Part shown: piece after piece, positions 1 through 64,000 of the stretch
Layout of the letters: each line of letters opens with the position of its first letter
How positions within the stretch are numbered: position 1 is the first letter of the stretch
Assembly: GCF_003287935.1 (NCBI RefSeq)
Contig: NZ_CP030287.1
Span: forward strand, 8,470,240-8,534,239
Source of the DNA: Streptomyces sp. ICC1
GTDB lineage: Bacteria > Actinomycetota > Actinomycetes > Streptomycetales > Streptomycetaceae
Length of the DNA: 64,000 nt
Direction of reading: 5' to 3'
The notes under the pieces: generated by a model
The model's database searches: none
Seen by the model: only the letters and a program-made list of their open reading frames with translations
Told to the model about the DNA's origin: nothing
Made by a program: the position numbers and the translations under genes

Positions 1-2
1 GA

Positions 3-668
3 ACCCGCTCGATCGTCCTCGCCCACGCCTTCGTGACCGGCGGGCAGGCCAGCGACAGCGAGCGCGACATCGCCGTCGGCGGGGTCGAGGCCGTGCCGGC
101 CTCCGTCTTCGACGGGGTCGACTACGCCGCCCTCGGCCACCTCCACGGCTGCCAGACGATCAACGAACGGGTCCGCTACTCCGGTTCCCCGCTCGCCTAC
201 TCCTTCTCCGAGACCGACCACCGCAAGACCATGTGGCTCGTAGAACTGGGACCGGAAGGGGAGATCGCCGGCGCCGAACGCGTCGACACCCCCGTGCCCC
301 GCGGCCTCGCCCGGGTCCGGGGGCCGCTGGAGGAGCTGCTCTCCGAGAGCGCGTACGCCCGGTACGAGGACTGCTGGCTGGAGGCCACCCTCACCGACCC
401 CGTCCGGCCCGAGGACCCCATGGCCCGGCTCGCCGCCCGCTTCCCGCACACCCTCAGCCTCGCCTTCGACCCCGAGGGCCGCGCGCAGGACGGGGCGGGC
501 AGCTACGCGCAGCGCCTCAAGGGCCGCAGCGACCAGGAGATCGCGGAGGACTTCGTCACCCACGTGCGCGGCGGCGGCGGTTTCGCGGACGAAGCCGAAC
601 GGGCCGTGCTCCAGGGCGCCTTCGAGGACGTCCGGGTGGACGACGGCCGGCAGGAGACCCACCGATGA
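3..668 (+). CDS. sbcD: Exonuclease SbcD, C-terminal part (cut by window edge)
   Basis: About 220 residues of the nuclease subunit of the SbcCD (Mre11-Rad50 type) complex, which opens hairpins and trims DNA ends. The frame is open to the left edge, so the N-terminal phosphodiesterase motifs lie outside the window. Visible are the late metallophosphatase segment (YAALGHLHG, with the GHLH metal-ligand motif near position 130) and the YSGSPLAYSF strand typical of SbcD, followed by the capping domain. The stop overlaps the next start as ATGA, the usual translational coupling of sbcD to sbcC. Identification rests on these motifs and on the coupled partner. Confidence 0.93.
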   Translation, partial: TRSIVLAHAFVTGGQASDSERDIAVGGVEAVPASVFDGVDYAALGHLHGCQTINERVRYSGSPLAYSFSETDHRKTMWLVELGPEGEIAGAERVDTPVPRGLARVRGPLEELLSESAYARYEDCWLEATLTDPVRPEDPMARLAARFPHTLSLAFDPEGRAQDGAGSYAQRLKGRSDQEIAEDFVTHVRGGGGFADEAERAVLQGAFEDVRVDDGRQETHR

Positions 669-3600
669 GGCTGCACCGGCTGCGGATCACCGCCTTCGGC
701 CCCTTCGCCGAACCGCAGGAGATCGACTTCGACGGCCTCTCCGGCGCCGGGATCTTCCTGCTGCACGGCCCCACCGGCGCGGGCAAGACCTCCGTCCTGG
801 ACGCCGTCTGCTACGCCCTCTACGGCTCGGTCCCCGGCTCCCGCCAGGCCCCCGGCACCAGCCTGCGCAGCGACCACGCGGCCGCTGACACCCCGACCGA
901 GGTCACCCTCGAACTCACCGCGGGCGGGCGGCGCCTGGAGATCACCCGGCGCCCCGAGCAGGACCGGCCCAAGAAGCGCGGCGCCGGCACCACGAAGGAC
1001 AAGGCGCAGAGCTGGCTGCGCGAGTACGACGGGGAACACTGGCGCGCGCTGAGCCGTTCCCACCAGGAGATCGCCGAGGAGATCGAGCAGCTGCTCGGCA
1101 TGAGCCGCGAGCAGTTCTGCCAGGTCGTGCTGTTGCCCCAGGGGGAGTTCGCGCGCTTCCTGCGGGCCGACGAGGTGGCGCGGGGCCGGCTGCTGGGCCG
1201 GCTCTTCGACACCCGCCGCTTCGCCGCCGTCGAGACCCTGCTCGGCGACCGGCGCCGCAGCGCCGAGGCCAAGGTCCGCGCCGGTGACGAGCGGGTGCTG
1301 CACACCGCCCAGCGCCTCGCGCAGGCCGCCGGGACCGCGGCCGACCTGCGGGCCTGGCCGCTGCCCCGGCACCAGCCGGGCGACCCCGGGCTCGCCGGTG
1401 CGATCCGCGCCTGGGCCGCCGTCGCGCGCTGCTCCGCCCGGGAGCGGCTCACCGTCGCCGAGTACGCCCTCGCCGCCGTCGAGGGGCGGTACGCCGCGGC
1501 CCGGCGGGCCGCCGAGGACGCGCGGGAGCTCGACCGGCTGCAGCGCCGGCACGCCGAGACCGCCCGCCGCTCGGCCCTGCTCGCCGAGGCCGCCCCGGAG
1601 CGCGAGCGGGTGCGCGCCCTGCTCGACCGGGCCCGGCGCGGAGCCCTCGTCGCCCCCGCCCTGGAACTGCGCGGAGCCGCGGCCGGCGCCCACATGGCCG
1701 CCGCGCATGCCGAGTCCGTGGCCCGCGCGGAGCTGCCGCCGCAGCTCGCCGAGGCCGGCGCCGAGCAGCTGGCCGCCGTCGAGCAGCGGCTGCGCGAAGA
1801 CCTCGGAGCCCTCGGGGCCGCCCGCCGCGCCGAGCAGCGCAGCGCCGAGATCGGCCGCGAACGGGCCGACCTGGAAAGGGAGTCGCGGGCCGCCGAGGAG
1901 CAGCAGCAGGAGACCGCCGAGTGGCTCGGCCGCTGGGAGGCCACCCGGGCCGCGCTGGCCGGGCGCGCGGACGCCGCCCAGCAGGCCGCGACGCTGGCCG
2001 AGCAGCTCGCCGGCAAGCTCGAACCCGCCCGGATGCACCTGAACGCCGCCCGGCGGCGCGACGCCCTGGACGCCGACGCCGAGCGGGCCTCGGGCGAACT
2101 GCTCACCGCCCGCGAGGAGTCGACCTCGGCCCGGGAGCGCTGGCTGGAGCTCAAGGAGACCCGGCTGCGCGGGATCGCCGCCGAGCTGGCCGCGGCCCTG
2201 GTCGAGGGCGAGCCGTGCACGGTGTGCGGGGCCGCGGGGGGCGGCGTAGCGGCCGGACCGCAGACCTCGGCACCGCAGACCTCGGTCCCGCAGACGTCGG
2301 CGCCGCAGACCTCGGTCCCGCAGACGTCGGCGCCGCAGACCTCGGTCCCGCAGACGTCGGCGCCGCAGACCTCGGTCCCGCAGACGTCGGCGCCGCAGGC
2401 CCAGGTGCCGCAGACCTCGGCGCCGCAGGTCCCCGCCCAGTCGGCTCCCGGCGGGCCGGCCCCGGTGCCGCCCGGGTGGGACCCCCGGGCGTGGCAGACC
2501 CATCAGCTGCGCAAGCAGCGAACTGCCTCGGGCGCCTGGTCGCTGGCCCCGCTCGCCTGGGCCGAAGCCGCCCGGCCCGCCGTCGCGGAGCCGATCCCGG
2601 CCGCCGTGCTCGGCGCGGCCGTCGCCTCCGGCGTCGCCGTGGCCCTGCTGCTCGGCGACGGGCTGGGCCCCGGTCTGCTCCTCGCCGTCGTGCCGGCCCT
2701 CTTCGGCGCGTACCTCGCCGCCCGCAGGGCCGGACGCACCGCCCGCCCGTGGACCGCGGTCTGGGCGCTCGGCTGTCTCGGGCTGCTCGCCGTCCCGGCG
2801 CTGCGGGACTCCGCCTGGCCCTCCACGCTGGCCCTGTTCGCCGCCGTCCTGACCGGCGCGCTGGCTCTGCACGGCAGCCGCAGCTGGCCTGGCATCCTGC
2901 TCAGCCCCGTCGGCTTCGTCGACTCCGCGGTCCTCGGCGTGCGCTGGCTGTGGACCGGGGTGCGCTCGCGGGGCAGCGGGAACCGGGACCGCTGGCTGCC
3001 CGTCGTGAAGGCCGCCCTGGTGGCGGTGGCCCTGCTGGTGCTCTTCGGCGCGCTGTTCGCCTCCGCCGACGCCGCCTTCGCGGACGTGCTCAGCGGACTG
3101 ACCCCCGACGTCAGCGGAGTGGACGGGCCCGTCCGCTTCCTGCTCTTCCTGCTGGGCACCGTCCTCGCGCTCGCCGTCGCCCGCACCGCCGCCGGGCCGT
3201 CCCGCTGGGACCGCATCGAGGTGGCGCCGGGCAAGGCGCGCTCCCGAGTGGAGTGGGCGCTCCCGCTCGTCGTGCTGAACCTGCTCTTCGCGGGGTTCAA
3301 CGCCGTCCAGCTCACCGTGCTGTTCGGCGGCTACCGCGAGGTCCTCGCGGCCACCGGCCTCTCCTACTCCGAGTACGCCCGCCAGGGCTTCTGGCAGCTG
3401 CTCTGGGCCACCCTGCTCACCCTCGCCGTGATCGCGCTCGCCCTGCGCTGGGCCCCGCGCGGCGGAGCCGGCGACCGCCGGCTGGTGCGTGCCGTGCTCG
3501 GCACGCTGTGCGCGCTGACCCTCGTCGTGGTCGCCTCGGCGCTGCACCGCATGGACCTGTACGTGGACGCGTACGGGCTGACCCGGCTGCGCGTTTCGGT

Positions 3601-4036
3601 CGCGGGGATGGAGCTGTGGCTCGGCCTGGTCATCGTCCTGATCATGGCCGCCGGGGTGTTCGGCGCCCGCTGGCTGCCGCGTGCGGTCGCCGGGAGCGCG
3701 GTGGCCGCCGTACTGGCCTTCGGTCTGCTGTCCCCTGACGGGATGATCGCGGAGGGCAACGTCGCGCGGTTCGAACGGGCCGGCAAGATCGACCTGGCCT
3801 ACTTCCAGTCCTTGTCGGCCGACGCGGTCCCGGGTCTGGACCGGCTGCCCGAGCCGCAGCGGTCCTGCGCCCTGCGCGCGATCAACGACGATCTGGCGGA
3901 CGCGGGCGAAGTCCCCTGGTACGCCATGAGCCTGGCGGAGCGCCGCGCCCGGCAGATCCTGCGCGAGCGGCCGGTGAAGGCCTCGTACGAGGAGTGCAAG
4001 CGGCTGGGCACCTTCAGCACCCGGATCGAGTACTGA
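665..4036 (+). CDS. Chimeric ORF: SbcC N-terminal half fused to DUF4153/4173-like membrane protein
   Basis: A single open frame of 1123 residues. Residues 1-522 are the front half of SbcC, the ATPase of SbcCD: ABC N-terminus with Walker A (HGPTGAGKTS, near 37-46), the Q-loop region (VVLLPQGEFARFLRA) and the first coiled coil, ending at the zinc hook (EPCTVCGA, 516-523). The expected second coiled coil, signature motif and Walker B are missing; SbcC is normally about 1000 residues. A Q-T-S-A/V-P repeat tract follows (about 532-590), then about 500 residues with some ten membrane helices and a YARQGFWQLL motif seen in DUF4153/DUF4173 proteins. The SbcC part cannot work alone. This is either a real deletion fusion or an assembly join inside a GC-rich repeat; the second is likelier given other artefacts in the window. 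Confidence 0.85.
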   Translation: MRLHRLRITAFGPFAEPQEIDFDGLSGAGIFLLHGPTGAGKTSVLDAVCYALYGSVPGSRQAPGTSLRSDHAAADTPTEVTLELTAGGRRLEITRRPEQDRPKKRGAGTTKDKAQSWLREYDGEHWRALSRSHQEIAEEIEQLLGMSREQFCQVVLLPQGEFARFLRADEVARGRLLGRLFDTRRFAAVETLLGDRRRSAEAKVRAGDERVLHTAQRLAQAAGTAADLRAWPLPRHQPGDPGLAGAIRAWAAVARCSARERLTVAEYALAAVEGRYAAARRAAEDARELDRLQRRHAETARRSALLAEAAPERERVRALLDRARRGALVAPALELRGAAAGAHMAAAHAESVARAELPPQLAEAGAEQLAAVEQRLREDLGALGAARRAEQRSAEIGRERADLERESRAAEEQQQETAEWLGRWEATRAALAGRADAAQQAATLAEQLAGKLEPARMHLNAARRRDALDADAERASGELLTAREESTSARERWLELKETRLRGIAAELAAALVEGEPCTVCGAAGGGVAAGPQTSAPQTSVPQTSAPQTSVPQTSAPQTSVPQTSAPQTSVPQTSAPQAQVPQTSAPQVPAQSAPGGPAPVPPGWDPRAWQTHQLRKQRTASGAWSLAPLAWAEAARPAVAEPIPAAVLGAAVASGVAVALLLGDGLGPGLLLAVVPALFGAYLAARRAGRTARPWTAVWALGCLGLLAVPALRDSAWPSTLALFAAVLTGALALHGSRSWPGILLSPVGFVDSAVLGVRWLWTGVRSRGSGNRDRWLPVVKAALVAVALLVLFGALFASADAAFADVLSGLTPDVSGVDGPVRFLLFLLGTVLALAVARTAAGPSRWDRIEVAPGKARSRVEWALPLVVLNLLFAGFNAVQLTVLFGGYREVLAATGLSYSEYARQGFWQLLWATLLTLAVIALALRWAPRGGAGDRRLVRAVLGTLCALTLVVVASALHRMDLYVDAYGLTRLRVSVAGMELWLGLVIVLIMAAGVFGARWLPRAVAGSAVAAVLAFGLLSPDGMIAEGNVARFERAGKIDLAYFQSLSADAVPGLDRLPEPQRSCALRAINDDLADAGEVPWYAMSLAERRARQILRERPVKASYEECKRLGTFSTRIEY
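2258..2430 (+). repeat. In-frame 30-bp tandem repeat (QTSAP/QTSVP)
   Basis: About four near-identical 30-bp units alternate CAGACCTCGG and CAGACGTCGG halves, coding P-Q-T-S-A-P-Q-T-S-V. Degenerate half units lie on both sides. It is the linker between the SbcC part and the membrane part of the chimeric frame, and it probably belongs to the cytoplasmic N-terminus of the membrane protein. Such a tract is a likely site for short-read collapse or for slippage. Confidence 0.9.
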
Positions 4037-4063
4037 TCCCGCGTACGGGATCACGTGGCAGGA

Positions 4064-4111
4064 GTACGAGGGCCCCGGCGCGGGATCTTCCCCGCGCCGG
4101 GGCCCTCGTAC
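4064..4111. terminator. Bidirectional hairpin terminator
   Basis: A perfect 21-bp inverted repeat (GTACGAGGGCCCCGGCGCGG... and its complement) with a short loop lies between two convergent genes, the DUF4153/4173 protein and the MFS pump. A smaller palindrome (TGATCCCG-cgta-CGGGATCA, 4034-4053) precedes it. No U-run is needed for many streptomycete terminators. Confidence 0.85.
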
Positions 4112-4123
4112 GGAACCTGCTGT

Positions 4124-5677
4124 TCAGGCCGCCGGACCGGCTTCGGCGGCGACCCCGTTGAGGGCCTCCAGGTCGCTCCTGCGCACCCGGATCACCAGCA
4201 GCGCGGTGACGAGCGCGACGCCGGCCATGGCCACGGCGGCGATGAAGGCGGTCGCGATCCCCCGGGTCAGGACGACGTCCCCCCAGGGGTCGGGCAGCCG
4301 CCCGGTCTGCCGGAAGAGCGCCGCCTGGGCCTGGTCGGCGTGCGCCATGAAGTCCGGGACCTGCTTCTCGGCCTCGTTCAGGCCGGCCGTGCCGAAGACG
4401 GTGACCAGGATGGACAGCCCCAGGGAGCCGCCGACCTGCTGGCTGGCGTTGAGCAGCCCGGAGGCCGCGCCGGCCTCCCGCGGCGCCACCCCGGAGACCG
4501 CTGTGAGGGTGAGGGTGACGAAGTTGAGGCCCATGCCGAAGCCGAACAGCAGCATCGGGCCCAGCACGCCGGAGAGGTACGAGCTGTCGGGTTCGATGAA
4601 CGTCAGCCAGGCCAGCCCGATGCCGGTGAGCGCGGATCCGGCGACCATGAACGGCTTGGGGCCGAAGCGGGGCAGCAGGCGCTGCGAGAGCCCGGCGGCG
4701 GTGATGATGGCGACCGTGACGGGCAGGAAGCCGAGGCCCGACTGGATCGGGGAGAAGCCCAGTACGTTCTGCACGAACTGGACGATGAAGAAGAACATGC
4801 CGAACATCGCGGCGGCGAGGCTGAGCATGACCACGTACGTACCGGTGCGGTTGCGGTCGGCGAACATGCGCAGCGGGATGATCGGATCGGGGGCCCGGGA
4901 CTCGATCAGCACGAAGGCGGCGAGCAGCAGCACGGCCACGGCGAACGAGCCGATGGTCAGGGCGTCGCGCCAGCCGTCCTGGGAGGCGCGGATGAACCCG
5001 TAGACGAGCGCGGCCATGCCGCCGGTGGAGGTGAGCGCGCCGGCGATGTCGAAGCGGCCGGGATGGCGCTCGGACTCGTTGATGTAGAGCGGGGTCAGGA
5101 AGGCGATCAGCAGGCCGATCGGCACGTTGACGAAGAGGACCCAGCGCCAGTCCAGCCACTCGGTGAGCATGCCGCCGGCGAGCAGTCCGATGGCGCCGCC
5201 GCCCGCGGAAACGGCGGCGAACACGCCGAAGGCGCGGTTGCGCTCGGGGCCCTCGGCGAACGTCGTGGTGATCAGGGCGAGCGAGGTCGGCGAGGCGATG
5301 GCGCCGCCGACGCCCTGCAGGGCGCGCGCGATGAGGAGTTGCCAGGGCTCCTGGGCGAAACCGCCGAGCAGGGAGGCCAGGGTGAAGATCAGGATGCCGG
5401 TCAGGAAGACGCGCCGGCGGCCGAGGATGTCGCCGGCGCGGCCGCCGAGCAGGAGCAGACCGCCGAAGGCGAGCGTGTAGGCGCTGATCACCCAGGACAG
5501 GTCCGTGGTGGTCATCTCCAGGTCGGTCTGCATGTGCGGGAGCGCGATGTTCACGATCGTCGCGTCGAGGACGACCATGAGCTGACAGGCGGCGATGACG
5601 GTGAGCGCCACTCCAGGACGCCCCTCGCGGCGGGCCGCGCCCGGTATTCGGGGTGTGGAGAGCTGAGGAGTCGTCAC
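4124..5677 (-). CDS. MFS drug efflux pump, DHA2 (14-helix) family
   Basis: A 517-residue inner-membrane antiporter of the EmrB/QacA type, expected to export drugs or other hydrophobic cations using the proton gradient. Motif A between helices 2 and 3 is clear (GGRAGDILGRRRVF), helix 1 carries the VVLDATIVNIALP signature of DHA2 pumps, and motif C (ALQGVGGAIASPTSLA) follows. The GTG at 5677 is preferred because GGGGGG stands seven bases upstream; an ATG at 5719 would start inside the operator. It is divergent from a TetR-family gene, with palindromes at both promoters, so drug-responsive repression is the obvious model. A 517-residue paralogue lies at 53644-55197. Confidence 0.93.
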   Translation of the reverse strand: MTTPQLSTPRIPGAARREGRPGVALTVIAACQLMVVLDATIVNIALPHMQTDLEMTTTDLSWVISAYTLAFGGLLLLGGRAGDILGRRRVFLTGILIFTLASLLGGFAQEPWQLLIARALQGVGGAIASPTSLALITTTFAEGPERNRAFGVFAAVSAGGGAIGLLAGGMLTEWLDWRWVLFVNVPIGLLIAFLTPLYINESERHPGRFDIAGALTSTGGMAALVYGFIRASQDGWRDALTIGSFAVAVLLLAAFVLIESRAPDPIIPLRMFADRNRTGTYVVMLSLAAAMFGMFFFIVQFVQNVLGFSPIQSGLGFLPVTVAIITAAGLSQRLLPRFGPKPFMVAGSALTGIGLAWLTFIEPDSSYLSGVLGPMLLFGFGMGLNFVTLTLTAVSGVAPREAGAASGLLNASQQVGGSLGLSILVTVFGTAGLNEAEKQVPDFMAHADQAQAALFRQTGRLPDPWGDVVLTRGIATAFIAAVAMAGVALVTALLVIRVRRSDLEALNGVAAEAGPAA

Positions 5678-5701
5678 TGTGGATCCCCCCAAAGTGAAAT
5701 A

Positions 5702-5765
5702 GTGAACTCGTGCGTTCACATCGAGCCACGGTAGGGAGCGGCCTTAGGGAACGCAAGCGTTCACT
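5702..5765. promoter_or_regulatory. Divergent promoter region with two TetR-type operators
   Basis: Two related palindromes sit between the pump and the regulator: GTGAACTCGTGCGTTCAC (5702-5719), next to the pump start, and GGGAACGCAAGCGTTCAC (5747-5764), next to the regulator. Both share outer GTGAAC/GTTCAC-like half-sites. The pairing of a pump gene, a TetR gene and repeated palindromes implies autoregulated repression of both genes; binding is inferred. Confidence 0.75.
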
Positions 5766-5818
5766 AAGGCTGTAAATACGTGCGAGGGACGCGCGGGCCG
5801 GGCGGAGGTACGGGAGCG

Positions 5819-6418
5819 ATGGGTTCGCGCTGGTCGCAGGCGCCCGGGGTGCGCAGGCGCGGGCCCGAGCTCGAACGGGCGATTCTCGACGCCGCGTTGG
5901 AACAACTGGGCACGGTGGGCTGGAACGCGCTCACGATGGAGGGCGTGGCCTCCGGTGCGCGCACCGGAAAGGCGGCGCTGTACCGGCGCTGGCCCTCGAA
6001 GACGGACCTGGTGGCCGACGCGCTGCGGACGCGGCTGCCGCCGCTCGACCAGATCCCGGACCTGGGATCGGTGCGCGAGGACCTCTTCGCGCTGTGCGTG
6101 CGGATGCGGGACGTCATGCGCTCGCGCGCCGGGCAGGCGCTGCAGGCGGTGCTTCACGAGTGCGACCACGCTCATGCGCGCCGGTTCCACGGCCTGATCT
6201 GGTCCGGCCTGCACGAACCGGCACACCGGTTGATCGGTGAGCTGGTGAGGCGCGGAATCGACCGTGGTGACGTGCGGCCGGACGCCACTGGCCCGATCCT
6301 GGTCGAGGTCATTCCGGCGGTGATGATGTACCGCGCGAAGGTGTGCGGAAGTGAATGGCAGGACGCGGACATCGCGGAAATGGTCGACGAGGTCATGGTG
6401 CCGCTGCTCAGGGTGTGA
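5819..6418 (+). CDS. TetR-family transcriptional regulator
   Basis: 199 residues. The N-terminus holds a TetR DNA-binding domain: LERAILDAALEQLG, then the helix-turn-helix TMEGVASGARTGKAALYRRW and the following PSKTDLVADAL helix (residues about 20-65). The rest is a divergent ligand-binding domain with no recognisable subfamily. The ATG at 5819 has GGGAG just upstream; an in-frame GTG at 5780 would add 13 residues overlapping the operator region. It most likely represses the divergent MFS pump and itself through the GTGAAC/GTTCAC palindromes. The inducer cannot be told from the sequence. Confidence 0.92.
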   Translation: MGSRWSQAPGVRRRGPELERAILDAALEQLGTVGWNALTMEGVASGARTGKAALYRRWPSKTDLVADALRTRLPPLDQIPDLGSVREDLFALCVRMRDVMRSRAGQALQAVLHECDHAHARRFHGLIWSGLHEPAHRLIGELVRRGIDRGDVRPDATGPILVEVIPAVMMYRAKVCGSEWQDADIAEMVDEVMVPLLRV

Positions 6419-6529
6419 GACGGGGAGGGGCGCGCGGACGGGGTGGGTAGGCATCGGCAGGGGCTGGCCGGGCGGGCGGGTGGGCTGGTCGTGCGGCTTC
6501 CCGGGCCGGCGCGCGGCCGCTGGGGGGAG

Positions 6530-6748
6530 GGAGGAGCCGAGGTCGCGGAAGGCGGCGGCGGGCGGGGGACCGATGACGAGGTCGCGGGACGGGCCGCCGC
6601 CGAGGGCCGTGGCGAGCGCGAGGACGACGAGGCCGAAGACGTCGAAGTTCTTGCGTACGGCGAGCAGGGCGCCGGCCGTGGCGAAGACGAAGAGGCCCGC
6701 GAGGTCCAGGCCGTGCTGGATTCCGGGCGGGAAGAGATCGTGGAGCAC
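6530..6748 (-). pseudogene. TRIC/UPF0126-type channel protein, N-terminal fragment
   Basis: From a GTG at 6748 about 70 residues match the start of the trimeric intracellular cation channel family (YadS/UPF0126): DLFPPGIQHGLDLAGLFVF, ATAGALLAVRKNFDVFG and ALGGGPSRDLVIG, where the family has GGG-x-x-RD. Homology then fades near 6530, where a third transmembrane helix should begin, and the frame becomes Pro/Arg-rich with no helices. Family members have about 200 residues and seven helices, so two thirds are missing. It converges on the TetR gene, whose end lies about 110 bp away. Decay or a misjoin are both possible. Confidence 0.7.
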
Positions 6749-6869
6749 GGGCCCATTGTGCCGGTCGCCTGGCGGCGTGCCCAAACGGTGGGTCCCGGGC
6801 CGCGGGCGGCCTGGGCCCGGAGAGGAGAAAAAGAGACAGAACCCCAGCAACGCCCCCGGGGCCGACTCC

Positions 6870-9785
6870 ATGGAGCTCGACGACGCGCCCACCCTCCCGT
6901 GGTACGCCCCCGGCGAGGGCCCCGGAGGAGAAGCCCAGCCGTACGCGTACGTCAACCCCGCCTTCGACGCCCTGGCCCGCAACGCCAGCCGGAGCCCGAT
7001 GTCCGCCGCGGAGTACCAGCACCGGGTGAGCGAGAGCGTCCACCAGGGCCGCCAGATCTCCTACGTCGTCAACGCCATGGTCAGCCACCGGACCCTCACT
7101 GACTCTCCCGAGCTGCTCCAACGGTTCCTGCACCACGTGCAGGACGGCCTGCCCGAGCGGTACCGGGGCCGCGTCGGGGTGGTCGTCGCCGTCAACGGCG
7201 GCGAGAAGTCCGGGACGAAGTCGGAGGCGCTGAAGGCCACGAAGCGCGCGGAGGCGGCCGTCCGGATCCACGCCGCGGTCACGGCCGTCGCGGCGGGGAC
7301 CTCGTTCTCCCTTCCGCTGGCCCTGGTTCCCACCCCGCTGGACCCCTGGCCCGACAAGTTCCCGTACGGAACCGCCCGCAACGCACTCCTCGTCAACGAT
7401 GCCAACCGCCAGGCCCTGCACGCCTTCATGGACCAGGGAAGCCATCCGTACGTGGCCTTCATGGACTTCGACGACTACCCCCACCATGCACCGGACGGCA
7501 CCCACGTCTTCGCCCAGCTGGACCGTCAACTGCGCTTCGACGAGGCTGAGGAGGGGGACGGGGTCGACCACGGCGACGCGAACGCGGAGTTCGCGGTGCC
7601 CCTCACCGACGAGCCGACCGAGCGGGACTTCAGGCCCCTGTCACCGCAGGAGATCGCGGCCCAGCCGCCGGCGAACCTCCCGCCGCTGCGCCCGTACCTG
7701 ATGTCGGGCGGCTACTTCACCCCCGTCACCCCGGAGGGGAAGGCCCGGCTCCTGCGGGACACCGCGACGCGGGTGCGGGAGAAGAACGACGAGGCCGCGG
7801 CGGCGTACGAGAAGCGGCTCGCCGACTTCGAGAAGGGGCAAGCCGCCCAACAGAACCAGGAGACGGCGCAGGAGCCCCCCGTCCGGCCGACGCCCCGGAC
7901 CTCGCCGAACGACTTCAACCATCGGGACGTGCTGAAGTTCGTCCACGCCGTCCAGCGCGACATGAGTGCCCGTGACCGCCAGGCGGCCATCGCCCCCCAG
8001 CTCCCCTACTCCCCCGAGCCGAACCTCTTCGTCGACGGCCCCGCCCTCCTGCTGGAGAGCAACGCGGTCGAACCGGTCCGCTTCGGCACCGGCGGGGGCG
8101 AGTTCCACGAGCTCAGCGAAGGCCTGATGGAACTGGCCACCTGGGAACTCGCCCGGGAACTCGGGACGGGGAACACCCCCGCCCCGGGGACGCCGGCCCG
8201 TGCCGACGGCTACGAGCAGGACATCGCTCCGCTGCGCAGCGCCGCCGAGAACCTGGTGCCGCCCACCCGCGGTCTCGCCTTCCACACCGGTTTCCGCCAC
8301 AACGCCACCCAGACCGACCTGTCCCGACTGCTCGCGGGCAAGCTCGTGGGCGCGTTGCCCCAGGACCACGAGGGGCTCCCCAATCCCATGAACCGGCTGT
8401 TCAACCGCGCCGAGGGGGACGAGTACACCGCCCGTGGCGAGGAGGTCAGGAAGATGCGCGCGGGCCTTCGGCTCTCGGCCGTCCGCACGGGGCTGGACGG
8501 GGGCGCGGGCCGTCCGAAGTCCAAGAAGGCGCAGGCCCGTACAGCTCCGCAGGCGGACCCGCTGCGCCCCCTGTTCCACCCCGGTGGACGCGTCTGGAAG
8601 TCACTGACGTCGAGCTCCGCCCCGCCCGCCGGTGAGCCGGGCCCCCGCCTGCCCCGGGCCGAGACCGAGGCGCCGCGCGACACCGGCCTGGGCGACCCCG
8701 CGAAGCAGCGGATCAGCCGCGCGGTGTCCCGCGCCGTTCCCGGCCACCCGCACGTCTGGGCGGGTCTCGATCCGACGCAGATGCGCCTGCACGCCTACCA
8801 ACTGGCGCTCAGCGACGACACGTCGGCCTTCCTGCGCCACATGCGCCACTTCGCCCGGACCTACCTCGTCCGGCCGCCGACGCCTGCCGCCGACTCCGTC
8901 GGGGGCCGACTGGCCGAGCGGGACCTGCTCGCCGCCGCCCGGTTCCACAAGCCGCAGGGCTCCTTCCTCGCCGCGCTCAGCGAGGCCTTGCAGCCGTCAC
9001 CGCAGCCGCAACAGCCCCCGAACCGGCCCGCGGACCCGGCCGATGGCACCTCGACGGCGCCACGGACCCTCCACGCGGACCCGCTGACCTGGAACGAAGT
9101 CCTGCGTCCCATGTTCCGGCACGTCTACCTGCGGTACGCGTCGGTCTCGGCGGTGAAGGAACTGACCAACCGACTGGTCGCGCAGGGCACCCCCGTCAAC
9201 GACTTCTTCGTCCGCCTGACGACCGGTCGCGTCCATCCGTTCGACCAGACCCCGGCCACCTACGCGGAGCACGACGCCGCCACGCCCGACGGACTCGACG
9301 CCACCGCGCGCTTGCTGCTCGGCCTCTACGCCGACGCCCTCGGCCGGAGCATCCACCTGACGACTCCGGGCGGCATGCGGCACACCGTCGCCCCGTCGTC
9401 CCCGGGCACCTACGGCGATGGCGGCGCCGCACCGCTGGACATCCGCTGGAACGCCGGTGACGGCGGATGGGCCGCGCACCGGCCCGCAGCGGCGCCCGAG
9501 CGGTCCGGAGCGCCGGGCAAGCGCACCCGGGCCGACGACGACGAGCGGCGTGGGAGGCACGGGGGCCCGGAGGGGAGCGGCGGCCGGCAGCCCAAGGTGC
9601 AGCGGGGCCTGTCGCTCATGGAGGAACTCAGCCTCGACGGCGACACCCCGGGACCCGCCGGCTCCGGGAACCCGGCCCGCCCCGGCCGGGGCCGGTCGGA
9701 CCTCTCCGAATCCGCTTTCGACCGCCTCTCCGGCCGGAACCGGGGCTCGGGTGGTTCGAGCGCCCGCCCCAGGGGCTCATCATGA
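6870..9785 (+). CDS. Large protein with GT-A-like N-terminal region, function unknown
   Basis: 971 residues, no signal peptide or membrane helices seen. Residues about 100-250 look like a nucleotide-sugar (GT-A) fold: a first strand VGVVVAVNGGEKSG, then PYGTARNALLVNDANR, then a strand ending in acidic residues, VAFMDFDDYPHH (about 196-207), comparable to the DxD of family-2 glycosyltransferases. The middle is rich in Pro/Ala/Arg linkers. Near 810-865 a segment (LYADALGRSIHLTT, then PLDIRWNAGDGGW) faintly resembles the last strands of OTU-like peptidase folds, but the expected His is not evident. The last 100 residues are low-complexity. The start has no good ribosome site; AGGAG lies about 45 bases upstream. 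It ends 32 bases before a glycosyltransferase gene, suggesting a shared transcript. I do not recognise a characterised family. Confidence 0.7.
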   Translation: MELDDAPTLPWYAPGEGPGGEAQPYAYVNPAFDALARNASRSPMSAAEYQHRVSESVHQGRQISYVVNAMVSHRTLTDSPELLQRFLHHVQDGLPERYRGRVGVVVAVNGGEKSGTKSEALKATKRAEAAVRIHAAVTAVAAGTSFSLPLALVPTPLDPWPDKFPYGTARNALLVNDANRQALHAFMDQGSHPYVAFMDFDDYPHHAPDGTHVFAQLDRQLRFDEAEEGDGVDHGDANAEFAVPLTDEPTERDFRPLSPQEIAAQPPANLPPLRPYLMSGGYFTPVTPEGKARLLRDTATRVREKNDEAAAAYEKRLADFEKGQAAQQNQETAQEPPVRPTPRTSPNDFNHRDVLKFVHAVQRDMSARDRQAAIAPQLPYSPEPNLFVDGPALLLESNAVEPVRFGTGGGEFHELSEGLMELATWELARELGTGNTPAPGTPARADGYEQDIAPLRSAAENLVPPTRGLAFHTGFRHNATQTDLSRLLAGKLVGALPQDHEGLPNPMNRLFNRAEGDEYTARGEEVRKMRAGLRLSAVRTGLDGGAGRPKSKKAQARTAPQADPLRPLFHPGGRVWKSLTSSSAPPAGEPGPRLPRAETEAPRDTGLGDPAKQRISRAVSRAVPGHPHVWAGLDPTQMRLHAYQLALSDDTSAFLRHMRHFARTYLVRPPTPAADSVGGRLAERDLLAAARFHKPQGSFLAALSEALQPSPQPQQPPNRPADPADGTSTAPRTLHADPLTWNEVLRPMFRHVYLRYASVSAVKELTNRLVAQGTPVNDFFVRLTTGRVHPFDQTPATYAEHDAATPDGLDATARLLLGLYADALGRSIHLTTPGGMRHTVAPSSPGTYGDGGAAPLDIRWNAGDGGWAAHRPAAAPERSGAPGKRTRADDDERRGRHGGPEGSGGRQPKVQRGLSLMEELSLDGDTPGPAGSGNPARPGRGRSDLSESAFDRLSGRNRGSGGSSARPRGSS

Positions 9786-9817
9786 TCACATCAGGGCCGG
9801 CGAGGACGGGAGAACCA

Positions 9818-12007
9818 GTGCGACAGGGTGGCGACGGACCGGCGGAACGGCCCCCGCGCGGCGGCATGTCCGGGCGGCTGCTGCGCCGGCTCGGACGCCG
9901 CGTCAGCGGCCCGGAGCAGGGCGCGGCGGTGGGGGGTTCCGACTCCGGCACGGGGGCGCCGGCGCAACCGCCGCGCACCGTACGGGACGAGTTCCCCCAC
10001 CGCTACCTGCTGCGTTCCTCGGCCGTACGGGACTCCCCGGTCCGCGGCCTCGTACGGGAACTGCCCGCCGACGCCCGCCGGCCCGCGGTCGTGGTGGACG
10101 TGCCGCCGGCGGCCGCCGGCAACCTCGGCGAGGAGCTGGGCGGCCTGCTGGCCCTCCTGCGCGAGGAGGAACCCCTCGCCGTCCGGCTGGTGCTGTCCGG
10201 GGCGGCCGCCCCGGCCGCCGGTGGGGACGGTCCGCTGGCCCAACGCCTGGCCGACGCCTGGGAGGTGACCCTGGAGGCTCCCGACGCTCCGGCCGTGCTC
10301 ACCCCCGGCGGCCTGCTCTACGTCACCGAACCCGCCACCCCCGGCGGCGGCTGGTGGCGGTTCGCCCCGGGGGCGGCGCCCGAGGCGTTGGGCACCCGGC
10401 TGCCCGCCCCGCGCTGGCAGCGCGCCCTGGTCCGCGTCCCCCTGGGGCCGGTCGGCGCGTGCGTGGTCCGCGCCGTGCCCGCCGGGCTCGCCCTGTACCC
10501 GGCGGACACCGCCGCGCCGCGTCCCGACGATCCCGCCTACGCGGTCGCGGTGCACCCCGACCGGCTGAGCGTGCTGCTCGGTGCCCCGCGCGCGGAGCCG
10601 GTCGCCGCGGAGGACCTGGCCACCCTCCTCGCCGGTCTGCCCGCCGAGCCGCGCCGCTCCCTGCGGCTCGTCCCGGCCGACGGCCGTGAGGCGGTCGCCC
10701 TGGCCGAGGAGGTCTGCGACCTGCTCGGCACCGAGATCGAGGTGTGCCTGGGGCTCCCCGTCGCCGCCTCCGAGAGTGAAGGCGGCGGTGAGGCCGGGGC
10801 CGAAGCCGATCCCGATGCCGATGCCGGACGCGTGCGACTGCTCTCCCCGGAGGGGGAGTTCACCTGGCCCGCGCTGCTGACCGCCCTGGTCTGCTCCCCC
10901 ACCGGGGAGGACGGCTCGCGCCCCGCGCCCCGGCCCTCCGCCTGGGCGTTCCCCCCGAACGCGGGGACCCCGGGGGCGCGGCCGGCGACCCTGCGGCTGC
11001 CGTCCGGCGTCTGGGCGGTGGCGGTGCGCTCCGGGCTCTGGCTCGGCACCACCCCCGAGGCGCCGCCCGAGGTACGGGACCGGGGCGCGCAGGCCCGGGC
11101 CCTGCGGGTGGAGCTGGCACCGGACTGCCTGGCGGACAAGTCCGTGCGCGAGGGCTGCCTGAAGGACCTGAGCGCGCTCCTGGCCGGTCTCGACGCGGCG
11201 GCCCGTACGCACACCGAGCTCGCGGTCTCCGACGGTGCGCACCCCGAAGCGGTCGCCGGACTGCGGCGGTTCGCCGTCCGTACGGGGCTCACCCTGGCCC
11301 CGGCGCCCCGCCCCGCCATCACGGCGGCACCCGCGGAGGTTCCGCCCCTCGTGTGCAATCCGGACGTCAGGATGTGGCGGGGCTGCGCCGGACTCCTCGT
11401 CGCCGCGCTCGGCGCCCCCCTCGACGGGGGCGGCCGGGTCGGGATCAGCGTCCCCCTGCTCCACGAGGAGGACGGGACGCTGCACCACTCGCTGCGCCGG
11501 GAGTCGCGCGTGACGCGCGCCCTGGGCGAGGCGGTGATCGGCAACCGCCGGGCCGGCCGCTTCCCGCTGTGGAGCGAGCTGGTCACCGATCCCGCCGCCT
11601 ACCGGCGGGCCACGGTCGCGGACTGGGCGACCGGGGCGCTGATGGCACTCTCCCGGGAGTGCCTGGACGCCTGTGGCGCCTGGGACGAATCGTTCTTCTT
11701 GTACTCGGAGGAGACGGAGTACTGCCTGCGGGCCGGCGACCGCGGCTTCGCCACCCGCCTGGAGCCCGCCGCCGAGGCCGTCCACCTCGGCGGGGACTCG
11801 CAGGTGTCGCCCCGGCTCTGGACCCTGCTGACCCTCAACCGGGTGCGGCTCTACGGGCGCCGCCACGGGCCGGCGGCCACCACCGCCTTCCGGGCGGCCG
11901 TACTGCTGCGCGAGACCTCGCGGGCCGCCCTCGGCCGGCCCGCGAGCCGGGCGGCGGCGCGGGCCCTGGCCAGCCCGACCGCGCTGCGCGCCACCCCCGG
12001 GCCCTGA
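9818..12007 (+). CDS. Family-2-type glycosyltransferase (mycofactocin/WbbL-like C-terminus)
   Basis: 729 residues. The last 150 residues carry the second half of a family-2 (GT-A) glycosyltransferase: GALMALSRECLDACGAWDE followed by SFFLYSEETEYCLRAGDRGF (about 606-645), the E-E-x-x-x-C-L-R acceptor/catalytic region of rhamnosyl- and WbbL-type enzymes. The first 500 residues are Ala/Pro/Arg-rich with a weak domain and no clear first GT half, so the protein may be a degenerate or unusual transferase. GTG at 9818 is chosen for GGGAG six bases upstream; an ATG at 9782 overlaps the previous gene. It follows the 971-residue protein and converges on a second glycosyltransferase gene ten bases away, marking a surface-polysaccharide locus. 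Confidence 0.8.
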   Translation: MRQGGDGPAERPPRGGMSGRLLRRLGRRVSGPEQGAAVGGSDSGTGAPAQPPRTVRDEFPHRYLLRSSAVRDSPVRGLVRELPADARRPAVVVDVPPAAAGNLGEELGGLLALLREEEPLAVRLVLSGAAAPAAGGDGPLAQRLADAWEVTLEAPDAPAVLTPGGLLYVTEPATPGGGWWRFAPGAAPEALGTRLPAPRWQRALVRVPLGPVGACVVRAVPAGLALYPADTAAPRPDDPAYAVAVHPDRLSVLLGAPRAEPVAAEDLATLLAGLPAEPRRSLRLVPADGREAVALAEEVCDLLGTEIEVCLGLPVAASESEGGGEAGAEADPDADAGRVRLLSPEGEFTWPALLTALVCSPTGEDGSRPAPRPSAWAFPPNAGTPGARPATLRLPSGVWAVAVRSGLWLGTTPEAPPEVRDRGAQARALRVELAPDCLADKSVREGCLKDLSALLAGLDAAARTHTELAVSDGAHPEAVAGLRRFAVRTGLTLAPAPRPAITAAPAEVPPLVCNPDVRMWRGCAGLLVAALGAPLDGGGRVGISVPLLHEEDGTLHHSLRRESRVTRALGEAVIGNRRAGRFPLWSELVTDPAAYRRATVADWATGALMALSRECLDACGAWDESFFLYSEETEYCLRAGDRGFATRLEPAAEAVHLGGDSQVSPRLWTLLTLNRVRLYGRRHGPAATTAFRAAVLLRETSRAALGRPASRAAARALASPTALRATPGP

Positions 12008-12017
12008 ACCCGCCGGG

Positions 12018-12824
12018 TCACCCGGAGGGCGCCGGACCGTCCCAGGCGGTGTAGAAGCTCTCCGGGTTGACCAGGTAGCGGACCGTGGGCCGCGGCACGT
12101 GGCGCACCTCGTGGCGGCGGCTGTAGCGGCGTACGAGCTCCCAGTCCTCGCGGGGCAGCACCTCGGGGGTGCGCCGCAGCCGGCTGAAGTACAGCGACCG
12201 GTTGCGGCGCGCCACGAAGGCGTTGGTGTCCAGGAACGCCTCGTGGGCGGAGCGCCGGCGGTCGAACGGCACCGACAGCACGTCCCGTTCGGTACCGTCG
12301 GGGAGCACCCGGCGCAGCGCGGTGTACACGGCGTCGGGACCGCCGGCCGGCTCCAGGACCGCGAGGGCCTGCTCCAAGTGGTCCGGCTCCCACAGGTTGT
12401 CGTCGTCGAGGAAGGCGACGTAGCGCGAACGGGTCAGCCGTATCCCGACGTTGCGCACGACACCGGCCGTTGCCGTGTTGCGGTCCAGCGACACCGCGAA
12501 CAACCGGGGATCCGCAGGCAGTTCGGGCAGTCCCGCGCCGTCGTCCACCACGATGACCACCTGGTCGGCCACGGTCTGGGCCAGGGCCGAGAGGACCGCG
12601 GCGCGCAGCGCCTCGGGGCGCCGGTGGGTGGCGATCACGGTGGCGACCAGGGCGGTCGGCGGCCGGCCGGTCAGGGCGGCGAGCCGGACGGTCTCGGCGT
12701 CCTCGAAACGGCGCAGCCGCACGGCGGAGGGGGCGAGCAGGAGCTTGTTCCTGGCCTCGAAGAGCACCAGCCAGCCGAAGGCCCGCTTGAGCAGCTCCCA
12801 GGGGGCCCGGGCGATGCGGCGCAT
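12018..12824 (-). CDS. Family-2 glycosyltransferase
   Basis: 268 residues, cytoplasmic face of the membrane. It is a compact GT-A enzyme: strand and P-loop-like start ATVIATHRRPEALRAAVLSA (61-80), VVIVVDDGAG with the first Asp pair (89-98), NTATAGVVRNVGI, and the metal-binding DDD in VAFLDDDNLWEPDHL (140-142). REDWELVRR supplies the late acidic residues expected near the catalytic base. It should transfer a sugar from a nucleotide-sugar donor to a polysaccharide or lipid acceptor; the sugar cannot be predicted. Start ATG has GGAAGGA eight bases upstream. It is the last gene of a minus-strand operon: flippase, beta-helix protein, glycosyltransferase, with gaps of 4 and 16 bases. Confidence 0.92.
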   Translation of the reverse strand: MRRIARAPWELLKRAFGWLVLFEARNKLLLAPSAVRLRRFEDAETVRLAALTGRPPTALVATVIATHRRPEALRAAVLSALAQTVADQVVIVVDDGAGLPELPADPRLFAVSLDRNTATAGVVRNVGIRLTRSRYVAFLDDDNLWEPDHLEQALAVLEPAGGPDAVYTALRRVLPDGTERDVLSVPFDRRRSAHEAFLDTNAFVARRNRSLYFSRLRRTPEVLPREDWELVRRYSRRHEVRHVPRPTVRYLVNPESFYTAWDGPAPSG

Positions 12825-12840
12825 GATGTCCTTCCGGTCT

Positions 12841-13968
12841 TCAGGGAGTCGGTTCGGGGACGACGGGCCGGCCGTCGCTCGTGCGGTTGCCGCTCCAGAC
12901 GTTCCCCGCGCCGCCGGCGTTCCAGGCGGCGACGGCCCCGTAGGTTCCGCTGTTGGGGTGGTACTGGGTGGAGAACACGTTGTCCGTGACCTGGATGCCC
13001 GTCGCACCCGGGCCGCCCCCGTAGAGCGCGTACGCCCCGCCGGCCAGCCAGTTGCGGTCGACGATGACGTTGGAGACCACGCCGGTGTCGGCGAAGAGCC
13101 CGAGGGCCGCGCTGGCGCCCCGGTCCACGGGGACCGCGTTGAGCAGGGTGTTGTGGCGGATGGTCAGCCGGCCCTTGTTGCCGCCGCCGCTGATGACGGC
13201 GTCCGTGTGCTGCCACTCGCCGCCCAGGTTGCGGAAGGCCGCGATGTCGTGGACGAAGTTGTCGTGCAGGTTGCCCTGGCCCATGGACAGGGCGTTGCCG
13301 AACACCGAGATGTTGCACCAGCCGACCTCGATGGAGCTCTCGCCCATGTTGGAGACCGCGTAGTTGACGCCCCCGTTGTCGGGGCCCTTGCCCGGGATCG
13401 CGGTGATCGTGGTGTGCAGGACCCGCAGGCCCTTGAAGCCCGGACGGAGGTTCACGCCCCACCAGTTGGCCGAGGTGATCTTGCTGTCGATGATGGTGAC
13501 GTCGTTCGCGTAGACGTCCAGGGAGCCCTTGATGTCCCAGCCCTTGATGACCATCCCGTCCGTCTTCACGGACATGTTCCCCGTGTCGTGCCGCTCCAGC
13601 CCGATCCGCGGACCGGTGGTGCGCGCATCGGGGAAACCGCAGGCGCCCGGCGAGGCCGAGGTGCAGGCGGGCGCGGCCGGGGACGGCGGCGCGCTGCCGG
13701 CCGGCGGGGGAGTGGCGGAAGGGGACGGCGGCGCGGTCTCCGAGGGGCTCGGACCGACCGAAGCGGAGGGGTCCGCGGAGGGCTCGGGGGTGACGAGGGC
13801 GCCGTCCTCACCGGGACACTGAAGGGCGCTGTCCGGGCACGAAGCGGCGGAGGACTCGGTGTTCCCCGTCCGCTCGGCCTGGTAGAGGGCCAGCCCGGTG
13901 ACCAGGAGGACCCCGGCCAGCAGCCAGGCCCATAAGCGTCTGCGATGACGTGCCATATGACGTGCCAT
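12841..13968 (-). CDS. Secreted right-handed beta-helix protein
   Basis: 375 residues. A basic N-terminus and one hydrophobic helix (WAWLLAGVLLVTGLALY, about 13-29) form a signal anchor. A Ser/Pro/Ala linker to about 115 is followed by a parallel beta-helix: repeated turns such as VTIIDSKIT, LRVLHTTITAI, IEVGWCNISVFGNAL, LTIRHNTLLNA and GIQVTDNVFS, resembling pectate-lyase-like folds. No catalytic set for a known polysaccharide lyase can be assigned. Placed four bases after the flippase stop and before a glycosyltransferase, it may trim, bind or modify the exported polysaccharide outside the cell. A second ATG at 13956 is an alternative start. Confidence 0.85.
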   Translation of the reverse strand: MARHMARHRRRLWAWLLAGVLLVTGLALYQAERTGNTESSAASCPDSALQCPGEDGALVTPEPSADPSASVGPSPSETAPPSPSATPPPAGSAPPSPAAPACTSASPGACGFPDARTTGPRIGLERHDTGNMSVKTDGMVIKGWDIKGSLDVYANDVTIIDSKITSANWWGVNLRPGFKGLRVLHTTITAIPGKGPDNGGVNYAVSNMGESSIEVGWCNISVFGNALSMGQGNLHDNFVHDIAAFRNLGGEWQHTDAVISGGGNKGRLTIRHNTLLNAVPVDRGASAALGLFADTGVVSNVIVDRNWLAGGAYALYGGGPGATGIQVTDNVFSTQYHPNSGTYGAVAAWNAGGAGNVWSGNRTSDGRPVVPEPTP

Positions 13969-13972
13969 GGAG

Positions 13973-15469
13973 CTATACCCCTACGGTCGCGGGCGCGGCA
14001 GCCGGTGGGGAACCGCGTAGGAAGCCGAGGCTGGGCAGGACGCACAGGGCGTAGCACAGCGTGCCCGCCGCCCCGGTGGCGAGCAGTGCGAGGACGCCGT
14101 CGCCGAGCAGCTCCTCGAGCAGGAGGACCACACCCGTCATCACGACACCGCCCAGGAACGGCCAGGCGCAGGCCCGCGCGACGGTGCCCAGGGAGATGCC
14201 GCCCCGGTGCAGCGCGACGAGGAACACCGGCACCACGACCACGCCGGCGACCAGGACGTGCCCCTGGGCCACGCCCACGATCCCCCCGGCCCCGGCGCCG
14301 ATCACCAGGGTCGGGATCAGGACCACGAGCCACAGTCCCTGCACCCCGATGAGGGAGCGGCGGCGGCCGATGGCCACCAGGCAGTCGTAGGCCAGTTCGC
14401 AGCCGATCCGGACGAGGCCGAGCCCCATCAGCCAGGGCAGCGCCGCGGCGGCCGGCAGCCACCGCTCGCCGTAGACCAGACCGACGATCGGCGCGGAGAG
14501 GGCGGCGAGCAGGACGCAGAGCGGCACGGTGCCCGTCATCACCACGCCCAGGGCGCGGCCGAACCCGCCGGCCAGCGCTCCGGGCGTGTCCGCCAGCCGG
14601 GAGAACCCGGCGAAGGAGACGCGGCGGGCCGCCTCGGAGATGATCCGTACGGGCCAGCCGGAGATGTTGAAGGCCAGCACGTAGAAGCCGAGGGCGAGTT
14701 GGTCGAGTGCGGAGCCCACCACCATGGTGTCCACGTTGACCACGCCGAGGGCGAGCATGCTGGCCCCGGCCAGCGGGAGTCCGAAGCGCAGCAGCGCCCG
14801 GGCCTGCTCCCGGTCCCACCCGAACTTCAGGGTGCCGGGCGCGGCGAGGCAGCAGCCGGCGAGGGCGGCCACGTTGCCGGCGACCGAGCCCCAGGCGAAG
14901 CTCATCGCGCCCCAGCCCTGGACGGCCAGCAGCAGGGTCACGGCGGTGCTGAGGACGAAGTTGAGGGCGTCGATGGCCATCCGCCGGCCCTGCGCGAACT
15001 CCCGGGTCAGGAAGCCCGCGGGCACCTGTGAGAGCCCGTCCAGGACCACGCACACGCACATCACCCGCAGCACGCCGGACGCCTCGGGCGAGCCGAGCAC
15101 CCGGGCCACCGCGGGGGCCGCGGCGAACAGGACGGCGTACAGCAGGCAGCTGGAGGCGGCGCTGAGGGTGAGGACGGTCGGGGCGAAGCGGCGGGGGTCG
15201 CCCTCCCAGCGCACGATGGCCAGCGAGACGCCGAGCTCGTTCGCGGAGAGCAGGACCAGCAGGACCGTCTGGGCGATCCCGTAGACGCCCCAGGCCTCGG
15301 GCCCGAGGAAGAAGCGCGCGAGGATGATGCCGGTGACGAAGTTGCCGAGACGCATGACCACGGTGTTGACCAGGCTCCACCGGGCGGCGGATCCGACCTT
15401 GCGGCCCAGGGCCGGCGCCTCGGGCGGGGCCTGGACGCCGGTTCCGGCGTCCGCCGAGGGGCCGGTCAC
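13973..15469 (-). CDS. Wzx-type polysaccharide flippase (MOP superfamily)
   Basis: 498 residues with about twelve to fourteen hydrophobic helices. It begins with a short cytoplasmic segment, then RWSLVNTVVMRLGNFVTGII, the typical start of RfbX/Wzx lipid-linked oligosaccharide flippases, and contains REFAQGRRMAIDALNFV and the paired-bundle layout of the MOP fold. It should move lipid-linked repeat units across the cytoplasmic membrane. GTG 15469 overlaps the stop of an upstream minus-strand frame as GTGA, showing coupling to a gene that is broken 150 bases further upstream. It heads the operon with the beta-helix protein and the family-2 glycosyltransferase. Confidence 0.92.
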   Translation of the reverse strand: MTGPSADAGTGVQAPPEAPALGRKVGSAARWSLVNTVVMRLGNFVTGIILARFFLGPEAWGVYGIAQTVLLVLLSANELGVSLAIVRWEGDPRRFAPTVLTLSAASSCLLYAVLFAAAPAVARVLGSPEASGVLRVMCVCVVLDGLSQVPAGFLTREFAQGRRMAIDALNFVLSTAVTLLLAVQGWGAMSFAWGSVAGNVAALAGCCLAAPGTLKFGWDREQARALLRFGLPLAGASMLALGVVNVDTMVVGSALDQLALGFYVLAFNISGWPVRIISEAARRVSFAGFSRLADTPGALAGGFGRALGVVMTGTVPLCVLLAALSAPIVGLVYGERWLPAAAALPWLMGLGLVRIGCELAYDCLVAIGRRRSLIGVQGLWLVVLIPTLVIGAGAGGIVGVAQGHVLVAGVVVVPVFLVALHRGGISLGTVARACAWPFLGGVVMTGVVLLLEELLGDGVLALLATGAAGTLCYALCVLPSLGFLRGSPPAAAPATVGV

Positions 15470-15612
15470 GACGATCCGTTGGAACGGTACTTCGTCGACG
15501 GCAGGACCTTGAGGGCCATCGTCTCCGAGGGGTCCGTCGTGCGGGAGGAGGGGTCGGGCGCGGCGCCGCCGCCGGACCGGGGGGCGGCCGCCGCGGGCCA
15601 CAGGGGAGGGTC
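15466..15612 (-). pseudogene. C-terminal stub of an unidentified gene coupled to the flippase
   Basis: About 48 codons ending MALKVLPSTKYRSNGSS, with the stop overlapping the flippase start by four bases. Such GTGA coupling implies a real upstream operon member. The rest of it is absent: from about 15612 the sequence is better explained by a plus-strand reading frame with its own ribosome site. The tail is too short to name the family; a polysaccharide-pathway role is inferred from position only. Confidence 0.5.
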
Positions 15613-15957
15613 GTGGACAGACCAACCGCCGCGAACGACGCGAGGGCCATGGGCCGCGCCGCGTCCTCGCACACCGCCGCCGGCTACTGGCTGCGCCACG
15701 TCGAGCGCGTGCACGCCCGCGGGGACCGCCTCCGGGTGACCCTGGCCGAACCGGACTTCGGGTTCCCACTGATGACCTCGCTGCCCGCGCTCGCCCCGTA
15801 CCGCGGTACGGGCGACGGCGTCGGCCGGTACCGCATCGCCCGGGCGACGTCCCGCACGATCGTCCTCGACCCCCCGGCCGCACCGTCCCCAACCACGTCA
15901 CCACCCCCGTCACCGACGGCAAGGTCGCCGTCTTCAACAGCTACGGCGGCCCGCTCA
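15613..15957 (+). pseudogene. Frameshifted, truncated gene of unknown function
   Basis: A GTG at 15613 follows AGGGGAGGG at good spacing. About 85 residues read well (GYWLRHVERVHARGDRLRV, EPDFGFPLMTSLPAL, GRYRIARATSRTIVLD). At the C-run near 15870 the frame breaks: adding one C gives LDPPGRTVPNHVTTPVTDG and KVAVFNSYGGPLR, clearly continuous protein. The frame is then cut at 15957, exactly where the convergent HTH-TOBE gene begins to read. I do not recognise the family. It looks like a one-base indel plus truncation, whether mutational or a sequencing error. Confidence 0.55.
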
Positions 15958-16356
15958 GAAGGCCAGGTCGATGTGGACGTCGGTGGACTTCACCCGGGCC
16001 GTCACGGTGACCCCGACCGCGATGCCGAGCTCCTCGACGGACTCGCGGGTCACGACGGAGACCACGCGGTGCGGCCCCGACTGGATCTCGACCTGCGCCG
16101 CGACCTCGTCGAGGAGGACGGCGGTGACGATCCCGGCGAAGGAATTGCGCACGGAGGTGGCGGGGGGCGCCTCGGGCACCGGATGCAGCCCGGCGGCCCG
16201 CTCCTTGGCGAAGGCGGCCAGGTCCGCTCCGTCCACGGTCCGCACCCCGTCGGCGCCGCGGCGCGCGGACAACCGCCCCCCGTCGGCCCAGCGGCGGACG
16301 GTCTCGGGACTGACGCGCAGCAGGCCGGCGGCCTGCCCGATGGAGTACGACGGCAC
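15955..16356 (-). CDS. Helix-turn-helix plus TOBE (Mop-like) molybdate-binding protein
   Basis: 133 residues. An N-terminal MerR/excisionase-like helix-turn-helix (YSIGQAAGLLRVSPETVRRW then ADGGRLSARR, residues 4-33) is joined to a single TOBE/Mop domain (SVRNSFAGIVTAVLLDEVAA, about 68-87, through STDVHIDLAF at the end). TOBE domains bind molybdate or related oxyanions, so this is probably a molybdate-sensing regulator or store. The GTG start lies ten bases from the end of a MITE copy, which therefore occupies the position of its promoter and leader; expression may have been altered by the insertion. Confidence 0.88.
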   Translation of the reverse strand: MPSYSIGQAAGLLRVSPETVRRWADGGRLSARRGADGVRTVDGADLAAFAKERAAGLHPVPEAPPATSVRNSFAGIVTAVLLDEVAAQVEIQSGPHRVVSVVTRESVEELGIAVGVTVTARVKSTDVHIDLAF

Positions 16357-16365
16357 GTGCGCAGC

Positions 16366-16530
16366 CTAGTGCCGTGACCGGAAAGGTCCACCGGGTCGCG
16401 GCGCCCGGCACGGCACCTCGCCGCGTTGTCGGACCACGCGAGTACGTCCAGTACGCGACGTGATCCTCCGCCTTGCGATGCACCGCACCGGACACCGCGA
16501 CCCGGCAAACCTTTCCGGTCACGGCACTAG
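16366..16530. mobile_element. MITE copy A (165 bp, perfect 22-bp terminal inverted repeats, CTAG ends)
   Basis: The ends are exact inverted copies, CTAGTGCCGTGACCGGAAAG plus GT, and the similarity continues imperfectly for about 20 bases more. The interior contains no gene. A closely related 191-bp copy lies at 44725-44915 and a solo end at 32890-32905. The shared CTAG at both termini is either part of the element or its target duplication. No transposase is present, so movement would need one supplied elsewhere. Confidence 0.85.
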
Positions 16531-16664
16531 CGCCGCGGCGGGGGCGCCGGAGGGCCTGGGGGGATGCAGCGAAGCTGGCTAAAAGGGAGAAAAGGGGCGA
16601 GGGGCGTAGCGTCGTGTAGTAGCGACCAGGAAATGGCCGCGGCATGGAAAGAAGGGTGCCGCTG

Positions 16665-17579
16665 ATGTCCGTACCGCCCGTTCCGCCTGTCCCGCCTGTC
16701 CCGCCTGTTCCGCCTGTTCCGCCTGTTCCGCCTGTTCCGGCCGTCCCGGCCGTCCCTCCCGCGCCTCCCCTCCCCTTCCTCGTCGGCTTCGACGGGTCCT
16801 TCCGCAGCCTCGCAGCCGCCCGCTGGGCGGCCCGTGAGGCCGCGTCGGCGGGGGCGCCGCTCCGGCTGCTCCACGTGGGCCAGGCCTGGCCGACCGTCCA
16901 GCCGATCTCCCCCGAGTTCCAGCCGGTGCTCGGCGAGAGCGAGCTCGCGATGGTGTCCGTACTGGCGTCGCTCGCCGCGGAACTGCGCGCCGCGCACCCC
17001 GGGCTGACCGTCGAGACGGCCACCGCCGAGGGCGGGCCGGGCAACGAGATCCCGCGCGCGGCCGCCCGGGCGAACGCCGGGCTGATCGTGCTCGGAGCGA
17101 GCGGCGACCACCACCACCTGGTCCCGCGGCTCGGCTCCACCGCCCTGCACGTGGCCGGACGCGCCGAAGTCCCCGTCGTCCTGATCCGGGAGCCCGCCGA
17201 GCGGGAGCGGCGCGGGCGCGGGGTCGTCGTCGGGGTGGACCCGGCGGGCGACCACGTCCCCGTCCTCGAGTTCGGGTACGCGTGGGCGGCCGCGCACGGG
17301 CTGCCGCTGCGCGCGGTGTACGCGGTGGGCAAGGGCTCGGCGGCTGCGGAGGGGCTCGAAGCCGCAGTGGCCGCGGTCTCCGCGCGCCATCCGCGGGTGG
17401 CGACCGAGTGCGTCAGCCTCCCGGGAGACGCCGAGCGCGTCCTGGTCGACGAGTCCGCGTCCGCCGGCCTCCTGGTCGTCGGCCGCCGCCGCCACCGACC
17501 CCTCCACGGCATGGGCCCCACGGACCACGCGGTGGCCCACCACGCCGGCGGCCCGGTGGCCCTGATCCCCCACGGCTGA
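16665..17579 (+). CDS. Two-domain universal stress protein with Pro-Val repeat N-terminus
   Basis: 304 residues, cytoplasmic. Two tandem Usp domains: the first begins PFLVGFDGSFRSLAAARWA and ends with the ATP-binding pattern G-2x-G-9x-G-S (GASGDHHHLVPRLGS); the second begins GRGVVVGVDPAGDHVP and ends VVGRRRHRPLHGMGP, a less canonical loop. Before them is an unusual stretch of about ten P-P-V / P-A-V triplets encoded by tandem 9-bp repeats. The ATG at 16665 has GAAGGG nine bases upstream; an ATG at 16644 is in frame. Such proteins support dormancy and stress survival. It is preceded by MITE copy A and about 130 bp of leader. Confidence 0.9.
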   Translation: MSVPPVPPVPPVPPVPPVPPVPPVPAVPAVPPAPPLPFLVGFDGSFRSLAAARWAAREAASAGAPLRLLHVGQAWPTVQPISPEFQPVLGESELAMVSVLASLAAELRAAHPGLTVETATAEGGPGNEIPRAAARANAGLIVLGASGDHHHLVPRLGSTALHVAGRAEVPVVLIREPAERERRGRGVVVGVDPAGDHVPVLEFGYAWAAAHGLPLRAVYAVGKGSAAAEGLEAAVAAVSARHPRVATECVSLPGDAERVLVDESASAGLLVVGRRRHRPLHGMGPTDHAVAHHAGGPVALIPHG

Positions 17580-17624
17580 GTCCCACGGCCGATCCCCCGG
17601 AGCCCCCGTGGCAGGCTGGCCCGC

Positions 17625-17939
17625 ATGAACGAGCCGACCGCGCCGACCGCGCCGACCGCGCCGACCGCGCCGACCGACCCCCGCAACCCGGCGGGCATCA
17701 GGGTGGGGGACGTCTACGAGGACTGCTTCTTCCACCCCGTCCTCTGCACCGACATCGAGGAGAACGCCGGGCTCGTGCTCAGCGGGGTGTCGCTGATCGA
17801 CGGCACGCACCCGCGCTCGTGCGACGCGCTGTACTGCGAGCCCGTCAGGATCCCGGTGGAGTCCGTGATGGAGATCAAGCGGGACCTCGGCGCCTACACG
17901 GCCCGCCGCCAGGCCGAGCGGGCCGGCGGCCCCGCCTGA
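17625..17939 (+). CDS. Conserved small hypothetical protein
   Basis: 104 residues. The N-terminus is a T-A-P tandem repeat (MNEPTAPTAPTAPTAPT) from a 9-bp microsatellite. The globular remainder (GIRVGDVYEDCFFHPVLCTD, then GVSLIDGTHPRSCDALYCEP) has four cysteines and an acidic character, and ends with an Arg-rich helix. I do not recognise a named family. It stands alone 45 bases after the stress protein, in the same direction, and may be cotranscribed with it. Confidence 0.8.
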   Translation: MNEPTAPTAPTAPTAPTDPRNPAGIRVGDVYEDCFFHPVLCTDIEENAGLVLSGVSLIDGTHPRSCDALYCEPVRIPVESVMEIKRDLGAYTARRQAERAGGPA

Positions 17940-17976
17940 CCTGTCTGACCCGCCTGAGCCGCCGTGCGGGAGCGCG

Positions 17977-19755
17977 TCACTGCCGCAGCAGGACGATCAC
18001 AGAACCCCACATCGTCAGCAGGATGTTGCCCAGCGCGTACGGGACCGTCGTGCCCAGCGCCGGGATCTGGCTGCGGGCGCGCTCCGTGAGGGCGCCGAGG
18101 GCGGCGGTCGTGGTCTGGGCGCCGGCGAGGGCGCCGAGCAGGATCGGCAGGGGCAGCCGCTGCACGAAGTGCCCGTACGCGAATCCGGCCAGCAGCGGCA
18201 CGGTCGTCACGGCCGCGCCCCAGAACAGCAGCGGCCAGCCGGCCTCGCGCAGGCCGGGGACGAAGCTCGGGCCGGCGTTGAGGCCGACCACCGTCACGAA
18301 CACGCACAGCCCGAGCGTGCCCATCAGCCACTGCGCTGCCGACGGCAGGTTCCCGTACGTCGGGTACTTGCTCCGGATCCAGCCGAAGACCAGGCCCATC
18401 AGCAGCGCCCCGGTGGAGGTCGACAGCGACAGCGGGGCGCCCGCCGCGTGCAGGGCGGGGATGCCCAGGCAGCCGCCGAGGAACAGGCCGAGCGCGATCC
18501 ACACCATGTCCGTCGCGAAACTGGTCGGCACCGGCTTGCCCAGCCGCTCCGCGGCCGCCTGCACCCGGCTGCGGGGCCCGGTGAGCACGAGGGTGTCCCC
18601 GCGCTCCACGGTGCTGTCGAGCCGGACCCGCAGGTCGGCGCCGGCCCGCCAGTGCTCCTCGACGAAGACGCCCGGCATGAACTCCTCGTGGCGCAGGGTG
18701 CGGATGGTGCGCACGCCCGGCCCGCTCGGCCCGCCCGCTGCGGCCACTGTGCCCCGCCCGCCCCGCCCGCCCCGTCCTTCGCGGTTCCGCTCGGTGACGA
18801 CGACGTGCAGGGATTCCGTGCGGTAGGCGAGGAGTTCGAAGTCGTCCGTCTCCATCCCGATGTGCGTGCGCGCGTCGTAGGAGACGAGGTCCCCGCGGAC
18901 CGCGCTGACGGCCAGCACGTCGCCGAGCTCGATCCGGGTGCCGGGGGTGTGCTCCAGGATCTCCCCGGCGCGGCGCAGCCGGGTGATGTAGACGCGCCGG
19001 CCCGCCGCCTTCTGCTCGGCCTCGAAGTCGCCGATGGTGCGTCCGGCGAAGGCCGCCACGTCGACGGCGTAGGCGCGCAGCACGTGCTTGTAGTAGCCCT
19101 CCCCGGCGTCGGGGTCGTTCTCGGCGGCCTCCAGGTCGGCGGCCAGTACGGCGCTCTCGGCCGCGAGGTCCCTGTGTAGGAGGCGGGGCAGCACGCCGGC
19201 GAGGAGCAGCGCGGGCAGGACCGTACCGAGGGGGTACGTGACCGCGTAGGCGACGGCGATCAGGTGCGCCTGGTCCCGGGCCTCACCGGCGTCGATGCCG
19301 GGCAGGTGGGCGATGGCGTCGGCGCCGACGCCGATGACGGCGGACTGGGTGAGGCCGCCGCCGAGCAGCCCGGCGGAGAGGCCGGGCCCGTAGCCGGCGA
19401 GGGCGGCGAAGGCCCAGGCGGTGGCGAGGCCGGTGACGCAGACGATGAGGGCGAGGACGACCTGGGGGAGGCCGTCCTTGCGCAGGGCGCGGAAGAACTG
19501 CGGGCCGACGTCGTAGCCGAGGGCGAAGAGGAACATGAGGAAGAAGACGGACTTGATCGGCCCGTCGATCTCCACCTTGGCCTGGGAGCCGATGACCAGG
19601 CCGGCGACGAGGCAGCCGGTGACGGCGCCCAGGGCGATCGACTTGTAGCGGATGCGGCCGAGCAGGAAGCCGACGGCGATGGTCAGGAAGATCAGCAGCT
19701 CGGGGTAGGGCCGGAAGATCTCCGTCCTGAGCCAGTCCGTCCACGCCACCCGCAC
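17977..19755 (-). CDS. AspT/YidE-type transporter with two RCK (TrkA-C) domains
   Basis: 592 residues. The layout is that of the aspartate-alanine exchanger family: five or six helices (PELLIFLTIAVGFLLGRIRY, FFLMFLFALGYDVGPQFFRA with the family G-Y-x-V-G-P-x-F-F motif), a central soluble region with two TrkA-C-like domains (about 220-400, including IELGDVLAVSAVRGDLV and VERGDTLVLTGP), then a second helical half (VFVTVVGLNAGPSFV). It should exchange small carboxylates or amino acids across the cytoplasmic membrane; the substrate is not evident. No ATG is available; GTG 19755 or GTG 19749 are the candidates after a GGGAAG site. Confidence 0.9.
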   Translation of the reverse strand: MRVAWTDWLRTEIFRPYPELLIFLTIAVGFLLGRIRYKSIALGAVTGCLVAGLVIGSQAKVEIDGPIKSVFFLMFLFALGYDVGPQFFRALRKDGLPQVVLALIVCVTGLATAWAFAALAGYGPGLSAGLLGGGLTQSAVIGVGADAIAHLPGIDAGEARDQAHLIAVAYAVTYPLGTVLPALLLAGVLPRLLHRDLAAESAVLAADLEAAENDPDAGEGYYKHVLRAYAVDVAAFAGRTIGDFEAEQKAAGRRVYITRLRRAGEILEHTPGTRIELGDVLAVSAVRGDLVSYDARTHIGMETDDFELLAYRTESLHVVVTERNREGRGGRGGRGTVAAAGGPSGPGVRTIRTLRHEEFMPGVFVEEHWRAGADLRVRLDSTVERGDTLVLTGPRSRVQAAAERLGKPVPTSFATDMVWIALGLFLGGCLGIPALHAAGAPLSLSTSTGALLMGLVFGWIRSKYPTYGNLPSAAQWLMGTLGLCVFVTVVGLNAGPSFVPGLREAGWPLLFWGAAVTTVPLLAGFAYGHFVQRLPLPILLGALAGAQTTTAALGALTERARSQIPALGTTVPYALGNILLTMWGSVIVLLRQ

Positions 19756-19922
19756 CCACCCGCTTCCCGCCCGCACCGCGCCGCTCCGGGCACCTCTGGG
19801 CACCTCCAGAGAACGGTATGTCCGGGTATGCCCCCACGCACGCCCAGTCCGGGCGGCCGGGCGGGTGGTCCCTGGCGTCGTGGTCGACGCGATCACGGAT
19901 GGGGAGCCGACCGGGAACGCAA

Positions 19923-19952
19923 AGAGCCCCACCGCAAGCGGTGGGGCTCTTC
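19923..19952 (-). terminator. Terminator downstream of tRNA-Ser
   Basis: AGAGCCCCACCGC and GCGGTGGGGCTCT pair around a four-base loop; on the minus strand the stem is followed by TTT. It lies 27 bases beyond the 3' end of the tRNA and fits intrinsic termination of that transcript. Confidence 0.9.
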
Positions 19953-19978
19953 AACGTATTGCCCGGTGAGAGCAATGG

Positions 19979-20063
19979 CGGAGGATACGAGATTCGAACT
20001 CGTGAGGGGTTGCCCCCAACACGCTTTCCAAGCGTGCGCCCTAGGCCACTAGGCGAATCCTCC
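19979..20063 (-). tRNA. tRNA-Ser (anticodon GGA)
   Basis: 85 bases. Acceptor arms GGAGGAT and ATCCTCC pair, the anticodon stem-loop ACGCTTGGAAAGCGT carries GGA, the long variable arm TGGGGGCAACCCC is typical of serine tRNAs, and the T arm has GAGTTCGAATCTC. The 3' CCA is not encoded. It is followed on the minus strand by a strong terminator and lies divergent from the SRP RNA gene. Confidence 0.96.
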
Positions 20064-20162
20064 GCGGCAAACAATACAAGACGTTGAGGGGTGCTCGCGA
20101 ACGTGATCGACCGGCGGTGATCCCGGTGGGGTCCGGCTCGATTCCCGGGCGCTTCATCCGCT

Positions 20163-20262
20163 AGGGTGGGGCCAGCCCCTCACGTGGCGCTATCTCACCC
20201 AACTCCCCCAGGGCCGGAAGGCAGCAAGGGTAAGTGGGCTCTGGCGGGTGCGTGGGGGGCGC
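20163..20262 (+). ncRNA. ffs: Signal recognition particle RNA (small bacterial 4.5S type)
   Basis: The conserved apical domain is present (GGCCGGAAGGCAGCAAGG with the GGAA tetraloop and the asymmetric internal loop), enclosed by pairing flanks GGGTGGGGCCAGCCCC and the GGCTCTGGCGGGTGCG side. It forms the RNA core of the particle with Ffh that targets membrane proteins. In many Gram-positive genomes this RNA precedes dnaX; here adapter-like sequence begins about 20 bases after it and no dnaX follows. Exact ends are approximate. Confidence 0.88.
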
Positions 20263-20281
20263 TTTGCGTTCTGGGACGGGT

Positions 20282-20351
20282 CTGTACCTTATACACATCT
20301 GACGCTGCCGTCGAGCTCCTCTGTGTATATCTCAGTCGTCTCCGTATCCTC
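20282..20351 (+). other. Nextera-type sequencing adapter remnant (i5 side)
   Basis: The run reads CTGTACCTTATACACATCT, then GACGCTGCCGTCGA, eight index bases, then GTGTATATCTC...CGTATC. This is the Nextera mosaic end, read-2 linker, index and flow-cell sequence in the right order and spacing, with scattered mismatches. Its translations include the well-known contaminant peptides LYTSDAA and YTHLTLP. It is not biological and marks a contig end or false join between the SRP RNA and the isomerase gene. Confidence 0.95.
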
Positions 20352-20392
20352 AAACGACCCTTCTCAGCGCCCCGTGCCCCCGGGCGCCCGCG

Positions 20393-21238
20393 TCACCCGA
20401 CGTGTTCGCGGTAGCGCTCGACCACCTCCCGCAGCACCTCTCCACCGTCCCGGGCCCACAGCCCCGGATGGAAGATCTCCACCTCCACCGGCCCCCGGTA
20501 CCCGGCGGCGTCGGTCAGCTCCCGGAAGGCCCTGAGGTCGATCGAGCCATCGCCCAACTGCCCCCGGCCGAGCAGTACGCCCTCGGGGAGCGGGGTCACC
20601 CAGTCGGCGACCTGGACGGACACGATCCGCCCGCCCTCGCCGGCCCGACGCAGCTCGGCGGGGAGCCGCTCGTCCCACCACAGGTGGTAGGAATCGACCA
20701 CCACCCCGACCCGTTCCGCGGGGAACCGCTCGGTGATGTCCAGGGCCTGCCCGAGCGTGGAGACCACGCAGCGGTCCGACGCGTACATCGGATGCAGCGG
20801 CTCGATCCCCAGCCGCACCCCGAACCCGGCGGCATACGGCGACAACTCGCCCAGGATGTCGACGATCCGCTCCCGGGCCCCCGCCAGATCCCGGTCGCCT
20901 TCGGGCAGTCCGCCCGAGACGAGGACCAGCACATCGGCCCCCAGCTCGGCGGCCTCCTCCACGGCCCGGCGGTTGTCCTCCAGGGCGGCGGCGCGCCCCG
21001 CGGGGTCGGCGGCGGTGAAGAAGCCGCCCCGGCACAGCGAGCTGACCCGCAGCCCCGCACCGGCGACCAGCTTCGCCGCCTCCCGCACCCCGAACCTCCG
21101 CACCGGATCGCGCCACAGCCCGACCGCGCCCACCCCGGCCGCCGTGCACCCGGCGACCAGCTCGGGCAGCGACCACTGGCGGATCGTCTCCTGGTTCAGG
21201 CTGAGCCGGGCCGGCGCCGGTGCCGGTGCCCCGTTCAC
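20393..21238 (-). CDS. Sugar phosphate isomerase/epimerase (xylose isomerase-like TIM barrel)
   Basis: 281 residues. AP-endonuclease-2/xylose-isomerase-like barrel: SLPELVAGCTAAGVGAVGLW at the first strands, GADVLVLVSGGLPEGDRDL, GVRLGIEPLHPMYASDRC with the metal-binding Glu and His, VGVVVDSYHLWWDE with the next Asp/His pair, and VEVEIFHPGLW near the end with the final Glu. These match the divalent-metal site of sugar isomerases and inosose-type enzymes. GTG 21238 overlaps the preceding stop as GTGA. It is the third gene of a LacI-controlled operon; the substrate is probably a sugar or cyclitol intermediate. Confidence 0.9.
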   Translation of the reverse strand: MNGAPAPAPARLSLNQETIRQWSLPELVAGCTAAGVGAVGLWRDPVRRFGVREAAKLVAGAGLRVSSLCRGGFFTAADPAGRAAALEDNRRAVEEAAELGADVLVLVSGGLPEGDRDLAGARERIVDILGELSPYAAGFGVRLGIEPLHPMYASDRCVVSTLGQALDITERFPAERVGVVVDSYHLWWDERLPAELRRAGEGGRIVSVQVADWVTPLPEGVLLGRGQLGDGSIDLRAFRELTDAAGYRGPVEVEIFHPGLWARDGGEVLREVVERYREHVG

Positions 21239-22392
21239 GACGAAACCCCGTGCAGGGAGAGCAACTGACGCATCCGGGCCTCGGCGAGCTCCGGGTCCGG
21301 GAACAGGCCCAGGTCGTCGGCCATTTCGTACGCGGTCGCCAGATGGGGGAGCGAGCGGGCCGAGTGCAGCCCGCCCACCATCGCGAAGTGCTCCTGGTAT
21401 CCCGCGAGCCAGGCCAGCAGGACCACCCCCGTCTTGTAGTAGCGGGTGGGCGGTGCGAACAGGTGCCGCGAGAGCGCCACCGTCGGATCCAGCAGCTCCC
21501 GGAACCCCGCCGGATCCCCCTCGTCGAGCGCGAGCGCCGCACGGGCCGCGATCGGGGCGATCGGATCGAAGATGCCCAGCAGGGCGTCGCTGGCCAGCTC
21601 CCCGTCCCCGGCGATCAGTTCCGGATAGTGGTAGTCGTCCCCCGTGTAGCAGCGCACCCCCGCCGGCAGCCGCCGCCGGATGTCCACCTCGCGTCCCGCG
21701 TCGAGCAGCGAGACCTTGATCCCGTCGACCTTCTCCGGACACTCAGAAATGATCTTCAGGAAGACCTCCGTCGCCTCGTTCAGGTCCTCGTGCCCCCAGT
21801 AGCCCTCCAGAGCCGGGTCGAACATCGGCCCCAGCCAGTGCAGGACGACCGGCCGGGCGCTCTGGCGCAGCAGCCCCCCGTACACCTCCAGATAGTCCTC
21901 GGGGCCGCGCGCCGCGGCGGCGAGGGCGCGCGAGGCCATCAGCACGGAGCCCGCACCGCACGCCTCGACATGCGCCAGCTGCTCCTCGTACGCCGCGGTG
22001 ACGGCGGCCGTCGAATGCAGCGTGTCCGCGGACAGTTGGTCGGTGCCCGCCCCGCAGACGATCCGCCCGCCCACCGACCGGGCCTCGGCGGCCGACCGGC
22101 GGATCAGCTCCGCGGCGACCTGCCAGTCCAGGCCCATCCCGCGCTGCGCTGTGTCCATGGCCTCGGCCACGCCGAGCCCCTGCGCCCACAGCCGGTGCCG
22201 GAAGGCCAGTGTGGTCTCCCAGTCGATCACCGGCGCGGAGTCGGCCGAGGCGAAGAGGGGATCGGCGACCACGTGCGCGGCCGAATAGAAGGTGCGGCTG
22301 CCGGCCGGGGCGCAGTTCAGCGGGGCCAGCGGAACGCTGGTCGGCGTGTGCGGGCGGAAACCGCCGTCCATCGACGGGAGCCGGATGCTCAC
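21235..22392 (-). CDS. DUF993 protein, dihydrodipicolinate synthase-like aldolase family
   Basis: 385 residues. A long TIM-barrel protein of the DUF993 group: SRTFYSAAHVVADPLF near the N-terminus, GRIVCGAGTDQLS, RPVVLHWLGPMFDPALEGYW and GIKVSLLDAGREVDIRR, where the Lys in GIKVS is the likely Schiff-base residue by analogy with class I aldolases of the DHDPS superfamily. The reaction is unproven; carbon-carbon cleavage of a keto-sugar acid is a fair guess. It overlaps both neighbours by GTGA, so all three genes are coupled. The GTG start is set by that overlap. Confidence 0.88.
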   Translation of the reverse strand: MSIRLPSMDGGFRPHTPTSVPLAPLNCAPAGSRTFYSAAHVVADPLFASADSAPVIDWETTLAFRHRLWAQGLGVAEAMDTAQRGMGLDWQVAAELIRRSAAEARSVGGRIVCGAGTDQLSADTLHSTAAVTAAYEEQLAHVEACGAGSVLMASRALAAAARGPEDYLEVYGGLLRQSARPVVLHWLGPMFDPALEGYWGHEDLNEATEVFLKIISECPEKVDGIKVSLLDAGREVDIRRRLPAGVRCYTGDDYHYPELIAGDGELASDALLGIFDPIAPIAARAALALDEGDPAGFRELLDPTVALSRHLFAPPTRYYKTGVVLLAWLAGYQEHFAMVGGLHSARSLPHLATAYEMADDLGLFPDPELAEARMRQLLSLHGVSS

Positions 22393-23540
22393 AGCGTCAC
22401 CTCCGGCACCGCGAGCCGCCGGCCCTCGGCGGAGGAGCGCAGTCCGAGATCGGCCAGCTGCACCCCGCGGGCCCCGGCCAGCAGGTCCCACTGCCAGGGC
22501 TCGTCCAGGACGACGTGGCGCAGGAACAGCTCCCACTGGGCCTTGAAGCCGTTGTCCGCGGGGTTGTTGTCCGGGACCTCCTGCCACTGGTCGCGGAACC
22601 GCTCGGTCAGCGGCAGGTCCGGATTCCACACCGGCTTCGGCGTCGCCGCGCGGTGCTGGATCCGGCAGCCGCGCAGCCCGGCGACCGCCGAGCCGTGCGT
22701 CCCGTCGACCTGGAACTCCACCAGCTCGTCGCGGTTGACCCGGACCGCCCAGGAGGAGTTGATCTGCGCGACCGCACCGCCCTCCAGCTCGAAGGTTCCG
22801 TACGCCGCGTCGTCCGCGGTGGCCTCGTACGGCTTGCCCTCCTCGTCCCAGCGGCGGCCGATGTGGGTGCGCGTCAGTGCCTGCACCGTGCGGACCCGGC
22901 CGAACAGCTCGTGCAGCAGGTACTCCCAGTGCGGGAACATGTCGGCGACGATCCCGCCGCCGTCCTGCGTCCGGTAGTTCCACGACGGCCGCTGGGCGGG
23001 CTGCCAGTCGCCCTCGAAGACCCAGTAGCCGAACTCCCCGCGCACGGAGAGGATCTCGCCGAAGAACCCGCCGTCGATGAGCCGCTTGAGCTTCAGCAGG
23101 CCCGGCAGGAACAGCTTGTCCTGCACCACTCCGTGCTTGACCCCGGCCGCGTCGGCCAGCCGGGCGAGCTCGAGGGACGACGCGAAGGTCAGGGCGGTGG
23201 GCTTCTCGCAGTACACGTGCTTGCCGGCCGCTATGGCCTTGCGCACGGCCGCCTCGCGGGCGCTGGTGACCTGCGCGTCGAAGTAGACCTCGACCCCGGG
23301 ATCGGCCAGGACCGCGTCAAGGTCCGTGCTGACGTGCTCCAGCCCATGCCGGTCGGCGATGGCCCGCAGGGCCGCCTCGCGGCGCCCGACCAGCACCGGC
23401 TCCGGCCACAGCACCGTGCCGTCGCCGAGGTCGAGTCCGCCCTGCTCGCGCAGTGCGAGCAGGGAGCGGACCAGGTGCTGGCGGTATCCCATCCGCCCGG
23501 TGACGCCGTTCATGGCGATCTTGATCGTCCTGCGCTCCAC
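22389..23540 (-). CDS. Gfo/Idh/MocA-family oxidoreductase
   Basis: 383 residues. An N-terminal NAD(P)-binding Rossmann fold (IKIAMNGVTGRMGYRQHLVR, residues 6-25) is followed by AGKHVYCEKPTAL, the EKP motif that carries the catalytic Lys, and by the C-terminal beta-sandwich (GGGIVADMFPHWEYLLHELF). It should oxidise a sugar, sugar acid or cyclitol hydroxyl. GTG 23540 has GAAGGAGG at good spacing and is the first gene of the operon, read away from the LacI gene and its two operators. Confidence 0.92.
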   Translation of the reverse strand: MERRTIKIAMNGVTGRMGYRQHLVRSLLALREQGGLDLGDGTVLWPEPVLVGRREAALRAIADRHGLEHVSTDLDAVLADPGVEVYFDAQVTSAREAAVRKAIAAGKHVYCEKPTALTFASSLELARLADAAGVKHGVVQDKLFLPGLLKLKRLIDGGFFGEILSVRGEFGYWVFEGDWQPAQRPSWNYRTQDGGGIVADMFPHWEYLLHELFGRVRTVQALTRTHIGRRWDEEGKPYEATADDAAYGTFELEGGAVAQINSSWAVRVNRDELVEFQVDGTHGSAVAGLRGCRIQHRAATPKPVWNPDLPLTERFRDQWQEVPDNNPADNGFKAQWELFLRHVVLDEPWQWDLLAGARGVQLADLGLRSSAEGRRLAVPEVTL

Positions 23541-23602
23541 GGTGTCCCCCTCCTTCGTCTTGTGCGGTGTGGCTTGTGCGGTGTTGCAGGGAAAGCAGCA
23601 TA

Positions 23603-23682
23603 GAAAGCGCTTTCACTTCCAACAGGCTAGGGCCGCGCAACGCGGCGGTGCAAGACTCTTACGGGTGATAGAAAGCGCTTTC
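23603..23682. promoter_or_regulatory. Twin LacI-type operators in the divergent promoter
   Basis: GAAAGCGCTTTC occurs twice, at 23603-23614 and 23671-23682, 68 bases apart. Both are perfect palindromes with the central CG typical of LacI/GalR sites. They lie between the catabolic operon and the LacI-family gene, so cooperative binding (possibly looping) and repression of both directions is expected. Confidence 0.88.
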
Positions 23683-23753
23683 TCAATCGGCGACTATGGA
23701 GATCCACACACCGGATGAGACGATGACCGGGGACGATCGGAAGGAGGGGTCTG

Positions 23754-24818
23754 ATGGCAGTCACGCTCGCCGAAGTGGCGGTGCGGGCAGGGGTGTCGCC
23801 CGCGACGGTCTCGCGCGTGCTCAACGGCGGATATCCGGTGGCCGGCGCCACCCGGACCCGGGTGGAGCAGGCCGTCGAGGACCTCGGCTACATCGCCAAC
23901 GGCCCCGCGCGGGCCCTGGCCGCGGCCACCTCCGACCTCATCGGCGTCCTTGTCCACGACGTCGCCGACAGCTTCTTCGGGATCCTCGCCGGCGCCCTGC
24001 AGGGCGCCCTGGCGCCCAGCGGCCAGGGCGATGCCCGCAGGCTCGCCGTCGTCTGCAACACCGAGGGGGATCCGGCCGCCGAGCTCGCCTACCTCGCCCT
24101 CCTGGAGGGCCAGCGGGCCGGCGGTGTCGTCCTGACCGGCGGAGCCGTCGAGGAGCCGGAGCACACCCGGGCACTCGCCGCCCGCCTCGCCCGGATCGCG
24201 GCCACCGGCGCCCCCGTGGTGCTGTGCGGCCGCCCCCCGCTGCCCATGCCCGCCGGACTCCCCGTCGCCACCGTCATGTTCGACGACCGCGCCGGAGCCT
24301 TCCGGCTCACCGAGCACCTGCTGGCGCTCGGCCACCGCCGGATCGCCTACGTCGCGGGCCCACCCGGGCTGAGCACCACACGCGAGCGCCTCGCCGGTCA
24401 CCGGGACGCCCTGCACGACCACGACCCCGCACTGCCCGAGCGGTGCGCCGCCCTCACCGTGCACGCCGGGTTCGAGCGCTCCGCGGGGTATGACGCCACC
24501 CGCGAACTGCTGCGCCGCGGCGCCCCCTTCACCGCCGTCGCCGCGGCCAACGACACCGTCGCCACCGGGGTCGCCGCCGCCCTGCGCGAAGCCGGCCTGC
24601 GGATACCCGAGGACGTGTCCGTCGCCGGATTCGACGACCTGCCCGTCTGCGTCGACACCGCGCCGCCGCTCACCACCGTCCGGGTGCCGCTGCGCGAGGC
24701 GGGCGTGCTCGCCGCCCAGCTCGTCACCGGCCGCAGAGCACTGCCCCCGGGCGGCATCACCATGCTGCCCGCCGAGCTGATGGTGCGCGGATCCACCGCG
24801 CCGCCGCCCGCCCCGTGA
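23754..24818 (+). CDS. LacI-family transcriptional regulator
   Basis: 354 residues. The first 50 hold the LacI helix-turn-helix and hinge (VTLAEVAVRAGVSPATVSRV, LNGGYPVAGATRTRVEQAV). A periplasmic-binding-like effector domain follows (LIGVLVHDVADSFFG, GAPVVLCGR, HRRIAYVAGPPG, FTAVAAANDTVATGVAAALR, VSVAGFDDLPVC). Start ATG has AAGGAGG eight bases upstream. It should repress the divergent three-gene operon through the two GAAAGCGCTTTC sites, with a sugar-like inducer. The last codons overlap no gene, but a Nudix fragment on the other strand is cut off exactly at its stop. Confidence 0.95.
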   Translation: MAVTLAEVAVRAGVSPATVSRVLNGGYPVAGATRTRVEQAVEDLGYIANGPARALAAATSDLIGVLVHDVADSFFGILAGALQGALAPSGQGDARRLAVVCNTEGDPAAELAYLALLEGQRAGGVVLTGGAVEEPEHTRALAARLARIAATGAPVVLCGRPPLPMPAGLPVATVMFDDRAGAFRLTEHLLALGHRRIAYVAGPPGLSTTRERLAGHRDALHDHDPALPERCAALTVHAGFERSAGYDATRELLRRGAPFTAVAAANDTVATGVAAALREAGLRIPEDVSVAGFDDLPVCVDTAPPLTTVRVPLREAGVLAAQLVTGRRALPPGGITMLPAELMVRGSTAPPPAP

Positions 24819-24951
24819 ACCACCAGTCGTCCGCCGGGTCCGAGGGCTCGAAGCCGTGCAGCAGCAGGATCCGGTCCGCGGGGTCCAGCAGGATCACCCG
24901 CGACACCTTGCGCGGACCGCCGCCGGCCCCGTCCCGCAGGCCAGCGGACAC
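24819..24951 (-). pseudogene. Nudix hydrolase, N-terminal fragment
   Basis: About 44 codons read RKVSRVILLDPADRILLLHG then FEPSDPADDWWFT, the first strands of a Nudix domain. The family continues WWxTPGGGxxxGE into the Nudix box, but here the match ends at WWFT, precisely at the LacI stop codon on the other strand. No Nudix box (GX5EX7REUXEEXGU) is present, so it is not functional as read. A deletion or a false join at 24818 explains it. Confidence 0.7.
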
Positions 24952-26990
24952 CGGCCCGCGCCCTCCTGCGCCCGCGCCCGAGAACCCGTACGACCGGCCC
25001 GTACGCGGCTCCGAGCAACACCAGGGCGACGCCGCCGGCCACCGCCGCCACCACCGCCACCGCCGTACGGGTCCTGGTAGCCCCGTACGTCCTGCTCTGC
25101 CAGCTGCTGCGCCTGGCGCGCGAGCGAGTCCGCCTGCTGGGCCTCGGCCAGCGCGCCCGCCGGATCCGACCCCGCCAGGGACGTGGACCGCTCCAGGTGG
25201 CGCTGCGCCTCCGCCAGCCGGGTGCGGGCCTGGCTGCCGACCGCGCCCCGGCTGGTGGTGATGTAGTCCGCGGCCGCGCCGATCGCGCTGCGGGCCGTGA
25301 GCAGGGCCTGGTCGAGCAGGGCCGCCGCCCGCTGTCGGCCCGACTCGCGCTCGCGCGCCCCGGCCAGCGCCTCGTCGAGGGCCGCGTCGGCCTCCTCCAC
25401 GCGGCGCAGGGCGTCCAACGGGTCGTACCGGCCCGCGGCCTGCTCCTGGCGTACGCCGGCCAGTACGGCCTCCGCCCGGCCGATCCGGCCGCGCAGATCG
25501 GCGGTCGAGGTGCCCTCGGCGGTGCCGGTCAGCAGCCCGCGCGCGTCGGCGAGGTCCGTGTCCGTCTCGCCCAGGGCGCCCGGCAGCTTCCCGGCGGCCT
25601 CCGCCAGCTCCTGCGCGCGCCGCTCCACGGCGTCGACGAGGGTCGTGGCCTGGTCGACGGCGCCCTCGGCGGCGCGGACGTGCACGGCGGCCTTGCCGTT
25701 GTCGCCCGCGACGATCGCGGCGCGCGCCTCGCCCAGGCTGGTCGTCGCGAACAGCAGCCGGTCCTTGGCCTGTTCGGGGTTGGACGACACGGGGGCGGCC
25801 GCCGAGTCCGCGTACTGCCGGCCGAGCGCGACGAGGGTCGCCTCCGCCGTCGTGGTGCGGCCCGTCAGCGTGCGGAAGTGGACCTCCACGGTGGCGAGGG
25901 CCTCCGGGGCGTTCTTCTCCAGATCCCGCAGCCGGTCGAAGTCCGCGGTCTCGGCGTCCAGCCGGCGGCTCGCCTCGGTGCAGCGCGCCACGATCTCGTC
26001 CAGCATCCGGCGCCGGGTGGCGTCGTCCTCCGGGTAGGCGTCGTCGAGCTGCTGGCGCAGCCGGAACGCGGCGGTCAGCTCGCCCTTCCCGTACTCCACG
26101 GCCTCGGTGAAGGCCGATACGGCCTCCTCGCCGAACTGGGCCGTCGCGAAGCCGAGTTCCTCGGTGCTGGTGCGGATCGCGTCATCGGTCTCCACCAGCA
26201 GGGCCTTGGCCTTCGCGTCCAGCTCGGGGAGGGGGAGCGGGGCCGGCGGGGTGTCCTGCCCGGACCAGCCGGTGGTCTTCGGGCCACCGCCTCCACCGGC
26301 GTTCCGGCGCTTGCGGCGGGAGTACGCGTACGCCCCGAGGGCGCCGGCCGCGCCGACCGCGACCACCGGGAGGACGAAGTCCCCGGTGCCGCTCTCGCCG
26401 CTCGCGGCGGAGCCGCCCGGGTCGGCCACGCCGGGGGTGATCGCGGGCACCGGTACGGGCTTCCCGGCCAGGACCGCGCCGTAGCCGTTCGCGGCGCCGA
26501 TCGCGGCTCCCGCCCAGTCGTTCTCGCGCAGGGCGGGCTCGATCGCGGTCCGCGCGACGGCCGCGAGCTGCTCCTCGGTGAAACCGGATGCGGCATCGGC
26601 CGAATAGGCGTACTGCCGGGCCCCGGTGCCGACGGCCAGCAGGACGTCGTTCTGGCCGAGGCCGTTCTTCTCGGCGGTGGCGTCGGCCCAGCTCTGCGCG
26701 GAGCGGCCGGAGAAATCGCGCACGTACGTGACGAACAGCTGGACCCTCTGGTCGGCGTACAGCTTGTCCAGCGCGGCCGTGACGGCGGCCTTGCGGTCGC
26801 CCAGGGCGCCCACGCGGTCGGTGATCTGGCCCTGCGCGGACAGGGTGACCGGGTCGTCGGCCCGGGCGGGCGGCGCGGCGGCCGCCGCCCAGCCGGAGAG
26901 CGCGAGCAGCGCGGCGGCGAGGGCGAGGCCGGTCCGGACGGGTATGCCGGCGGTGGGGCGTCTCTTCGTCCTGCTTCTCGGCGGAGTCAC
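24894..26990 (-). CDS. Secreted TPM-domain protein with long coiled-coil region
   Basis: 698 residues. A signal peptide (GLALAAALLALSGWAAAAAP, about 20-40) leads to a TPM domain (TLP18.3/Psb32/MOLO type; YADQRVQLFVTYVRDFSGRS, NDVLLAVGTGARQYAYSAD, ALRENDWAGAAIGAANGYGA) at about 50-180. A transmembrane helix (FVLPVVAVGAAGALGAYAYS, near 205) and basic anchor RRKRR follow, then some 400 residues of helical, Glu/Ala/Arg-rich coiled coil. The family usually ends in a Gly-rich tail; here GYQDPYGGGGGGGG runs into an unrelated Arg-rich tail overlapping the Nudix fragment, so the last 50 residues are suspect. GTG 26990 lacks a clear ribosome site. Role: membrane-associated, function undefined. Confidence 0.85.
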   Translation of the reverse strand: MTPPRSRTKRRPTAGIPVRTGLALAAALLALSGWAAAAAPPARADDPVTLSAQGQITDRVGALGDRKAAVTAALDKLYADQRVQLFVTYVRDFSGRSAQSWADATAEKNGLGQNDVLLAVGTGARQYAYSADAASGFTEEQLAAVARTAIEPALRENDWAGAAIGAANGYGAVLAGKPVPVPAITPGVADPGGSAASGESGTGDFVLPVVAVGAAGALGAYAYSRRKRRNAGGGGGPKTTGWSGQDTPPAPLPLPELDAKAKALLVETDDAIRTSTEELGFATAQFGEEAVSAFTEAVEYGKGELTAAFRLRQQLDDAYPEDDATRRRMLDEIVARCTEASRRLDAETADFDRLRDLEKNAPEALATVEVHFRTLTGRTTTAEATLVALGRQYADSAAAPVSSNPEQAKDRLLFATTSLGEARAAIVAGDNGKAAVHVRAAEGAVDQATTLVDAVERRAQELAEAAGKLPGALGETDTDLADARGLLTGTAEGTSTADLRGRIGRAEAVLAGVRQEQAAGRYDPLDALRRVEEADAALDEALAGARERESGRQRAAALLDQALLTARSAIGAAADYITTSRGAVGSQARTRLAEAQRHLERSTSLAGSDPAGALAEAQQADSLARQAQQLAEQDVRGYQDPYGGGGGGGGGRRRRPGVARSRVRAGRTGSRARAQEGAGRCPLACGTGPAAVRARCRG

Positions 26991-27012
26991 ATTTGGGAGA
27001 GTATGGGCCGTT

Positions 27013-27060
27013 CCACACCCCCGCACCCGGAGCCGGCCACACCCCCGCACCCGGAGCCGG
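27013..27060. repeat. 24-bp direct tandem repeat, two exact copies
   Basis: The unit begins CCACACCCCCGCACCCGGAG and ends CCGG. Two exact copies lie head to tail in the 100-bp gap upstream of the TPM-domain gene. No function is evident; the repeat occupies the place where its promoter or leader should be. Confidence 0.9.
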
Positions 27061-27087
27061 CCGAGCCCCGGCCGGCCCCCGCGGTGG

Positions 27088-29268
27088 TTACGGCAGCCCG
27101 TACGCCGCGAGCTCCGGCCGGGACAGGACGAGGTGGCCGCCGACGAGCACGGCGTCCCCCTCGGCGAGCGCCGGGTGCACCCACTGGCGCAACTGCCGGC
27201 CCGTCGCCGGGTCCAGGACGGCGACGAAGGGACCCGCCTCCCGGCCCAGCAGTCCGCGCCGGCCGCCGGACCGGGCCCGCACGTACAGGCCGCCCGGCCG
27301 CAGGCCCAGCAGTTCGAGCGTGCACTCGGCGGCGTCGTGCCGGACCACGGTCCGCTGCCAGCGCAGCGCCCCGGTCTCCGCGTCCAGCGCGAAGACCAGG
27401 TCACCGCCCTGCGCGCGGTGCGCGGCCGCGTACACCGTGCCGCGCTCGACGAGCGGCCCCCGCGCCCGGACCCCCAGGGCGAACTGCCACAGCTCCCGGC
27501 CGGTCCCGCCGTCCAGGGCGCGCAGGACCTCGCCGTCCAGCACGTGCACGGGCCGCTGGGCGTGCGTGCGCTCGAAGGCCTCCCGGCCCCGCAGCTGCGA
27601 CCAGGTCCGGCGCCCGCTCATCAGGTCCAGCGCCTGGAACTGTCTCTCGTCGCCGAGGAGCAGGCAGTCGCCGACCGCCGCGGCGGAGCGGGTGGACGGG
27701 TCGGTCACCGCGCGCCGCCACAGGATCTCGCCCGTCGCCGAGTGCAGGGCGGTCAGATCGCCCGGCGCCCCGTGGAGCAGCACCGGACCGATGCTGCGCA
27801 GCGCCCCCGCCGACGGCAGGTCCCGCCACCACCGCACCCGCCCGTCGCGCGGCTCCCGCGCGAGCAGCCGCACCCCTTCCTCGCCGCCGCGCCCCACTTC
27901 GACGTACACCGTGGCGGCGTCCGCCGCGCTCCGCGCCCACACCTGCCCGGTTCCGGGCAGCGCCGGCGCGGCCGCGCCCGCGTCGGCGTGGGCCGTCCAC
28001 CGGGTCGTGCCCGCCTCGGCCCGTACGCAGCCCACCTCGGTGCCCGCCCGCCACACCACGTGGGCTCCGGCCGCGTGCAGTTCGTCCGGGCGGGCGTCGC
28101 CGCGCCACGCCTGCTTCCCGGGGGCCGCGGTCGGGGTCCCGGAGCGCCGCCCCGCGTCCGGGCCGCCCAGGTCCGTCCTCTCGGCCGGTGCGCTCCCCGC
28201 GGCGGCGGCCTCCGCCGGCCAGGGGGCCCGGCCCGCCGCCACGCACTCCCGCGCGGTACGGGCCAGCGCGCGGGCCCGGTCGGCCGCTTCGGGCAGGTTG
28301 CGGGCCCGGCCCGCGCGCTCCCGCGCGGCCGCCGGGTCCAGCGGCGGCCGTGCACCCCGCTCGACGCTCTCGCGGGCGCGGGCCAGCGAGTCCAGGCCGT
28401 GGCCGGCCTTCTCGTCGGCGGCCTCCTCGGGGTGGCGGCGCAGCAGGCCTGCGGCCTGGTTGCGCAGCCGCTCCGCCCGGACGAGCCGCCCCTGCTCGGC
28501 GTGGTGCGCGGCCTCCTCGCGCAGCCAGGCCGCCCGCTCCTCCAGGAACAGCGGCAGCTCCTGTTCGGCCTGCTCCAACGCCCGGGCCCCGCCCGCCGGG
28601 TCCCCGGCTTCGGCCAGATCGCGCGCCACCTGGCACAGCGCCAGCAGCCGGCCCCCGGCGGAGCCGATCCGCTCGCTCAGGCGCAGGGCCGCCGACAGGT
28701 CGCGCGGGGCGACGGCCAGCACCATGTCGTAGGTGGCGGCCCCGCGCAGCCCGGCGTCCGCGATCGACGCCAGCCGGAGCTCGGCCTCCCCGGGGTCGGC
28801 CGCGTTGACGGCGGTGCCGATGCGGGCGCGGAGCCGGTTGTCGGCCGGGCTGCCCTCGAAGTGGTACTCGGCGATCAGGGCGGCCTGCTCGGGGGCGACC
28901 CGGGCCAGCTCCTCCGCCACCGCGCGCAGCGGGCCCCGCCGCTCCGCGCCGGACACCGTGAACAGTGCCTGCTGGGCATCGGTCAGCAGCCGCCGGGCCC
29001 GCGCCGGGGCGTGCGCCGCGGTGGCCTTGGCCAGAGCCGTCAGCAGCCGGGCCACCCGCGCCCCGTCGCCATCGCCGCCGGTCCACGCCGCGCTCTCGGC
29101 GTCGGCCAGCAGCCGGGCCGCGAGCTCCGCGTCGAAGCGGGCCGCGGCGTCGGCGCCGACCGCCAGCACCTCGATCCGCGTCACGCTGTCCGCCGGCAGC
29201 GCGCGCAGCGCGTCCTCGGCCTCCAGCAGCAGCTCCCGTACGAACTCCCGCACCCCGACGGGCACCAC
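27088..29268 (-). CDS. PQQ-like beta-propeller protein (5' end damaged)
   Basis: About 726 residues. The first 400 are Ala/Arg/Glu-rich helices resembling TPR-like or coiled-coil scaffolding (LRLASIADAGLRGAATYDMV, LFLEERAAWLREEAAHH). From about 420 an outer-membrane-BamB/PQQ-like propeller follows, with repeating blades such as AEAGTTRWTAHADA, SATGEILWRRAV, DGGTGRELWQFALG and DAETGALRWQRTVV. It has no signal peptide as read, but the true start is unknown: upstream in frame lies a TAG within adapter sequence (29281-29333), so the N-terminus is probably missing. Role unknown; such proteins often act as scaffolds or sensors. Confidence 0.8.
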   Translation of the reverse strand: MVPVGVREFVRELLLEAEDALRALPADSVTRIEVLAVGADAAARFDAELAARLLADAESAAWTGGDGDGARVARLLTALAKATAAHAPARARRLLTDAQQALFTVSGAERRGPLRAVAEELARVAPEQAALIAEYHFEGSPADNRLRARIGTAVNAADPGEAELRLASIADAGLRGAATYDMVLAVAPRDLSAALRLSERIGSAGGRLLALCQVARDLAEAGDPAGGARALEQAEQELPLFLEERAAWLREEAAHHAEQGRLVRAERLRNQAAGLLRRHPEEAADEKAGHGLDSLARARESVERGARPPLDPAAARERAGRARNLPEAADRARALARTARECVAAGRAPWPAEAAAAGSAPAERTDLGGPDAGRRSGTPTAAPGKQAWRGDARPDELHAAGAHVVWRAGTEVGCVRAEAGTTRWTAHADAGAAAPALPGTGQVWARSAADAATVYVEVGRGGEEGVRLLAREPRDGRVRWWRDLPSAGALRSIGPVLLHGAPGDLTALHSATGEILWRRAVTDPSTRSAAAVGDCLLLGDERQFQALDLMSGRRTWSQLRGREAFERTHAQRPVHVLDGEVLRALDGGTGRELWQFALGVRARGPLVERGTVYAAAHRAQGGDLVFALDAETGALRWQRTVVRHDAAECTLELLGLRPGGLYVRARSGGRRGLLGREAGPFVAVLDPATGRQLRQWVHPALAEGDAVLVGGHLVLSRPELAAYGLP

Positions 29269-29280
29269 CGTGCTCTCGCG

Positions 29281-29333
29281 CCGCCCCGAGACCTACACCG
29301 AGTGGACCTGCGGCACCGTCAGAGGTGTACAAG
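29281..29333 (-). other. Nextera-type adapter remnant (i5 side), strongly degraded
   Basis: On the plus strand CGAGACCTACAC, eight bases, then CTGCGGCACCGTCAGAGGTG and TACAAG align with the adapter order GAGATCTACAC-index-TCGTCGGCAGCGTC-AGATGTGTATAAG; 24 of 33 bases match in the second half and 10 of 11 in the first, at the exact index spacing. Mismatches are mostly toward G/C. It truncates the propeller gene on its left and separates it from the crystallin-like gene. Confidence 0.8.
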
Positions 29334-29760
29334 CGCCGGCCCCGACCCCGTGCCCCGCGACCCCGTGTCCCGCGACCCCGTGCCCGGTGTCCCCGTGCCG
29401 GGCAGTGCCCCGTGCCCGGTGTCCCCGCGACCCCGCCGCTCGAGCGGGGAGAACGCGACAATCGCCCGACCGGAGCCCGGCTGCCCCGGTGCGCACCTCT
29501 TCAGCCAGATTTGTCACCCACGGCCGTGCCCGCGCCGCTCCGGGACCGTGCCGGGCCGCGGGTCCGGCACGGCCGCGGCACCCGCCGGCACGGTGATCAG
29601 GCCAGCGGGAGGCCCGGGCCGGGACCGGTGTCGGGTGAATCGAATTTGCCACCGTCACATCCGCCCCCTCGACGGACGACCGACCGGACTTGTTGAGTCA
29701 TGTCGTGGTTCAGCGCGATTCGCGCACCGAGCCCTCTGTCATCCCGTTTGAGGAGACTTC
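29334..29760. other. 427-bp gene-poor stretch with CCCGTG/CCGCGAC micro-repeats
   Basis: From 29340 to about 29440 the sequence is built of short repeated units (CCCGTGTCCCGCGAC and CCCGTGCCCGGTGTC variants), coding only low-complexity peptides. The remainder holds no convincing frame and presumably contains the promoter of the downstream secreted-protein gene. I saw no tRNA or known RNA. Confidence 0.6.
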
Positions 29761-30246
29761 ATGCGCATGATCCGACCCGCCCTCGCCCTCGGCGCCACCG
29801 CCCTCGCGCTGGCGACGGCCGCCGCCGGACCGGCCTCGGCCGCCGGACCGTCACCCGCCCCGGCGCCCAAGGCCCCCACCTTCTGCACGTACGTGGTCGA
29901 CACCGGCGAGGGCGGCTGCTTCGCGACGAAGGCCCAGGCCGCCGAACTGGGCGCGCGGGCCGACTACAAGGACCTCGGGCGGATCTGGAGCGACGCCAAC
30001 TCCGGCGGCAGCGAGTTCACGTTCCGGGGGAGCGTCGGCTGCAACTGGCGCTACCCCGAGTTCAACGACCTCGGCAAGTGGGGCTGGAACGACACGGTGA
30101 GCTCGGCCCAGGGCATCACGTGCCCGATCACCCTCTGGGAGCACAAGGACTTCCGCGGCGCCCACCAGACGTACTACGGCTACAACGCGTACGTCGGTGA
30201 CGGCATGAACGACAAGGCCACCTCGGTCAGTTTCGACGTCCGCTGA
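29761..30246 (+). CDS. Secreted beta/gamma-crystallin or peptidase-inhibitor I36-like protein
   Basis: 161 residues. A classical signal peptide ([20 protein letters not shown], cleavage near ASA-AG at 27-28) precedes a small domain with a Greek-key-like second half: [20 protein letters not shown] followed by [13 protein letters not shown], the pattern of streptomycete crystallin-type and I36 inhibitors. Four cysteines could form two disulfides. GAGGAG sits five bases before the ATG and a strong hairpin terminator follows the stop. Expected extracellular role: protease inhibition or calcium-binding stabilisation; the choice cannot be made here. Confidence 0.85.
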
Positions 30247-30250
30247 CCGG

Positions 30251-30286
30251 CACGGCCGAGACCGGGAGATACCGGTCTCGGCCGTG
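30251..30286 (+). terminator. Hairpin terminator
   Basis: CACGGCCGAGACCGG and CCGGTCTCGGCCGTG form a perfect 15-bp stem with a six-base loop, five bases after the crystallin-like gene's stop. Confidence 0.9.
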
Positions 30287-30358
30287 ATCGGCTCCCGCCG
30301 TCCGCGTACGGTGTCCCGGCAGCGCGACGTACGCCGCCACGACGAGGGGAGACGGGCC

Positions 30359-30655
30359 ATGAACGCGGTCGACTACCGGGGCCAGACCACACTGATCACG
30401 GGCGCCGGCTCCGGGCTCGGCGAGGAGTTCGCGCGCCGGCCGGCCGCCCGGGGATCCGGCCCCGTCCTCGTCGCCCGCCGCGCGGACCGGCTCGAGGCGC
30501 TGGCCGGCGAGCTCCCGGCCGCGTAAGGCATCAACGTCGCCAGCATGGGCGCCTACCAGCCCCTTCCCCACATGGCTGTCTGCGGCGCGAGCAAGGCCTT
30601 CGTGCTCAGCTTCACCGAAGCCCTCTGGATGGCCGTCGGCGGCCGCCTCCTGAGC
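30359..30655 (+). pseudogene. Short-chain dehydrogenase remnant (internal deletion, stop)
   Basis: An ATG with GAGGGGAG upstream starts an SDR fold: [17 protein letters not shown] (Rossmann G-x-x-x-G-x-G), then [20 protein letters not shown] stop follows at 30524. In the same frame the sequence resumes directly at the late active-site segment NVASMGAYQPLPHMAVCGAS, KAFVLSFTEAL, so about 90 residues are deleted, and the catalytic Tyr of YxxxK is Cys. The fragment ends at the stop of the convergent peroxiredoxin gene. It cannot encode an active enzyme. Confidence 0.85.
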
Positions 30656-31144
30656 TCAGCCGGCGGCGGTCACGCCGGCCAGCTGCTCCGCGATCACCTC
30701 GGCGGACGGGAACCTCATCCCGAGCGTGCCGACGTGCTTCCAGTGCAGGGTGCCGTCCGGCGCGACGACGAAGACGGCCCGCCGCAGGCCGATCACGGGG
30801 GCGGCGATGCCCAGGGCGCGCGCCACCTCCCGGTCGGTGTCGGCGAGCAGCGGCATCCGCAGTCCGCGGGACCGGGCGAAGGCCTCGTGGCTGTCGACGC
30901 CCTGCGGGCTGATGCCCCACACCTGGGCACCGCACGCGGCGAGCGCCTCCAGGCCGTCGGAGTAGGAGCACAACTGCGCGGTGCACACGGGGGTGTTGTC
31001 GCCGGGGTAGAAGGCGAGAACGACCGGGTTGCCGCGCTGTTCGCCGAGCGAGTACTCCCCTCGTACGAAAACGTCCTCGGTGAGTTGGCCGCCGGGCAGC
31101 GAGAAATCGCCCACGACATCGCCCACGTCCGGGATTCGGGTCAC
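30656..31144 (-). CDS. Peroxiredoxin, Bcp/PrxQ-like
   Basis: 162 residues, cytoplasmic thiol peroxidase. The peroxidatic motif is YPGDNTPVCTAQLC, with Cys54 and a second Cys59 five residues later, the atypical two-Cys arrangement of the Bcp/PrxQ group. The conserved Arg appears in GLRRAVFVVAPDG. It reduces peroxides and organic hydroperoxides with thioredoxin. GTG start with GAGAGGTG upstream. It follows oleate hydratase on the map but is read in the same direction with a 43-base gap, so it would be downstream of it in one transcript. Confidence 0.93.
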   Translation of the reverse strand: MTRIPDVGDVVGDFSLPGGQLTEDVFVRGEYSLGEQRGNPVVLAFYPGDNTPVCTAQLCSYSDGLEALAACGAQVWGISPQGVDSHEAFARSRGLRMPLLADTDREVARALGIAAPVIGLRRAVFVVAPDGTLHWKHVGTLGMRFPSAEVIAEQLAGVTAAG

Positions 31145-31187
31145 GATGGCCGCACCTCTCTGTCGTCGAGGGGCGTACGCTACCCGC

Positions 31188-32753
31188 TCAGCGGCGGTGC
31201 ATCGTGTGCAGGGCTTCGAGGAGCACCTTGGGGTCGTGGCCGCCCTTGTAGACGGGGGGCGGCTGCCGGTCCAGGCGGAGCAGCCCGGCGACGGCGGTCC
31301 AGGCGGTGCGCACCGAGTACTCGACGGTGAACACCACGTCGTCGGGGACCTCGGCGTACTGGCCGATGAAGGCCAGGTTGGTGGACCCCTCGGGGACGAC
31401 CCGGGGCCGGTCGCCCGCCTTGCGGACGAGGAACTGGCTGGTGATGTACGGCATCAGCGCCGGCCGGACGATCGAGGACTCCAGGATCTGCTCGCTCTGC
31501 TCGAGGCGCAGGTGTCCGAGGACCTCGCTCAGGATCTCCCGGCCCGTGCACGCGGCCATCGTCTTGCCCACGTGGTCGCCGGTCTTGTCGGGGAACAGGG
31601 CGTAGCCCCACCAGACGTACGTGTCCTCGGGCTGCTCGTGGAAGTGCGGCTGGTGATTGAGGACGATGGTCAGCAGCCAGCCGGAGTCCTTGAAGGTGAT
31701 CAGCCCGCCCTTGCCGGCCTCGCTGCCGGAGAACTCCTCCATGGCCTTGAAGAAGGTCGGGTCCTTCGTGGTGACGGTGAAGGAGCCCCAGGTGGAGTCC
31801 GCGACGGAGGAATCGAAGACCGAAGGGTCGCCCAGGTGGGGGCGCTTGGCCGCCAGGGTCTGCCACAGCCGCCACGAGGCGTCCGGCGCGGAGGTGTCCA
31901 GCACGGCCGGGGAATCGGTGGAACCGAGGGTCGAGTTCGCGGTCATCGAGCCGTTGGTGACGAACACCAGGTCCTTGGGGCCGACGGGGATCCGCTCGGC
32001 CGCGCCGTCGCGCGTACAGGAGAGGGAGGTGACGGTGACGGCGTCGCCGTCGGCCAGCTCCACGTCGGTCACGGTGGTGTTCATCGCGAACGAGACGCCG
32101 TTGGCGCGCAGCCAGGACTGGAGCGGGCGCACGATCGAGTCGTACTGGTTGAAGCGGGTGCGGTAGATCCCCGACATGGTGTCGAAGGTCTTGAAGAGGT
32201 GCACGAACCGGTTGAGGTAGCGCCGGAACTCGATCGCCGAGTGCCAGGGCTCGAACGCGAAGGTGGTGCACCACATGAACCAGAAGTTGGTGGTGAAGAA
32301 CTCCGGGGTGAAGCAGTCGGAGATGCGCTTGCCGTCGAGGCGCGACTCGGGGGTGGCCACGCACGCGACCAGGTCGAGCCGGTCGCGCTCGGAGAACCCC
32401 ATCGATCGGGTGTCGACGCGGTGGCCGTCGGAGTCGACGAGGCGGGCCTTGTCGTTCCAGGCGAAGTCCTCGTGGAAGGCGAAGGTGTCGTCGGTGACCG
32501 AGGTGCCCGGCGCGTCCAGGGAGGGGATGGAGCTCAGCAGGTCGTAGGTGCACTCGAAGTGCAGCTCGAACATGCGGCCGCCGCGCATGGTGTAGCCGGT
32601 CTCGGGGTCTCCCGCCGCGTCCAGGCTCCCGCCCGTGCGGTCCTGGGCCTCCAGGATCGTGATGTCGGAGCCCTCGAACCGGCCCTCCCTGATCAGCAGC
32701 GCCGCCGCCGACAGGGAAGCGATGCCCGCACCCACCAGATAGGCCTTGGCCAC
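31188..32753 (-). CDS. ohyA: Oleate hydratase (myosin cross-reactive antigen family)
   Basis: 521 residues. Hydrates cis-9 double bonds of free fatty acids to 10-hydroxy acids, with FAD in a structural or activating role. The FAD-binding start is AYLVGAGIASLSAAALLIRE followed by ILEAQDRTGGSLDAAG; GGRMFELHFECTYDLL holds the conserved acidic residue and CTYD segment near the active site, and the family signatures WFMWCTTFAFEPWHSAIEFR and YITSQFLVRKAGDRP are intact. Length suits the shorter actinobacterial branch. GTG 32753 has GGAGAAG upstream. Used for detoxifying unsaturated fatty acids or remodelling lipids. Confidence 0.95.
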   Translation of the reverse strand: MAKAYLVGAGIASLSAAALLIREGRFEGSDITILEAQDRTGGSLDAAGDPETGYTMRGGRMFELHFECTYDLLSSIPSLDAPGTSVTDDTFAFHEDFAWNDKARLVDSDGHRVDTRSMGFSERDRLDLVACVATPESRLDGKRISDCFTPEFFTTNFWFMWCTTFAFEPWHSAIEFRRYLNRFVHLFKTFDTMSGIYRTRFNQYDSIVRPLQSWLRANGVSFAMNTTVTDVELADGDAVTVTSLSCTRDGAAERIPVGPKDLVFVTNGSMTANSTLGSTDSPAVLDTSAPDASWRLWQTLAAKRPHLGDPSVFDSSVADSTWGSFTVTTKDPTFFKAMEEFSGSEAGKGGLITFKDSGWLLTIVLNHQPHFHEQPEDTYVWWGYALFPDKTGDHVGKTMAACTGREILSEVLGHLRLEQSEQILESSIVRPALMPYITSQFLVRKAGDRPRVVPEGSTNLAFIGQYAEVPDDVVFTVEYSVRTAWTAVAGLLRLDRQPPPVYKGGHDPKVLLEALHTMHRR

Positions 32754-32889
32754 GACGCTTCTCCGCTCACCGGGGCCGCACCGGCCCCGGTCGGCCGAGC
32801 GGTCACCCGGCCAGCCCACCATCCGGGGCGGACCGTCGCGACCCGGGTGCGCCATTGGGGCGGCGGAGCCCACCGCTCCACCACCGGCT

Positions 32890-32905
32890 CCGGTCACAGC
32901 ACTAG
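32890..32905. repeat. Solo MITE terminal repeat
   Basis: CCGGTCACAGCACTAG is the exact complement of the left end of MITE copy B (CTAGTGCTGTGACCGG). No second end is found in the 150 bases upstream. The CTAG supplies the TAG stop of the adjacent minus-strand gene at 32902. It is either an excision scar or a partial element. Confidence 0.7.
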
Positions 32906-33504
32906 TACGGACCGCCGCGGAAGTACAGGGACCCGGACGGGCGGGGGCGGTCGCCGCGTTCGTGCGCGGCGTCGGACCGGTCGGCGGGGGAGGTGTGCGG
33001 GGCCAGTGCGCGCAGCGTGTCCAGGCCGGCCAGGACCTCCGCGCGGTGGGCGGAGGCCTTCATCCAGCCGGGCAGCCGGGGGAACATCGCCCGCGTCGGG
33101 CTCAACGCGCCGCGTTCGCGCAGTCGGGCGCCGACGTAGGCGGCCAGCTCGTCGACGTGCTCCTCGTTGTAGGCCCACAGGACGCGGCCCGCGCAGCGGG
33201 TCTGGAGCCACAGGGGCCGGCGGAAGAACGGGTCCTCGGTGCCGCCGGGGGTCACGCCCCGCAGTGCGCGTCCCTCCACCCCGGCCTCCCACTCGGCGAG
33301 GGCACCGCACTGCGCGCAGGTCATCCGGCGGGGCCGGAACAACAGGTCGGTGTAGTAGGCGACCGGGGGGAGGTCGGGCCGGGGCACGACCAGGGCGCGG
33401 CCGCCGCACCGCGGGCAGACCACGAGCACGCGCGCGGTGAAGCGGTCGAGGGACATCCCCGGATCGTGGTGCCGGGACGGCTCGCCGTGCGGTGCGGAAT
33501 CCAT
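32902..33504 (-). CDS. Zinc-ribbon-containing protein of unknown function
   Basis: 200 residues. Two CxxC pairs, VVCPRCGG near residue 30 and MTCAQCGA near 62, form a probable zinc ribbon. The rest (DPFFRRPLWLQTRCAGRVLW, AYNEEHVDELAAYVGARLRE) is a conserved-looking helical domain I cannot name. The ATG at 33504 is favoured; a longer frame from 33603 would start inside a palindromic site. The stop TAG comes from a solo MITE end, so the original C-terminus may have been a little different. Cytoplasmic. Confidence 0.8.
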   Translation of the reverse strand: MDSAPHGEPSRHHDPGMSLDRFTARVLVVCPRCGGRALVVPRPDLPPVAYYTDLLFRPRRMTCAQCGALAEWEAGVEGRALRGVTPGGTEDPFFRRPLWLQTRCAGRVLWAYNEEHVDELAAYVGARLRERGALSPTRAMFPRLPGWMKASAHRAEVLAGLDTLRALAPHTSPADRSDAAHERGDRPRPSGSLYFRGGPY

Positions 33505-33584
33505 GCCCGCAACGATGCCAGACCCCGCGGCGGCCATCGTGCCGGGGAGCCGGGCGACGGTTGCCTCGAAGCGGATCCCGCGTT

Positions 33585-33610
33585 TTAATAAATGAACGAG
33601 CATTTATTAA
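33585..33610. promoter_or_regulatory. AT-rich perfect palindrome, likely TetR operator
   Basis: TTAATAAATG and CATTTATTAA are exact complements around the six bases AACGAG. In GC-rich DNA this AT-rich palindrome stands out. It lies 20 bases before the start of a TetR-family gene fragment, the usual place for an autoregulatory operator, and also upstream of the divergent zinc-ribbon gene. Confidence 0.8.
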
Positions 33611-33629
33611 CTGGAGGGAGGGCGCGGAC

Positions 33630-33681
33630 ATGGGGCGTCCCCGAGGGGTCGAGGATGCGGTGATCCTGGATGGAGCCGCCC
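33630..33681 (+). pseudogene. TetR-family regulator, N-terminal stub
   Basis: ATG 33630 follows GGAGGGAGGG. The 17 or so codons MGRPRGVEDAVILDGAARVM are the very start of a TetR regulator (basic arm and first helix). At 33682 the sequence folds back on itself (30-bp inverted repeat), so the helix-turn-helix and all later parts are absent. The operator and ribosome site are intact, suggesting a recent loss or an assembly fold-back rather than slow decay. Confidence 0.75.
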
Positions 33682-33719
33682 GGGTCATGGGGCGGCTCCA
33701 TCCAGGATCACCGCATCCT
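33652..33719. repeat. Perfect 30-bp inverted repeat with 8-bp loop
   Basis: Arm 33652-33681 (AGGATGCGGTGATCCTGGAT...) is exactly complementary to 33690-33719. The loop is GGGTCATG. The left arm is coding sequence of the TetR stub, so the right arm is simply its reverse complement. This is the signature of a fold-back chimera. Confidence 0.95.
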
Positions 33720-33879
33720 GGAGCTCGCACGGCTGCGTTTGGTGGGCGCGCGCTGGGGCGACTCCCGGGGCATCGCCCGCCGGCGGGGCGGGATGTGGGG
33801 GCTTGGGTCCGTGCTGGCCCACGCGACCATGGGCAGTTGTTTGGTGCCGTCAGGTAAGACCCCTATTTCAACTCGGGGC

Positions 33880-34905
33880 GTGGTGTTGAGCTCTGCTGAG
33901 CTGGCATCCCTCCCGTGGATCTGGGCGAGCGTGCTTGCGGCGGCCGTGGCCGCCGCGGTGGGGCTGGTCGTGGCGGAGATGCAGCTCGCGAAGCGGACGG
34001 TCGGCACCGGACTGGCGGATCCGCCGCGCGCGGACGGACTGTACGGGAGCGAGTTCGGCGGGCCGGAGATGAGCCCGGGGCCGCTGCGGTTCGGGATCCT
34101 CGGCGATTCCACGGCCGCCGGCCTGGGCGTGCGGCGGGCGCGGCAGACCCCGGGCGCGCTGCTGGCCTCGGGGCTGGCCTCGGTGGCCGAGCGGCCGGTG
34201 GAACTGCGCAACGTGGCGCTGTCCGGTGCCATGTCGGACGACCTGGACCGGCAGGTGGGGCTGCTGCTGGACGGTGACGGGCCGGCCCCCGACGTGTGCG
34301 TGATCATCATCGGCGCCAATGACGTGACCCGGCGGATGCCGCCGACCCAGTCGGTGCGGCTGCTGACCTCGGCCGTACGCCGGCTGCGGCTCGCGGGCTC
34401 CGAGGTCGTGGTCGGCACCTGTCCCGACCTCGGCACCATCGAGCCGGTCTACCAGCCGCTGCGCTGGCTGGCCCGGCGCGTTTCGCGCCAGCTGGCCGCC
34501 GCCCAGACGATCGGGGTGCTCGCGCTGGGCGCCCGTACCGTCTCGATGGGCGACCTGATGGGGGCCGAGTTCGCGGCGAACCCGCGCGAGATGTTCGGCC
34601 CGGACTCCTACCACCCCTCGGCGGAGGGGTACGCGACCGCCGCCATGGCCGTCCTGCCGACCCTGTGCGCGGCCCTGGGCGTCTGGCCCGAATCGGACCG
34701 GCTGGACGTCTCGCGGGACGAGGACATGCTCCCGGTGGCCAAGGCCGCCTCGGCGGCGGCGGGGCAGGCGGGCACCGAGGTCACGGGGGCGCGCGGGCCG
34801 TGGGCCCTGCTCAAGCACCGGCGCAGGCGGCAGGTGCCGGGCGAGGACCTCACCGCCCTCCCGGGCCCCGAGCGGCTCGCGGCGGGGTCCGGCGGGGAGG
34901 CGTAG
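33880..34905 (+). CDS. SGNH/GDSL-family hydrolase, membrane-anchored
   Basis: 341 residues. One N-terminal hydrophobic helix (WASVLAAAVAAAVGLVVAEM, about 10-30) anchors it. Block I is GILGDSTAAGLG with the nucleophile Ser, block III is VCVIIIGANDVTRR (G-x-N-D), and block V is FGPDSYHPSAEGYA with the Asp-x-x-His pair. This is an SGNH esterase or lipase acting on lipids or acylated carbohydrates outside the membrane. The start is uncertain: GTG 33880 or 33883 are preferred, and the upstream sequence may be false because of the fold-back at 33652-33719. A thiolase gene follows 142 bases later. Confidence 0.88.
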   Translation: MVLSSAELASLPWIWASVLAAAVAAAVGLVVAEMQLAKRTVGTGLADPPRADGLYGSEFGGPEMSPGPLRFGILGDSTAAGLGVRRARQTPGALLASGLASVAERPVELRNVALSGAMSDDLDRQVGLLLDGDGPAPDVCVIIIGANDVTRRMPPTQSVRLLTSAVRRLRLAGSEVVVGTCPDLGTIEPVYQPLRWLARRVSRQLAAAQTIGVLALGARTVSMGDLMGAEFAANPREMFGPDSYHPSAEGYATAAMAVLPTLCAALGVWPESDRLDVSRDEDMLPVAKAASAAAGQAGTEVTGARGPWALLKHRRRRQVPGEDLTALPGPERLAAGSGGEA

Positions 34906-35047
34906 GGAAGGTGTCCCGCGGAGACCCGGGACACGCCCGGGGGTGCCGGAGCGACCGGAGTCACATCCCGCGGGCAGTGACCTCGACGGTACGGGGCGGT
35001 AACTTCGCATGCGGTCCCGGTACGACACCACCTCCCTTGGAGCCCCG

Positions 35048-36268
35048 ATGCCCGAAGCCGTCATCGTTTCCACCGCCCGGTCGCCGATCGGCCGCGCCTT
35101 CAAGGGATCCCTCAAGGACGTCCGCCCGGACGACCTGACGGCCACGGTCATCCAGGCCGCCCTCGCCAAGGTCCCGGGCCTGGACCCCCGCGAGATCGAC
35201 GACCTGATGCTGGGCTGCGGCCTGCCGGGCGGCGAGCAGGGCCACAACCTGGGCCGGATCGTCGCGGTGCAGATGGGCATGGACCACCTGCCCGCCACCA
35301 CGATCACCCGCTACTGCGCCTCCTCGCTCCAGACCTCCCGGATGGCGCTGCACGCCATCAAGGCGGGCGAGGGCGACGTCTTCATCTCCGCGGGCGTCGA
35401 GATGGTGTCCCGGACCGTGAAGGGCTCCTCCGACGGCCTGCCGGACACGCACAACCCGCTGTTCGCCGAGTCCGAGGCCCGGACGGTCGAGGTCGCCCAG
35501 TCCACCGGCTCCACCTGGCACGACCCGCGCGAGGACGGCCGGACCCCCGACGCGTACATCGCGATGGGGCAGACCGCCGAGAACCTGGCCCGCCTCAAGG
35601 GCGTGACGCGCGCGGACATGGACGAGTTCGGCGTGCGCTCGCAGAACCTGGCCGAGGAAGCCATCAAGAACGGCTTCTGGGCCCGCGAGATCACCCCGGT
35701 CACCACCCCGGACGGCACCGTCGTCTCGCAGGACGACGGCCCGCGCGCCGGGGTCACCCTGGAGGCCGTCCAGGGCCTCAAGCCGGTCTTCCGCCCCGAC
35801 GGCCTGATCACGGCCGGCAACTGCTGTCCGCTGAACGACGGCGCCGCGGCGCTGGTCGTCATGAGCGACACCAAGGCCCGCGAGCTCGGCCTGACCCCGC
35901 TGGCCCGGATCGTGTCCACCGGCGTCACCGGCCTGTCCCCCGAGATCATGGGCCTGGGCCCGGTCGAGGCCTCCAAGCAGGCGCTGAAGCGGGCGGGCCT
36001 GACCGTCGGCGACATCGACCTGTTCGAGATCAACGAGGCCTTCGCGGCCCAGGTGATCCCGTCCTACCGGGACCTCGAGATCCCGCTGGAGAAGCTGAAC
36101 GTCAACGGCGGGGCCATCGCCATCGGTCACCCCTTCGGGATGACCGGCGCGCGCATCACGGGCACGCTGATCAACAGCCTGCAGTTCCACGACAAGCAGT
36201 TCGGCCTCGAGACGATGTGCGTCGGCGGTGGACAGGGCATGGCCATGGTCATCGAGCGCCTGAGCTGA
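35048..36268 (+). CDS. Acetyl-CoA C-acyltransferase (thiolase)
   Basis: 406 residues. Thiolase fold with all three active-site blocks: nucleophile Cys90 in TTITRYCASSLQ, INEAFAAQVIPSY, GGAIAIGHPFGMTGARI with the catalytic His, and CVGGGQGMAMVIE with the second Cys. It makes or cleaves 3-ketoacyl-CoA in beta-oxidation or acetoacetyl-CoA formation. ATG 35048 has TTGGAG upstream. A strong terminator follows at 36313, so it is probably a single-gene unit or the end of one. Confidence 0.95.
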   Translation: MPEAVIVSTARSPIGRAFKGSLKDVRPDDLTATVIQAALAKVPGLDPREIDDLMLGCGLPGGEQGHNLGRIVAVQMGMDHLPATTITRYCASSLQTSRMALHAIKAGEGDVFISAGVEMVSRTVKGSSDGLPDTHNPLFAESEARTVEVAQSTGSTWHDPREDGRTPDAYIAMGQTAENLARLKGVTRADMDEFGVRSQNLAEEAIKNGFWAREITPVTTPDGTVVSQDDGPRAGVTLEAVQGLKPVFRPDGLITAGNCCPLNDGAAALVVMSDTKARELGLTPLARIVSTGVTGLSPEIMGLGPVEASKQALKRAGLTVGDIDLFEINEAFAAQVIPSYRDLEIPLEKLNVNGGAIAIGHPFGMTGARITGTLINSLQFHDKQFGLETMCVGGGQGMAMVIERLS

Positions 36269-36312
36269 CCCGGAGCGGAGACCGGCCTTCGGGATCAAGG
36301 TCCGATGCCAGG

Positions 36313-36346
36313 CGGCGTACGGGATCCCGCTTGATCCCGTACGCCG
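36313..36346 (+). terminator. Hairpin terminator after the thiolase gene
   Basis: CGGCGTACGGGATC and GATCCCGTACGCCG pair perfectly (14 bp) around CCGCTT, 45 bases past the thiolase stop. Confidence 0.88.
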
Positions 36347-36574
36347 TACTGACGCGAAATCTAATCCTCTCGCGGCCATTCTGTAACCAAATGTCCCCCA
36401 GGATGTGACCTTCGTCCTGGGGGATCATCGTTTTCGCAGGTCAGGACGGTTCCCAGTGGGGGCTCCGGGACGAAAGACCTGTCCAATTCATGACGTAATG
36501 CACTGCAAGCCATTCCCAGGTCGGGACAAGCTGATGTAGGAAGTCGGGGGATCGAATCAACCAGGAGCTAGTCA
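36347..36574. promoter_or_regulatory. Leader region with hairpin upstream of a membrane-protein gene
   Basis: Contains a second stem, CCCCCAGGA (36395-36403) with TCCTGGGGG (36415-36423), loop eleven bases. Together with the terminator this gives about 300 non-coding bases between the thiolase and the next gene. I see no known riboswitch; the region presumably holds the downstream promoter, and AGGAG precedes the GTG at 36575. Confidence 0.5.
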
Positions 36575-37405
36575 GTGAGCGCCATGTCTCTTGCCCTACT
36601 GCTGACCACGGCCGCTGCCACGGCCGTGGGCGCTGCTGCGCTGCACGCCGTCCACGGCCTGCGCAAGCAGGTCAGCGCGCTGCGCGGTGAGCTGGCGGTG
36701 TCGGCGCACCCTCGCGGTGCGACCGTTCCGCACGCCCGCAGCGCCGTGGAGTCCCCCGCGGCCGAGATACGAGCCGCCGTCGCCGAGGCCCTGGCCGAGG
36801 AGCGCGAGCGCGAGCTCGCCGAGGCGCGCGCCTTCTGGGCCGCGCAGGAGGCGCGTGACGCCGCCGACGCCCCCTCGCTGCTGGGCGGCCTGGGAGGCCT
36901 CGGCGAGGACAGCCCGGTCTTCCTGCCCCGGCAGGTGGACATGGTCGGCCTGGAGCCGCTCCTGGGCGAGGAGGTCGACGGGTCCGGCGAGTACCCCGCC
37001 TACCCCGAGGACTCGGCCGAGCTGGCCGCCGCCCGCCGGCGCCACCCCTCGCACCCCGACTTCGTGCCCGTCCAGGCCTCGCACCCCGGCGCCGACCACG
37101 AGCGCACGGTCAGCCGCCTGGAGGAGCTCGCCGAGGCCCGCACGGCCCTCGCGGACGTCCGCCCCGGCCCGCTGGGCACCCTCGACGTGTACGTCTTCAC
37201 GGACGGCACCACGCTCTGCATGACCCCGGGCCACCGGGAGACCGCCGAGCGGCTGGCCGAGGCCCTGCGCTCGGGCAGTGCGCCTGTCCTGCTGGGCGGC
37301 TCGGGCATCTCCGGCGCCTACGCCCTGACCTTCTCCTGCGGTGACTCCGAGGACCCGGACAGCAACGTCTACATCCTCGCGGACCGCGTCATCGCATCGC
37401 TCTGA
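36575..37405 (+). CDS. Conserved actinobacterial protein with N-terminal membrane helix
   Basis: 276 residues. The first 25 form a hydrophobic anchor (SLALLLTTAAATAVGAAALH), followed by an amphipathic Arg/Glu helix (EIRAAVAEALAEERERELAE) likely to be a coiled coil. The C-terminal 90 residues are globular, with LGTLDVYVFTDGTTLCMTPG and VLLGGSGISGAYALTFSCG strands. I do not recognise a named family. GTG 36575 has AGGAG eight bases upstream. Its end overlaps the convergent small gene by 17 bases. Confidence 0.85.
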   Translation: MSAMSLALLLTTAAATAVGAAALHAVHGLRKQVSALRGELAVSAHPRGATVPHARSAVESPAAEIRAAVAEALAEERERELAEARAFWAAQEARDAADAPSLLGGLGGLGEDSPVFLPRQVDMVGLEPLLGEEVDGSGEYPAYPEDSAELAAARRRHPSHPDFVPVQASHPGADHERTVSRLEELAEARTALADVRPGPLGTLDVYVFTDGTTLCMTPGHRETAERLAEALRSGSAPVLLGGSGISGAYALTFSCGDSEDPDSNVYILADRVIASL

Positions 37406-37766
37406 CTTCCGCCTGCTCCACCAGTCGAACGGCCTCGTCCAGCGCCTCGGACGGGGCCTTCGTGCCGTTCGGGCCCGCCCCGGGCCCGACCCCGCGCAGC
37501 GCCTCGGCGAGGTCCGTCCCGGCCACGGCCACCTGGTCCCCGACGACGAAGATCCCGGCATCGGGCATCTCCCGCGCCGGAGCCGCCCCTGTGGCGCCCC
37601 CGCGGCCCCCGGCGGCCTCCTCCAGCCGCTGCGCCCGTACGGAGAGCTCCCGGGCCAGGTCCAGCGCCACCTCGGCGGCACCCCGCTGGAGCCGGCTCTG
37701 CGGCGCGGCCCGCAGCCGGTCGGCGAAACGTTCCACGGCGGCGGTCAGGGGTGAGGTATCGAGCAC
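37389..37766 (-). CDS. Small conserved hypothetical protein
   Basis: 125 residues, mostly helical and charged (ERFADRLRAAPQSRLQRGAA, ALDLARELSVRAQRLEEAAG) with a short strand region MPDAGIFVVGDQVAVAG. No motif links it to a known family. GTG 37766 follows AAGG at moderate spacing. It is divergent from the DUF4287 gene by about 100 bases and converges on the membrane-anchored gene with a 17-base overlap. Confidence 0.75.
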   Translation of the reverse strand: MLDTSPLTAAVERFADRLRAAPQSRLQRGAAEVALDLARELSVRAQRLEEAAGGRGGATGAAPAREMPDAGIFVVGDQVAVAGTDLAEALRGVGPGAGPNGTKAPSEALDEAVRLVEQAEVRAMR

Positions 37767-37867
37767 CCGGCCGACCTTACGCGCCGCCCGCGCACCATTG
37801 CCAACGGGCGAACTCTCCGGCACGGTTGCGTGAAGAGAGCAGCACGGCGATACCTCCGGAGGCGCCC

Positions 37868-38098
37868 ATGTCCGTAGAGTTCTCCGAGCAGACACACCGC
37901 AACATGATCGACAGAATCCCCCAGACCACCGGTCGTGAACTCTCCGACTGGCTCCGCACCGTGGACGACGGCCCCTCCCTCGTCCGATTCGAGGAGAAGG
38001 TCAGCTGGCTGCGCGGGGCGCACGAGCTCTCGTACGGCCAGGCCAAGGCGATCATCCACGAGTACGACCTGCGCAGGGCCGCCCGCAAGTTCGGCTGA
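37868..38098 (+). CDS. DUF4287 protein
   Basis: 76 residues. The whole sequence fits DUF4287: FSEQTHRNMIDRIPQTTGRE, LSDWLRTVDDGPSLVRFEEK, WLRGAHELSYGQAKAIIHEY. These small proteins with an L-S-x-G-x-A-x-x-I segment are widespread in actinobacteria and have no settled role; a nucleic-acid or protein-binding helical fold is likely. GGAGG lies seven bases before the ATG. Adapter-like sequence begins 55 bases after the stop. Confidence 0.9.
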   Translation: MSVEFSEQTHRNMIDRIPQTTGRELSDWLRTVDDGPSLVRFEEKVSWLRGAHELSYGQAKAIIHEYDLRRAARKFG

Positions 38099-38153
38099 GC
38101 AGCCCCTGCCCCCGTCCCGTCCCCCCGTCCCACCCTGTCCGGGCACCCCCGCA

Positions 38154-38168
38154 TGTCTCTTATTCACA
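38154..38168 (+). other. Nextera mosaic-end remnant (partial adapter)
   Basis: TGTCTCTTATTCACA matches 14 of 15 bases of the Nextera mosaic end (TGTCTCTTATACACA). On the minus strand it supplies the TGA that truncates the putative glycosidase gene. It marks a contig end between the DUF4287 gene and the ABC sugar operon. Confidence 0.88.
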
Positions 38169-38637
38169 AGCGGGAGGCGGGCAGGCGGAGGTGGACGACG
38201 TGGGTGTCGTTCTCCTCGGAGACGCCGAACCGGAGCGTCGCCTCGGGTACCGGGTCGGCGGCGGCGAAGGTCAGCAGGGTCGCGCCGGAGTGGTCGTACA
38301 GGCAGCCGGCGGCGTGTCCGTCGACCAGCGAGACCCGGGAGCGGCCCTCCCAGTCCGCGAGGAGGGTGCGCCGCCAGCCGCCCTGCGGGTGCCAGTATCC
38401 GGCGGCGTCGCCGAGGGGCACGGAGAAGCGGATCTCGACGGGGGCTCCGTCGGCCCGCACCTCCAGCACGCGCAGTCCGCCTTCGGGCTCGCCGAGCGAC
38501 CAGGTGGGGCGGACGCCCAGCGCGTGGGCGAGGACGGCGATCGAGACCCCGTCGAGCAGCGGCTCGCCCCGGGCCGGCGCCAGCCCCGCGGTGGTCACGG
38601 CCTCGGTTCCGTCCGCCGGGGCGGTGGTGGTCTGCAC
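38164..38637 (-). CDS. Putative glycoside hydrolase, N-terminal part (truncated by adapter)
   Basis: About 157 native residues. The segment (LEVRADGAPVEIRFSVPLGD, AGYWHPQGGWRRTLLADWEG, LRFGVSEENDTHVVHLRLP) reads like the N-terminal beta-sandwich of an alpha-galactosidase-type (GH36/GH31-like) enzyme, consistent with being the fourth gene of an ABC sugar operon. The protein ends abruptly in adapter sequence, so the catalytic barrel is missing from this assembly. GTG 38637 is chosen because AAGGAG is five bases upstream; a GTG at 38643 overlaps the permease stop. The enzyme class is inference. Confidence 0.65.
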   Translation of the reverse strand: MQTTTAPADGTEAVTTAGLAPARGEPLLDGVSIAVLAHALGVRPTWSLGEPEGGLRVLEVRADGAPVEIRFSVPLGDAAGYWHPQGGWRRTLLADWEGRSRVSLVDGHAAGCLYDHSGATLLTFAAADPVPEATLRFGVSEENDTHVVHLRLPASRL

Positions 38638-38639
38638 GG

Positions 38640-39470
38640 TCACTCCTTCACGGCGCCGGCGAGCAGGCCGGACACGAACTGGCGCTGGAGCGCGAGGAAT
38701 ACGAGGGCCATGGGGATCGCGGCGGCGGCGGTTCCGGCGAGGATCGCGCCGTAGTCGGTCTCGTCGAGGCCCTGGAGGGAGGCGAGGGCCACCGGGATGG
38801 TGAACGAGGCGCTGTCGCGCAGGACGATCAGCGGCCAGACGAAGTCGTTCCACTGGTAGAGGAAGAGGAAGATCGCCAGGGCGGCCAGGGCGGGCCGCAT
38901 CGGCGGGAGCACCACCTTCCAGAACAGCCGCAGTTCGCCGCAGCCGTCCATGCGGCCCGAGTCGAGGAGCTCGTCGGGGAGCGCGGCCATCGACTGGCGC
39001 ATCAGGAAGATGCCGAAGGGCAGGGCCAGGTTGGGCATGATCACCGCCTGGTAGGTGTTCAGCCAGCGCAGTTCGGCCATCATCTGGAAGAGCGGTACGA
39101 GGGTGACCTGCGCGGGAATCACGAGCCCGAGCATGAGCAGCCCGAACAGCGCCTCGCGGCCGCGGAAGCGGAACTTGGCGAAGCCGTAGCCGGCCAGGGC
39201 GCAGACGGCTCCCGCGCACAGGGTGTAGACGGCCGCGATGAGCAGGGAGTTGAGGACGACCCGGCCGAACTGCGCGGTGTCCTGGAGCGTTTGGAGGTTG
39301 TCGGCGAGGTGTCCGCCGGGCAGCAGCGGGGGCGGGCTGTCGAAGATGTCCCCGGAGCTGTGGGTGGCGGCGACCACGAGCCAGTAGAAGGGGAGCATGA
39401 CGGCGGCGAGCGCGATGGCGAGTCCGGAGGTGAGCAGGATGCTCCTGCCGCGGTGGCGGGCGGCGGTCAT
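38640..39470 (-). CDS. Carbohydrate ABC transporter permease (MalG type)
   Basis: 276 residues with six membrane helices. The EAA loop, which docks the ATPase, is near residue 190: ELLDSGRMDGCGELRLFWKV, then LPPMRPALAALAIFLF. The N-terminus TSGLAIALAAVMLPFYWLVV and the central LMLGLVIPAQVTLVPLFQMM are typical of the CUT1 subfamily. ATG 39470 overlaps the previous stop as ATGA. It forms the membrane channel with the MalF-like partner. No ATPase gene is present; CUT1 operons in Streptomyces commonly share the MsiK ATPase encoded elsewhere. Confidence 0.95.
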   Translation of the reverse strand: MTAARHRGRSILLTSGLAIALAAVMLPFYWLVVAATHSSGDIFDSPPPLLPGGHLADNLQTLQDTAQFGRVVLNSLLIAAVYTLCAGAVCALAGYGFAKFRFRGREALFGLLMLGLVIPAQVTLVPLFQMMAELRWLNTYQAVIMPNLALPFGIFLMRQSMAALPDELLDSGRMDGCGELRLFWKVVLPPMRPALAALAIFLFLYQWNDFVWPLIVLRDSASFTIPVALASLQGLDETDYGAILAGTAAAAIPMALVFLALQRQFVSGLLAGAVKE

Positions 39471-40390
39471 GTCTTCTCCCCCAGGAGGCGGAACTGGATC
39501 ACACCGAGGATGCCGATGAGGACGGCCAGGGCGTAGGCGATGGCGGAGGCGTATCCGAAGTCGAAGTACTTGAAGGCGTTCTGGTAGAGGTACACGCCGA
39601 TGGTCAGGGTCGCGTTGTCCGGGCCGCCGCCGGTGAGCACGAAGGGCTCGTCGAAGATCTGCAGGGTGCCGATGGTGGAGAGCACCGTGGTGAGCAGGAG
39701 CGCGGGGCGCAGACCGGGCAGGGTGACGTGGCGGAAGGAAGCCCAGGCGCCGGCCCCGTCCACGGCCGCGGCGTCGTACAGCTCGGCGGGCACGGACTGG
39801 AGGCGGGCGAGCAGGAGCACCGCGTTGTATCCGGTGTAGTGCCAGGTCAGTGCGAGACCGAGGGAGACCTTCGCCCACAGGGGGTCGGTCAGCCACGGCA
39901 CGGGTCCCGCGCCGACGAGGTCGAGGAGCCAGTTGACCAGCCCGTAGTCCCGGTTGAGCAGGACGGAGAACATGATCCCGTAGGCGACGAGGCCGGTGAC
40001 CATGGGCAGGAAGAAGCCGAGCCGGAAGACCGTGCGGCCGCGCAGCAGACCAGAGTTCAGGGCCACGGCGAGCCCGGTGGCGAGGGCGAGCATCACCGGC
40101 ACCTGGACGGCGAGGATCACCGCGGTGTTCTTCAGCGCGGTCCAGAACAGCGGATCGTGGAGCAGCCGTGTGTAGTTGTCGGCTCCGACGAACCGCTCGG
40201 TCCCGCCGACGGTCTGGTGGAGGCTGATCACGAAGGACCGGCCGATGGGGTAGATCTTGAAGGCGGAGAACAGCAGCAGCGCGGGCAGTACGAAGAGGTA
40301 CGGGGCGACGCGCCGCCGACGCGCCCGCCGCGGGGCCGCCCCCGGGAAGGGGGCGGCGGGGGCTGTGCGGCCGGTGGGCGTCACGGTCAC
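39467..40390 (-). CDS. Carbohydrate ABC transporter permease (MalF type)
   Basis: 307 residues, six helices after a basic cytoplasmic N-terminus (RRARRRRVAPYLFVLPALLL). The EAA loop is ELYDAAAVDGAGAWASFRHV, then TLPGLRPALLLTT. Also seen is IGRSFVISLHQTVGG, common in CUT1 sugar permeases. The GTG at 40390 overlaps the binding-protein stop as GTGA; GTG 40384 is an alternative. It pairs with the MalG-type permease encoded next. Confidence 0.95.
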   Translation of the reverse strand: MTVTPTGRTAPAAPFPGAAPRRARRRRVAPYLFVLPALLLFSAFKIYPIGRSFVISLHQTVGGTERFVGADNYTRLLHDPLFWTALKNTAVILAVQVPVMLALATGLAVALNSGLLRGRTVFRLGFFLPMVTGLVAYGIMFSVLLNRDYGLVNWLLDLVGAGPVPWLTDPLWAKVSLGLALTWHYTGYNAVLLLARLQSVPAELYDAAAVDGAGAWASFRHVTLPGLRPALLLTTVLSTIGTLQIFDEPFVLTGGGPDNATLTIGVYLYQNAFKYFDFGYASAIAYALAVLIGILGVIQFRLLGEKT

Positions 40391-41733
40391 CGGGAGACCT
40401 TGCGCCCGGTCTGCCGGCCCAGCTGGTCCGCGGCTTCCCCCAGCACCTTCGCCGGGTCGGCGCCCTTGAGGAGCACCTTGGACTGGGCGTCGGTGACCAG
40501 CTTGAGGGCGCGGGCGTAGTCGGCGGTGTAGTTGAAGGCGGGCGAGGGGGCCTTCAGGGCCTCCAGGAAGACCTCGCCCTTCTTCTGGCCGCCGAAGAAC
40601 GGCGAGGGCTCGTGGAAGACCGCGTCGTCGTACGCCGCCATCAGGGCGGGGGCGATGCCCTTGCCCCGGTAGATCCGCACCTGCGAGGCCGGGCGGGTGA
40701 GGACGAACTCGATGAAGGACCAGGCGGCGGCCTGGTGCTTGCTGCTGCCCGCGACGGCGAGGTGGGTGGAGTTGACCATGGCCGCGGTGGAGCCGCCGCG
40801 CCGTACGGCCGGGGGCAGCCGGACCTTCCACTTGCCCGCTTCCCCGGGAACCTGCTCCTGGATGATGCCGCCGAACCAGGTGGGCATGGAAAGGACGGCC
40901 GCCGTCCCCTGCTTCAGGGAGCTCATCAGCGCGTTCCAGCCGCCCGCCAGGTCGCTGACCAGGCCGGCGTCGTTCATCGTCTTGATGAGGGTCATGGCCT
41001 TGACGGCCTCCGGGGAGTCGAGCGTGATGTCCCCGGCGAGGTTGAAGTAGAAGGAGCCCTGCAACTGCAGGAGCATCTGGAAGAAGTTGGCGGCGTCGGC
41101 CTGCGAGGCGGGCTTGTCGATGCCCAGCAGGTGGGCGCCGGTCTTCGCCTTGATCTCCTTGCCGGCCTCGATGGTCTCCTCCCAGGTCTGGAGGGCGCCC
41201 GCGTCGACCCCGGCCTTCTCGAAGAGGTCGGCGCGGTAGTAGAAGCCCGCCGAATTCGCCTCCCAGGGCAGGGCGTTGACGCGCTTGCCGTCGGGGGACA
41301 CGGTCTGCCAAAGGCCCGGGGCGAAGGCGTCCTTGTGGGCGTTCGCGCCCAGCGGGGCGAGGTCGGCGAGGCCGCCGGGGAACTTCTCCACGTAGCCCGG
41401 CAGGTAGTCGACGCCGATGTGCAGGACGTCGGCGAGGCCCTGTCCGCCGGCCGCCAGCCCGGTGGTGATCTTGTCCCAGATCGCCGGGTTGCCGATGTCC
41501 TCGACCGTCACCTCGATCTGCGGGTACTTCTTGTTGAACTCCGGTACGAGGGCCTTCATCTCGGCGGCCGGCCCCTGCCAGGACCAGACCGAGATCTTGC
41601 CCTTGTCCTTCTCGCCGCCGGTTCCGCCCTGGCCCGTGTCACCGCTGCCCGAGCACGCGGTCAGGCCGGTGAGCCCGGCTCCCGCGGCGATCGCGCCGCC
41701 CAGCCGCAGCACTCTTCGACGTTCCAGTTCCAT
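40387..41733 (-). CDS. Sugar-binding lipoprotein of an ABC transporter
   Basis: 448 residues. A twin-arginine-like basic start (MELERRRVLRLGGAI) leads to a lipobox LTACS with the lipidated Cys near 27. The mature protein is a cluster-B binding protein: ISVWSWQGPAAEMKALVPEF, PQIEVTVEDIGNPAIWDKIT, ADVLHIGVDYLPGYVEKFPG, VNALPWEANSAGFYYRADLF. It captures an oligosaccharide outside the membrane and delivers it to the two permeases. Start ATG 41733 follows GGGTCAGG. It is first in the operon, divergent from a secreted protein gene that is cut by adapter. Confidence 0.95.
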   Translation of the reverse strand: MELERRRVLRLGGAIAAGAGLTGLTACSGSGDTGQGGTGGEKDKGKISVWSWQGPAAEMKALVPEFNKKYPQIEVTVEDIGNPAIWDKITTGLAAGGQGLADVLHIGVDYLPGYVEKFPGGLADLAPLGANAHKDAFAPGLWQTVSPDGKRVNALPWEANSAGFYYRADLFEKAGVDAGALQTWEETIEAGKEIKAKTGAHLLGIDKPASQADAANFFQMLLQLQGSFYFNLAGDITLDSPEAVKAMTLIKTMNDAGLVSDLAGGWNALMSSLKQGTAAVLSMPTWFGGIIQEQVPGEAGKWKVRLPPAVRRGGSTAAMVNSTHLAVAGSSKHQAAAWSFIEFVLTRPASQVRIYRGKGIAPALMAAYDDAVFHEPSPFFGGQKKGEVFLEALKAPSPAFNYTADYARALKLVTDAQSKVLLKGADPAKVLGEAADQLGRQTGRKVSR

Positions 41734-41779
41734 GCCTGACCCACCCCTGCTCGCACCGTTGCCGTAGCCGACTGGCCAG

Positions 41780-41900
41780 GACTGTAACCACGCCGCCAGG
41801 TCACTTGCAATAGTTCGATGAAATCTTTCAGTTCGATCCAACAGGGAACTTTGACAAGGTCATTGCAAAACTTCCGACCGGATTGCTAGCGTGCCGCCCG
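41780..41900. promoter_or_regulatory. Divergent promoter region of the ABC sugar operon
   Basis: This AT-rich stretch contains TGAAA-TC-TTTCA (41819-41830), a repeated GTTCGAT on either side of it, and a TTGACA box at 41851-41856. It lies between the binding-protein gene and the plus-strand secreted protein. A LacI- or GntR-type regulator site is plausible; none of the regulators in the window is an obvious partner. Confidence 0.5.
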
Positions 41901-42003
41901 CACCGCCCCGCACGCCTCGCACCGCCTCGCACCGCCTCGCACCGCCCCGCCTCGCCCCGCGAGACCGGCCGCCGCCCGCTCCACACCCACCAGGGAGAAC
42001 CCG

Positions 42004-42502
42004 ATGACGCGTTCCCGTGTGTCGCTGCTGTCCGCCCTCGCCCTGCTCGTCCCCCTCACCCCGCTCGCCCTCGGCGGCCAGGCCGCGGCGGCGCCGCCGG
42101 GCTCGGCCGCCGGACAGACCGTCCAGGCCAGGCCCGCCGCGCCCGCCCCGCTCTCCGTCGTCAACCCCGGCTTCGAACAGGGCCGCACGGGATGGCAGTT
42201 CACCGCCGGCACCGGAGTCGCCACGAACTACCCGCACGGCGCGGCCCGGCTCGCCTACCTCGACGGCGGGCCCGGCATGAAGGTGTCGCAGACGGTGACG
42301 GCCACGGGCCGGGGCGCGTACGACATATCCGCGTGGATCGCGACGGGCGGGCCGAACGGCCGGTTCACCGCTCGCGTCAACGGCGCGGTCGCCGGGTCCC
42401 AGACCCTGCCCAGCGCCTCGAACTACCGCCGCCACACGCTCGGCCGGATCTCCCTCGCCCCCGGCGACACGCTGGAGATCGCCTTCGAGTCCGGGGACCT
42501 GC
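42004..42502 (+). CDS. Secreted carbohydrate-binding-like protein, N-terminal part (truncated by adapter)
   Basis: About 166 native residues. A signal peptide (SLLSALALLVPLTPLALGG, cleavage near AAA-AP) is followed by a beta-sandwich module: LSVVNPGFEQGRTGWQFTAG, AYDISAWIATGGPNGRFTAR, HTLGRISLAPGDTLEIAFES, which resembles family 61-like or other galactose-binding CBM folds. The reading frame runs on as PLIPTSEPTSLGRIP, which is translated adapter, not protein. The true gene probably continues into a glycosidase. It is divergent from the ABC sugar operon, fitting extracellular breakdown of the imported sugar. Confidence 0.75.
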
Positions 42503-42575
42503 CCCTTATCCCCACCTCCGAGCCCACGAGCCTAGGCAGGATCCCGTAGGCCGTCTTCGCGTGGAAAAAAAAAAA
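42499..42575 (+). other. Nextera-type adapter remnant (i7 side) ending in poly-A
   Basis: CTGCCCCTTATCCCCACCTC, CGAGCCCACGAGCC, the index-like TAGGCAGG, ATCCCGTAGGCCGTCTTCGC, then eleven A. This is the mosaic end, read-1 linker, i7 index, P7 and the homopolymer that sequencers read past the fragment end, all in order. Mismatches favour G/C. It truncates the secreted protein gene and separates it from the AlkB-like gene. Confidence 0.95.
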
Positions 42576-42631
42576 CCCCGACCCCGAACCGGCATCGAGC
42601 GTGTGTTCGAATAGCGCGCTAAGCTGGACCC

Positions 42632-43258
42632 ATGCACGCACTCCAGGGCTCCCTCTTCGACCAGGGCGACGAGATCCGGCTCGGCCCGACGGCGGGCCTG
42701 CGGCGTACGGAACTGGGCGCCGGGGCCTGGGTGGACCACCGGCCGGGCTGGCTGTCGGGCGCCGACGCGCTGTTCGAACGGCTCGCGGCCGACGTGCCGT
42801 GGCACGCCGAGCGGCGGCAGATGTACGAGCGGGCGGTGGACGTGCCGCGCCTGCTCGCCTTCTACGCCGAGGGCGACCCGCTGCCGCACCCCGCACTCAC
42901 CGAGGCCCGCGGGGCGCTGACCCGCCACTACGCGTCCGAGCTCGGCGAACCCTTCGCCACGGCCGGCCTCTGCCTGTACCGGGACGGCCGCGACAGCGTC
43001 GCCTGGCACGGCGACCGCACCGGCCGCTCGGCGACCGAGGACACGATGGTCGCGATCGTGTCGGTCGGCGACCCGCGCGACCTGGCCTTCCGCCCCCGCG
43101 GCGGCGGCCCCACCCTGCTCCGCCTCCCGCTGGGCCACGGCGACCTGGTGGTGATGGGCGGCTCCTGTCAGCGCACGATGGAACACGCGGTCCCCAAAAC
43201 CACCCGCGCGGTGGGCCCCCGCGTCAGCGTCCAGTTCCGCACGCGGGGCGTGCGCTGA
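42632..43258 (+). CDS. AlkB-like 2-oxoglutarate/Fe(II) dioxygenase
   Basis: 208 residues. The iron site is H126-x-D128 in SVAWHGDRTG plus the distal His in MEHAVPKTT, and the 2-oxoglutarate Arg in RVSVQFRTR. The FATAGLCLYRDGRDSVAWHG segment matches bacterial AlkB homologues of the ALKBH2/3-like group, which oxidise alkyl groups from DNA or RNA bases. It begins 57 bases after adapter poly-A, so its native promoter is missing here. The ATG has no strong ribosome site, possibly for the same reason. Confidence 0.93.
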   Translation: MHALQGSLFDQGDEIRLGPTAGLRRTELGAGAWVDHRPGWLSGADALFERLAADVPWHAERRQMYERAVDVPRLLAFYAEGDPLPHPALTEARGALTRHYASELGEPFATAGLCLYRDGRDSVAWHGDRTGRSATEDTMVAIVSVGDPRDLAFRPRGGGPTLLRLPLGHGDLVVMGGSCQRTMEHAVPKTTRAVGPRVSVQFRTRGVR

Positions 43259-43279
43259 GGAGTGGCCCGGGGTCCGGGG

Positions 43280-43576
43280 CTACGCCGTGTCGAGTTCCTT
43301 CGGGGGGCGGGCCGAGGAGGCCGCCGCGTGGAGGGAGCGGAGGGCCAGGAGGAGGATGCCGATGTCGTCCAGGTAGACAGGGTCCGGGATCAGGTCCACC
43401 GGGGAGACCGTGTAGGCCACGGCCGCCCAGAACAGGGCCTTGTCGCGCAGCGGGATCCCCGCGTCGCGCAGCAGGCGCCGGGCCGCGAAGACCCGTACGA
43501 GGAGCACGGCCGCGGTGACCGCCAGCCCGGCCGCGACGACCCCCGCGACGATGAGCCAGACCGTCGTCGAGTCCAT
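43280..43576 (-). CDS. DUF1232 (YkvA-type) membrane protein
   Basis: 98 residues. One clear helix (VWLIVAGVVAAGLAVTAAVL) is followed by the DUF1232 core: DKALFWAAVAYTVSPVDLIP, DPVYLDDIGILLLALRSLHA, containing the S-P-x-D-L-I-P-D signature. Role unknown; such proteins often accompany stress genes. The ATG overlaps the last base of the MarR stop (TGATG), so the two are coupled. Confidence 0.9.
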   Translation of the reverse strand: MDSTTVWLIVAGVVAAGLAVTAAVLLVRVFAARRLLRDAGIPLRDKALFWAAVAYTVSPVDLIPDPVYLDDIGILLLALRSLHAAASSARPPKELDTA

Positions 43577-44040
43577 CAGGCGCCCTGTGTCCGCAGTCGG
43601 CGGCTGACCTCGCCGAGGCCGTCCGCGAGGGCGTCGAGCTGTTCGGGCGTGAGTACGTCCACGAGTACCTCCCTCACCGTGCTCACGTGCCCCGGCGCGG
43701 CCTCCGCCAATCGTGCGCGGCCGGCTTCGGTCAGGACGGCGTAGACCCCGCGGACGTCGGAGGGGCAGGTGCGGCGGCGGACCAGGCCGGCCTTCTCCAT
43801 CTGGGTGACCTGGTAGGTCAGGCCGCTCTTGGAGTTGATCAGCCCGTTCGCGAGCTCCGTCATGCGCAGCTCGCCCTCCGGCGCCCTGCCGAGCCGTACG
43901 AGGATCTCGTACTGGGGGTGGGAGAGCCCGGAGTCGTCCTTGAGCTGCTGGTCGAGGCGGCGGTTGACCAGGGCGGAGGCGGCCAGGAAGCCCTCCCAGG
44001 CGCGCATCTCGCGGTCGTCCAGCCATCTCGTTTCAGCCAT
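43576..44040 (-). CDS. MarR-family transcriptional regulator
   Basis: 154 residues. Winged helix-turn-helix: GLSHPQYEILVRLGRAPEGE, LRMTELANGLINSKSGLTYQ, VTQMEKAGLVRRRTCPSDVR, with the wing D-x-R-x-x-x-x-x-L-T (DVRGVYAVLTEAG). MarR repressors of this type respond to phenolics or oxidants. It is divergent from a DoxX gene, with palindromic TTGTTTGAATTTGAACAA in between, and coupled to the DUF1232 gene. It most likely represses the DoxX gene and itself. Confidence 0.95.
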   Translation of the reverse strand: MAETRWLDDREMRAWEGFLAASALVNRRLDQQLKDDSGLSHPQYEILVRLGRAPEGELRMTELANGLINSKSGLTYQVTQMEKAGLVRRRTCPSDVRGVYAVLTEAGRARLAEAAPGHVSTVREVLVDVLTPEQLDALADGLGEVSRRLRTQGA

Positions 44041-44059
44041 GGAATCAGCGTACACGGAT

Positions 44060-44125
44060 CGTTCCAATTTGAATCAGAGAGTGATCGGCGGTTAGGGTCG
44101 GAAGGAGTTGTTTGAATTTGAACAA
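44060..44125. promoter_or_regulatory. MarR-type operators between marR-like and doxX-like genes
   Basis: A near-perfect palindrome TTGTTTGAATTTGAACAA (44108-44125) and a related half, TTCCAATTTGAAT (about 44064-44076), share the AATTTGAA core. Two copies on the two promoters fit joint control by the MarR protein. Confidence 0.8.
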
Positions 44126-44161
44126 CCGACCAGACCAGCCGTTCGACCGGAAGGCCCCCTC

Positions 44162-44728
44162 GTGACCAGCCCCTCCGTCACCACCACCGCCGTGCCCGCA
44201 GCACCCGCCACCACCGCGTCCGCCGCTCCGCTCGCCCTCTCCACCCCCGCCCACGACGTCGGCCTGCTCCTCCTGCGCCTGGTCCTCGGCCTGACCGTGG
44301 CCGCCCACGGCGCCCAGAAGCTCTTCGGCTGGTTCGGCGGCGGCGGGATCAGCGGCACGGGCCGGTTCTTCACCGCCAGCGGCTACCCGGCGGGCGACGC
44401 CATGGCCGTCCTCGCCGGCCTGACCGAGACCCTCGGCGGCCTCGGTCTCGCCGCCGGGCTGCTCACCCCGCTCGCCGGCGCCGCCGTCGTCGGCACCATG
44501 ATCAACGCGATCGCCGTCCACGGGGCGGGCTCCTTCTTCGCCCCGGAGGGAGTGGAGTACGAGATCCTCCTCACCGCCGGCGCCGCCACCCTCGCGCTCA
44601 CCGGCCCCGGCCGGTACGCCGCCGACCGCTTCCTGCCCGTCCTGCGCGGCCACCGCCTCGCCCACGGGGCCCTCGCCGTCGCCCTCGGCGCCGTCATCGC
44701 GGGCGCGCTGCTCCTCGTACGCAACTAG
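44162..44728 (+). CDS. DoxX-family membrane protein
   Basis: 188 residues with four helices. The DoxX signature LLLLRLVLGLTVAAHGAQKL, FGWFGGGGISGT lies after a 35-residue Ala/Pro/Thr leader. Later helices include VLAGLTETLGGLGLAAGLLT and VEYEILLTAGAATLALTG. DoxX-like proteins support thiol or sulfur oxidation and oxidative-stress defence, in keeping with MarR control. GTG 44162 has GGAAGG upstream. The stop TAG is formed by the CTAG end of MITE copy B, so the C-terminus may have been trimmed or extended by the insertion. Confidence 0.92.
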   Translation: MTSPSVTTTAVPAAPATTASAAPLALSTPAHDVGLLLLRLVLGLTVAAHGAQKLFGWFGGGGISGTGRFFTASGYPAGDAMAVLAGLTETLGGLGLAAGLLTPLAGAAVVGTMINAIAVHGAGSFFAPEGVEYEILLTAGAATLALTGPGRYAADRFLPVLRGHRLAHGALAVALGAVIAGALLLVRN

Positions 44729-44915
44729 TGCTGTGACCGGGAAGGTCCACCGGGTCGCGGCGCCCGGCACGGCACCTCGCCGCGTTGTCGGACCACACCG
44801 GTACGTCCAGTACGAGGCGTGGCCCTCCGCCCGGGGGCCCCTCCCGGCGGTAGCTGGGGGAGATGCACCGCACCGAACACCGCGACCCGGCAAACCTTCC
44901 CGGCCACAGCACTAG
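44725..44915. mobile_element. MITE copy B (191 bp, 22-bp terminal inverted repeats, CTAG ends)
   Basis: The left end CTAGTGCTGTGACCGGGAAG plus GT is matched, with one mismatch, by the complement of the right end. The first 75 bases are nearly identical to copy A (16366-16530), and the last 45 as well. The extra 26 bases are internal and GC-rich. There is no coding frame and no transposase. The first CTAG provides the DoxX stop codon. Confidence 0.85.
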
Positions 44916-45018
44916 GCCGTCTCCTTCGGCCAGGCAAGATCAGAAAGGGACGGACTGGCTCCCGTCGTCGACCCGAACGGACCGATTGGGATGGGGCATT
45001 CGGGGGAATGGGCCATAA

Positions 45019-46917
45019 ATGACACAAGCCATCGAGGACTACGCAATCATCGGCGACCTGATGACCAGTGCCCTGGTCGGCCGTGACGGGTCCATCGACT
45101 GGCTGTGCCTGCCGCGCTTCGACTCGGCTGCCTGCTTCGCCGCCCTCCTCGGCGACCAGGAGAACGGCCACTGGCGCATCGCCCCGGCCGCCGCCCCCGA
45201 CTCCGCGCGCTGCACCCGCCGCGCCTACGTCGACGGCACGCTCGTCCTGGAATCCTTCTGGGAGACCGAGGACGGCGCCTCCTTCAAGGTCGTCGACTTC
45301 ATGCCGCAGCGCGACACCGCCCCCGACGTGATGCGGATCGTGGAAGGCCTCACCGGCGAGTCGACCGTCGGCAGCACCCTGCGCCTGCGCTTCGACTACG
45401 GGCACGTCATCCCCTGGGTCCGCCGCTTCGACGCCGCCCGCGACGGCGGCAGCCTCTGGGACGGCGACGGCGACCGCGTCGCCGTCGCCGGGCCCGACGC
45501 CGCGTGGCTGCGCAGCGACCCGCCCGTGCAGACCTGGGGCGAGGACAACAGCACCCGCTCCGAGTTCACGGTCGGGCCCGGCGAGCGCGTCGCCTTCGTC
45601 CTGACCTGGCACCCCTCGCACGAACCGCGCCCCGCGCCCCTGGACCCGTACGCCGCCCTGGAGCAGAGCCTCGCCGACTGGCGGGAGTGGTCTTCCCAGT
45701 GCCGCTACGACGGCCCCTACCGGGAGGCCGTGACCCGCTCCCTGATCACCCTCAAGGCCCTGACCTACGCCCCGACCGGCGGGATCGCCGCCGCCGCGAC
45801 GACCTCCCTGCCCGAAGAGCTCGGCGGCGTCCGCAACTGGGACTACCGCTACTGCTGGCTCCGCGACTCCACCCTCACCCTCGGCTCCCTGCTGGCCACC
45901 GGCTTCCTCGACGAGGCCCGGGCCTGGCGGGCCTGGCTGCTGCGGGCCGTCGCGGGAGACCCGGCCGACCTGCAGATCATGTACGGGATCGGGGGCGAGC
46001 GGCGCATCCCGGAGTGCGAGCTGCCGTGGCTGAAGGGGTACGCCTCCTCCGCGCCGGTCCGCGTCGGCAACGCGGCCGTCGACCAGCTCCAACTCGACGT
46101 CTACGGGGAGGTCCTCGACTCCCTGTACGTGGCCCGCTCCGCCGGACTGCCAGCCGAGTGGCACGCCTGGAAGATCCAACTGGCGCTCCTCGACTTCCTG
46201 GGGCGCAACTGGCACCGGCCCGACGAGGGCCTGTGGGAAGTGCGCGGCCCGCGCCGCCACTTCACGCACTCCAAGGTGATGGCGTGGGTCGCCGCCGACC
46301 GGGCGGTGCGCACCCTGGAGGCCAATCCCGGGCTGCACGGCGATGTGGAGCGCTGGCGGGCCATGCGGGACGAGGTGCACCGCGACGTGTGCGAGAAGGG
46401 CTACGACCCCGAGCGGGGCACCTTCACCCAGTACTACGGCTCCACCGAACTGGACGCGGCCACCCTCCTCATCCCGCGCGTCGGCTTCCTGCCGCCCGAG
46501 GACCCCAGGGTGATCGGCACGGTCGACGCGGTGCGCGCGGAGCTCGGCCGCAGCGGCCTGGTCCGCCGCTACAGCACCGAGGGGCTGTCGGTGGACGGGC
46601 TGCCCGGTGACGAAGGGGCCTTCCTCGCCTGCTCGTTCTGGCTGGCGGACGCCCTGTACCTGACCGGTCGGGAGAAGGAGGCGCGGGAGCTCTTCGAGCG
46701 GCTGCTGGCGGTACGCAACGACGTCGGGCTGCTCGCCGAGGAGTACGACCCGGGACCCACGCCGGAGATCCTCAAGGGGGTCAACGAAGTCATCATGGCG
46801 GCCGTCACCGGGCTGCTGGGGGAGCTGCGGGGGGAGCAGGCGCCCACGCAGCCGTACGACCATCGCAAGGCCAGGGCGGAACAGCGGCGCAAGGCCGCGG
46901 GGGAGGGCAACAAGTGA
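45019..46917 (+). CDS. Glycoside hydrolase family 15 (glucoamylase/trehalase-like)
   Basis: 632 residues, cytoplasmic. N-terminus MTQAIEDYAIIGDLMTSALV, GRDGSIDWLCLPRFDS is the hallmark of this actinobacterial group. The (alpha/alpha)6 barrel shows GGVRNWDYRYCWLRDSTLTL, RRHFTHSKVMAWVAADRAVR and, near the end, GLLAEEYDPGPT with the catalytic base Glu. Members hydrolyse trehalose, maltose or short glucans; the length and N-terminus suit the trehalase-like branch, as in mycobacteria. ATG 45019 has only a weak GGGGGAAT site. It stands alone between a MITE and the tail-like module. Confidence 0.93.
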   Translation: MTQAIEDYAIIGDLMTSALVGRDGSIDWLCLPRFDSAACFAALLGDQENGHWRIAPAAAPDSARCTRRAYVDGTLVLESFWETEDGASFKVVDFMPQRDTAPDVMRIVEGLTGESTVGSTLRLRFDYGHVIPWVRRFDAARDGGSLWDGDGDRVAVAGPDAAWLRSDPPVQTWGEDNSTRSEFTVGPGERVAFVLTWHPSHEPRPAPLDPYAALEQSLADWREWSSQCRYDGPYREAVTRSLITLKALTYAPTGGIAAAATTSLPEELGGVRNWDYRYCWLRDSTLTLGSLLATGFLDEARAWRAWLLRAVAGDPADLQIMYGIGGERRIPECELPWLKGYASSAPVRVGNAAVDQLQLDVYGEVLDSLYVARSAGLPAEWHAWKIQLALLDFLGRNWHRPDEGLWEVRGPRRHFTHSKVMAWVAADRAVRTLEANPGLHGDVERWRAMRDEVHRDVCEKGYDPERGTFTQYYGSTELDAATLLIPRVGFLPPEDPRVIGTVDAVRAELGRSGLVRRYSTEGLSVDGLPGDEGAFLACSFWLADALYLTGREKEARELFERLLAVRNDVGLLAEEYDPGPTPEILKGVNEVIMAAVTGLLGELRGEQAPTQPYDHRKARAEQRRKAAGEGNK

Positions 46918-46947
46918 CACGTCCCGTGAAGGCAGCCGTATTCGGAA

Positions 46948-47035
46948 CTTCTTTTCCGCCTCAGCGGTCTTCCGCTCGAGAGCGGCTTTTTTGAGGAGGA
47001 AGTCCTTGACGGCGAGCACCCTCCTTCTGCCCGCT
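46948..47035. repeat. Left arm of a perfect 88-bp inverted repeat
   Basis: These 88 bases are the exact reverse complement of 47450-47537, which is coding sequence of the coiled-coil gene (RVLAVKDFLLKKAALERKTA and on). The arm sits between the GH15 stop and that gene's start. Perfect identity with no decay, and the overlap with unrelated coding sequence, point to a fold-back chimera or a very recent inversion. Confidence 0.92.
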
Positions 47036-47051
47036 CACCATTGGAGGAGAG

Positions 47052-47831
47052 ATGGCACGAGATCTCCAGAAGATCGACAGTGACCTCGCCTCGGCAGAAA
47101 GCACCATCGGAACCCTCTCGGGCACCAGCTCCTCGCACGCGATCAGCCTCACGGGCCACGGCTCCGCCATCACCGACATAAAGACCGCGCTGAGCCTCGG
47201 CACCAACGGGCAGTCCCAGCGCCTGGCGGATCTGGAAGCCGGCCTCGCCAAGGCGAGGGACAAGATCAAATTCAATACTTACGGCCTGTACGCCCTGGCG
47301 ACGAACGCCCTGTTCGTCAAGTTGGACGTACAGCTGCTCACCTTCTCCATGCAGGCGCTCAAGGTCGACCTCTCCCTCTTCAAGAAGGTGGACGAGAAGA
47401 ACTCCAAGAAGCTGCTGGAACTGCACAAATGGACCGACGAAAAGCTGGCAGCGGGCAGAAGGAGGGTGCTCGCCGTCAAGGACTTCCTCCTCAAAAAAGC
47501 CGCTCTCGAGCGGAAGACCGCTGAGGCGGAAAAGAAGCGGGAGAAGGAAAAGGAAGACGCTCACGAAGCCGAGCAGAAGCGCCAAGCCGACGCGTTGCGG
47601 CGGCAGGTCAACGCCCTCCCCCCGATCGTCAAAGAGCACGGCACGCGCATCACAAAGATCGAGGAAGCGCTCCGCAAAGCCCGTGACGCCGCCAAGAAGG
47701 CCGTGGATTCCAGTACCGGCCGCAAGCACGGAGTCGATTCGACCAAGCCCACCGTCAAGCCGGTGACCCAGGACGTCAGGGCCCTGCGCGAGGCCGTCAA
47801 CCAGCTCGCCGGAGCCCTCGGCGGCATCTGA
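47052..47831 (+). CDS. Coiled-coil protein of a tail-like module
   Basis: 259 residues. Start ATG with GGAGGAGAG upstream. Residues about 1-100 are Ser/Thr/Ala-rich helices (DSDLASAESTIGTLSGTSSS), followed by long charged coiled coil (FLLKKAALERKTAEAEKKRE, EKEDAHEAEQKRQADALRRQ). No known domain. It is the first gene of a block with tape-measure-like and distal-tail-like proteins read in the same direction and spaced 30 bases or less apart, so a structural or assembly role in a tail-like particle is plausible. The true promoter region is masked by the inverted repeat. Confidence 0.8.
   Translation: MARDLQKIDSDLASAESTIGTLSGTSSSHAISLTGHGSAITDIKTALSLGTNGQSQRLADLEAGLAKARDKIKFNTYGLYALATNALFVKLDVQLLTFSMQALKVDLSLFKKVDEKNSKKLLELHKWTDEKLAAGRRRVLAVKDFLLKKAALERKTAEAEKKREKEKEDAHEAEQKRQADALRRQVNALPPIVKEHGTRITKIEEALRKARDAAKKAVDSSTGRKHGVDSTKPTVKPVTQDVRALREAVNQLAGALGGI
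47450..47537. repeat. Right arm of the 88-bp inverted repeat (inside the coiled-coil gene)
   Basis: Exact complement of 46948-47035; the arms are separated by 414 bases. This arm reads as normal coding sequence with codon use like the rest of the gene, so it is the original and the left arm is the copy. Confidence 0.92.
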
Positions 47832-47861
47832 ACCGCCCTCCCACCCTGAATTGAGGGAGAC

Positions 47862-49055
47862 ATGTCTCTCGTATCCTCGCTGCGCTCCTCATCCAGCGCC
47901 CTGAAGGGCTTCAAGGACCAGGCCGCCGGCGCCGGCAAGGCCACCGACGGCCTCCGGCAGAAGGCCTCCTCCAGCGGGAGCCAGCTCCGGACGCTCAAGA
48001 CGTCCGCACAGGGCTCCACCACCCAGCTCAAGGGCCTCAAGACCGCGAGCGACCAGGCCGAGCGCTCCATGGCCAAGGCCGGCCAGACCGGTCAGCGCGC
48101 CGGAACCCAGCTCGGCAAGTTCAAGACCGGCGCCGACCGGGCCGCCTCGGGCCAGGACAAGCTCAACAAGTCCATGAAGGGCAACTTCCTCGCCCGGCTG
48201 CTCGAACTGTTCATGCCGCTCATCGAGAAGATCGTCGAGATGGCGAGCCGCTCGAAGGCCATGCAGACCGTGATCCGGGTGGCGTTCACCGCCATCCGCA
48301 CCGTGATCTCGGCGGTCATGAAGGCCATCGGCCCGATCATCCGCACCGCCGGAAACCTGATCAAGTCGGTCTGGAACAGCGTCAAGGGCGCCGTCATGCC
48401 GATCCTGTCGGCCATCGGCAATGCCGTGAAGTCCGCCTTCAACGGCATCCGGTCGGCCATCAGCACCGTGATGAACGCCATCCGCTCGGTCATCAGCACC
48501 GTGTGGAACGGCATCAAGGCCGTCATCATGCCGGTGGTCAACTGGATCAAGTCGGCGATCCCGAACGCCTTCAACTCGGTCAAGAACGCGATGTCCAGCG
48601 CCTGGAACGGGCTCAAGGGCATCGCGGCCGGCGCCTTCGGAGCCATCCTCGGGGCGGTCAAGTCCCCCATCAACTCCGTCATCGGCCTGATCAACTCCAT
48701 GATCGGCCGGATCAACAGCATCCGCGTCAGCGTCCCCGGCTGGGTCCCCATCGTCGGCGGCAAGAGCTTCGGCGTCAGCCTGCCCACGATCCCCATGCTC
48801 GCGACCGGCGGCGTCGTCATGCCGCGCAGCGGCGGTGTCCCCGCGATCATCGCCGAGGCCGGCGAGGCCGAAGCGGTCCTGCCGCTGTCCAAGCTCGACC
48901 GCCTGCTCGCCCGTACCGCCGCCCGCGCCCGGACGCAGGCCGCCGGCACCGGCAACGGCTCGGCCCTGCACATCGAGAACTACTACGCGCACCAGTCCAG
49001 CGACCCGCAGCGCACCGCCGACGCGCTGATGTACCTGGCGAAGGCGCGCGGATGA
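47862..49055 (+). CDS. Tape-measure-like tail protein 1 (short)
   Basis: 397 residues. The first 110 are Ser/Ala/Lys-rich helices (SSSGSQLRTLKTSAQGSTTQ, GADRAASGQDKLNKSMKG). A hydrophobic core (FLARLLELFMPLIEKIVEMA, AFTAIRTVISAVMKAIGPII) is followed by repeats typical of phage tape measures (AFNGIRSAISTVMNAIRSVI, STVWNGIKAVIMPVVNWIKS). The end has PTIPMLATGGVVMPRSGGVP, the conserved A-x-G-G-x-V turn, and AEAVLPLSKLDRLLAR. Siphophage tape measures usually exceed 700 residues, so this would specify a very short tube. Its end overlaps the next start by four bases. Confidence 0.85.
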   Translation: MSLVSSLRSSSSALKGFKDQAAGAGKATDGLRQKASSSGSQLRTLKTSAQGSTTQLKGLKTASDQAERSMAKAGQTGQRAGTQLGKFKTGADRAASGQDKLNKSMKGNFLARLLELFMPLIEKIVEMASRSKAMQTVIRVAFTAIRTVISAVMKAIGPIIRTAGNLIKSVWNSVKGAVMPILSAIGNAVKSAFNGIRSAISTVMNAIRSVISTVWNGIKAVIMPVVNWIKSAIPNAFNSVKNAMSSAWNGLKGIAAGAFGAILGAVKSPINSVIGLINSMIGRINSIRVSVPGWVPIVGGKSFGVSLPTIPMLATGGVVMPRSGGVPAIIAEAGEAEAVLPLSKLDRLLARTAARARTQAAGTGNGSALHIENYYAHQSSDPQRTADALMYLAKARG

Positions 49056-50314
49056 GTACGGCGGCCCTCCCGGCCGGTTTCTTCGCCGGGTGGCAGCCCG
49101 CCCTGAACGGCCTGCGCGCCCAGTCCTCCCAGGCGCGCCAGGCCGTGCGGCGCCAGACGGCCTCGATCCGCCAGGCCGCGACCGCCGTGGGCCGGCTGTC
49201 CACCGACTCCGGCCAGGCGGGCAAGGTGCTCGCCTCGCTGAAGACCCAGGCCGGCGCCGCGGCCCTGTCCACCGGCAAGGTCGGCCAGTCCGCCGGCCGG
49301 GCGGCGACGGGGACCGGGCAGGCCGGCAGCGGTGCCCGCGGAGTCCTCGCCTCGCTGCGCAAGCTGGGCGGGGCGACCGGCGGCGTCCTCGCGATCCTGG
49401 GCGGCCTGATCCCGGTCATGGAGATCGTCTCCACCCTGATGAGCACCTTCGGCATCGCCATGACCGTCGGCGCGGTCGTGATGACCGCGGTCAACGTCGC
49501 CATGCGCGCCAACCCGCTGGGCTTCGCCCTCGGGATCCTGATCCCGGTCGGCGCCTGGCTCATCGAGCTCGCCATGAACTCCGAGACCGGCCAGCGGATC
49601 ATCGAGCAGCTCTTCGAGTACGTCGGAAAGGTCTTCGAGCAGCAGCTCACGTTCCTCCTTCCGGTGCTCAAGACCGTCGGCGAGATCGTGACCACGTACT
49701 TCACGGGGTACCTCGCGGTCGTCTCCGGCGTCCTCGGGCTGCTGAGCGGAGACACGAGCGGCATCGCGCGCGTCGGTACGTCCGTCAGCTCGGCCACGCA
49801 GTCCCTGCGCGGGATCGCCTCCGGCGCGTTCGACGCGATCATGGCCCCGATCCGGCCGGTGATCGACTTCCTCACCGGCGGGCTCCCCAGCGCCTTCTCC
49901 CGTGTGAGCGGCTCCCTCTCCGGGTCGCTCGGCGGCATCGGCCGCATGGTGACCACGGGGCTGCAGGCCGTGCTGGCCGTGGTCACCGGCCCCTTCAACG
50001 GCATGATCGCCTTCGCCAACTGGATCATCGACGGCCTCGAGGACCTCAGCTTCTCGATCCTCGGCAAGAAGTTCGGCGTCGACCTCGACAAGATCCCGAT
50101 GCTCGCGGAGGGCGGCGTCGTCTGGCCCCAGTCCATGGGCCAGGCCCCGCGCATCAACCCCGTGTCGGACCTCGACCACCGCCGCGTCACGCCCTTCGAC
50201 CCGCACGCCGCGCGCCAGGAGCCGTACCGCGTGAAGGAGTTCCGCGAAGAGGCGGGCGCGGGCCCCCGGTCCACCGCCGAGGACCTGCTGTTCCTCGTCG
50301 CCGCCCACGCATGA
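49052..50314 (+). CDS. Tape-measure-like tail protein 2 (short)
   Basis: 420 residues, a paralogue of the preceding protein. Gln/Ala-rich N-terminal helices (SQARQAVRRQTASIRQAATA) lead to a long hydrophobic core (GLIPVMEIVSTLMSTFGIAM, TVGAVVMTAVNVAMRANPLG). The C-terminus contains GKKFGVDLDKIPMLAEGGVV, WPQSMGQAPRI, mirroring the KSFGVSLPTIPMLATGGVVM of its neighbour. ATG 49052 forms an ATGA overlap. Two tandem short tape-measure-like proteins are unusual; one may be a pore-forming or chaperoned partner. Membrane-active helices are evident, and cell-envelope insertion is an inference. Confidence 0.82.
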   Translation: MSTAALPAGFFAGWQPALNGLRAQSSQARQAVRRQTASIRQAATAVGRLSTDSGQAGKVLASLKTQAGAAALSTGKVGQSAGRAATGTGQAGSGARGVLASLRKLGGATGGVLAILGGLIPVMEIVSTLMSTFGIAMTVGAVVMTAVNVAMRANPLGFALGILIPVGAWLIELAMNSETGQRIIEQLFEYVGKVFEQQLTFLLPVLKTVGEIVTTYFTGYLAVVSGVLGLLSGDTSGIARVGTSVSSATQSLRGIASGAFDAIMAPIRPVIDFLTGGLPSAFSRVSGSLSGSLGGIGRMVTTGLQAVLAVVTGPFNGMIAFANWIIDGLEDLSFSILGKKFGVDLDKIPMLAEGGVVWPQSMGQAPRINPVSDLDHRRVTPFDPHAARQEPYRVKEFREEAGAGPRSTAEDLLFLVAAHA

Positions 50315-50362
50315 CCCCCGCGCGGATCCACCGCCCCCACCCGAGATGAGGTGACGGCCGTC

Positions 50363-51271
50363 ATGGCCGAGACCACGCAGACCCACACCGCCGATCTCGA
50401 ACCCGGCTCACTCATCACCCAGGACGGGCAGATGCAGTGGGCCGGGATCCTTTTCGGCCCCGGCACCCCCTACACCATCGAGAAGGCCGGCCTCAGCGGC
50501 TGGGAGGACCTGCCCGAGTACGACAGCTCGGACGCCGAACGCCCCACCGGCCACGGTTCCTGGTCCGGCGCCCGCTACGCCAAGTCCCGCAAGGTCGGCG
50601 GCACCCTGTGGATGGTCCCCGAGCGGGGCGCCTCCCTGGCCACCGTCCGGGCCCTGCGCCAGGCGCTGACCCTCGGTGAGGACGAGCGCTGGCTCGCGGT
50701 CCGGCTGCACGGCGAGATCCTGGCCGTACGGGCCCGGATCAGCCAGCGCATCGTCCCCGCCGACCGGGTGTACGCCACCCAGGGCGCGGCCAAGGCGTCC
50801 GTGCAGTGGCTGGCCACCGACCCGCGCCGCTACCTCGTCGACGAGCAGTCGGCGGTGGTGTCCGCGCCGGAGCCGGAGAGCGGTCTGACCTGGCCGCTGG
50901 TCTGGCCCCTGAGCTGGGGCACGGCCTCCAAGACGGGTGACGCGAGCGCCGACAACGACGGCTCCGCGCCGACCCATCCGGTCATCACCTTCCGCGGCCC
51001 CTGTGGCACGCCCTCCGTCACGGAGCGGCTCAGCCGCCGCCGCCTGCGCTACGGGATCGACCTGACGGCCGGCGACGAGCTGGTCGTGGACACCGCCGCC
51101 GGCACGGTCACGCTCAACGGCACCGCCTCGCGCCGGCACACGGCCACCGCGGACAGCGGCCCGGAGGAGCTGTTCACCTTCGAACCGGGCCGGGCCGAGC
51201 TGTCCTTCCGCCCGGACACGGCGGCGGCCGGCGCCTCGATGTCCGTCCGCTGGCGCAGCGCGGAGTGGTAG
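50363..51271 (+). CDS. Distal-tail-like phage tail protein
   Basis: 302 residues. ATG 50363 has the full anti-Shine-Dalgarno match GAGGTGA eight bases upstream; a GTG at 50351 is an alternative. MQWAGILFGPGTPYTIEKAG, LSGWEDLPEYDSSDAERPTG, HGSWSGARYAKSRKVGGTLW is a siphovirus tail-component (Dit-like) N-terminal pattern, and the C-terminal half holds a beta-sandwich (ITFRGPCGTPSVTERLSRRR, GIDLTAGDELVVDTAAGTVT). It would connect the tube to a tip. The module stops here; no sheath, tube, spike, portal, capsid, integrase or lysis gene is seen. Confidence 0.85.
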   Translation: MAETTQTHTADLEPGSLITQDGQMQWAGILFGPGTPYTIEKAGLSGWEDLPEYDSSDAERPTGHGSWSGARYAKSRKVGGTLWMVPERGASLATVRALRQALTLGEDERWLAVRLHGEILAVRARISQRIVPADRVYATQGAAKASVQWLATDPRRYLVDEQSAVVSAPEPESGLTWPLVWPLSWGTASKTGDASADNDGSAPTHPVITFRGPCGTPSVTERLSRRRLRYGIDLTAGDELVVDTAAGTVTLNGTASRRHTATADSGPEELFTFEPGRAELSFRPDTAAAGASMSVRWRSAEW

Positions 51272-51494
51272 CGGGAGGCCCCCCGCCTCCGCCTCCACAC
51301 CCCCGCACGCCGCGACGCCGGCCAAGCCGAAGCCGCCGGCCTCCTCCCCGACCCCGGCCCCGGGGCCGAAGGACGTCTACTACAAGAACTGCACCGAGGC
51401 CAAGGCAGCCGGCGCCGCCCCCATCCGCCGCGGCCAGCCCGGCTACGGCAAGCACCTCGACCGCGACAACGACGGCATCGCCTGCGACAAGTAG
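51270..51494 (+). pseudogene. Excalibur calcium-binding domain protein, 5'-truncated
   Basis: The frame ends PKDVYYKNCTEAKAAGAAPI, RRGQPGYGKHLDRDNDGIAC, DK, a complete Excalibur domain with its Ca-binding D-x-D-x-D-G-I-A-C loop and the paired cysteine. It is preceded only by a Pro/Ala linker and no start codon, because the frame begins within the stop region of the distal-tail-like gene. Excalibur proteins are normally secreted with a signal peptide, which is absent. The N-terminal part was lost or the tail gene was joined to it. Confidence 0.8.
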
Positions 51495-51612
51495 GCCAGT
51501 GGGCCCGCCCCGGGGCAGCGGCGGGTTCCGGCCGTTCGCGGCGCAGGGCCTCGTCCGGGGCCGCGGCGGGCCGCAGAATCGACCCGTCGGCTACAGCGCT
51601 GAGGACGGGGCC

Positions 51613-53031
51613 ATGGCAGCAGAAACCACACGGGCGGACAGCCGCGCCGGTACGCGGACACCCTTGCTCCCGGGCACCCCGCTGCTCGGCTCGCTCGCCG
51701 ACCTGCAATCGGACTCGCTCGGCACGTACCTGCGGGCGCTGCACGAGCACGGCGACGTCGTCCGGATCACCGCCGGCCCGCCCGGCCTGCGCGCCGAGCT
51801 GCACTGCGTCTTCTCGGCGGAGGGGGTCCAGCAGGTGCTGGCCTCGCAGGCGGCCAACTTCCGCAAGGACAACGCCTTCTACCAGGAGGTCCGCGACTCC
51901 TTCGGCAACGGCCTGCTGACCAGCCAGGACGAGGACTACCTGCGCCAGCGGCGGCTGGTCCAGCCGCTGTTCACCAAGCGCCGGGTGGACGGGTACGCGC
52001 ACGCCGTCGCGGCCGAGACCGCCGCGACCCTGGCCGGCTGGGAGAAGGCTGCGGACGGGACCGTCGACGTCGCGGACGAGATGATGGTCCTCGCGCTGCG
52101 CGCGGTCTCCCGGATCCTCTTCGGCACCGACGTGGACGCCACCGCCGATGTCGTGCACCGCTGCTTTCCGGTCATCACCGAGTACACGCTGCGCCGCGGC
52201 TACTCCCCGCTCAACATCCCCCGCAGCTGGCCCACGCCGGGCAACAAGCGGGCGGCCGCCGCCCTGGACGAGCTGTACGGGGCGTGCGACAGGATCATCG
52301 CCGAGCGGCGGGGAAGCGGCGGAGGCGAAGGCAGCGGAGACGCAGACGCCGAGGGCGGGGGCCAGGACCTGCTGTCGCTGCTGGCCGCCGCCACGAGCGC
52401 GGACGACGGGGAGTTCGACGCCACCGAACTGCGCGAGCAGGTCCTGATCTTCCTCCTCGCCGGCCACGAGACCACCGCCACCTCGCTGGCCTTCTCCCTG
52501 CACCTGCTCGGCCGCCATCCGGAGGTCCAGGACCGGGCCCGCGCCGAGATCGCCGCCGTCCTGGGCGACCGTACGCCCGAGGCCGCCGACCTCGACCGGC
52601 TCCCGTACCTCACGCAGGTGCTCAAGGAGGCCATGCGGCTCTACCCCGCGGCCCCCACCATCGGCCGGCGCTCGGTCGCCGCCACCGAGGTCGACGGGCA
52701 CACGATCCCGGCGGGCGCCGACGTCATCCTGGCCCCCTGGGTGACCCACCGCCACCCCCGCTACTGGCCGGACCCGGAGCGCTTCGACCCCGACCGGTTC
52801 ACCCCGGAGGCGGAGGCGGCCCGGCCGCGCTACGCCTGGTTCCCCTTCGGCGGAGGACCGCGCGCCTGCATCGGTCAGCACTTCTCGATGCTGGAGTCGG
52901 TGATCGCGCTCGCGATGATCCTGCGGACCTGCGCGTTCGAGGCGGTGGACACCGACATCCCCGTCGGCGCCGGGATCACCCTGCAGACCCGGGGTCCGGC
53001 GCGCTGCCGGGTCCGGCGCGTGGACGCTTGA
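51613..53031 (+). CDS. Cytochrome P450
   Basis: 472 residues. I-helix AGHETTATSLAFSL (oxygen-activating Thr), K-helix EAMR, PERF motif DPERFDPDRF and heme loop FPFGGGPRACIGQHFS with the Cys ligand are all intact. The sequence around them (TPGNKRAAAALDELYGACDR, VTHRHPRYWPDPERF) places it in the bacterial branch related to CYP4/CYP102-like fatty-acid and terpene hydroxylases. Soluble, needs ferredoxin partners encoded elsewhere. The N-terminus has a proline-rich TPLLPGTPLLGS start. ATG 51613 lacks a strong ribosome site. The substrate is unknown. Confidence 0.95.
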   Translation: MAAETTRADSRAGTRTPLLPGTPLLGSLADLQSDSLGTYLRALHEHGDVVRITAGPPGLRAELHCVFSAEGVQQVLASQAANFRKDNAFYQEVRDSFGNGLLTSQDEDYLRQRRLVQPLFTKRRVDGYAHAVAAETAATLAGWEKAADGTVDVADEMMVLALRAVSRILFGTDVDATADVVHRCFPVITEYTLRRGYSPLNIPRSWPTPGNKRAAAALDELYGACDRIIAERRGSGGGEGSGDADAEGGGQDLLSLLAAATSADDGEFDATELREQVLIFLLAGHETTATSLAFSLHLLGRHPEVQDRARAEIAAVLGDRTPEAADLDRLPYLTQVLKEAMRLYPAAPTIGRRSVAATEVDGHTIPAGADVILAPWVTHRHPRYWPDPERFDPDRFTPEAEAARPRYAWFPFGGGPRACIGQHFSMLESVIALAMILRTCAFEAVDTDIPVGAGITLQTRGPARCRVRRVDA

Positions 53032-53055
53032 CGCACCGGCGGTCATGATGTCCCG

Positions 53056-53613
53056 ATGGAAGAGGAGATTCCGGGGCAGTTGTCCCCGTATGCACGTCGG
53101 CCGCCGTACGCGCTGCTCCCCGGGCTCCCCGCACGTCCGCCGTTCTCCCACCGGCTCGGCCGCTTCTTCGCCGTCCGGTTCCTGACCGCCCTGCCCGACG
53201 ACCTCGCCGACGCGGCGGCCGCCCTGCTCGACCCCCTGGAGCGCGCCGCGCGCCTCGCCGGCCGCCTGCTGCACGGCCCGGCCCTGCGCGGCGGCTGGCA
53301 CAGCGAAGCGGGCGGACTCGCCCTGGCCCTGTACGGGTTCCACTGGACGCGGTGGCAGGCCCGGGAGCACGGCCCCGGGGCCACCTTCCGCGTGGAGCCG
53401 GGCCGGCTGACGGCCCATCCGCCCTGGGGCCGCTCCGACCCCTCGCGCGCCGCCCGCACCACGGCCGCCGCGCTGCGCCGGATTCCGCGCCCCCGCCGGC
53501 GCCGCACCCGCGTGGACCTCGCCTTCCCGGACGGCTCCTGGCTCTCGCTGCGCATGAACACCGCGCGGGACGCGGCCCGCCTGCGCCGCTCCCTGGCCGC
53601 CCCGGGGAGCTAG
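53056..53613 (+). CDS. Hypothetical protein, basic and Trp-rich
   Basis: 185 residues, unusually Arg/Pro-rich at the start and rich in Trp and Arg in the middle (ALYGFHWTRWQAREHGPGAT, PPWGRSDPSRAARTTAAALR). No known domain. It follows the P450 by 24 bases in the same direction, so they are probably cotranscribed. Its TAG stop is again the CTAG of a short repeat (53610-53647). Confidence 0.7.
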   Translation: MEEEIPGQLSPYARRPPYALLPGLPARPPFSHRLGRFFAVRFLTALPDDLADAAAALLDPLERAARLAGRLLHGPALRGGWHSEAGGLALALYGFHWTRWQAREHGPGATFRVEPGRLTAHPPWGRSDPSRAARTTAAALRRIPRPRRRRTRVDLAFPDGSWLSLRMNTARDAARLRRSLAAPGS

Positions 53614-53647
53614 GCCGTCTCTTTCGGATCCTGCCGGGCGGGCCTAG
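53610..53647. repeat. Short CTAG-bounded inverted repeat shared with the MITE flank
   Basis: CTAGGCC and GGCCTAG face each other 24 bases apart. The interior begins CTAGGCCGTCTCTTTCGG, the same 18-base string (one mismatch) found beside MITE copy B at 44912. It provides the stop codons of both flanking genes. Confidence 0.55.
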
Positions 53648-55197
53648 GACGCCGTCGGGGTGTGGTTGCCCTGGAGCCGGGCGAGGTCCGAGGGGCGGAC
53701 CTGGATCACGAAGAGCGCGATCAGCGCCGTGACCAGGGTGAACGCGGCGGCGGCCACGAAGGCCGCGCTCACGCCCGAGGTGAGGACCTGGTCGCTCCAC
53801 GGCTTCGGGTACTGCTTGGTGCGGGCGAAGAAGGCCTTCTGCTCCGGGGTCGCCGTGCTCAGGAAGGAGCCCGCCTGGTTCTTGGCCTCGTTGCGGCTGG
53901 CCGTGCCGAAGACGGTGACCAGGATGGACAGGCCGAGCGAACCGCCCACCTGCTGCATGGCGTTCAGCAGCCCGGAGGCCGCGCCCGACTCCCGGTCGGA
54001 GACGTTCGACAGGGCCATCAGGGTCAGGGACACGAACTGCATGCCCATGCCGGCCGCGAACAGCAGCATCGGGCCCAGGATGCTGCCCAGGTACGTCGAG
54101 TGGATGTCGGTCAGGGTGAGCCAGGCCAGTCCGGCGGCGGCGAGGAGGGATCCGGTCACCATGAACGGCTTGGGCCCGAACTTCGGCAGCCCCTGGGCGG
54201 TGATCCCCGCCGTCACCGCGATCATCGCGCTGACCGGCAGGAAGGCGAGCCCGGCCCGCAGCGGGCTGAAGCCCAGCACGTTCTGCACGAAGAGGGTCAG
54301 GAAGAAGAACATGCCGAAGATCGCGCAGGCGAAGAAGAGCATGATCGCGTAGGTGCCGGCCCGGTTGCGGTCGGCGAACATGTGCAGTGGGGTGATCGGC
54401 TGGGGCGAGCGCCGCTCGTTGACGATGAAGAGGGCCAGCAGGATCACGGCCGCCGCGAAGGAGGCGAGCGTCAGCCCGTCCCCCCAGCCCTCCTGGGAAG
54501 CTCGGATGAAGCCGTAGACCAGCGCGACCATGCCGACGGTGGAGAGCAGCGCGCCCGCGAAGTCGAAGTGCCCGGAGTGGCGCGGGGACTCGCTGATCAC
54601 CTTCGGGGTGACCACGGCGATCAGCAGGGCGATGGGGACGTTGACGAAGAGCACCCAGCGCCAGTTGAGCCACTCGACGAGCATGCCGCCGGCCAGCAGT
54701 CCGATCGCGCCGCCGCCCGCCGAGACGCCGGCGAAGACGCCGAAGGCCCGGTTGCGTTCGGGCCCTTCGCGGAAGGTCGTGGTGATGAGTGCGAGCGCGG
54801 TCGGCGAGGCGATGGCGCCGCCGACGCCCTGGAGGGCGCGTGCCGCCATCAACTGGCCCGAGTTCTGGGCGAATCCGCCCAGCAGCGAGGCGAGGCCGAA
54901 GAGCAGCACGCCGAAGACGAAGACCCGCCGCCGGCCGAGGATGTCGCCGGTGCGGCCGCCGAGGAGGAGCAGGCCGCCGAAGGTGAGGGTGTAGGCGTTG
55001 ACCACCCAGGACAGGCTCTCGGTGGAGAAGCCGAGGGCGGTCTGGATGTGCGGCAGCGCGATGTTCACGATGGTGATGTCGAGAACGACCATGAGCTGGC
55101 AGGAAGCGATCACGAGCAGGGCGAGCCCGTTGCCTCCGCCACGGACCTTGCCGTCGGTCCCGGTGCTGGTGCTGCTCGGCGATGCGTTCTGGTCCAC
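53644..55197 (-). CDS. MFS drug efflux pump, DHA2 (14-helix) family, second copy
   Basis: 517 residues, equal in length and very close to the pump at 4124-5677: helix 1 VVLDITIVNIALPHIQTALG, motif A GGRTGDILGRRRVFVFG, motif C ALQGVGGAIASPTALALITT. The same transport mechanism (proton-coupled drug export) is expected. GTG 55197 has only a weak upstream site. An 11-bp inverted repeat (55259-55286) lies in the divergent promoter, but no regulator gene is adjacent here: the plus-strand neighbour is an S9 peptidase cut by adapter, so a true neighbour may be missing. Confidence 0.93.
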   Translation of the reverse strand: MDQNASPSSTSTGTDGKVRGGGNGLALLVIASCQLMVVLDITIVNIALPHIQTALGFSTESLSWVVNAYTLTFGGLLLLGGRTGDILGRRRVFVFGVLLFGLASLLGGFAQNSGQLMAARALQGVGGAIASPTALALITTTFREGPERNRAFGVFAGVSAGGGAIGLLAGGMLVEWLNWRWVLFVNVPIALLIAVVTPKVISESPRHSGHFDFAGALLSTVGMVALVYGFIRASQEGWGDGLTLASFAAAVILLALFIVNERRSPQPITPLHMFADRNRAGTYAIMLFFACAIFGMFFFLTLFVQNVLGFSPLRAGLAFLPVSAMIAVTAGITAQGLPKFGPKPFMVTGSLLAAAGLAWLTLTDIHSTYLGSILGPMLLFAAGMGMQFVSLTLMALSNVSDRESGAASGLLNAMQQVGGSLGLSILVTVFGTASRNEAKNQAGSFLSTATPEQKAFFARTKQYPKPWSDQVLTSGVSAAFVAAAAFTLVTALIALFVIQVRPSDLARLQGNHTPTAS

Positions 55198-55258
55198 TTT
55201 TTCGACGCTAAACCCGTGCCCCGGGGTCTACCACTCGAACGGCCTAGCCAATGTGGTA

Positions 55259-55286
55259 TGTGTTATGTGCCATTTCACATGACACA
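55259..55286. promoter_or_regulatory. Inverted repeat in divergent promoter (operator candidate)
   Basis: TGTGTTATGTG and CACATGACACA pair at 10 of 11 positions around CCATTT. It is AT-rich for this genome and centred 62 to 89 bases upstream of the pump start, and just before the S9 peptidase ATG at 55295. A TetR or MarR protein not in view is the likely partner. Confidence 0.6.
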
Positions 55287-55294
55287 CTGCTCGC

Positions 55295-55487
55295 ATGGAC
55301 GACTTCCTCCGGCTCTCCGCGAGCACCGCCCGCTTCACCCACGGCGCCCCGCGCGCCTTCGCGTTCGGCGACGAAGGCCGGCTCCTCTGGTTCCTCCGCT
55401 CCACCGGCCCCACCGACCCCCTCGACAGCCTCTGGGTCCTGGACACCGCCACCGGCGCCGAGACCCGGCTCGCCGACCCCCGTGAAC
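55295..55487 (+). CDS. S9-family peptidase, N-terminal fragment (truncated by adapter)
   Basis: About 64 native residues, MDDFLRLSASTARFTHGAPR, AFAFGDEGRLLWFLRSTGPT, DPLDSLWVLDTATGAETRLA, read as the first blade of the propeller of a dipeptidyl-peptidase/prolyl-oligopeptidase-type enzyme. The frame then runs into EPVSYPHLTLPTIYSC, which is translated adapter. The alpha/beta-hydrolase domain is missing. Start ATG 55295 is 29 bases past the inverted repeat's first arm with no strong ribosome site. It is divergent from the second MFS pump. Confidence 0.75.
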
Positions 55488-55541
55488 CTGTCTCTTATCC
55501 CCATCTGACGCTGCCGACGATCTACTCCTGTTAGATCTCGG
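55488..55541 (+). other. Nextera-type adapter remnant (i5 side)
   Basis: CTGTCTCTTATCCCCATCTG, ACGCTGCCGACGA, about eight index bases, then TTAGATCTCGG. The mosaic end is matched with two mismatches and the read-2 linker exactly. Its translation is the familiar contaminant YTHLTLP-like peptide. It cuts the S9 peptidase and joins it to an unrelated gene tail. Confidence 0.97.
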
Positions 55542-55547
55542 GCCCCC

Positions 55548-55823
55548 GACTCCCCCGACTCCCCCGGCGGCCCGGACTCCCCGTGTGACCCGGACCCGCT
55601 CTGCGACCCGGTACGGGCCTTCGAGGCGTTCGCCGCGAGCGCTGCCGCGCTGGACGCCTGGCACGAGGGCGGCGGCCGCGGCCCGAAGCCGCCCGGCCGA
55701 CTGCGTGCCTACCGTCCGCCCGACCTCTCGTACGCCAAGCGGCGCTTCACGATGCCGCTGTACCGGCTGCTCGTCGACCCGGACGGCCGCACGTTCGGCC
55801 TTCGGCGGCGCAACGCGTTCTGA
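55548..55823 (+). CDS. C-terminal fragment of an unidentified protein
   Basis: About 91 residues ending YAKRRFTMPLYRLLVDPDGR, TFGLRRRNAF. The stop at 55821-55823 is sound and the codon use is normal. The tail P-L-Y-R-L-x-x-D-P-D-G-R is reminiscent of the C-termini of streptomycete phospholipase D-like proteins, but I cannot confirm this. Everything upstream is adapter, so the rest of the gene belongs to another contig. Confidence 0.55.
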   Translation, partial: DSPDSPGGPDSPCDPDPLCDPVRAFEAFAASAAALDAWHEGGGRGPKPPGRLRAYRPPDLSYAKRRFTMPLYRLLVDPDGRTFGLRRRNAF

Positions 55824-55913
55824 ACTCGGCCGGGGACGGTGTCCTGCCGGATGGACGGGGCTGGTGATCAGCCGGCGGTCCCGGTGGTCCCGGCGACCTC
55901 CGGGACGGGGTCT

Positions 55914-56828
55914 TCACCCCCCGCTGCCCCGCTCGACCGGGATCCACAGCTGGGAGCCGGTCTCCGCTCCGACCTCCACCGGCTGCGTCCGCAGCAGCTC
56001 CGGCCCCGGCCGGCTCGTGTACGGGTTCGAGGGGAACCACTGCGTGAACACGTCCCGCCACAGCTCCTGGAGGGCGCTCGGATAGGGCCCGCGGTTGTCG
56101 AAGACCGCCCAGGTGCCGGCCGGCACGTCGAGGGCGTCGAGCTCCTCGGTCGCCGCCTCGGTCGCCGTCTCGGGACCGGTCACCGCGCCGATCCAGTAGT
56201 CCACCTCGGCGCCCTCCTCCCGGCTGTCGGTCAGGTGCACCAGCGCCGACAGGATCCCCTCCGGCTCCCGGTCCGCCAGCGACTTCATCCGTACGATCGC
56301 CTGCTCGTCCAGGCTCGCCAGGTGCGCCGCGGCGGCCGCGTTGAGCCCTTCGTGCACGAGGGGGACCCGGGCCTTCCTCCCGACGACCCGGAACGACTCC
56401 TTCTCCACGATCCGGTACCGCATGGCCGTACTGCCTTCGACGACGACGCGGAAGGACATGCGGGGCTGTGCCGTGAGCACCGCACCCGTGCGGCGGGCCT
56501 CGCCCGGCCCGATGCCGTGCACCGACCGGAACGCCCGGGCGAACGCCTCGCCCGAGCCGTACCCGTAGCGCACCGCGACATCGAGCAGCGTCAGCTCCCC
56601 GGCCAGCACGTCGGCCCCGGCGAGCGTCATCCGCCGGCGCCGCACGTAGACCGGGAGGGGCATCCCGGCGAGCGCGGAGAACAGCCGCCGGAAGTGGTAC
56701 TCCGACACCGCGGCGATCCGGGCCACCTCGGCCATGTCGATCTCCCGGTCGAGGCAGGTCTCCAGGTGGTCCAGCGCCTGATTCAGCCGCTCCAGCACGC
56801 CGTCCGTCCTTCCTCCGTGTGTCCCCAT
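55914..56828 (-). CDS. AraC-family regulator with GyrI-like effector domain
   Basis: 304 residues. Two helix-turn-helix motifs of AraC type lie in the first 110 (IDMAEVARIAAVSEYHFRRL, FSALAGMPLPVYVRRRRMTL, ADVLAGELTLLDVAVRYGYG with the F-x-R-x-F pattern in AFARAFRSVHGIGPGEARR). A GyrI-like small-molecule-binding domain follows (MRYRIVEKESFRVVGRKARV, AGTWAVFDNRGPYPSALQEL). Such SoxS/Rob/TipA-like regulators bind varied drugs. ATG 56828 has GGAG eight bases upstream. It is divergent from the serine hydrolase gene. Confidence 0.93.
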   Translation of the reverse strand: MGTHGGRTDGVLERLNQALDHLETCLDREIDMAEVARIAAVSEYHFRRLFSALAGMPLPVYVRRRRMTLAGADVLAGELTLLDVAVRYGYGSGEAFARAFRSVHGIGPGEARRTGAVLTAQPRMSFRVVVEGSTAMRYRIVEKESFRVVGRKARVPLVHEGLNAAAAAHLASLDEQAIVRMKSLADREPEGILSALVHLTDSREEGAEVDYWIGAVTGPETATEAATEELDALDVPAGTWAVFDNRGPYPSALQELWRDVFTQWFPSNPYTSRPGPELLRTQPVEVGAETGSQLWIPVERGSGG

Positions 56829-56915
56829 CGTGTCTCCACGATCGCGTCCCGCCCGACAAAACCGGTGCGGGAATTGTGGGGCAGGAGGCCCTGGCGCCAC
56901 CTGAGGCTTACACCC

Positions 56916-58031
56916 ATGACAGACATTAAGGGATTTTGTGAGCCCCGTTTCGCCCCGGTCCGGGAGGCACTCGCAGCTCTGCTCGACAAGGACGACGTGG
57001 GCGCCTCGGCGGCCGTCTACGTCGACGGCGAGCCGGTGGTCGACATCTGGGGCGGGTACGCCGATGCGGACCGTTCCGTCAGCTGGGAGCGCGACACGCT
57101 CACCGGAGTGAACTCGACGACCAAGAACATGACCGCCCTGTGTGCGCTGATCCTGGCCGACCGGGGCCTGCTCGACCTGTCCGCGCCGGTCGCCGCCTAT
57201 TGGCCGGAGTTCGCCGCTGCCGGCAAGGAAGGCGTGTTGGTGCGGCACGTGCTGTCGCACACGGCGGGGCTGCCGGATCTGTCCGGGCTGAGGGCGGTCG
57301 AGGAGCTCTACGACGGGGAAAGCGTGACGGCAGGGCTGGCGGCGCAGGCGCCCGAATGGGAACCGGGAACGGCCGCCGGCTATCACGCACTCACCTTCGG
57401 ATTCCTCGTGGGTGAGATCGTCCGCCGCATCACCGGCCGCGGCCTCGGCGAGTTCTTCGCGGAGGAGGTGGCCAAGCCGCTGGGCGCGGATTTCCACATC
57501 GGGCTCTCCGCGGAGCACGACCACCGCGTCGCACCCCTCATCCCGCCGCCGTCATTGACCGACGAGTACGCCGCCAGCGCGCCGCCCGGACCGGACGGCG
57601 CACGCCGGGAGAACACCGGTGCCGTCATCCGGGTCAGGGACGTCAACTCCTCGGCCTGGCGCCGTGCGCAGATCCCTGCGGTGAACGGCTTCGGCAACGC
57701 TCGCTCGGTCGCCCTCGTCCAGTCGGTACTGGCGAACCAGGGAACGGCGGGCGGTGTGCGACTGCTGTCCCCGCGGGGTTGCGAACCCGCGCGGCAGGAG
57801 GTTTTCAGCGGCGAGGACCGCGTTCTGCGGACGCCGATGTCCTGGACGGCGGGCTTCGGCAAGTTCGGCAACACCTTCGGCTGGGGCGGCTGGGGCGGCT
57901 CACTGGTCGTGAGCGACCCCGACGCACGCATGACGGTGGCGTACGTCATGAACCGGATGATCGACCGCGAGCGGCAGGAGGACAACCGCGGCATGGAAAT
58001 CGTGATGGCCGCGTACAGCGGACTGCACTGA
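56916..58031 (+). CDS. Serine hydrolase, class C beta-lactamase/EstB esterase family
   Basis: 371 residues, no signal peptide. The family VIII esterase motifs are present: S67-T-T-K70 in GVNSTTKNM (nucleophile and Lys), a Tyr motif in AAGYHALTFGFLV, HTAGLPD, and the late W-G-G-W-G-G segment in TFGWGGWGGSLVV. It should hydrolyse short-chain esters or lactam-like substrates in the cytoplasm. ATG 56916 follows TGAGG. It is transcribed away from the AraC/GyrI regulator, which may control it in response to a drug or ester. Confidence 0.9.
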   Translation: MTDIKGFCEPRFAPVREALAALLDKDDVGASAAVYVDGEPVVDIWGGYADADRSVSWERDTLTGVNSTTKNMTALCALILADRGLLDLSAPVAAYWPEFAAAGKEGVLVRHVLSHTAGLPDLSGLRAVEELYDGESVTAGLAAQAPEWEPGTAAGYHALTFGFLVGEIVRRITGRGLGEFFAEEVAKPLGADFHIGLSAEHDHRVAPLIPPPSLTDEYAASAPPGPDGARRENTGAVIRVRDVNSSAWRRAQIPAVNGFGNARSVALVQSVLANQGTAGGVRLLSPRGCEPARQEVFSGEDRVLRTPMSWTAGFGKFGNTFGWGGWGGSLVVSDPDARMTVAYVMNRMIDRERQEDNRGMEIVMAAYSGLH

Positions 58032-58278
58032 CAGCGCGACGGCGGCTACGACTACGAGTCCTGCTCGAACAAGGACGGCTGGCGAACTCCCGGCTGACAC
58101 TCCGCGACTGAACGCCGGAGCCCCCGGGGGAAGCCGTGTCCGGAGCGAATGCCGGTGTGTCGGCTGACACCGGCCGCGGGCAGGTGGGGTGAGATGGCAG
58201 GACGCGGCGAGCGGACGAGGCGATGGGTTTTCCCGGCCCGGCACGTCACCACCGTGGTCGACAACACAGGAGGAGCAC

Positions 58279-58923
58279 ATGGCTCAGCTGCTGAGGGTCC
58301 AGAACTTCAACGTCTCGAGTGACGGGATCGGTGCCGGTGAGGACCAGACCCTCGAGAGGCCGTTCGGTCATGTCGATCCCGGAAGGCTGTTCGCCTGGGC
58401 CGGCGCCACGGCGAGCTGGCCCATGCGCACCGCCCCCGGGGGGAGCCGGGGGCTGGACGACTACCTCACGCGGGACTACCCCCGCAACATCGGCGCCGAG
58501 ATCATGGGCCGCAACAAGTTCGGTCCCCAGCGCGGGCCCTGGCAGAACCACGAGTGGCAGGGGTGGTGGGGTGACGAACCCCCGTTCCACACCCCGGTGT
58601 TCGTGCTGACTCACCACCACCGTCCTTCGCTCACGCTTTCCGACACCACGTTCCACTTCGTCGACGGGGACCCTGCCACCGTCCTCGAACAGGCCCGGGA
58701 GGCGGCACGGGGCAAGGACGTCCGGCTCGGCGGCGGAGCCACGACCATTCGGCAGTTCCTCGACGCCGACCTCGTCGACACCCTGCACGTGGCGGTCTCG
58801 CCGATGAAGCTCGGGTCCGGAGTGCGGCTCTGGGAGTCCCCCGACGAACTGCTCGACCGGTTCCACCTGGAGGTCGTCCCCAGCCCCAGCGGGGTGGCGC
58901 ACCACCTGTTCTGGCGGAAGTGA
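58279..58923 (+). CDS. Dihydrofolate reductase-like (RibD C-terminal) protein
   Basis: 214 residues. The RibD-C/DHFR-like fold shows EIMGRNKFGPQRGPWQNHEW, PVFVLTHHHRPSLTLSDTTF, HFVDGDPATVLEQAREAARG, DVRLGGGATTIRQFLDADLV, DTLHVAVSPMKLGSGVRLWE. These proteins reduce pteridine- or flavin-like compounds with NADPH and are common streptomycete paralogues. ATG 58279 has AGGAGGAG directly upstream. A short open stretch before it (58032-58110) has no recognisable gene. Confidence 0.92.
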   Translation: MAQLLRVQNFNVSSDGIGAGEDQTLERPFGHVDPGRLFAWAGATASWPMRTAPGGSRGLDDYLTRDYPRNIGAEIMGRNKFGPQRGPWQNHEWQGWWGDEPPFHTPVFVLTHHHRPSLTLSDTTFHFVDGDPATVLEQAREAARGKDVRLGGGATTIRQFLDADLVDTLHVAVSPMKLGSGVRLWESPDELLDRFHLEVVPSPSGVAHHLFWRK

Positions 58924-58934
58924 CCGGCCCGGGG

Positions 58935-59492
58935 TCAGACGGACGGGGAACCGGTGTAGTCGTATCCCCGGTAGCCGTGCCCGTCCTCGTGCCAGTCCAG
59001 GTACAGGACCGCGTCACCGAGGGCGCCGGGGCCGGCGCGGTGGCGGATGGTCGGGGTGCGGTAGCTCCCGTTGCGGTCCCCGTTTGAGGTGGCCTTCTCC
59101 ATCCGCTCCTCCAGCTCCGGGAAGTCCTTCTCCGCCACGACGGGGTCGGTGCCCTCGCGGGACCGCTTGATCTGCACCCGCGCCTTGGCCCCGTCGAAGA
59201 TCGTCGCGTCGGTGGTGGAGTAGAAGGCGGGTCCGTCCCACCTGATGTCGGCGTACGCGTACACGGTGGCCCCGGAGCGCGCTGCGCACACCGACACGGT
59301 CACCTCCCAGTTGTCGGGCCAGGGGCCGGAGTACCCGGCATCGTCGATCGACTTGGTGCCGCTGGAGCACGTGTAGCGCGGCGTGGCGGAGGCCGGGGAC
59401 GCGGAGGCCGGGGACGCGGAGGCGGAGACCGCGCACGCGAGTACGACCACCGCCGCCGCCGCTACCGGCACCGGGTGTGTGGACATCTTCAT
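58935..59492 (-). CDS. Secreted protein of unknown function
   Basis: 185 residues. A typical signal peptide (MKMSTHPVPVAAAAVVVLAC, cleavage near ASA-TP) is followed by a small domain with three cysteines (RYTCSSGTKSIDDAGYSGPW, EVTVSVCAARSGATVYAYAD) and a conserved-looking WHEDGHGYRGYDYTGSPSV tail. No family assigned. It lies on the minus strand, converging on the DHFR-like gene with 11 bases between. Its upstream region holds an inverted repeat of likely artefactual origin. Confidence 0.8.
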   Translation of the reverse strand: MKMSTHPVPVAAAAVVVLACAVSASASPASASPASATPRYTCSSGTKSIDDAGYSGPWPDNWEVTVSVCAARSGATVYAYADIRWDGPAFYSTTDATIFDGAKARVQIKRSREGTDPVVAEKDFPELEERMEKATSNGDRNGSYRTPTIRHRAGPGALGDAVLYLDWHEDGHGYRGYDYTGSPSV

Positions 59493-59560
59493 GCCCGTTC
59501 AAAGCCGTCGGTGCCCGGAACGACACGGGCTGGTGCCCGAGACCACCCCCACGCGCAGGA

Positions 59561-59744
59561 CCGCGGGATGCGTGCCCGAACCCGGACGTGGAGTCGCCCG
59601 TCCCCCGTCCCCCGTCGCCCGTGTCGGCGTCGGGCCTACGCCGGTGGGGTGGCAGCGCCGTTCAGGCAGCGGTCGAGGAGTGCGCGCATGCGGGGGACGG
59701 GGGACGGGCGACTCCACGTCCGGGTTCGGGCACGCATCCCGCGG
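59561..59744. repeat. Perfect 54-bp inverted repeat with 76-bp loop
   Basis: Arms 59561-59614 (CCGCGGGATGCGTGCCCGAA...) and 59691-59744 are exact complements. The loop encodes, on the minus strand, a stop-terminated tail MRALLDRCLNGAATPPA. The right arm ends eight bases before an adapter fragment. This combination is typical of a fold-back chimera at a contig end. Confidence 0.95.
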
Positions 59745-59752
59745 CTGCGCCG

Positions 59753-59765
59753 TATACACATCTGA
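59753..59765 (+). other. Nextera mosaic-end fragment
   Basis: TATACACATCTGA matches the mosaic end and first bases of the read-2 linker exactly, at 13 bases. Alone it could be chance, but its place between a 54-bp inverted repeat and the truncated polyketide synthase supports adapter origin. Confidence 0.75.
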
Positions 59766-62565
59766 GGCGGCGCGTGCGCGCCGCCTCGCCGAGGCGGACC
59801 AGCGGGGACCCGAGGTCCAGGGGCACGGTCCGCCCGCGGGCCGCCGGGGCGGGCCGGGCGGGCGGTGCGGCGGGCGGTACGGCGGCCGCCCGGCCCGCGG
59901 TGTCCGGCCCCGCCGGGAGCAGGCGCTCCCAGCGCGGGGCGCGGCCCTCGGTCCACAGGGCGGCGCAGGTGCGCCGCAGGGCGGCGAGACCGGTGAGGCG
60001 GGGAGAGGAGGCCGCGACGGACAGGTGGGGGCGCTCGCGCAGGGTGTCCTCCACGAAGCCCGGCAGGCTGCCCGGGCCCAGCGTGACGAAGCTGCGGACG
60101 CCCGCCTCCTCGTACAGGCGGAGCGTCAGCTCGCGGAACCGGACCGGCTCCAGGAGGTGGCGCACCACGAGGCGGCGCACGTCGTCCGGGTCCGCGGGGA
60201 ACGGCTCGCAGGTGGTCGCCGACCACAGCGGGCGCGTGCCCGGGCGCAGCGGCAGCCGCCCGAACGCCGCGCGGACCTGGCCGAGGTAGGGCTCCCACAT
60301 CGGAGTGTGGAATCCGGAGCGGAAGGGGAGTTCCTGGCCGAGGACCCCTTCGGCCCGCAACCGGGCGAGCACGGTGGCCACTTGGCCGGGCTCCCCGCAG
60401 ATCACCGACTGGTGGGGGCAGTTGTCGTGGCTGACCACCACTGCGTCGAGGCCGTGGAGCGCCGCTTCCGCCCGCCGGGTTCCGCATCCCAACGCCGCGT
60501 AGAGGAGGTCGGGAACCTTGAGCGACCCCGGACGCAGCGAGTCGAGGAAGAGGTCGGCCGTGTCCTCGGGATACATGCCGGCCGCGACCATTCCGGCCCA
60601 CTCCCCCAGGCTGTGGCCCGCCAGCACATCGGCTTCGACGCCGAGCTCCGGCAGCGCGCGGGCCAGGAAGCGGCCGGTCGCGATCGCGTCCAGGGCCCGC
60701 TCCATCAGCTCGCCGCCCCGGCTCAGCCGCGGGCGCTCCAGCCCGAGCCGGTCCGCCACGTCGTCCAGTGCCGGGGTGAACTCCGGTTCCAGGCCCGGGA
60801 ACAGGAAGGCCACCCGGCCACCGAGCGGCTGCGGTGCGAACCACACGTCCCCGCGCCCCCGCCAAGCCTTGCCGCGCGCCACCACCTTCGCGGCCAGCGC
60901 GAGGCGCTGGGGCGTCGGCCCCAGCACGGCGAGCCGGCACGGCCCCTCGCCACCGGACGCCGGGGAGCCGGCCGCGAGCCTGGCCGACAGTTCCGCCGCA
61001 TCGGCCGCCCCGATCAGGAGCACGTCCTCCCGCTCGACGGTCCCCACCGGCGCGGCCGCGCCGCCCAGGGGCAGGAACCGCCGTACGGGCGCGGCCCGGT
61101 GCACGGCTCCGGGCGCCTCCTCCAGCACGACGTGCGCGTTGATGCCGCCGAAGCCGAAGGCGTTGACCCCGGCCCGGCGCGGAGCCGGTCCGCGCTCCCA
61201 GGGTCCGGCCGTGGTCACCGGCCGCATCCGGGTCCGCGCCAGGTCCGGGTGGGGTTCCTCCAGGTGCAGGGTCGGCGGCAGCACCCCCTCGTACACCGCG
61301 AGGGCCGCCTTGATCAGCCCGGCCATGCCGGAGGCCTGCATGGTGTGCCCGAGCATCGACTTCACGGAGCCGAAGCCGATACCGTCGCCGTCGCCGCCGC
61401 CCGCGCCGGGGGGACCGAACACCTGGGCCAGGGTGTCGAGTTCGGCCGCGTCCCCGACCGGGGTCCCGGTGCCGTGCGCCTCGATCAGTCCCAGGGCGCC
61501 GGGCGCCCGCGGGTCCAGGCCCGCTTCCCGCCAGGCCCGTTCCAGCGCTTGCACCTGGCCGGCGACCAGCGGGCTCATCAGGCTGGCCGCCTTGCCGTCG
61601 CCCGCGACGCCCGTGCCGCGGATCACGGCGTAGATCCGGTCGCCGGCCCGCTCCGCGTCCGCCAGCCGCTTCAGCAGCACCACGCCCGTGCCCTCGGACA
61701 GCAGGGTCCCGTCGGCCCGGCGGTCGAAGGGCCGGATGCGCTCGCTCGGGCTCAGGGCCCGCAGCTGCGTGAACACGCTCCACAGGGTGGCGATGTGGCA
61801 GTGGTGCACGGCCCCGGCGACCACCGCGTCGCAGCGCCCGCCGGCCAGCAGTCCCACCGCCTGGTCGACCGCCAGCAGCGAGGAGGCGCAGGCCGCGTCC
61901 AGGGTGTAGGCGGGGCCGCGGAAGTCGAGCCGGTTGGCGGTCCGGGCGGCCGTGAAGCTCGGCACGAGCCCGATCGAGGCGTCCGGCCGCTCCGGTCCCA
62001 GGGCGTCCTGGAAGGCGGAGCGCACGGCCGCGATCCGGCGTTCGCCCAGCTCGGGCGCGAGTTCCCGCAGGGTCTGCGCCAACTGGTGTGCTGTGCGCAC
62101 GCGTTGGTCGAGGCGGGCCGTGGCCACACCCATGAATCCGCCGCGCCCCAGCACCACCCCGATCCGTGAGCGGTCGGCGGGCAGCCGGTCCTCGCCGCCC
62201 GCGTCGGCGATCGCCGCGGCCGTCGCGTGCAGGGCCAGCATCTGGTCCGGTTCGGCGCCTTCCACGGCGGCCGGCATGATCCCGAACCGGGTCGGGTCGA
62301 AGTCGGCGAGCCCGTCCACGAAGCCGCCGCGCCGGCAGTAGAACCGGTCGCCGGCCACCGGTCCGGAGGCGCCGGCCGGGTCGTAGTACACCTCGGGGTC
62401 CCAGCGCCCCGGCGGCACGTCGCCGATGCAGTCGGTGCCCGCGAGGAGGTTGCCGCGGTACTGCGCCAGGTCCGCGGCGCCCGGGAAGACCACGCCCATC
62501 CCGACGATCGCCGCGTCGGCCGGACGCGGGCCGCGCTGCCGCCGCCGGTCAGCCACGCTCCCCAC
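59766..62565 (-). CDS. Type I polyketide synthase KS-AT, PUFA/hglE-like (3' end truncated)
   Basis: About 933 native residues. KS domain: nucleophile Cys226 in TLDAACASSLL, His in IEAHGTGTPVGD (near 362), second His in SVKSMLGHTMQASGMAG. That MLGHTMQASG string marks the iterative PUFA-synthase/hglE-type KS clade. AT domain: GHSLGEWAGM with Ser near 651, then FRSGFHTPMWEPY. GTG 62565 overlaps the upstream stop; GTG 62556 is an alternative. The C-terminal linker is cut by the adapter fragment, so any downstream ACP or DH is not visible. It should extend and retain a polyene or fatty-acyl chain. Confidence 0.93.
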
Positions 62566-64000
62566 TCCCCCCGGCCATCAGGACCACCTGTACGTCGCTC
62601 CCGTGGGCGAGTTCGGCGAGGAACGCGGCGGCGCCCGCCTCCGGCTCGATGAGCGGGATGCCGCGCCGGGCGTACGCACGGGCCAGTTCGGGGCTGACCA
62701 TCCCGCCCGCCTCCGCGGCCCAGGGACCCCAGTCCAGGGACAGCACCCGGCCCGGGAAGGCCGCGCCGCCACCGCCGGTCGCCCAGGTGTGGGCGAGGGT
62801 GTCGAGGGCGTCGTTGGCGGCGGCGTAGTCGCTCTGGCCGCGGTTTCCGTACACCCCGGCCACGCTGCCGAACAGGGCCAGGAACCGGGGCGCGGGCGCC
62901 GTGCCGTGCTCGGCCGCGGCGGCGGCGAGGTGGCGGGCTCCGGTCACCTTCGTGGTGAACACCTCCGCGAACACGGCGGGTTGCTTGTCCCGGAGCAGTC
63001 CGTCGGACAGCGTCCCGGCGCCGTGCACGATGCCGTCGAGCCGCCCGTGCCGCGCCCGTACGTCGGCCACGACGGCCCGGACCGCCCGCTCGTCCGTGAC
63101 GTCCGCGCAGTGGTAGCGCACGGAGGCGGCCACGGCGGCGAGGGACGACAGGGTGGCCCGCACCTCGCGCTCGGCGAGGATCCGCGAGGCCGCGGCCTCG
63201 ATCTCCGCGGGGGTGCGCAGCCCGGTGGCGATCAGGGCCGCGCGCAGGGCGACCCGGTCGGCGGCGTGCCCGAACCCGTCGGCCTCGGAGGGGGGTTGGG
63301 GCGTACGTCCCATCAGCTCGACGTGGCATCCGGTGGCCCGGGCCAGCGCGAGGGCGGTCCGTGCGGTGATCCCCCGGGCCCCGCCGGTGAGCAGGACCAC
63401 GGACTCCCGGTCGAGCGGGGGCCGTCCGCCGGCGGGGGCGGCGAGCGGTGCGGGCACCGGCCGGCGGGTCGTCCGTACGCCCTCGGCGGTGTACCCGACG
63501 GAGGCGGGGGCGGTGTCGGGGTCCGCGGCGGAGCCCGCGGCGTCGAGGGGGCCGGGCAGCTCGCAGCCCAGCTCGGCGAGGAGCTGCGCCGCGATCCGCT
63601 CGGGGTCCTCCTTGGGGTGGACGTCCACCGCGCGGATGAGCCGGCCGGGGAACTCCAGGGCGGCGCTGCGGGCGAAGCCGTGCAGTCCGGCCCCGGGGGT
63701 GCCGCCGTGCGCGGTGACCAGGAGGAGCCGGTCCACGCCCGCGGTCAGGGCCCGCCGCAGTCCGGGGAAGACCTCGGGCATCACGGGCACGGCGCCGGGC
63801 CGCAGGGCGGAGAGGTCGAGGACCGCGTCGAAGCCGGCGTCCGCCTCGGCGAGCTCCACCGGCAGGGCGCCGAGGGACGTCAAGGCCGCGGTGAGCGCGG
63901 GCGCGAGGCCCTGGCCGTCCCCGACGACACCGACGCGCAGGCCCCGCAGGGCTTCCGGGTTCGCGGGCGCCGCCGGCACCGGCAGCAGGTCCACGCGCAA
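62549..64000 (-). CDS. Ketoreductase-domain polyketide synthase subunit (cut by window edge)
   Basis: At least 483 residues, open to the right edge. The C-terminal catalytic half is a KR: VVLLTGGARGITARTALALA (NADPH site), HCADVTDERAVRAVVADVRA, HGAGTLSDGLLRDK, then LFGSVAGVYGNRGQSDYAAA, with catalytic Ser, Tyr and the Asn in NDALD. The N-terminal part (LLLVTAHGGTPGAGLHGFAR, ALEFPGRLIRAVDVHPKEDP) is the structural half of the same didomain. Upstream ACP or DH domains may lie beyond the edge. Its stop overlaps the KS-AT start by about 17 bases, so both are one operon. Confidence 0.93.
   Translation of the reverse strand: MRVDLLPVPAAPANPEALRGLRVGVVGDGQGLAPALTAALTSLGALPVELAEADAGFDAVLDLSALRPGAVPVMPEVFPGLRRALTAGVDRLLLVTAHGGTPGAGLHGFARSAALEFPGRLIRAVDVHPKEDPERIAAQLLAELGCELPGPLDAAGSAADPDTAPASVGYTAEGVRTTRRPVPAPLAAPAGGRPPLDRESVVLLTGGARGITARTALALARATGCHVELMGRTPQPPSEADGFGHAADRVALRAALIATGLRTPAEIEAAASRILAEREVRATLSSLAAVAASVRYHCADVTDERAVRAVVADVRARHGRLDGIVHGAGTLSDGLLRDKQPAVFAEVFTTKVTGARHLAAAAAEHGTAPAPRFLALFGSVAGVYGNRGQSDYAAANDALDTLAHTWATGGGGAAFPGRVLSLDWGPWAAEAGGMVSPELARAYARRGIPLIEPEAGAAAFLAELAHGSDVQVVLMAGGSGERG

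Follow-up and report, generated by a model that had tools for sequence, protein, structure and literature searches.

We consider it highly probable (about 0.96) that a stretch of 70 bases lying between the small SRP RNA and a sugar isomerase gene of Streptomyces sp. ICC1 is an untrimmed Nextera adapter terminating a short-read contig, and that approximately 700 contigs, sorted by length, were joined without spacers into one sequence of 9.03 Mb. The site is an artefact, not a biological feature. The adjacency of the SRP RNA and the sugar isomerase gene is false, and over distances greater than about 4.5 kb the order within the window (the whole stretch of 64,000 bases analysed here, bases 8470240-8534239 of the record) is false as well. 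The record (G000) comprises 9034319 bases, given as a single contig with 100% completeness and 1.19% contamination.

An adapter between the SRP RNA and the sugar isomerase gene

The window was searched with a 70-base query consisting of the mosaic end, the i5 linker, an 8-base index and P5, in which the index was set to TCTACTCT. The preliminary description had claimed a near full-length Nextera i5-side adapter at positions 20282..20351, and both the adapter and its coordinates were confirmed. The letters on the plus strand there are CTGTACCTTATACACATCTGACGCTGCCGTCGAGCTCCTCTGTGTATATCTCAGTCGTCTCCGTATCCTC, and the alignment to the Nextera i5/P5 read-through sequence (mosaic end, i5 linker, index GCTCCTCT, P5), which had been suggested as a check, gave 59 identities in 70 positions without a gap. 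The index at this site differs from TCTACTCT at two positions. When the reversed 70-base adapter was used as a control over the whole window, the score never exceeded 33. The runners-up on the plus strand scored 51 (at 55488) and then 34, and the top score on the minus strand was 45 (at 29339), followed by 35; the scores of 51 and 45 are those of adapter sites themselves. Furthermore, the 22-base core CTTATACACATCTGACGCTGCC was present as an exact copy at 20288-20309 and, with up to three mismatches, at three places in the window, and was absent at that tolerance from 100 shuffles of the window.

On the left of the adapter lie a tRNA-Ser (GGA) gene (19976..20063, minus strand, called by ARAGORN) and the bacterial small SRP RNA (20171..20269, plus strand, RF00169, 62.4 bits), whose end is 12 bases away from the adapter. 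On the right, a xylose-isomerase-like TIM barrel, the sugar isomerase, is encoded at 20393..21217 on the minus strand (PF01261, E 3.3e-39). The adapter would form the right end of the contig with the tRNA-Ser and the SRP RNA.

Adapter remains in the window and along the record

Other adapter remains were found in the window. A degenerate i5 adapter at 29280..29339 on the minus strand (34/45 and 45/70 identities) marks the left end of the next contig. An i7/P7 adapter with the index TAGGCAGG, followed by poly-A, lies at 42499..42558 on the plus strand (38/45; locus L075), and an i5 adapter lies at 55488..55530 on the plus strand (39/45 and 51/70 identities); each is the right end of a contig, and the reading frame on the left of the latter is open up to the adapter. 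Weaker remnants were seen close to boundaries predicted from the spacing described below: an i7 remnant at 6795..6839 on the minus strand (26/45, 24/33), approximately 150 bases from the boundary at 6686; an i5 remnant at 59745..59777 on the plus strand (22/33, 26/45), beside that at 59812; and an adapter-like remnant at 38153..38185 on the plus strand, beside that at 38132, whose score of 20/33 is reached or exceeded in 1.7% of background stretches.

Sister sites occurred throughout the genome. With up to three mismatches, the i5-type core was found at 72 places (38 forward and 34 reverse, 7 without mismatch) and the i7-type core at 36 (21 forward and 15 reverse, 5 without mismatch), and the 108 places amount to 107 separate sites; neither reversed pattern was found anywhere in the genome at the same tolerance. 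The sites were distributed unevenly, with 4, 1, 2, 3, 5, 8, 16, 22 and 40 per successive Mb along the record and a further 7 in the final 0.03 Mb. Many sites extend into the index, P5 or P7, almost complete i5 and i7 adapters being among them, and some run onward into poly-A; poly-A or poly-T stands beyond the adapter at, for example, L049, L051, L062 and L075. At L005, L039 and L062, the sequence past the adapter is T-rich or AT-richer, resembling read-tail junk, in a genome that is GC-rich.

The sample indices were tallied over 58 loci (L021-L078), of which 13 had an intact i7 linker core and 21 a readable i5 index. The majority letters of the i7 index were TAGGCATG, found exactly in 5 and with at most one mismatch in 7 of the 13 readable i7 sites, the seventh letter being a tie between T and C; the i7 sites were consistent with one sample index throughout. 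The i5 index was noisy, with the consensus TCTACCCC, and TCTACTCT was exact in 1 and within one mismatch in 5 of the 21 sites. We take the i7 and i5 indices to be the commercial N706 and N504.

Spacing of the adapter sites

The gaps between consecutive sites were whole-number multiples of a unit length, which becomes shorter toward the end of the record. This unit was 18136 and 18119 bases near 5.56 Mb, 15189 and 15194 near 6.0 Mb, 12.6 kb near 6.66 Mb, 10.1-10.2 kb near 7.26 Mb, 7.0-7.1 kb near 7.95 Mb, 4962-4873 bases near 8.40 Mb, approximately 4.3-4.6 kb (4.55-4.33 kb) across the window, 1.75-1.8 kb near 8.90 Mb and 0.6-0.7 kb near 9.02 Mb. The boundary spacing shrinks monotonically, which is explained if contigs were arranged from long to short and then joined; contigs in their true order would not give it. 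We take the spacing of the scars to show this head-to-tail joining.

The spacing was fitted to 65 sites in the last 0.64 Mb (8.39-9.03 Mb), each with at least 28/45 identities, a threshold at which the reversed adapter gave 1 match in the same stretch. The best whole-number assignment departed from a strictly falling staircase by an excess variation of 0.37. When the sites were jittered by up to 2500 bases, the mean excess was 4.38 and the minimum 2.15; when random sites of matched density were drawn, the mean was 7.35 and the minimum 3.10. In neither null set, both of which cover this 65-site fit, did any of the 300 trials reach the observed value. After addition of the N-run anchors and of the region 7.97-8.37 Mb (93 anchors), the excess rose to 1.13. 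A fit over 0.34-8.49 Mb, the whole-genome fit, gave an excess of 0.11 with 449 pieces (0.12 with 505 from another starting guess), and 242 pieces were assigned from 8.49 to 9.03 Mb, so that the record would consist of about 700 pieces in all (750 from the alternative starting guess).

Partial adapters were considered as a marker of every boundary and rejected. Among 237 interpolated boundaries in the last 1.06 Mb, 3.4% had a partial adapter of at least 21/33, against 0.4% of the background, and the mean best adapter score was 17.1 at these boundaries and 17.0 in the background. Most boundaries are interpolated and have no adapter, which counts against the concatenation of length-sorted contigs. 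The noise of the i5 index, the higher excess with the enlarged set of anchors, the slight overrun of two predicted boundaries by synteny matches and the perfect cores among the surviving adapter sites (both described below) speak against it as well.

Gene order in relatives and the position of dnaX

In four of the five relatives compared, both sides of the 20.3 kb site had strong matches on one contig, far apart from each other. The block with the tRNA-Ser and the SRP RNA (window 19901-20280) matched at 4.30 Mb in G012, 4.14 Mb in G014, 3.99 Mb in G005 and 4.76 Mb in G018 (3.99-4.76 Mb overall), whereas the isomerase block matched at 3.29, 2.76, 2.35 and 3.01 Mb, respectively. Window positions 20412-23534 and 23752-24805 form one collinear block in these four genomes, at 2.35-3.29 Mb. 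From 24800-24815 onward, the matches map elsewhere (e.g., 6.17 vs 3.29 Mb in G012); this break falls where the spacing had predicted a boundary (24810), at a place without a visible adapter.

Three neighbouring contigs can be proposed from these results. One, at 15790..20342 according to the spacing model, would carry an Asp/Ala-exchanger-like permease (PF06826), the tRNA-Ser (GGA) and the SRP RNA, its left end being interpolated and its right end being the adapter. The next, at 20352..24817, corresponds to the collinear block in relatives and would carry the TIM-barrel sugar isomerase, DUF993, a GFO/IDH/MocA oxidoreductase and a LacI regulator; its right end, at about 24817, has no visible adapter, and the LacI-type gene ends at 24818, beside the predicted boundary. 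The third, at 24818..29260, is proposed from the spacing model and maps elsewhere in relatives. Pfam gave no family for the 45-residue fragment on the right of the 24.8 kb break, and a likeness of this fragment to a NUDIX N-terminus was noticed by eye only. As the contigs near the window are approximately 4.3-4.6 kb long, with inferred lengths of about 4.55, 4.47, 4.43 and 4.33 kb at this rank, the window consists of about 15 unrelated pieces.

In the parts of the window compared with relatives, the predicted boundaries were 15790, 20342, 24810, 29279, 42559, 46889, 51218 and 55548. Crossing was defined as more than 60 bases of a match on both sides, and 65 match rows were used, mostly the strongest, with weaker rows left out. 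By this measure, synteny matches crossed none of the 8 predicted boundaries and 160 of 262 control positions. Three match rows overrun 51218 or 46889 by 51, 56 and 59 bases, just within the 60-base margin; an overrun in this direction is expected because equal division of falling lengths sets the boundaries slightly early.

The position of dnaX was also inspected. The preliminary description had stated that the SRP RNA is followed by dnaX in many Gram-positive genomes but not here, and its absence from this place was confirmed. In all 11 loci read, out of 38 relatives with a match, the dnaX start motif stood 99-373 bases past the SRP motif. In this genome, dnaX does not start in the few hundred bases after the SRP RNA: the SRP RNA is at 8490410-8490508 and the dnaX match starts at 8945012, 455 kb apart. 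The SRP RNA itself is at 8.49 of 9.03 Mb, compared with 3.3-4.8 Mb in G005, G012, G014, G018 and G024. When a four-piece interval of the spacing fit was divided equally, a boundary fell near 8944971. Most likely, the natural link between the SRP RNA and dnaX was broken between two contigs, and it is probably intact in the organism. After the dnaX match, an inverted dnaX segment was seen at about 2861-3003 of L079 (G000 8946372-8946514), resembling a fold-back chimera near a predicted contig end, together with a transposase-like frame (DDE_3, PF13358).

N runs beside adapter remains

In a contiguous read-out of 1.06 Mb, 13 runs of N, each 26-47 bases long, were found. Eleven directly adjoin remains of the mosaic end, the linker or P7, and the other two consist of 47 N each, followed by at least ten A. 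A run of 47 N followed by at least ten A occurred three times in all, and the i7 adapter together with its index, counted from beyond the mosaic end, also measures 47 bases (the 66-base query minus 19). At position 8938772, CTTATACCCATCT is followed by 47 N and then by ten A. Lying inside adapters, the N runs look like masked good adapter copies, in which case mainly error-rich copies would survive. The masking was incomplete, since the core is free of mismatches at 12 of the 108 surviving sites. In the first 0.6 Mb, N runs were absent and adapter sites of at least 27/45 numbered 3 (reversed control, 0), and few sites are expected there because the pieces are tens of kb long.

Before two of the runs of 47 N with poly-A, at G000 8620011 and 9012087, stand closely similar stretches with GACAGACGCCAC at their end, perhaps collapsed-repeat ends or a chimeric tail.

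Adapter matches in other genomes

An exact 27-base adapter core was searched for in named drafts. Among the 85 matches listed, which lie in 80 listed stretches (at least 120 found), 81 were within 100 bases of the end of their piece and all 85 within 500; judging from their lengths, these pieces reach contig ends. Among the matches listed, the orientation was minus at the left end and plus at the right end. This fits the arrangement expected in the present record, where a plus adapter would end the contig to its left, whereas a minus adapter would begin the one to its right.

Across the genus, the i5 pattern matched in 42 of 392 genomes, this genome included, most often in G136 (154) and in this genome (72), while the reversed i5 control gave one match in each of 5 genomes. 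Thirty other genomes had minus-strand matches among those listed (about ten per genome at most), and in 22 of these no such match was more than about 145 bases away from the start of a contig, as adapters at contig ends would give; in the present genome, all sites lie within one sequence. The remaining eight were G136 and seven genomes whose listed matches all have 2-3 mismatches, which may be chance or natural sequence. G136, of the same genus and 5.9 Mb in size (e.g., C139-C143), contained 154 i5-type and 80 i7-type sites, many of them distant from the ends of contigs several hundred kb long; it may be a second genome with suspect joins, perhaps a related case. G355 was considered as a second single-contig case and rejected, since its 6 i5-like sites all have 2-3 mismatches and the i7 pattern did not occur in it.

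The 22-mer AGGCACATCTGACGCTGCCGAT, three mismatches away from the adapter core, was observed at G316:C1:12804 and 9256547 and also in G112, G202, G371 and G388. The two copies in G316 are in opposite orientation at 12.8 kb and 9.26 Mb of the first contig, as terminal inverted repeats would give, and the 22-mer is probably natural sequence, not adapter.

Discussion

The record may have arisen as follows. Library inserts shorter than the read length would have let reads run on into the Illumina Nextera adapter, and the assembler would have retained the noisy adapter tails at contig ends. Some 700 draft contigs would then have been pasted head to tail, from longest to shortest and without spacer, into 9.03 Mb, and a screen would have replaced the good adapter copies with N, leaving mainly error-rich ones. 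The SRP RNA would stand beside the sugar isomerase by an accident of contig rank.

If the chromosome order were correct apart from one local misjoin at 20.3 kb, which was the scope of the preliminary description, the adapter and the synteny break at that place would be explained. The false adjacency suspected there held, with both sides far apart in four relatives and dnaX 455 kb away, but the scope was too small: the one site noted is one of about 700 joins, most of them without a visible adapter. The 108 adapter sites, the spacing law along the genome, which refutes a local event, and the predicted loss of synteny at 24.8 kb, a place free of visible adapter, make the single misjoin very unlikely. 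We regard it as equally unlikely that the contigs stand in their true order, taken from a reference or long-range data, with adapters merely filling the gaps. Adapter within scaffold gaps is conceivable and N runs do exist, but pieces in true order would not be sorted by length, which refutes this reading; nor would such an order place the SRP RNA 455 kb from dnaX, or at 8.49 Mb when five relatives have it at 3.3-4.8 Mb.

The mosaic end is derived from Tn5, and its 19 bases are common to engineered Tn5, so that Tn5-like insertions of real transposon DNA in the strain might come to mind. However, i5 or i7 linkers are present at the sites, at many of them together with P5 or P7, an index and poly-A, which refutes this origin, and the sites are mostly single and obey the contig spacing; transposon insertion is hardly credible. 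It is improbable that the concatenation was made downstream by a data pipeline from a public record that is an ordinary multi-contig draft, as other genomes of the same collection retain their contigs (e.g., 630, 740 and 1140). The joining of length-sorted contigs carrying untrimmed adapters is preferred.

The same adapter in the same orientation is found as Nextera read-through at contig ends of drafts such as Streptomyces catenulae NRRL B-2342 and S. harenosi PRKS01-65; here, in contrast, the contigs being joined, their ends are buried inside one continuous sequence. Concatenation of draft contigs into pseudomolecules is a recognised practice that likewise joins contigs head to tail into one sequence, whereas the present record has no spacer and no reference order and is sorted by length. 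Wrong joins inside genomes deposited as complete, as this one is listed, are described in the part of PMC7111523 drawn on here. The cases in that part are repeat-bounded flips detected by GC skew, whereas here essentially every join is arbitrary. Among the papers judged by title and the start of the abstract, together with the parts of PMC10898089 and PMC7111523 drawn on, none was recognisable as covering this genome or length-sorted concatenation.

With one contig, 100% completeness and 1.19% contamination, this genome would pass routine filters. Nevertheless, its long-distance gene order is untrustworthy. Joins occur every 4.3-4.6 kb in the window and every 0.6 kb near the end of the record, and claims on gene neighbourhoods, operons, biosynthetic clusters, synteny, the replication axis or islands that span any of the approximately 700 joins are void. 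Reading frames that are chimeric over joins can enter protein databases. At the same time, the scars allow approximate contig boundaries to be recovered without reads. We tentatively raise the possibility, which we hold to be rather doubtful, that spacer-free draft concatenations form a recurrent and largely unflagged class of 'single-contig' species-representative genomes, for which adapter fossils together with shrinking spacing would be a read-free test. If this is true, the adapter-spacing test would find such genomes and recover their original contig lists.
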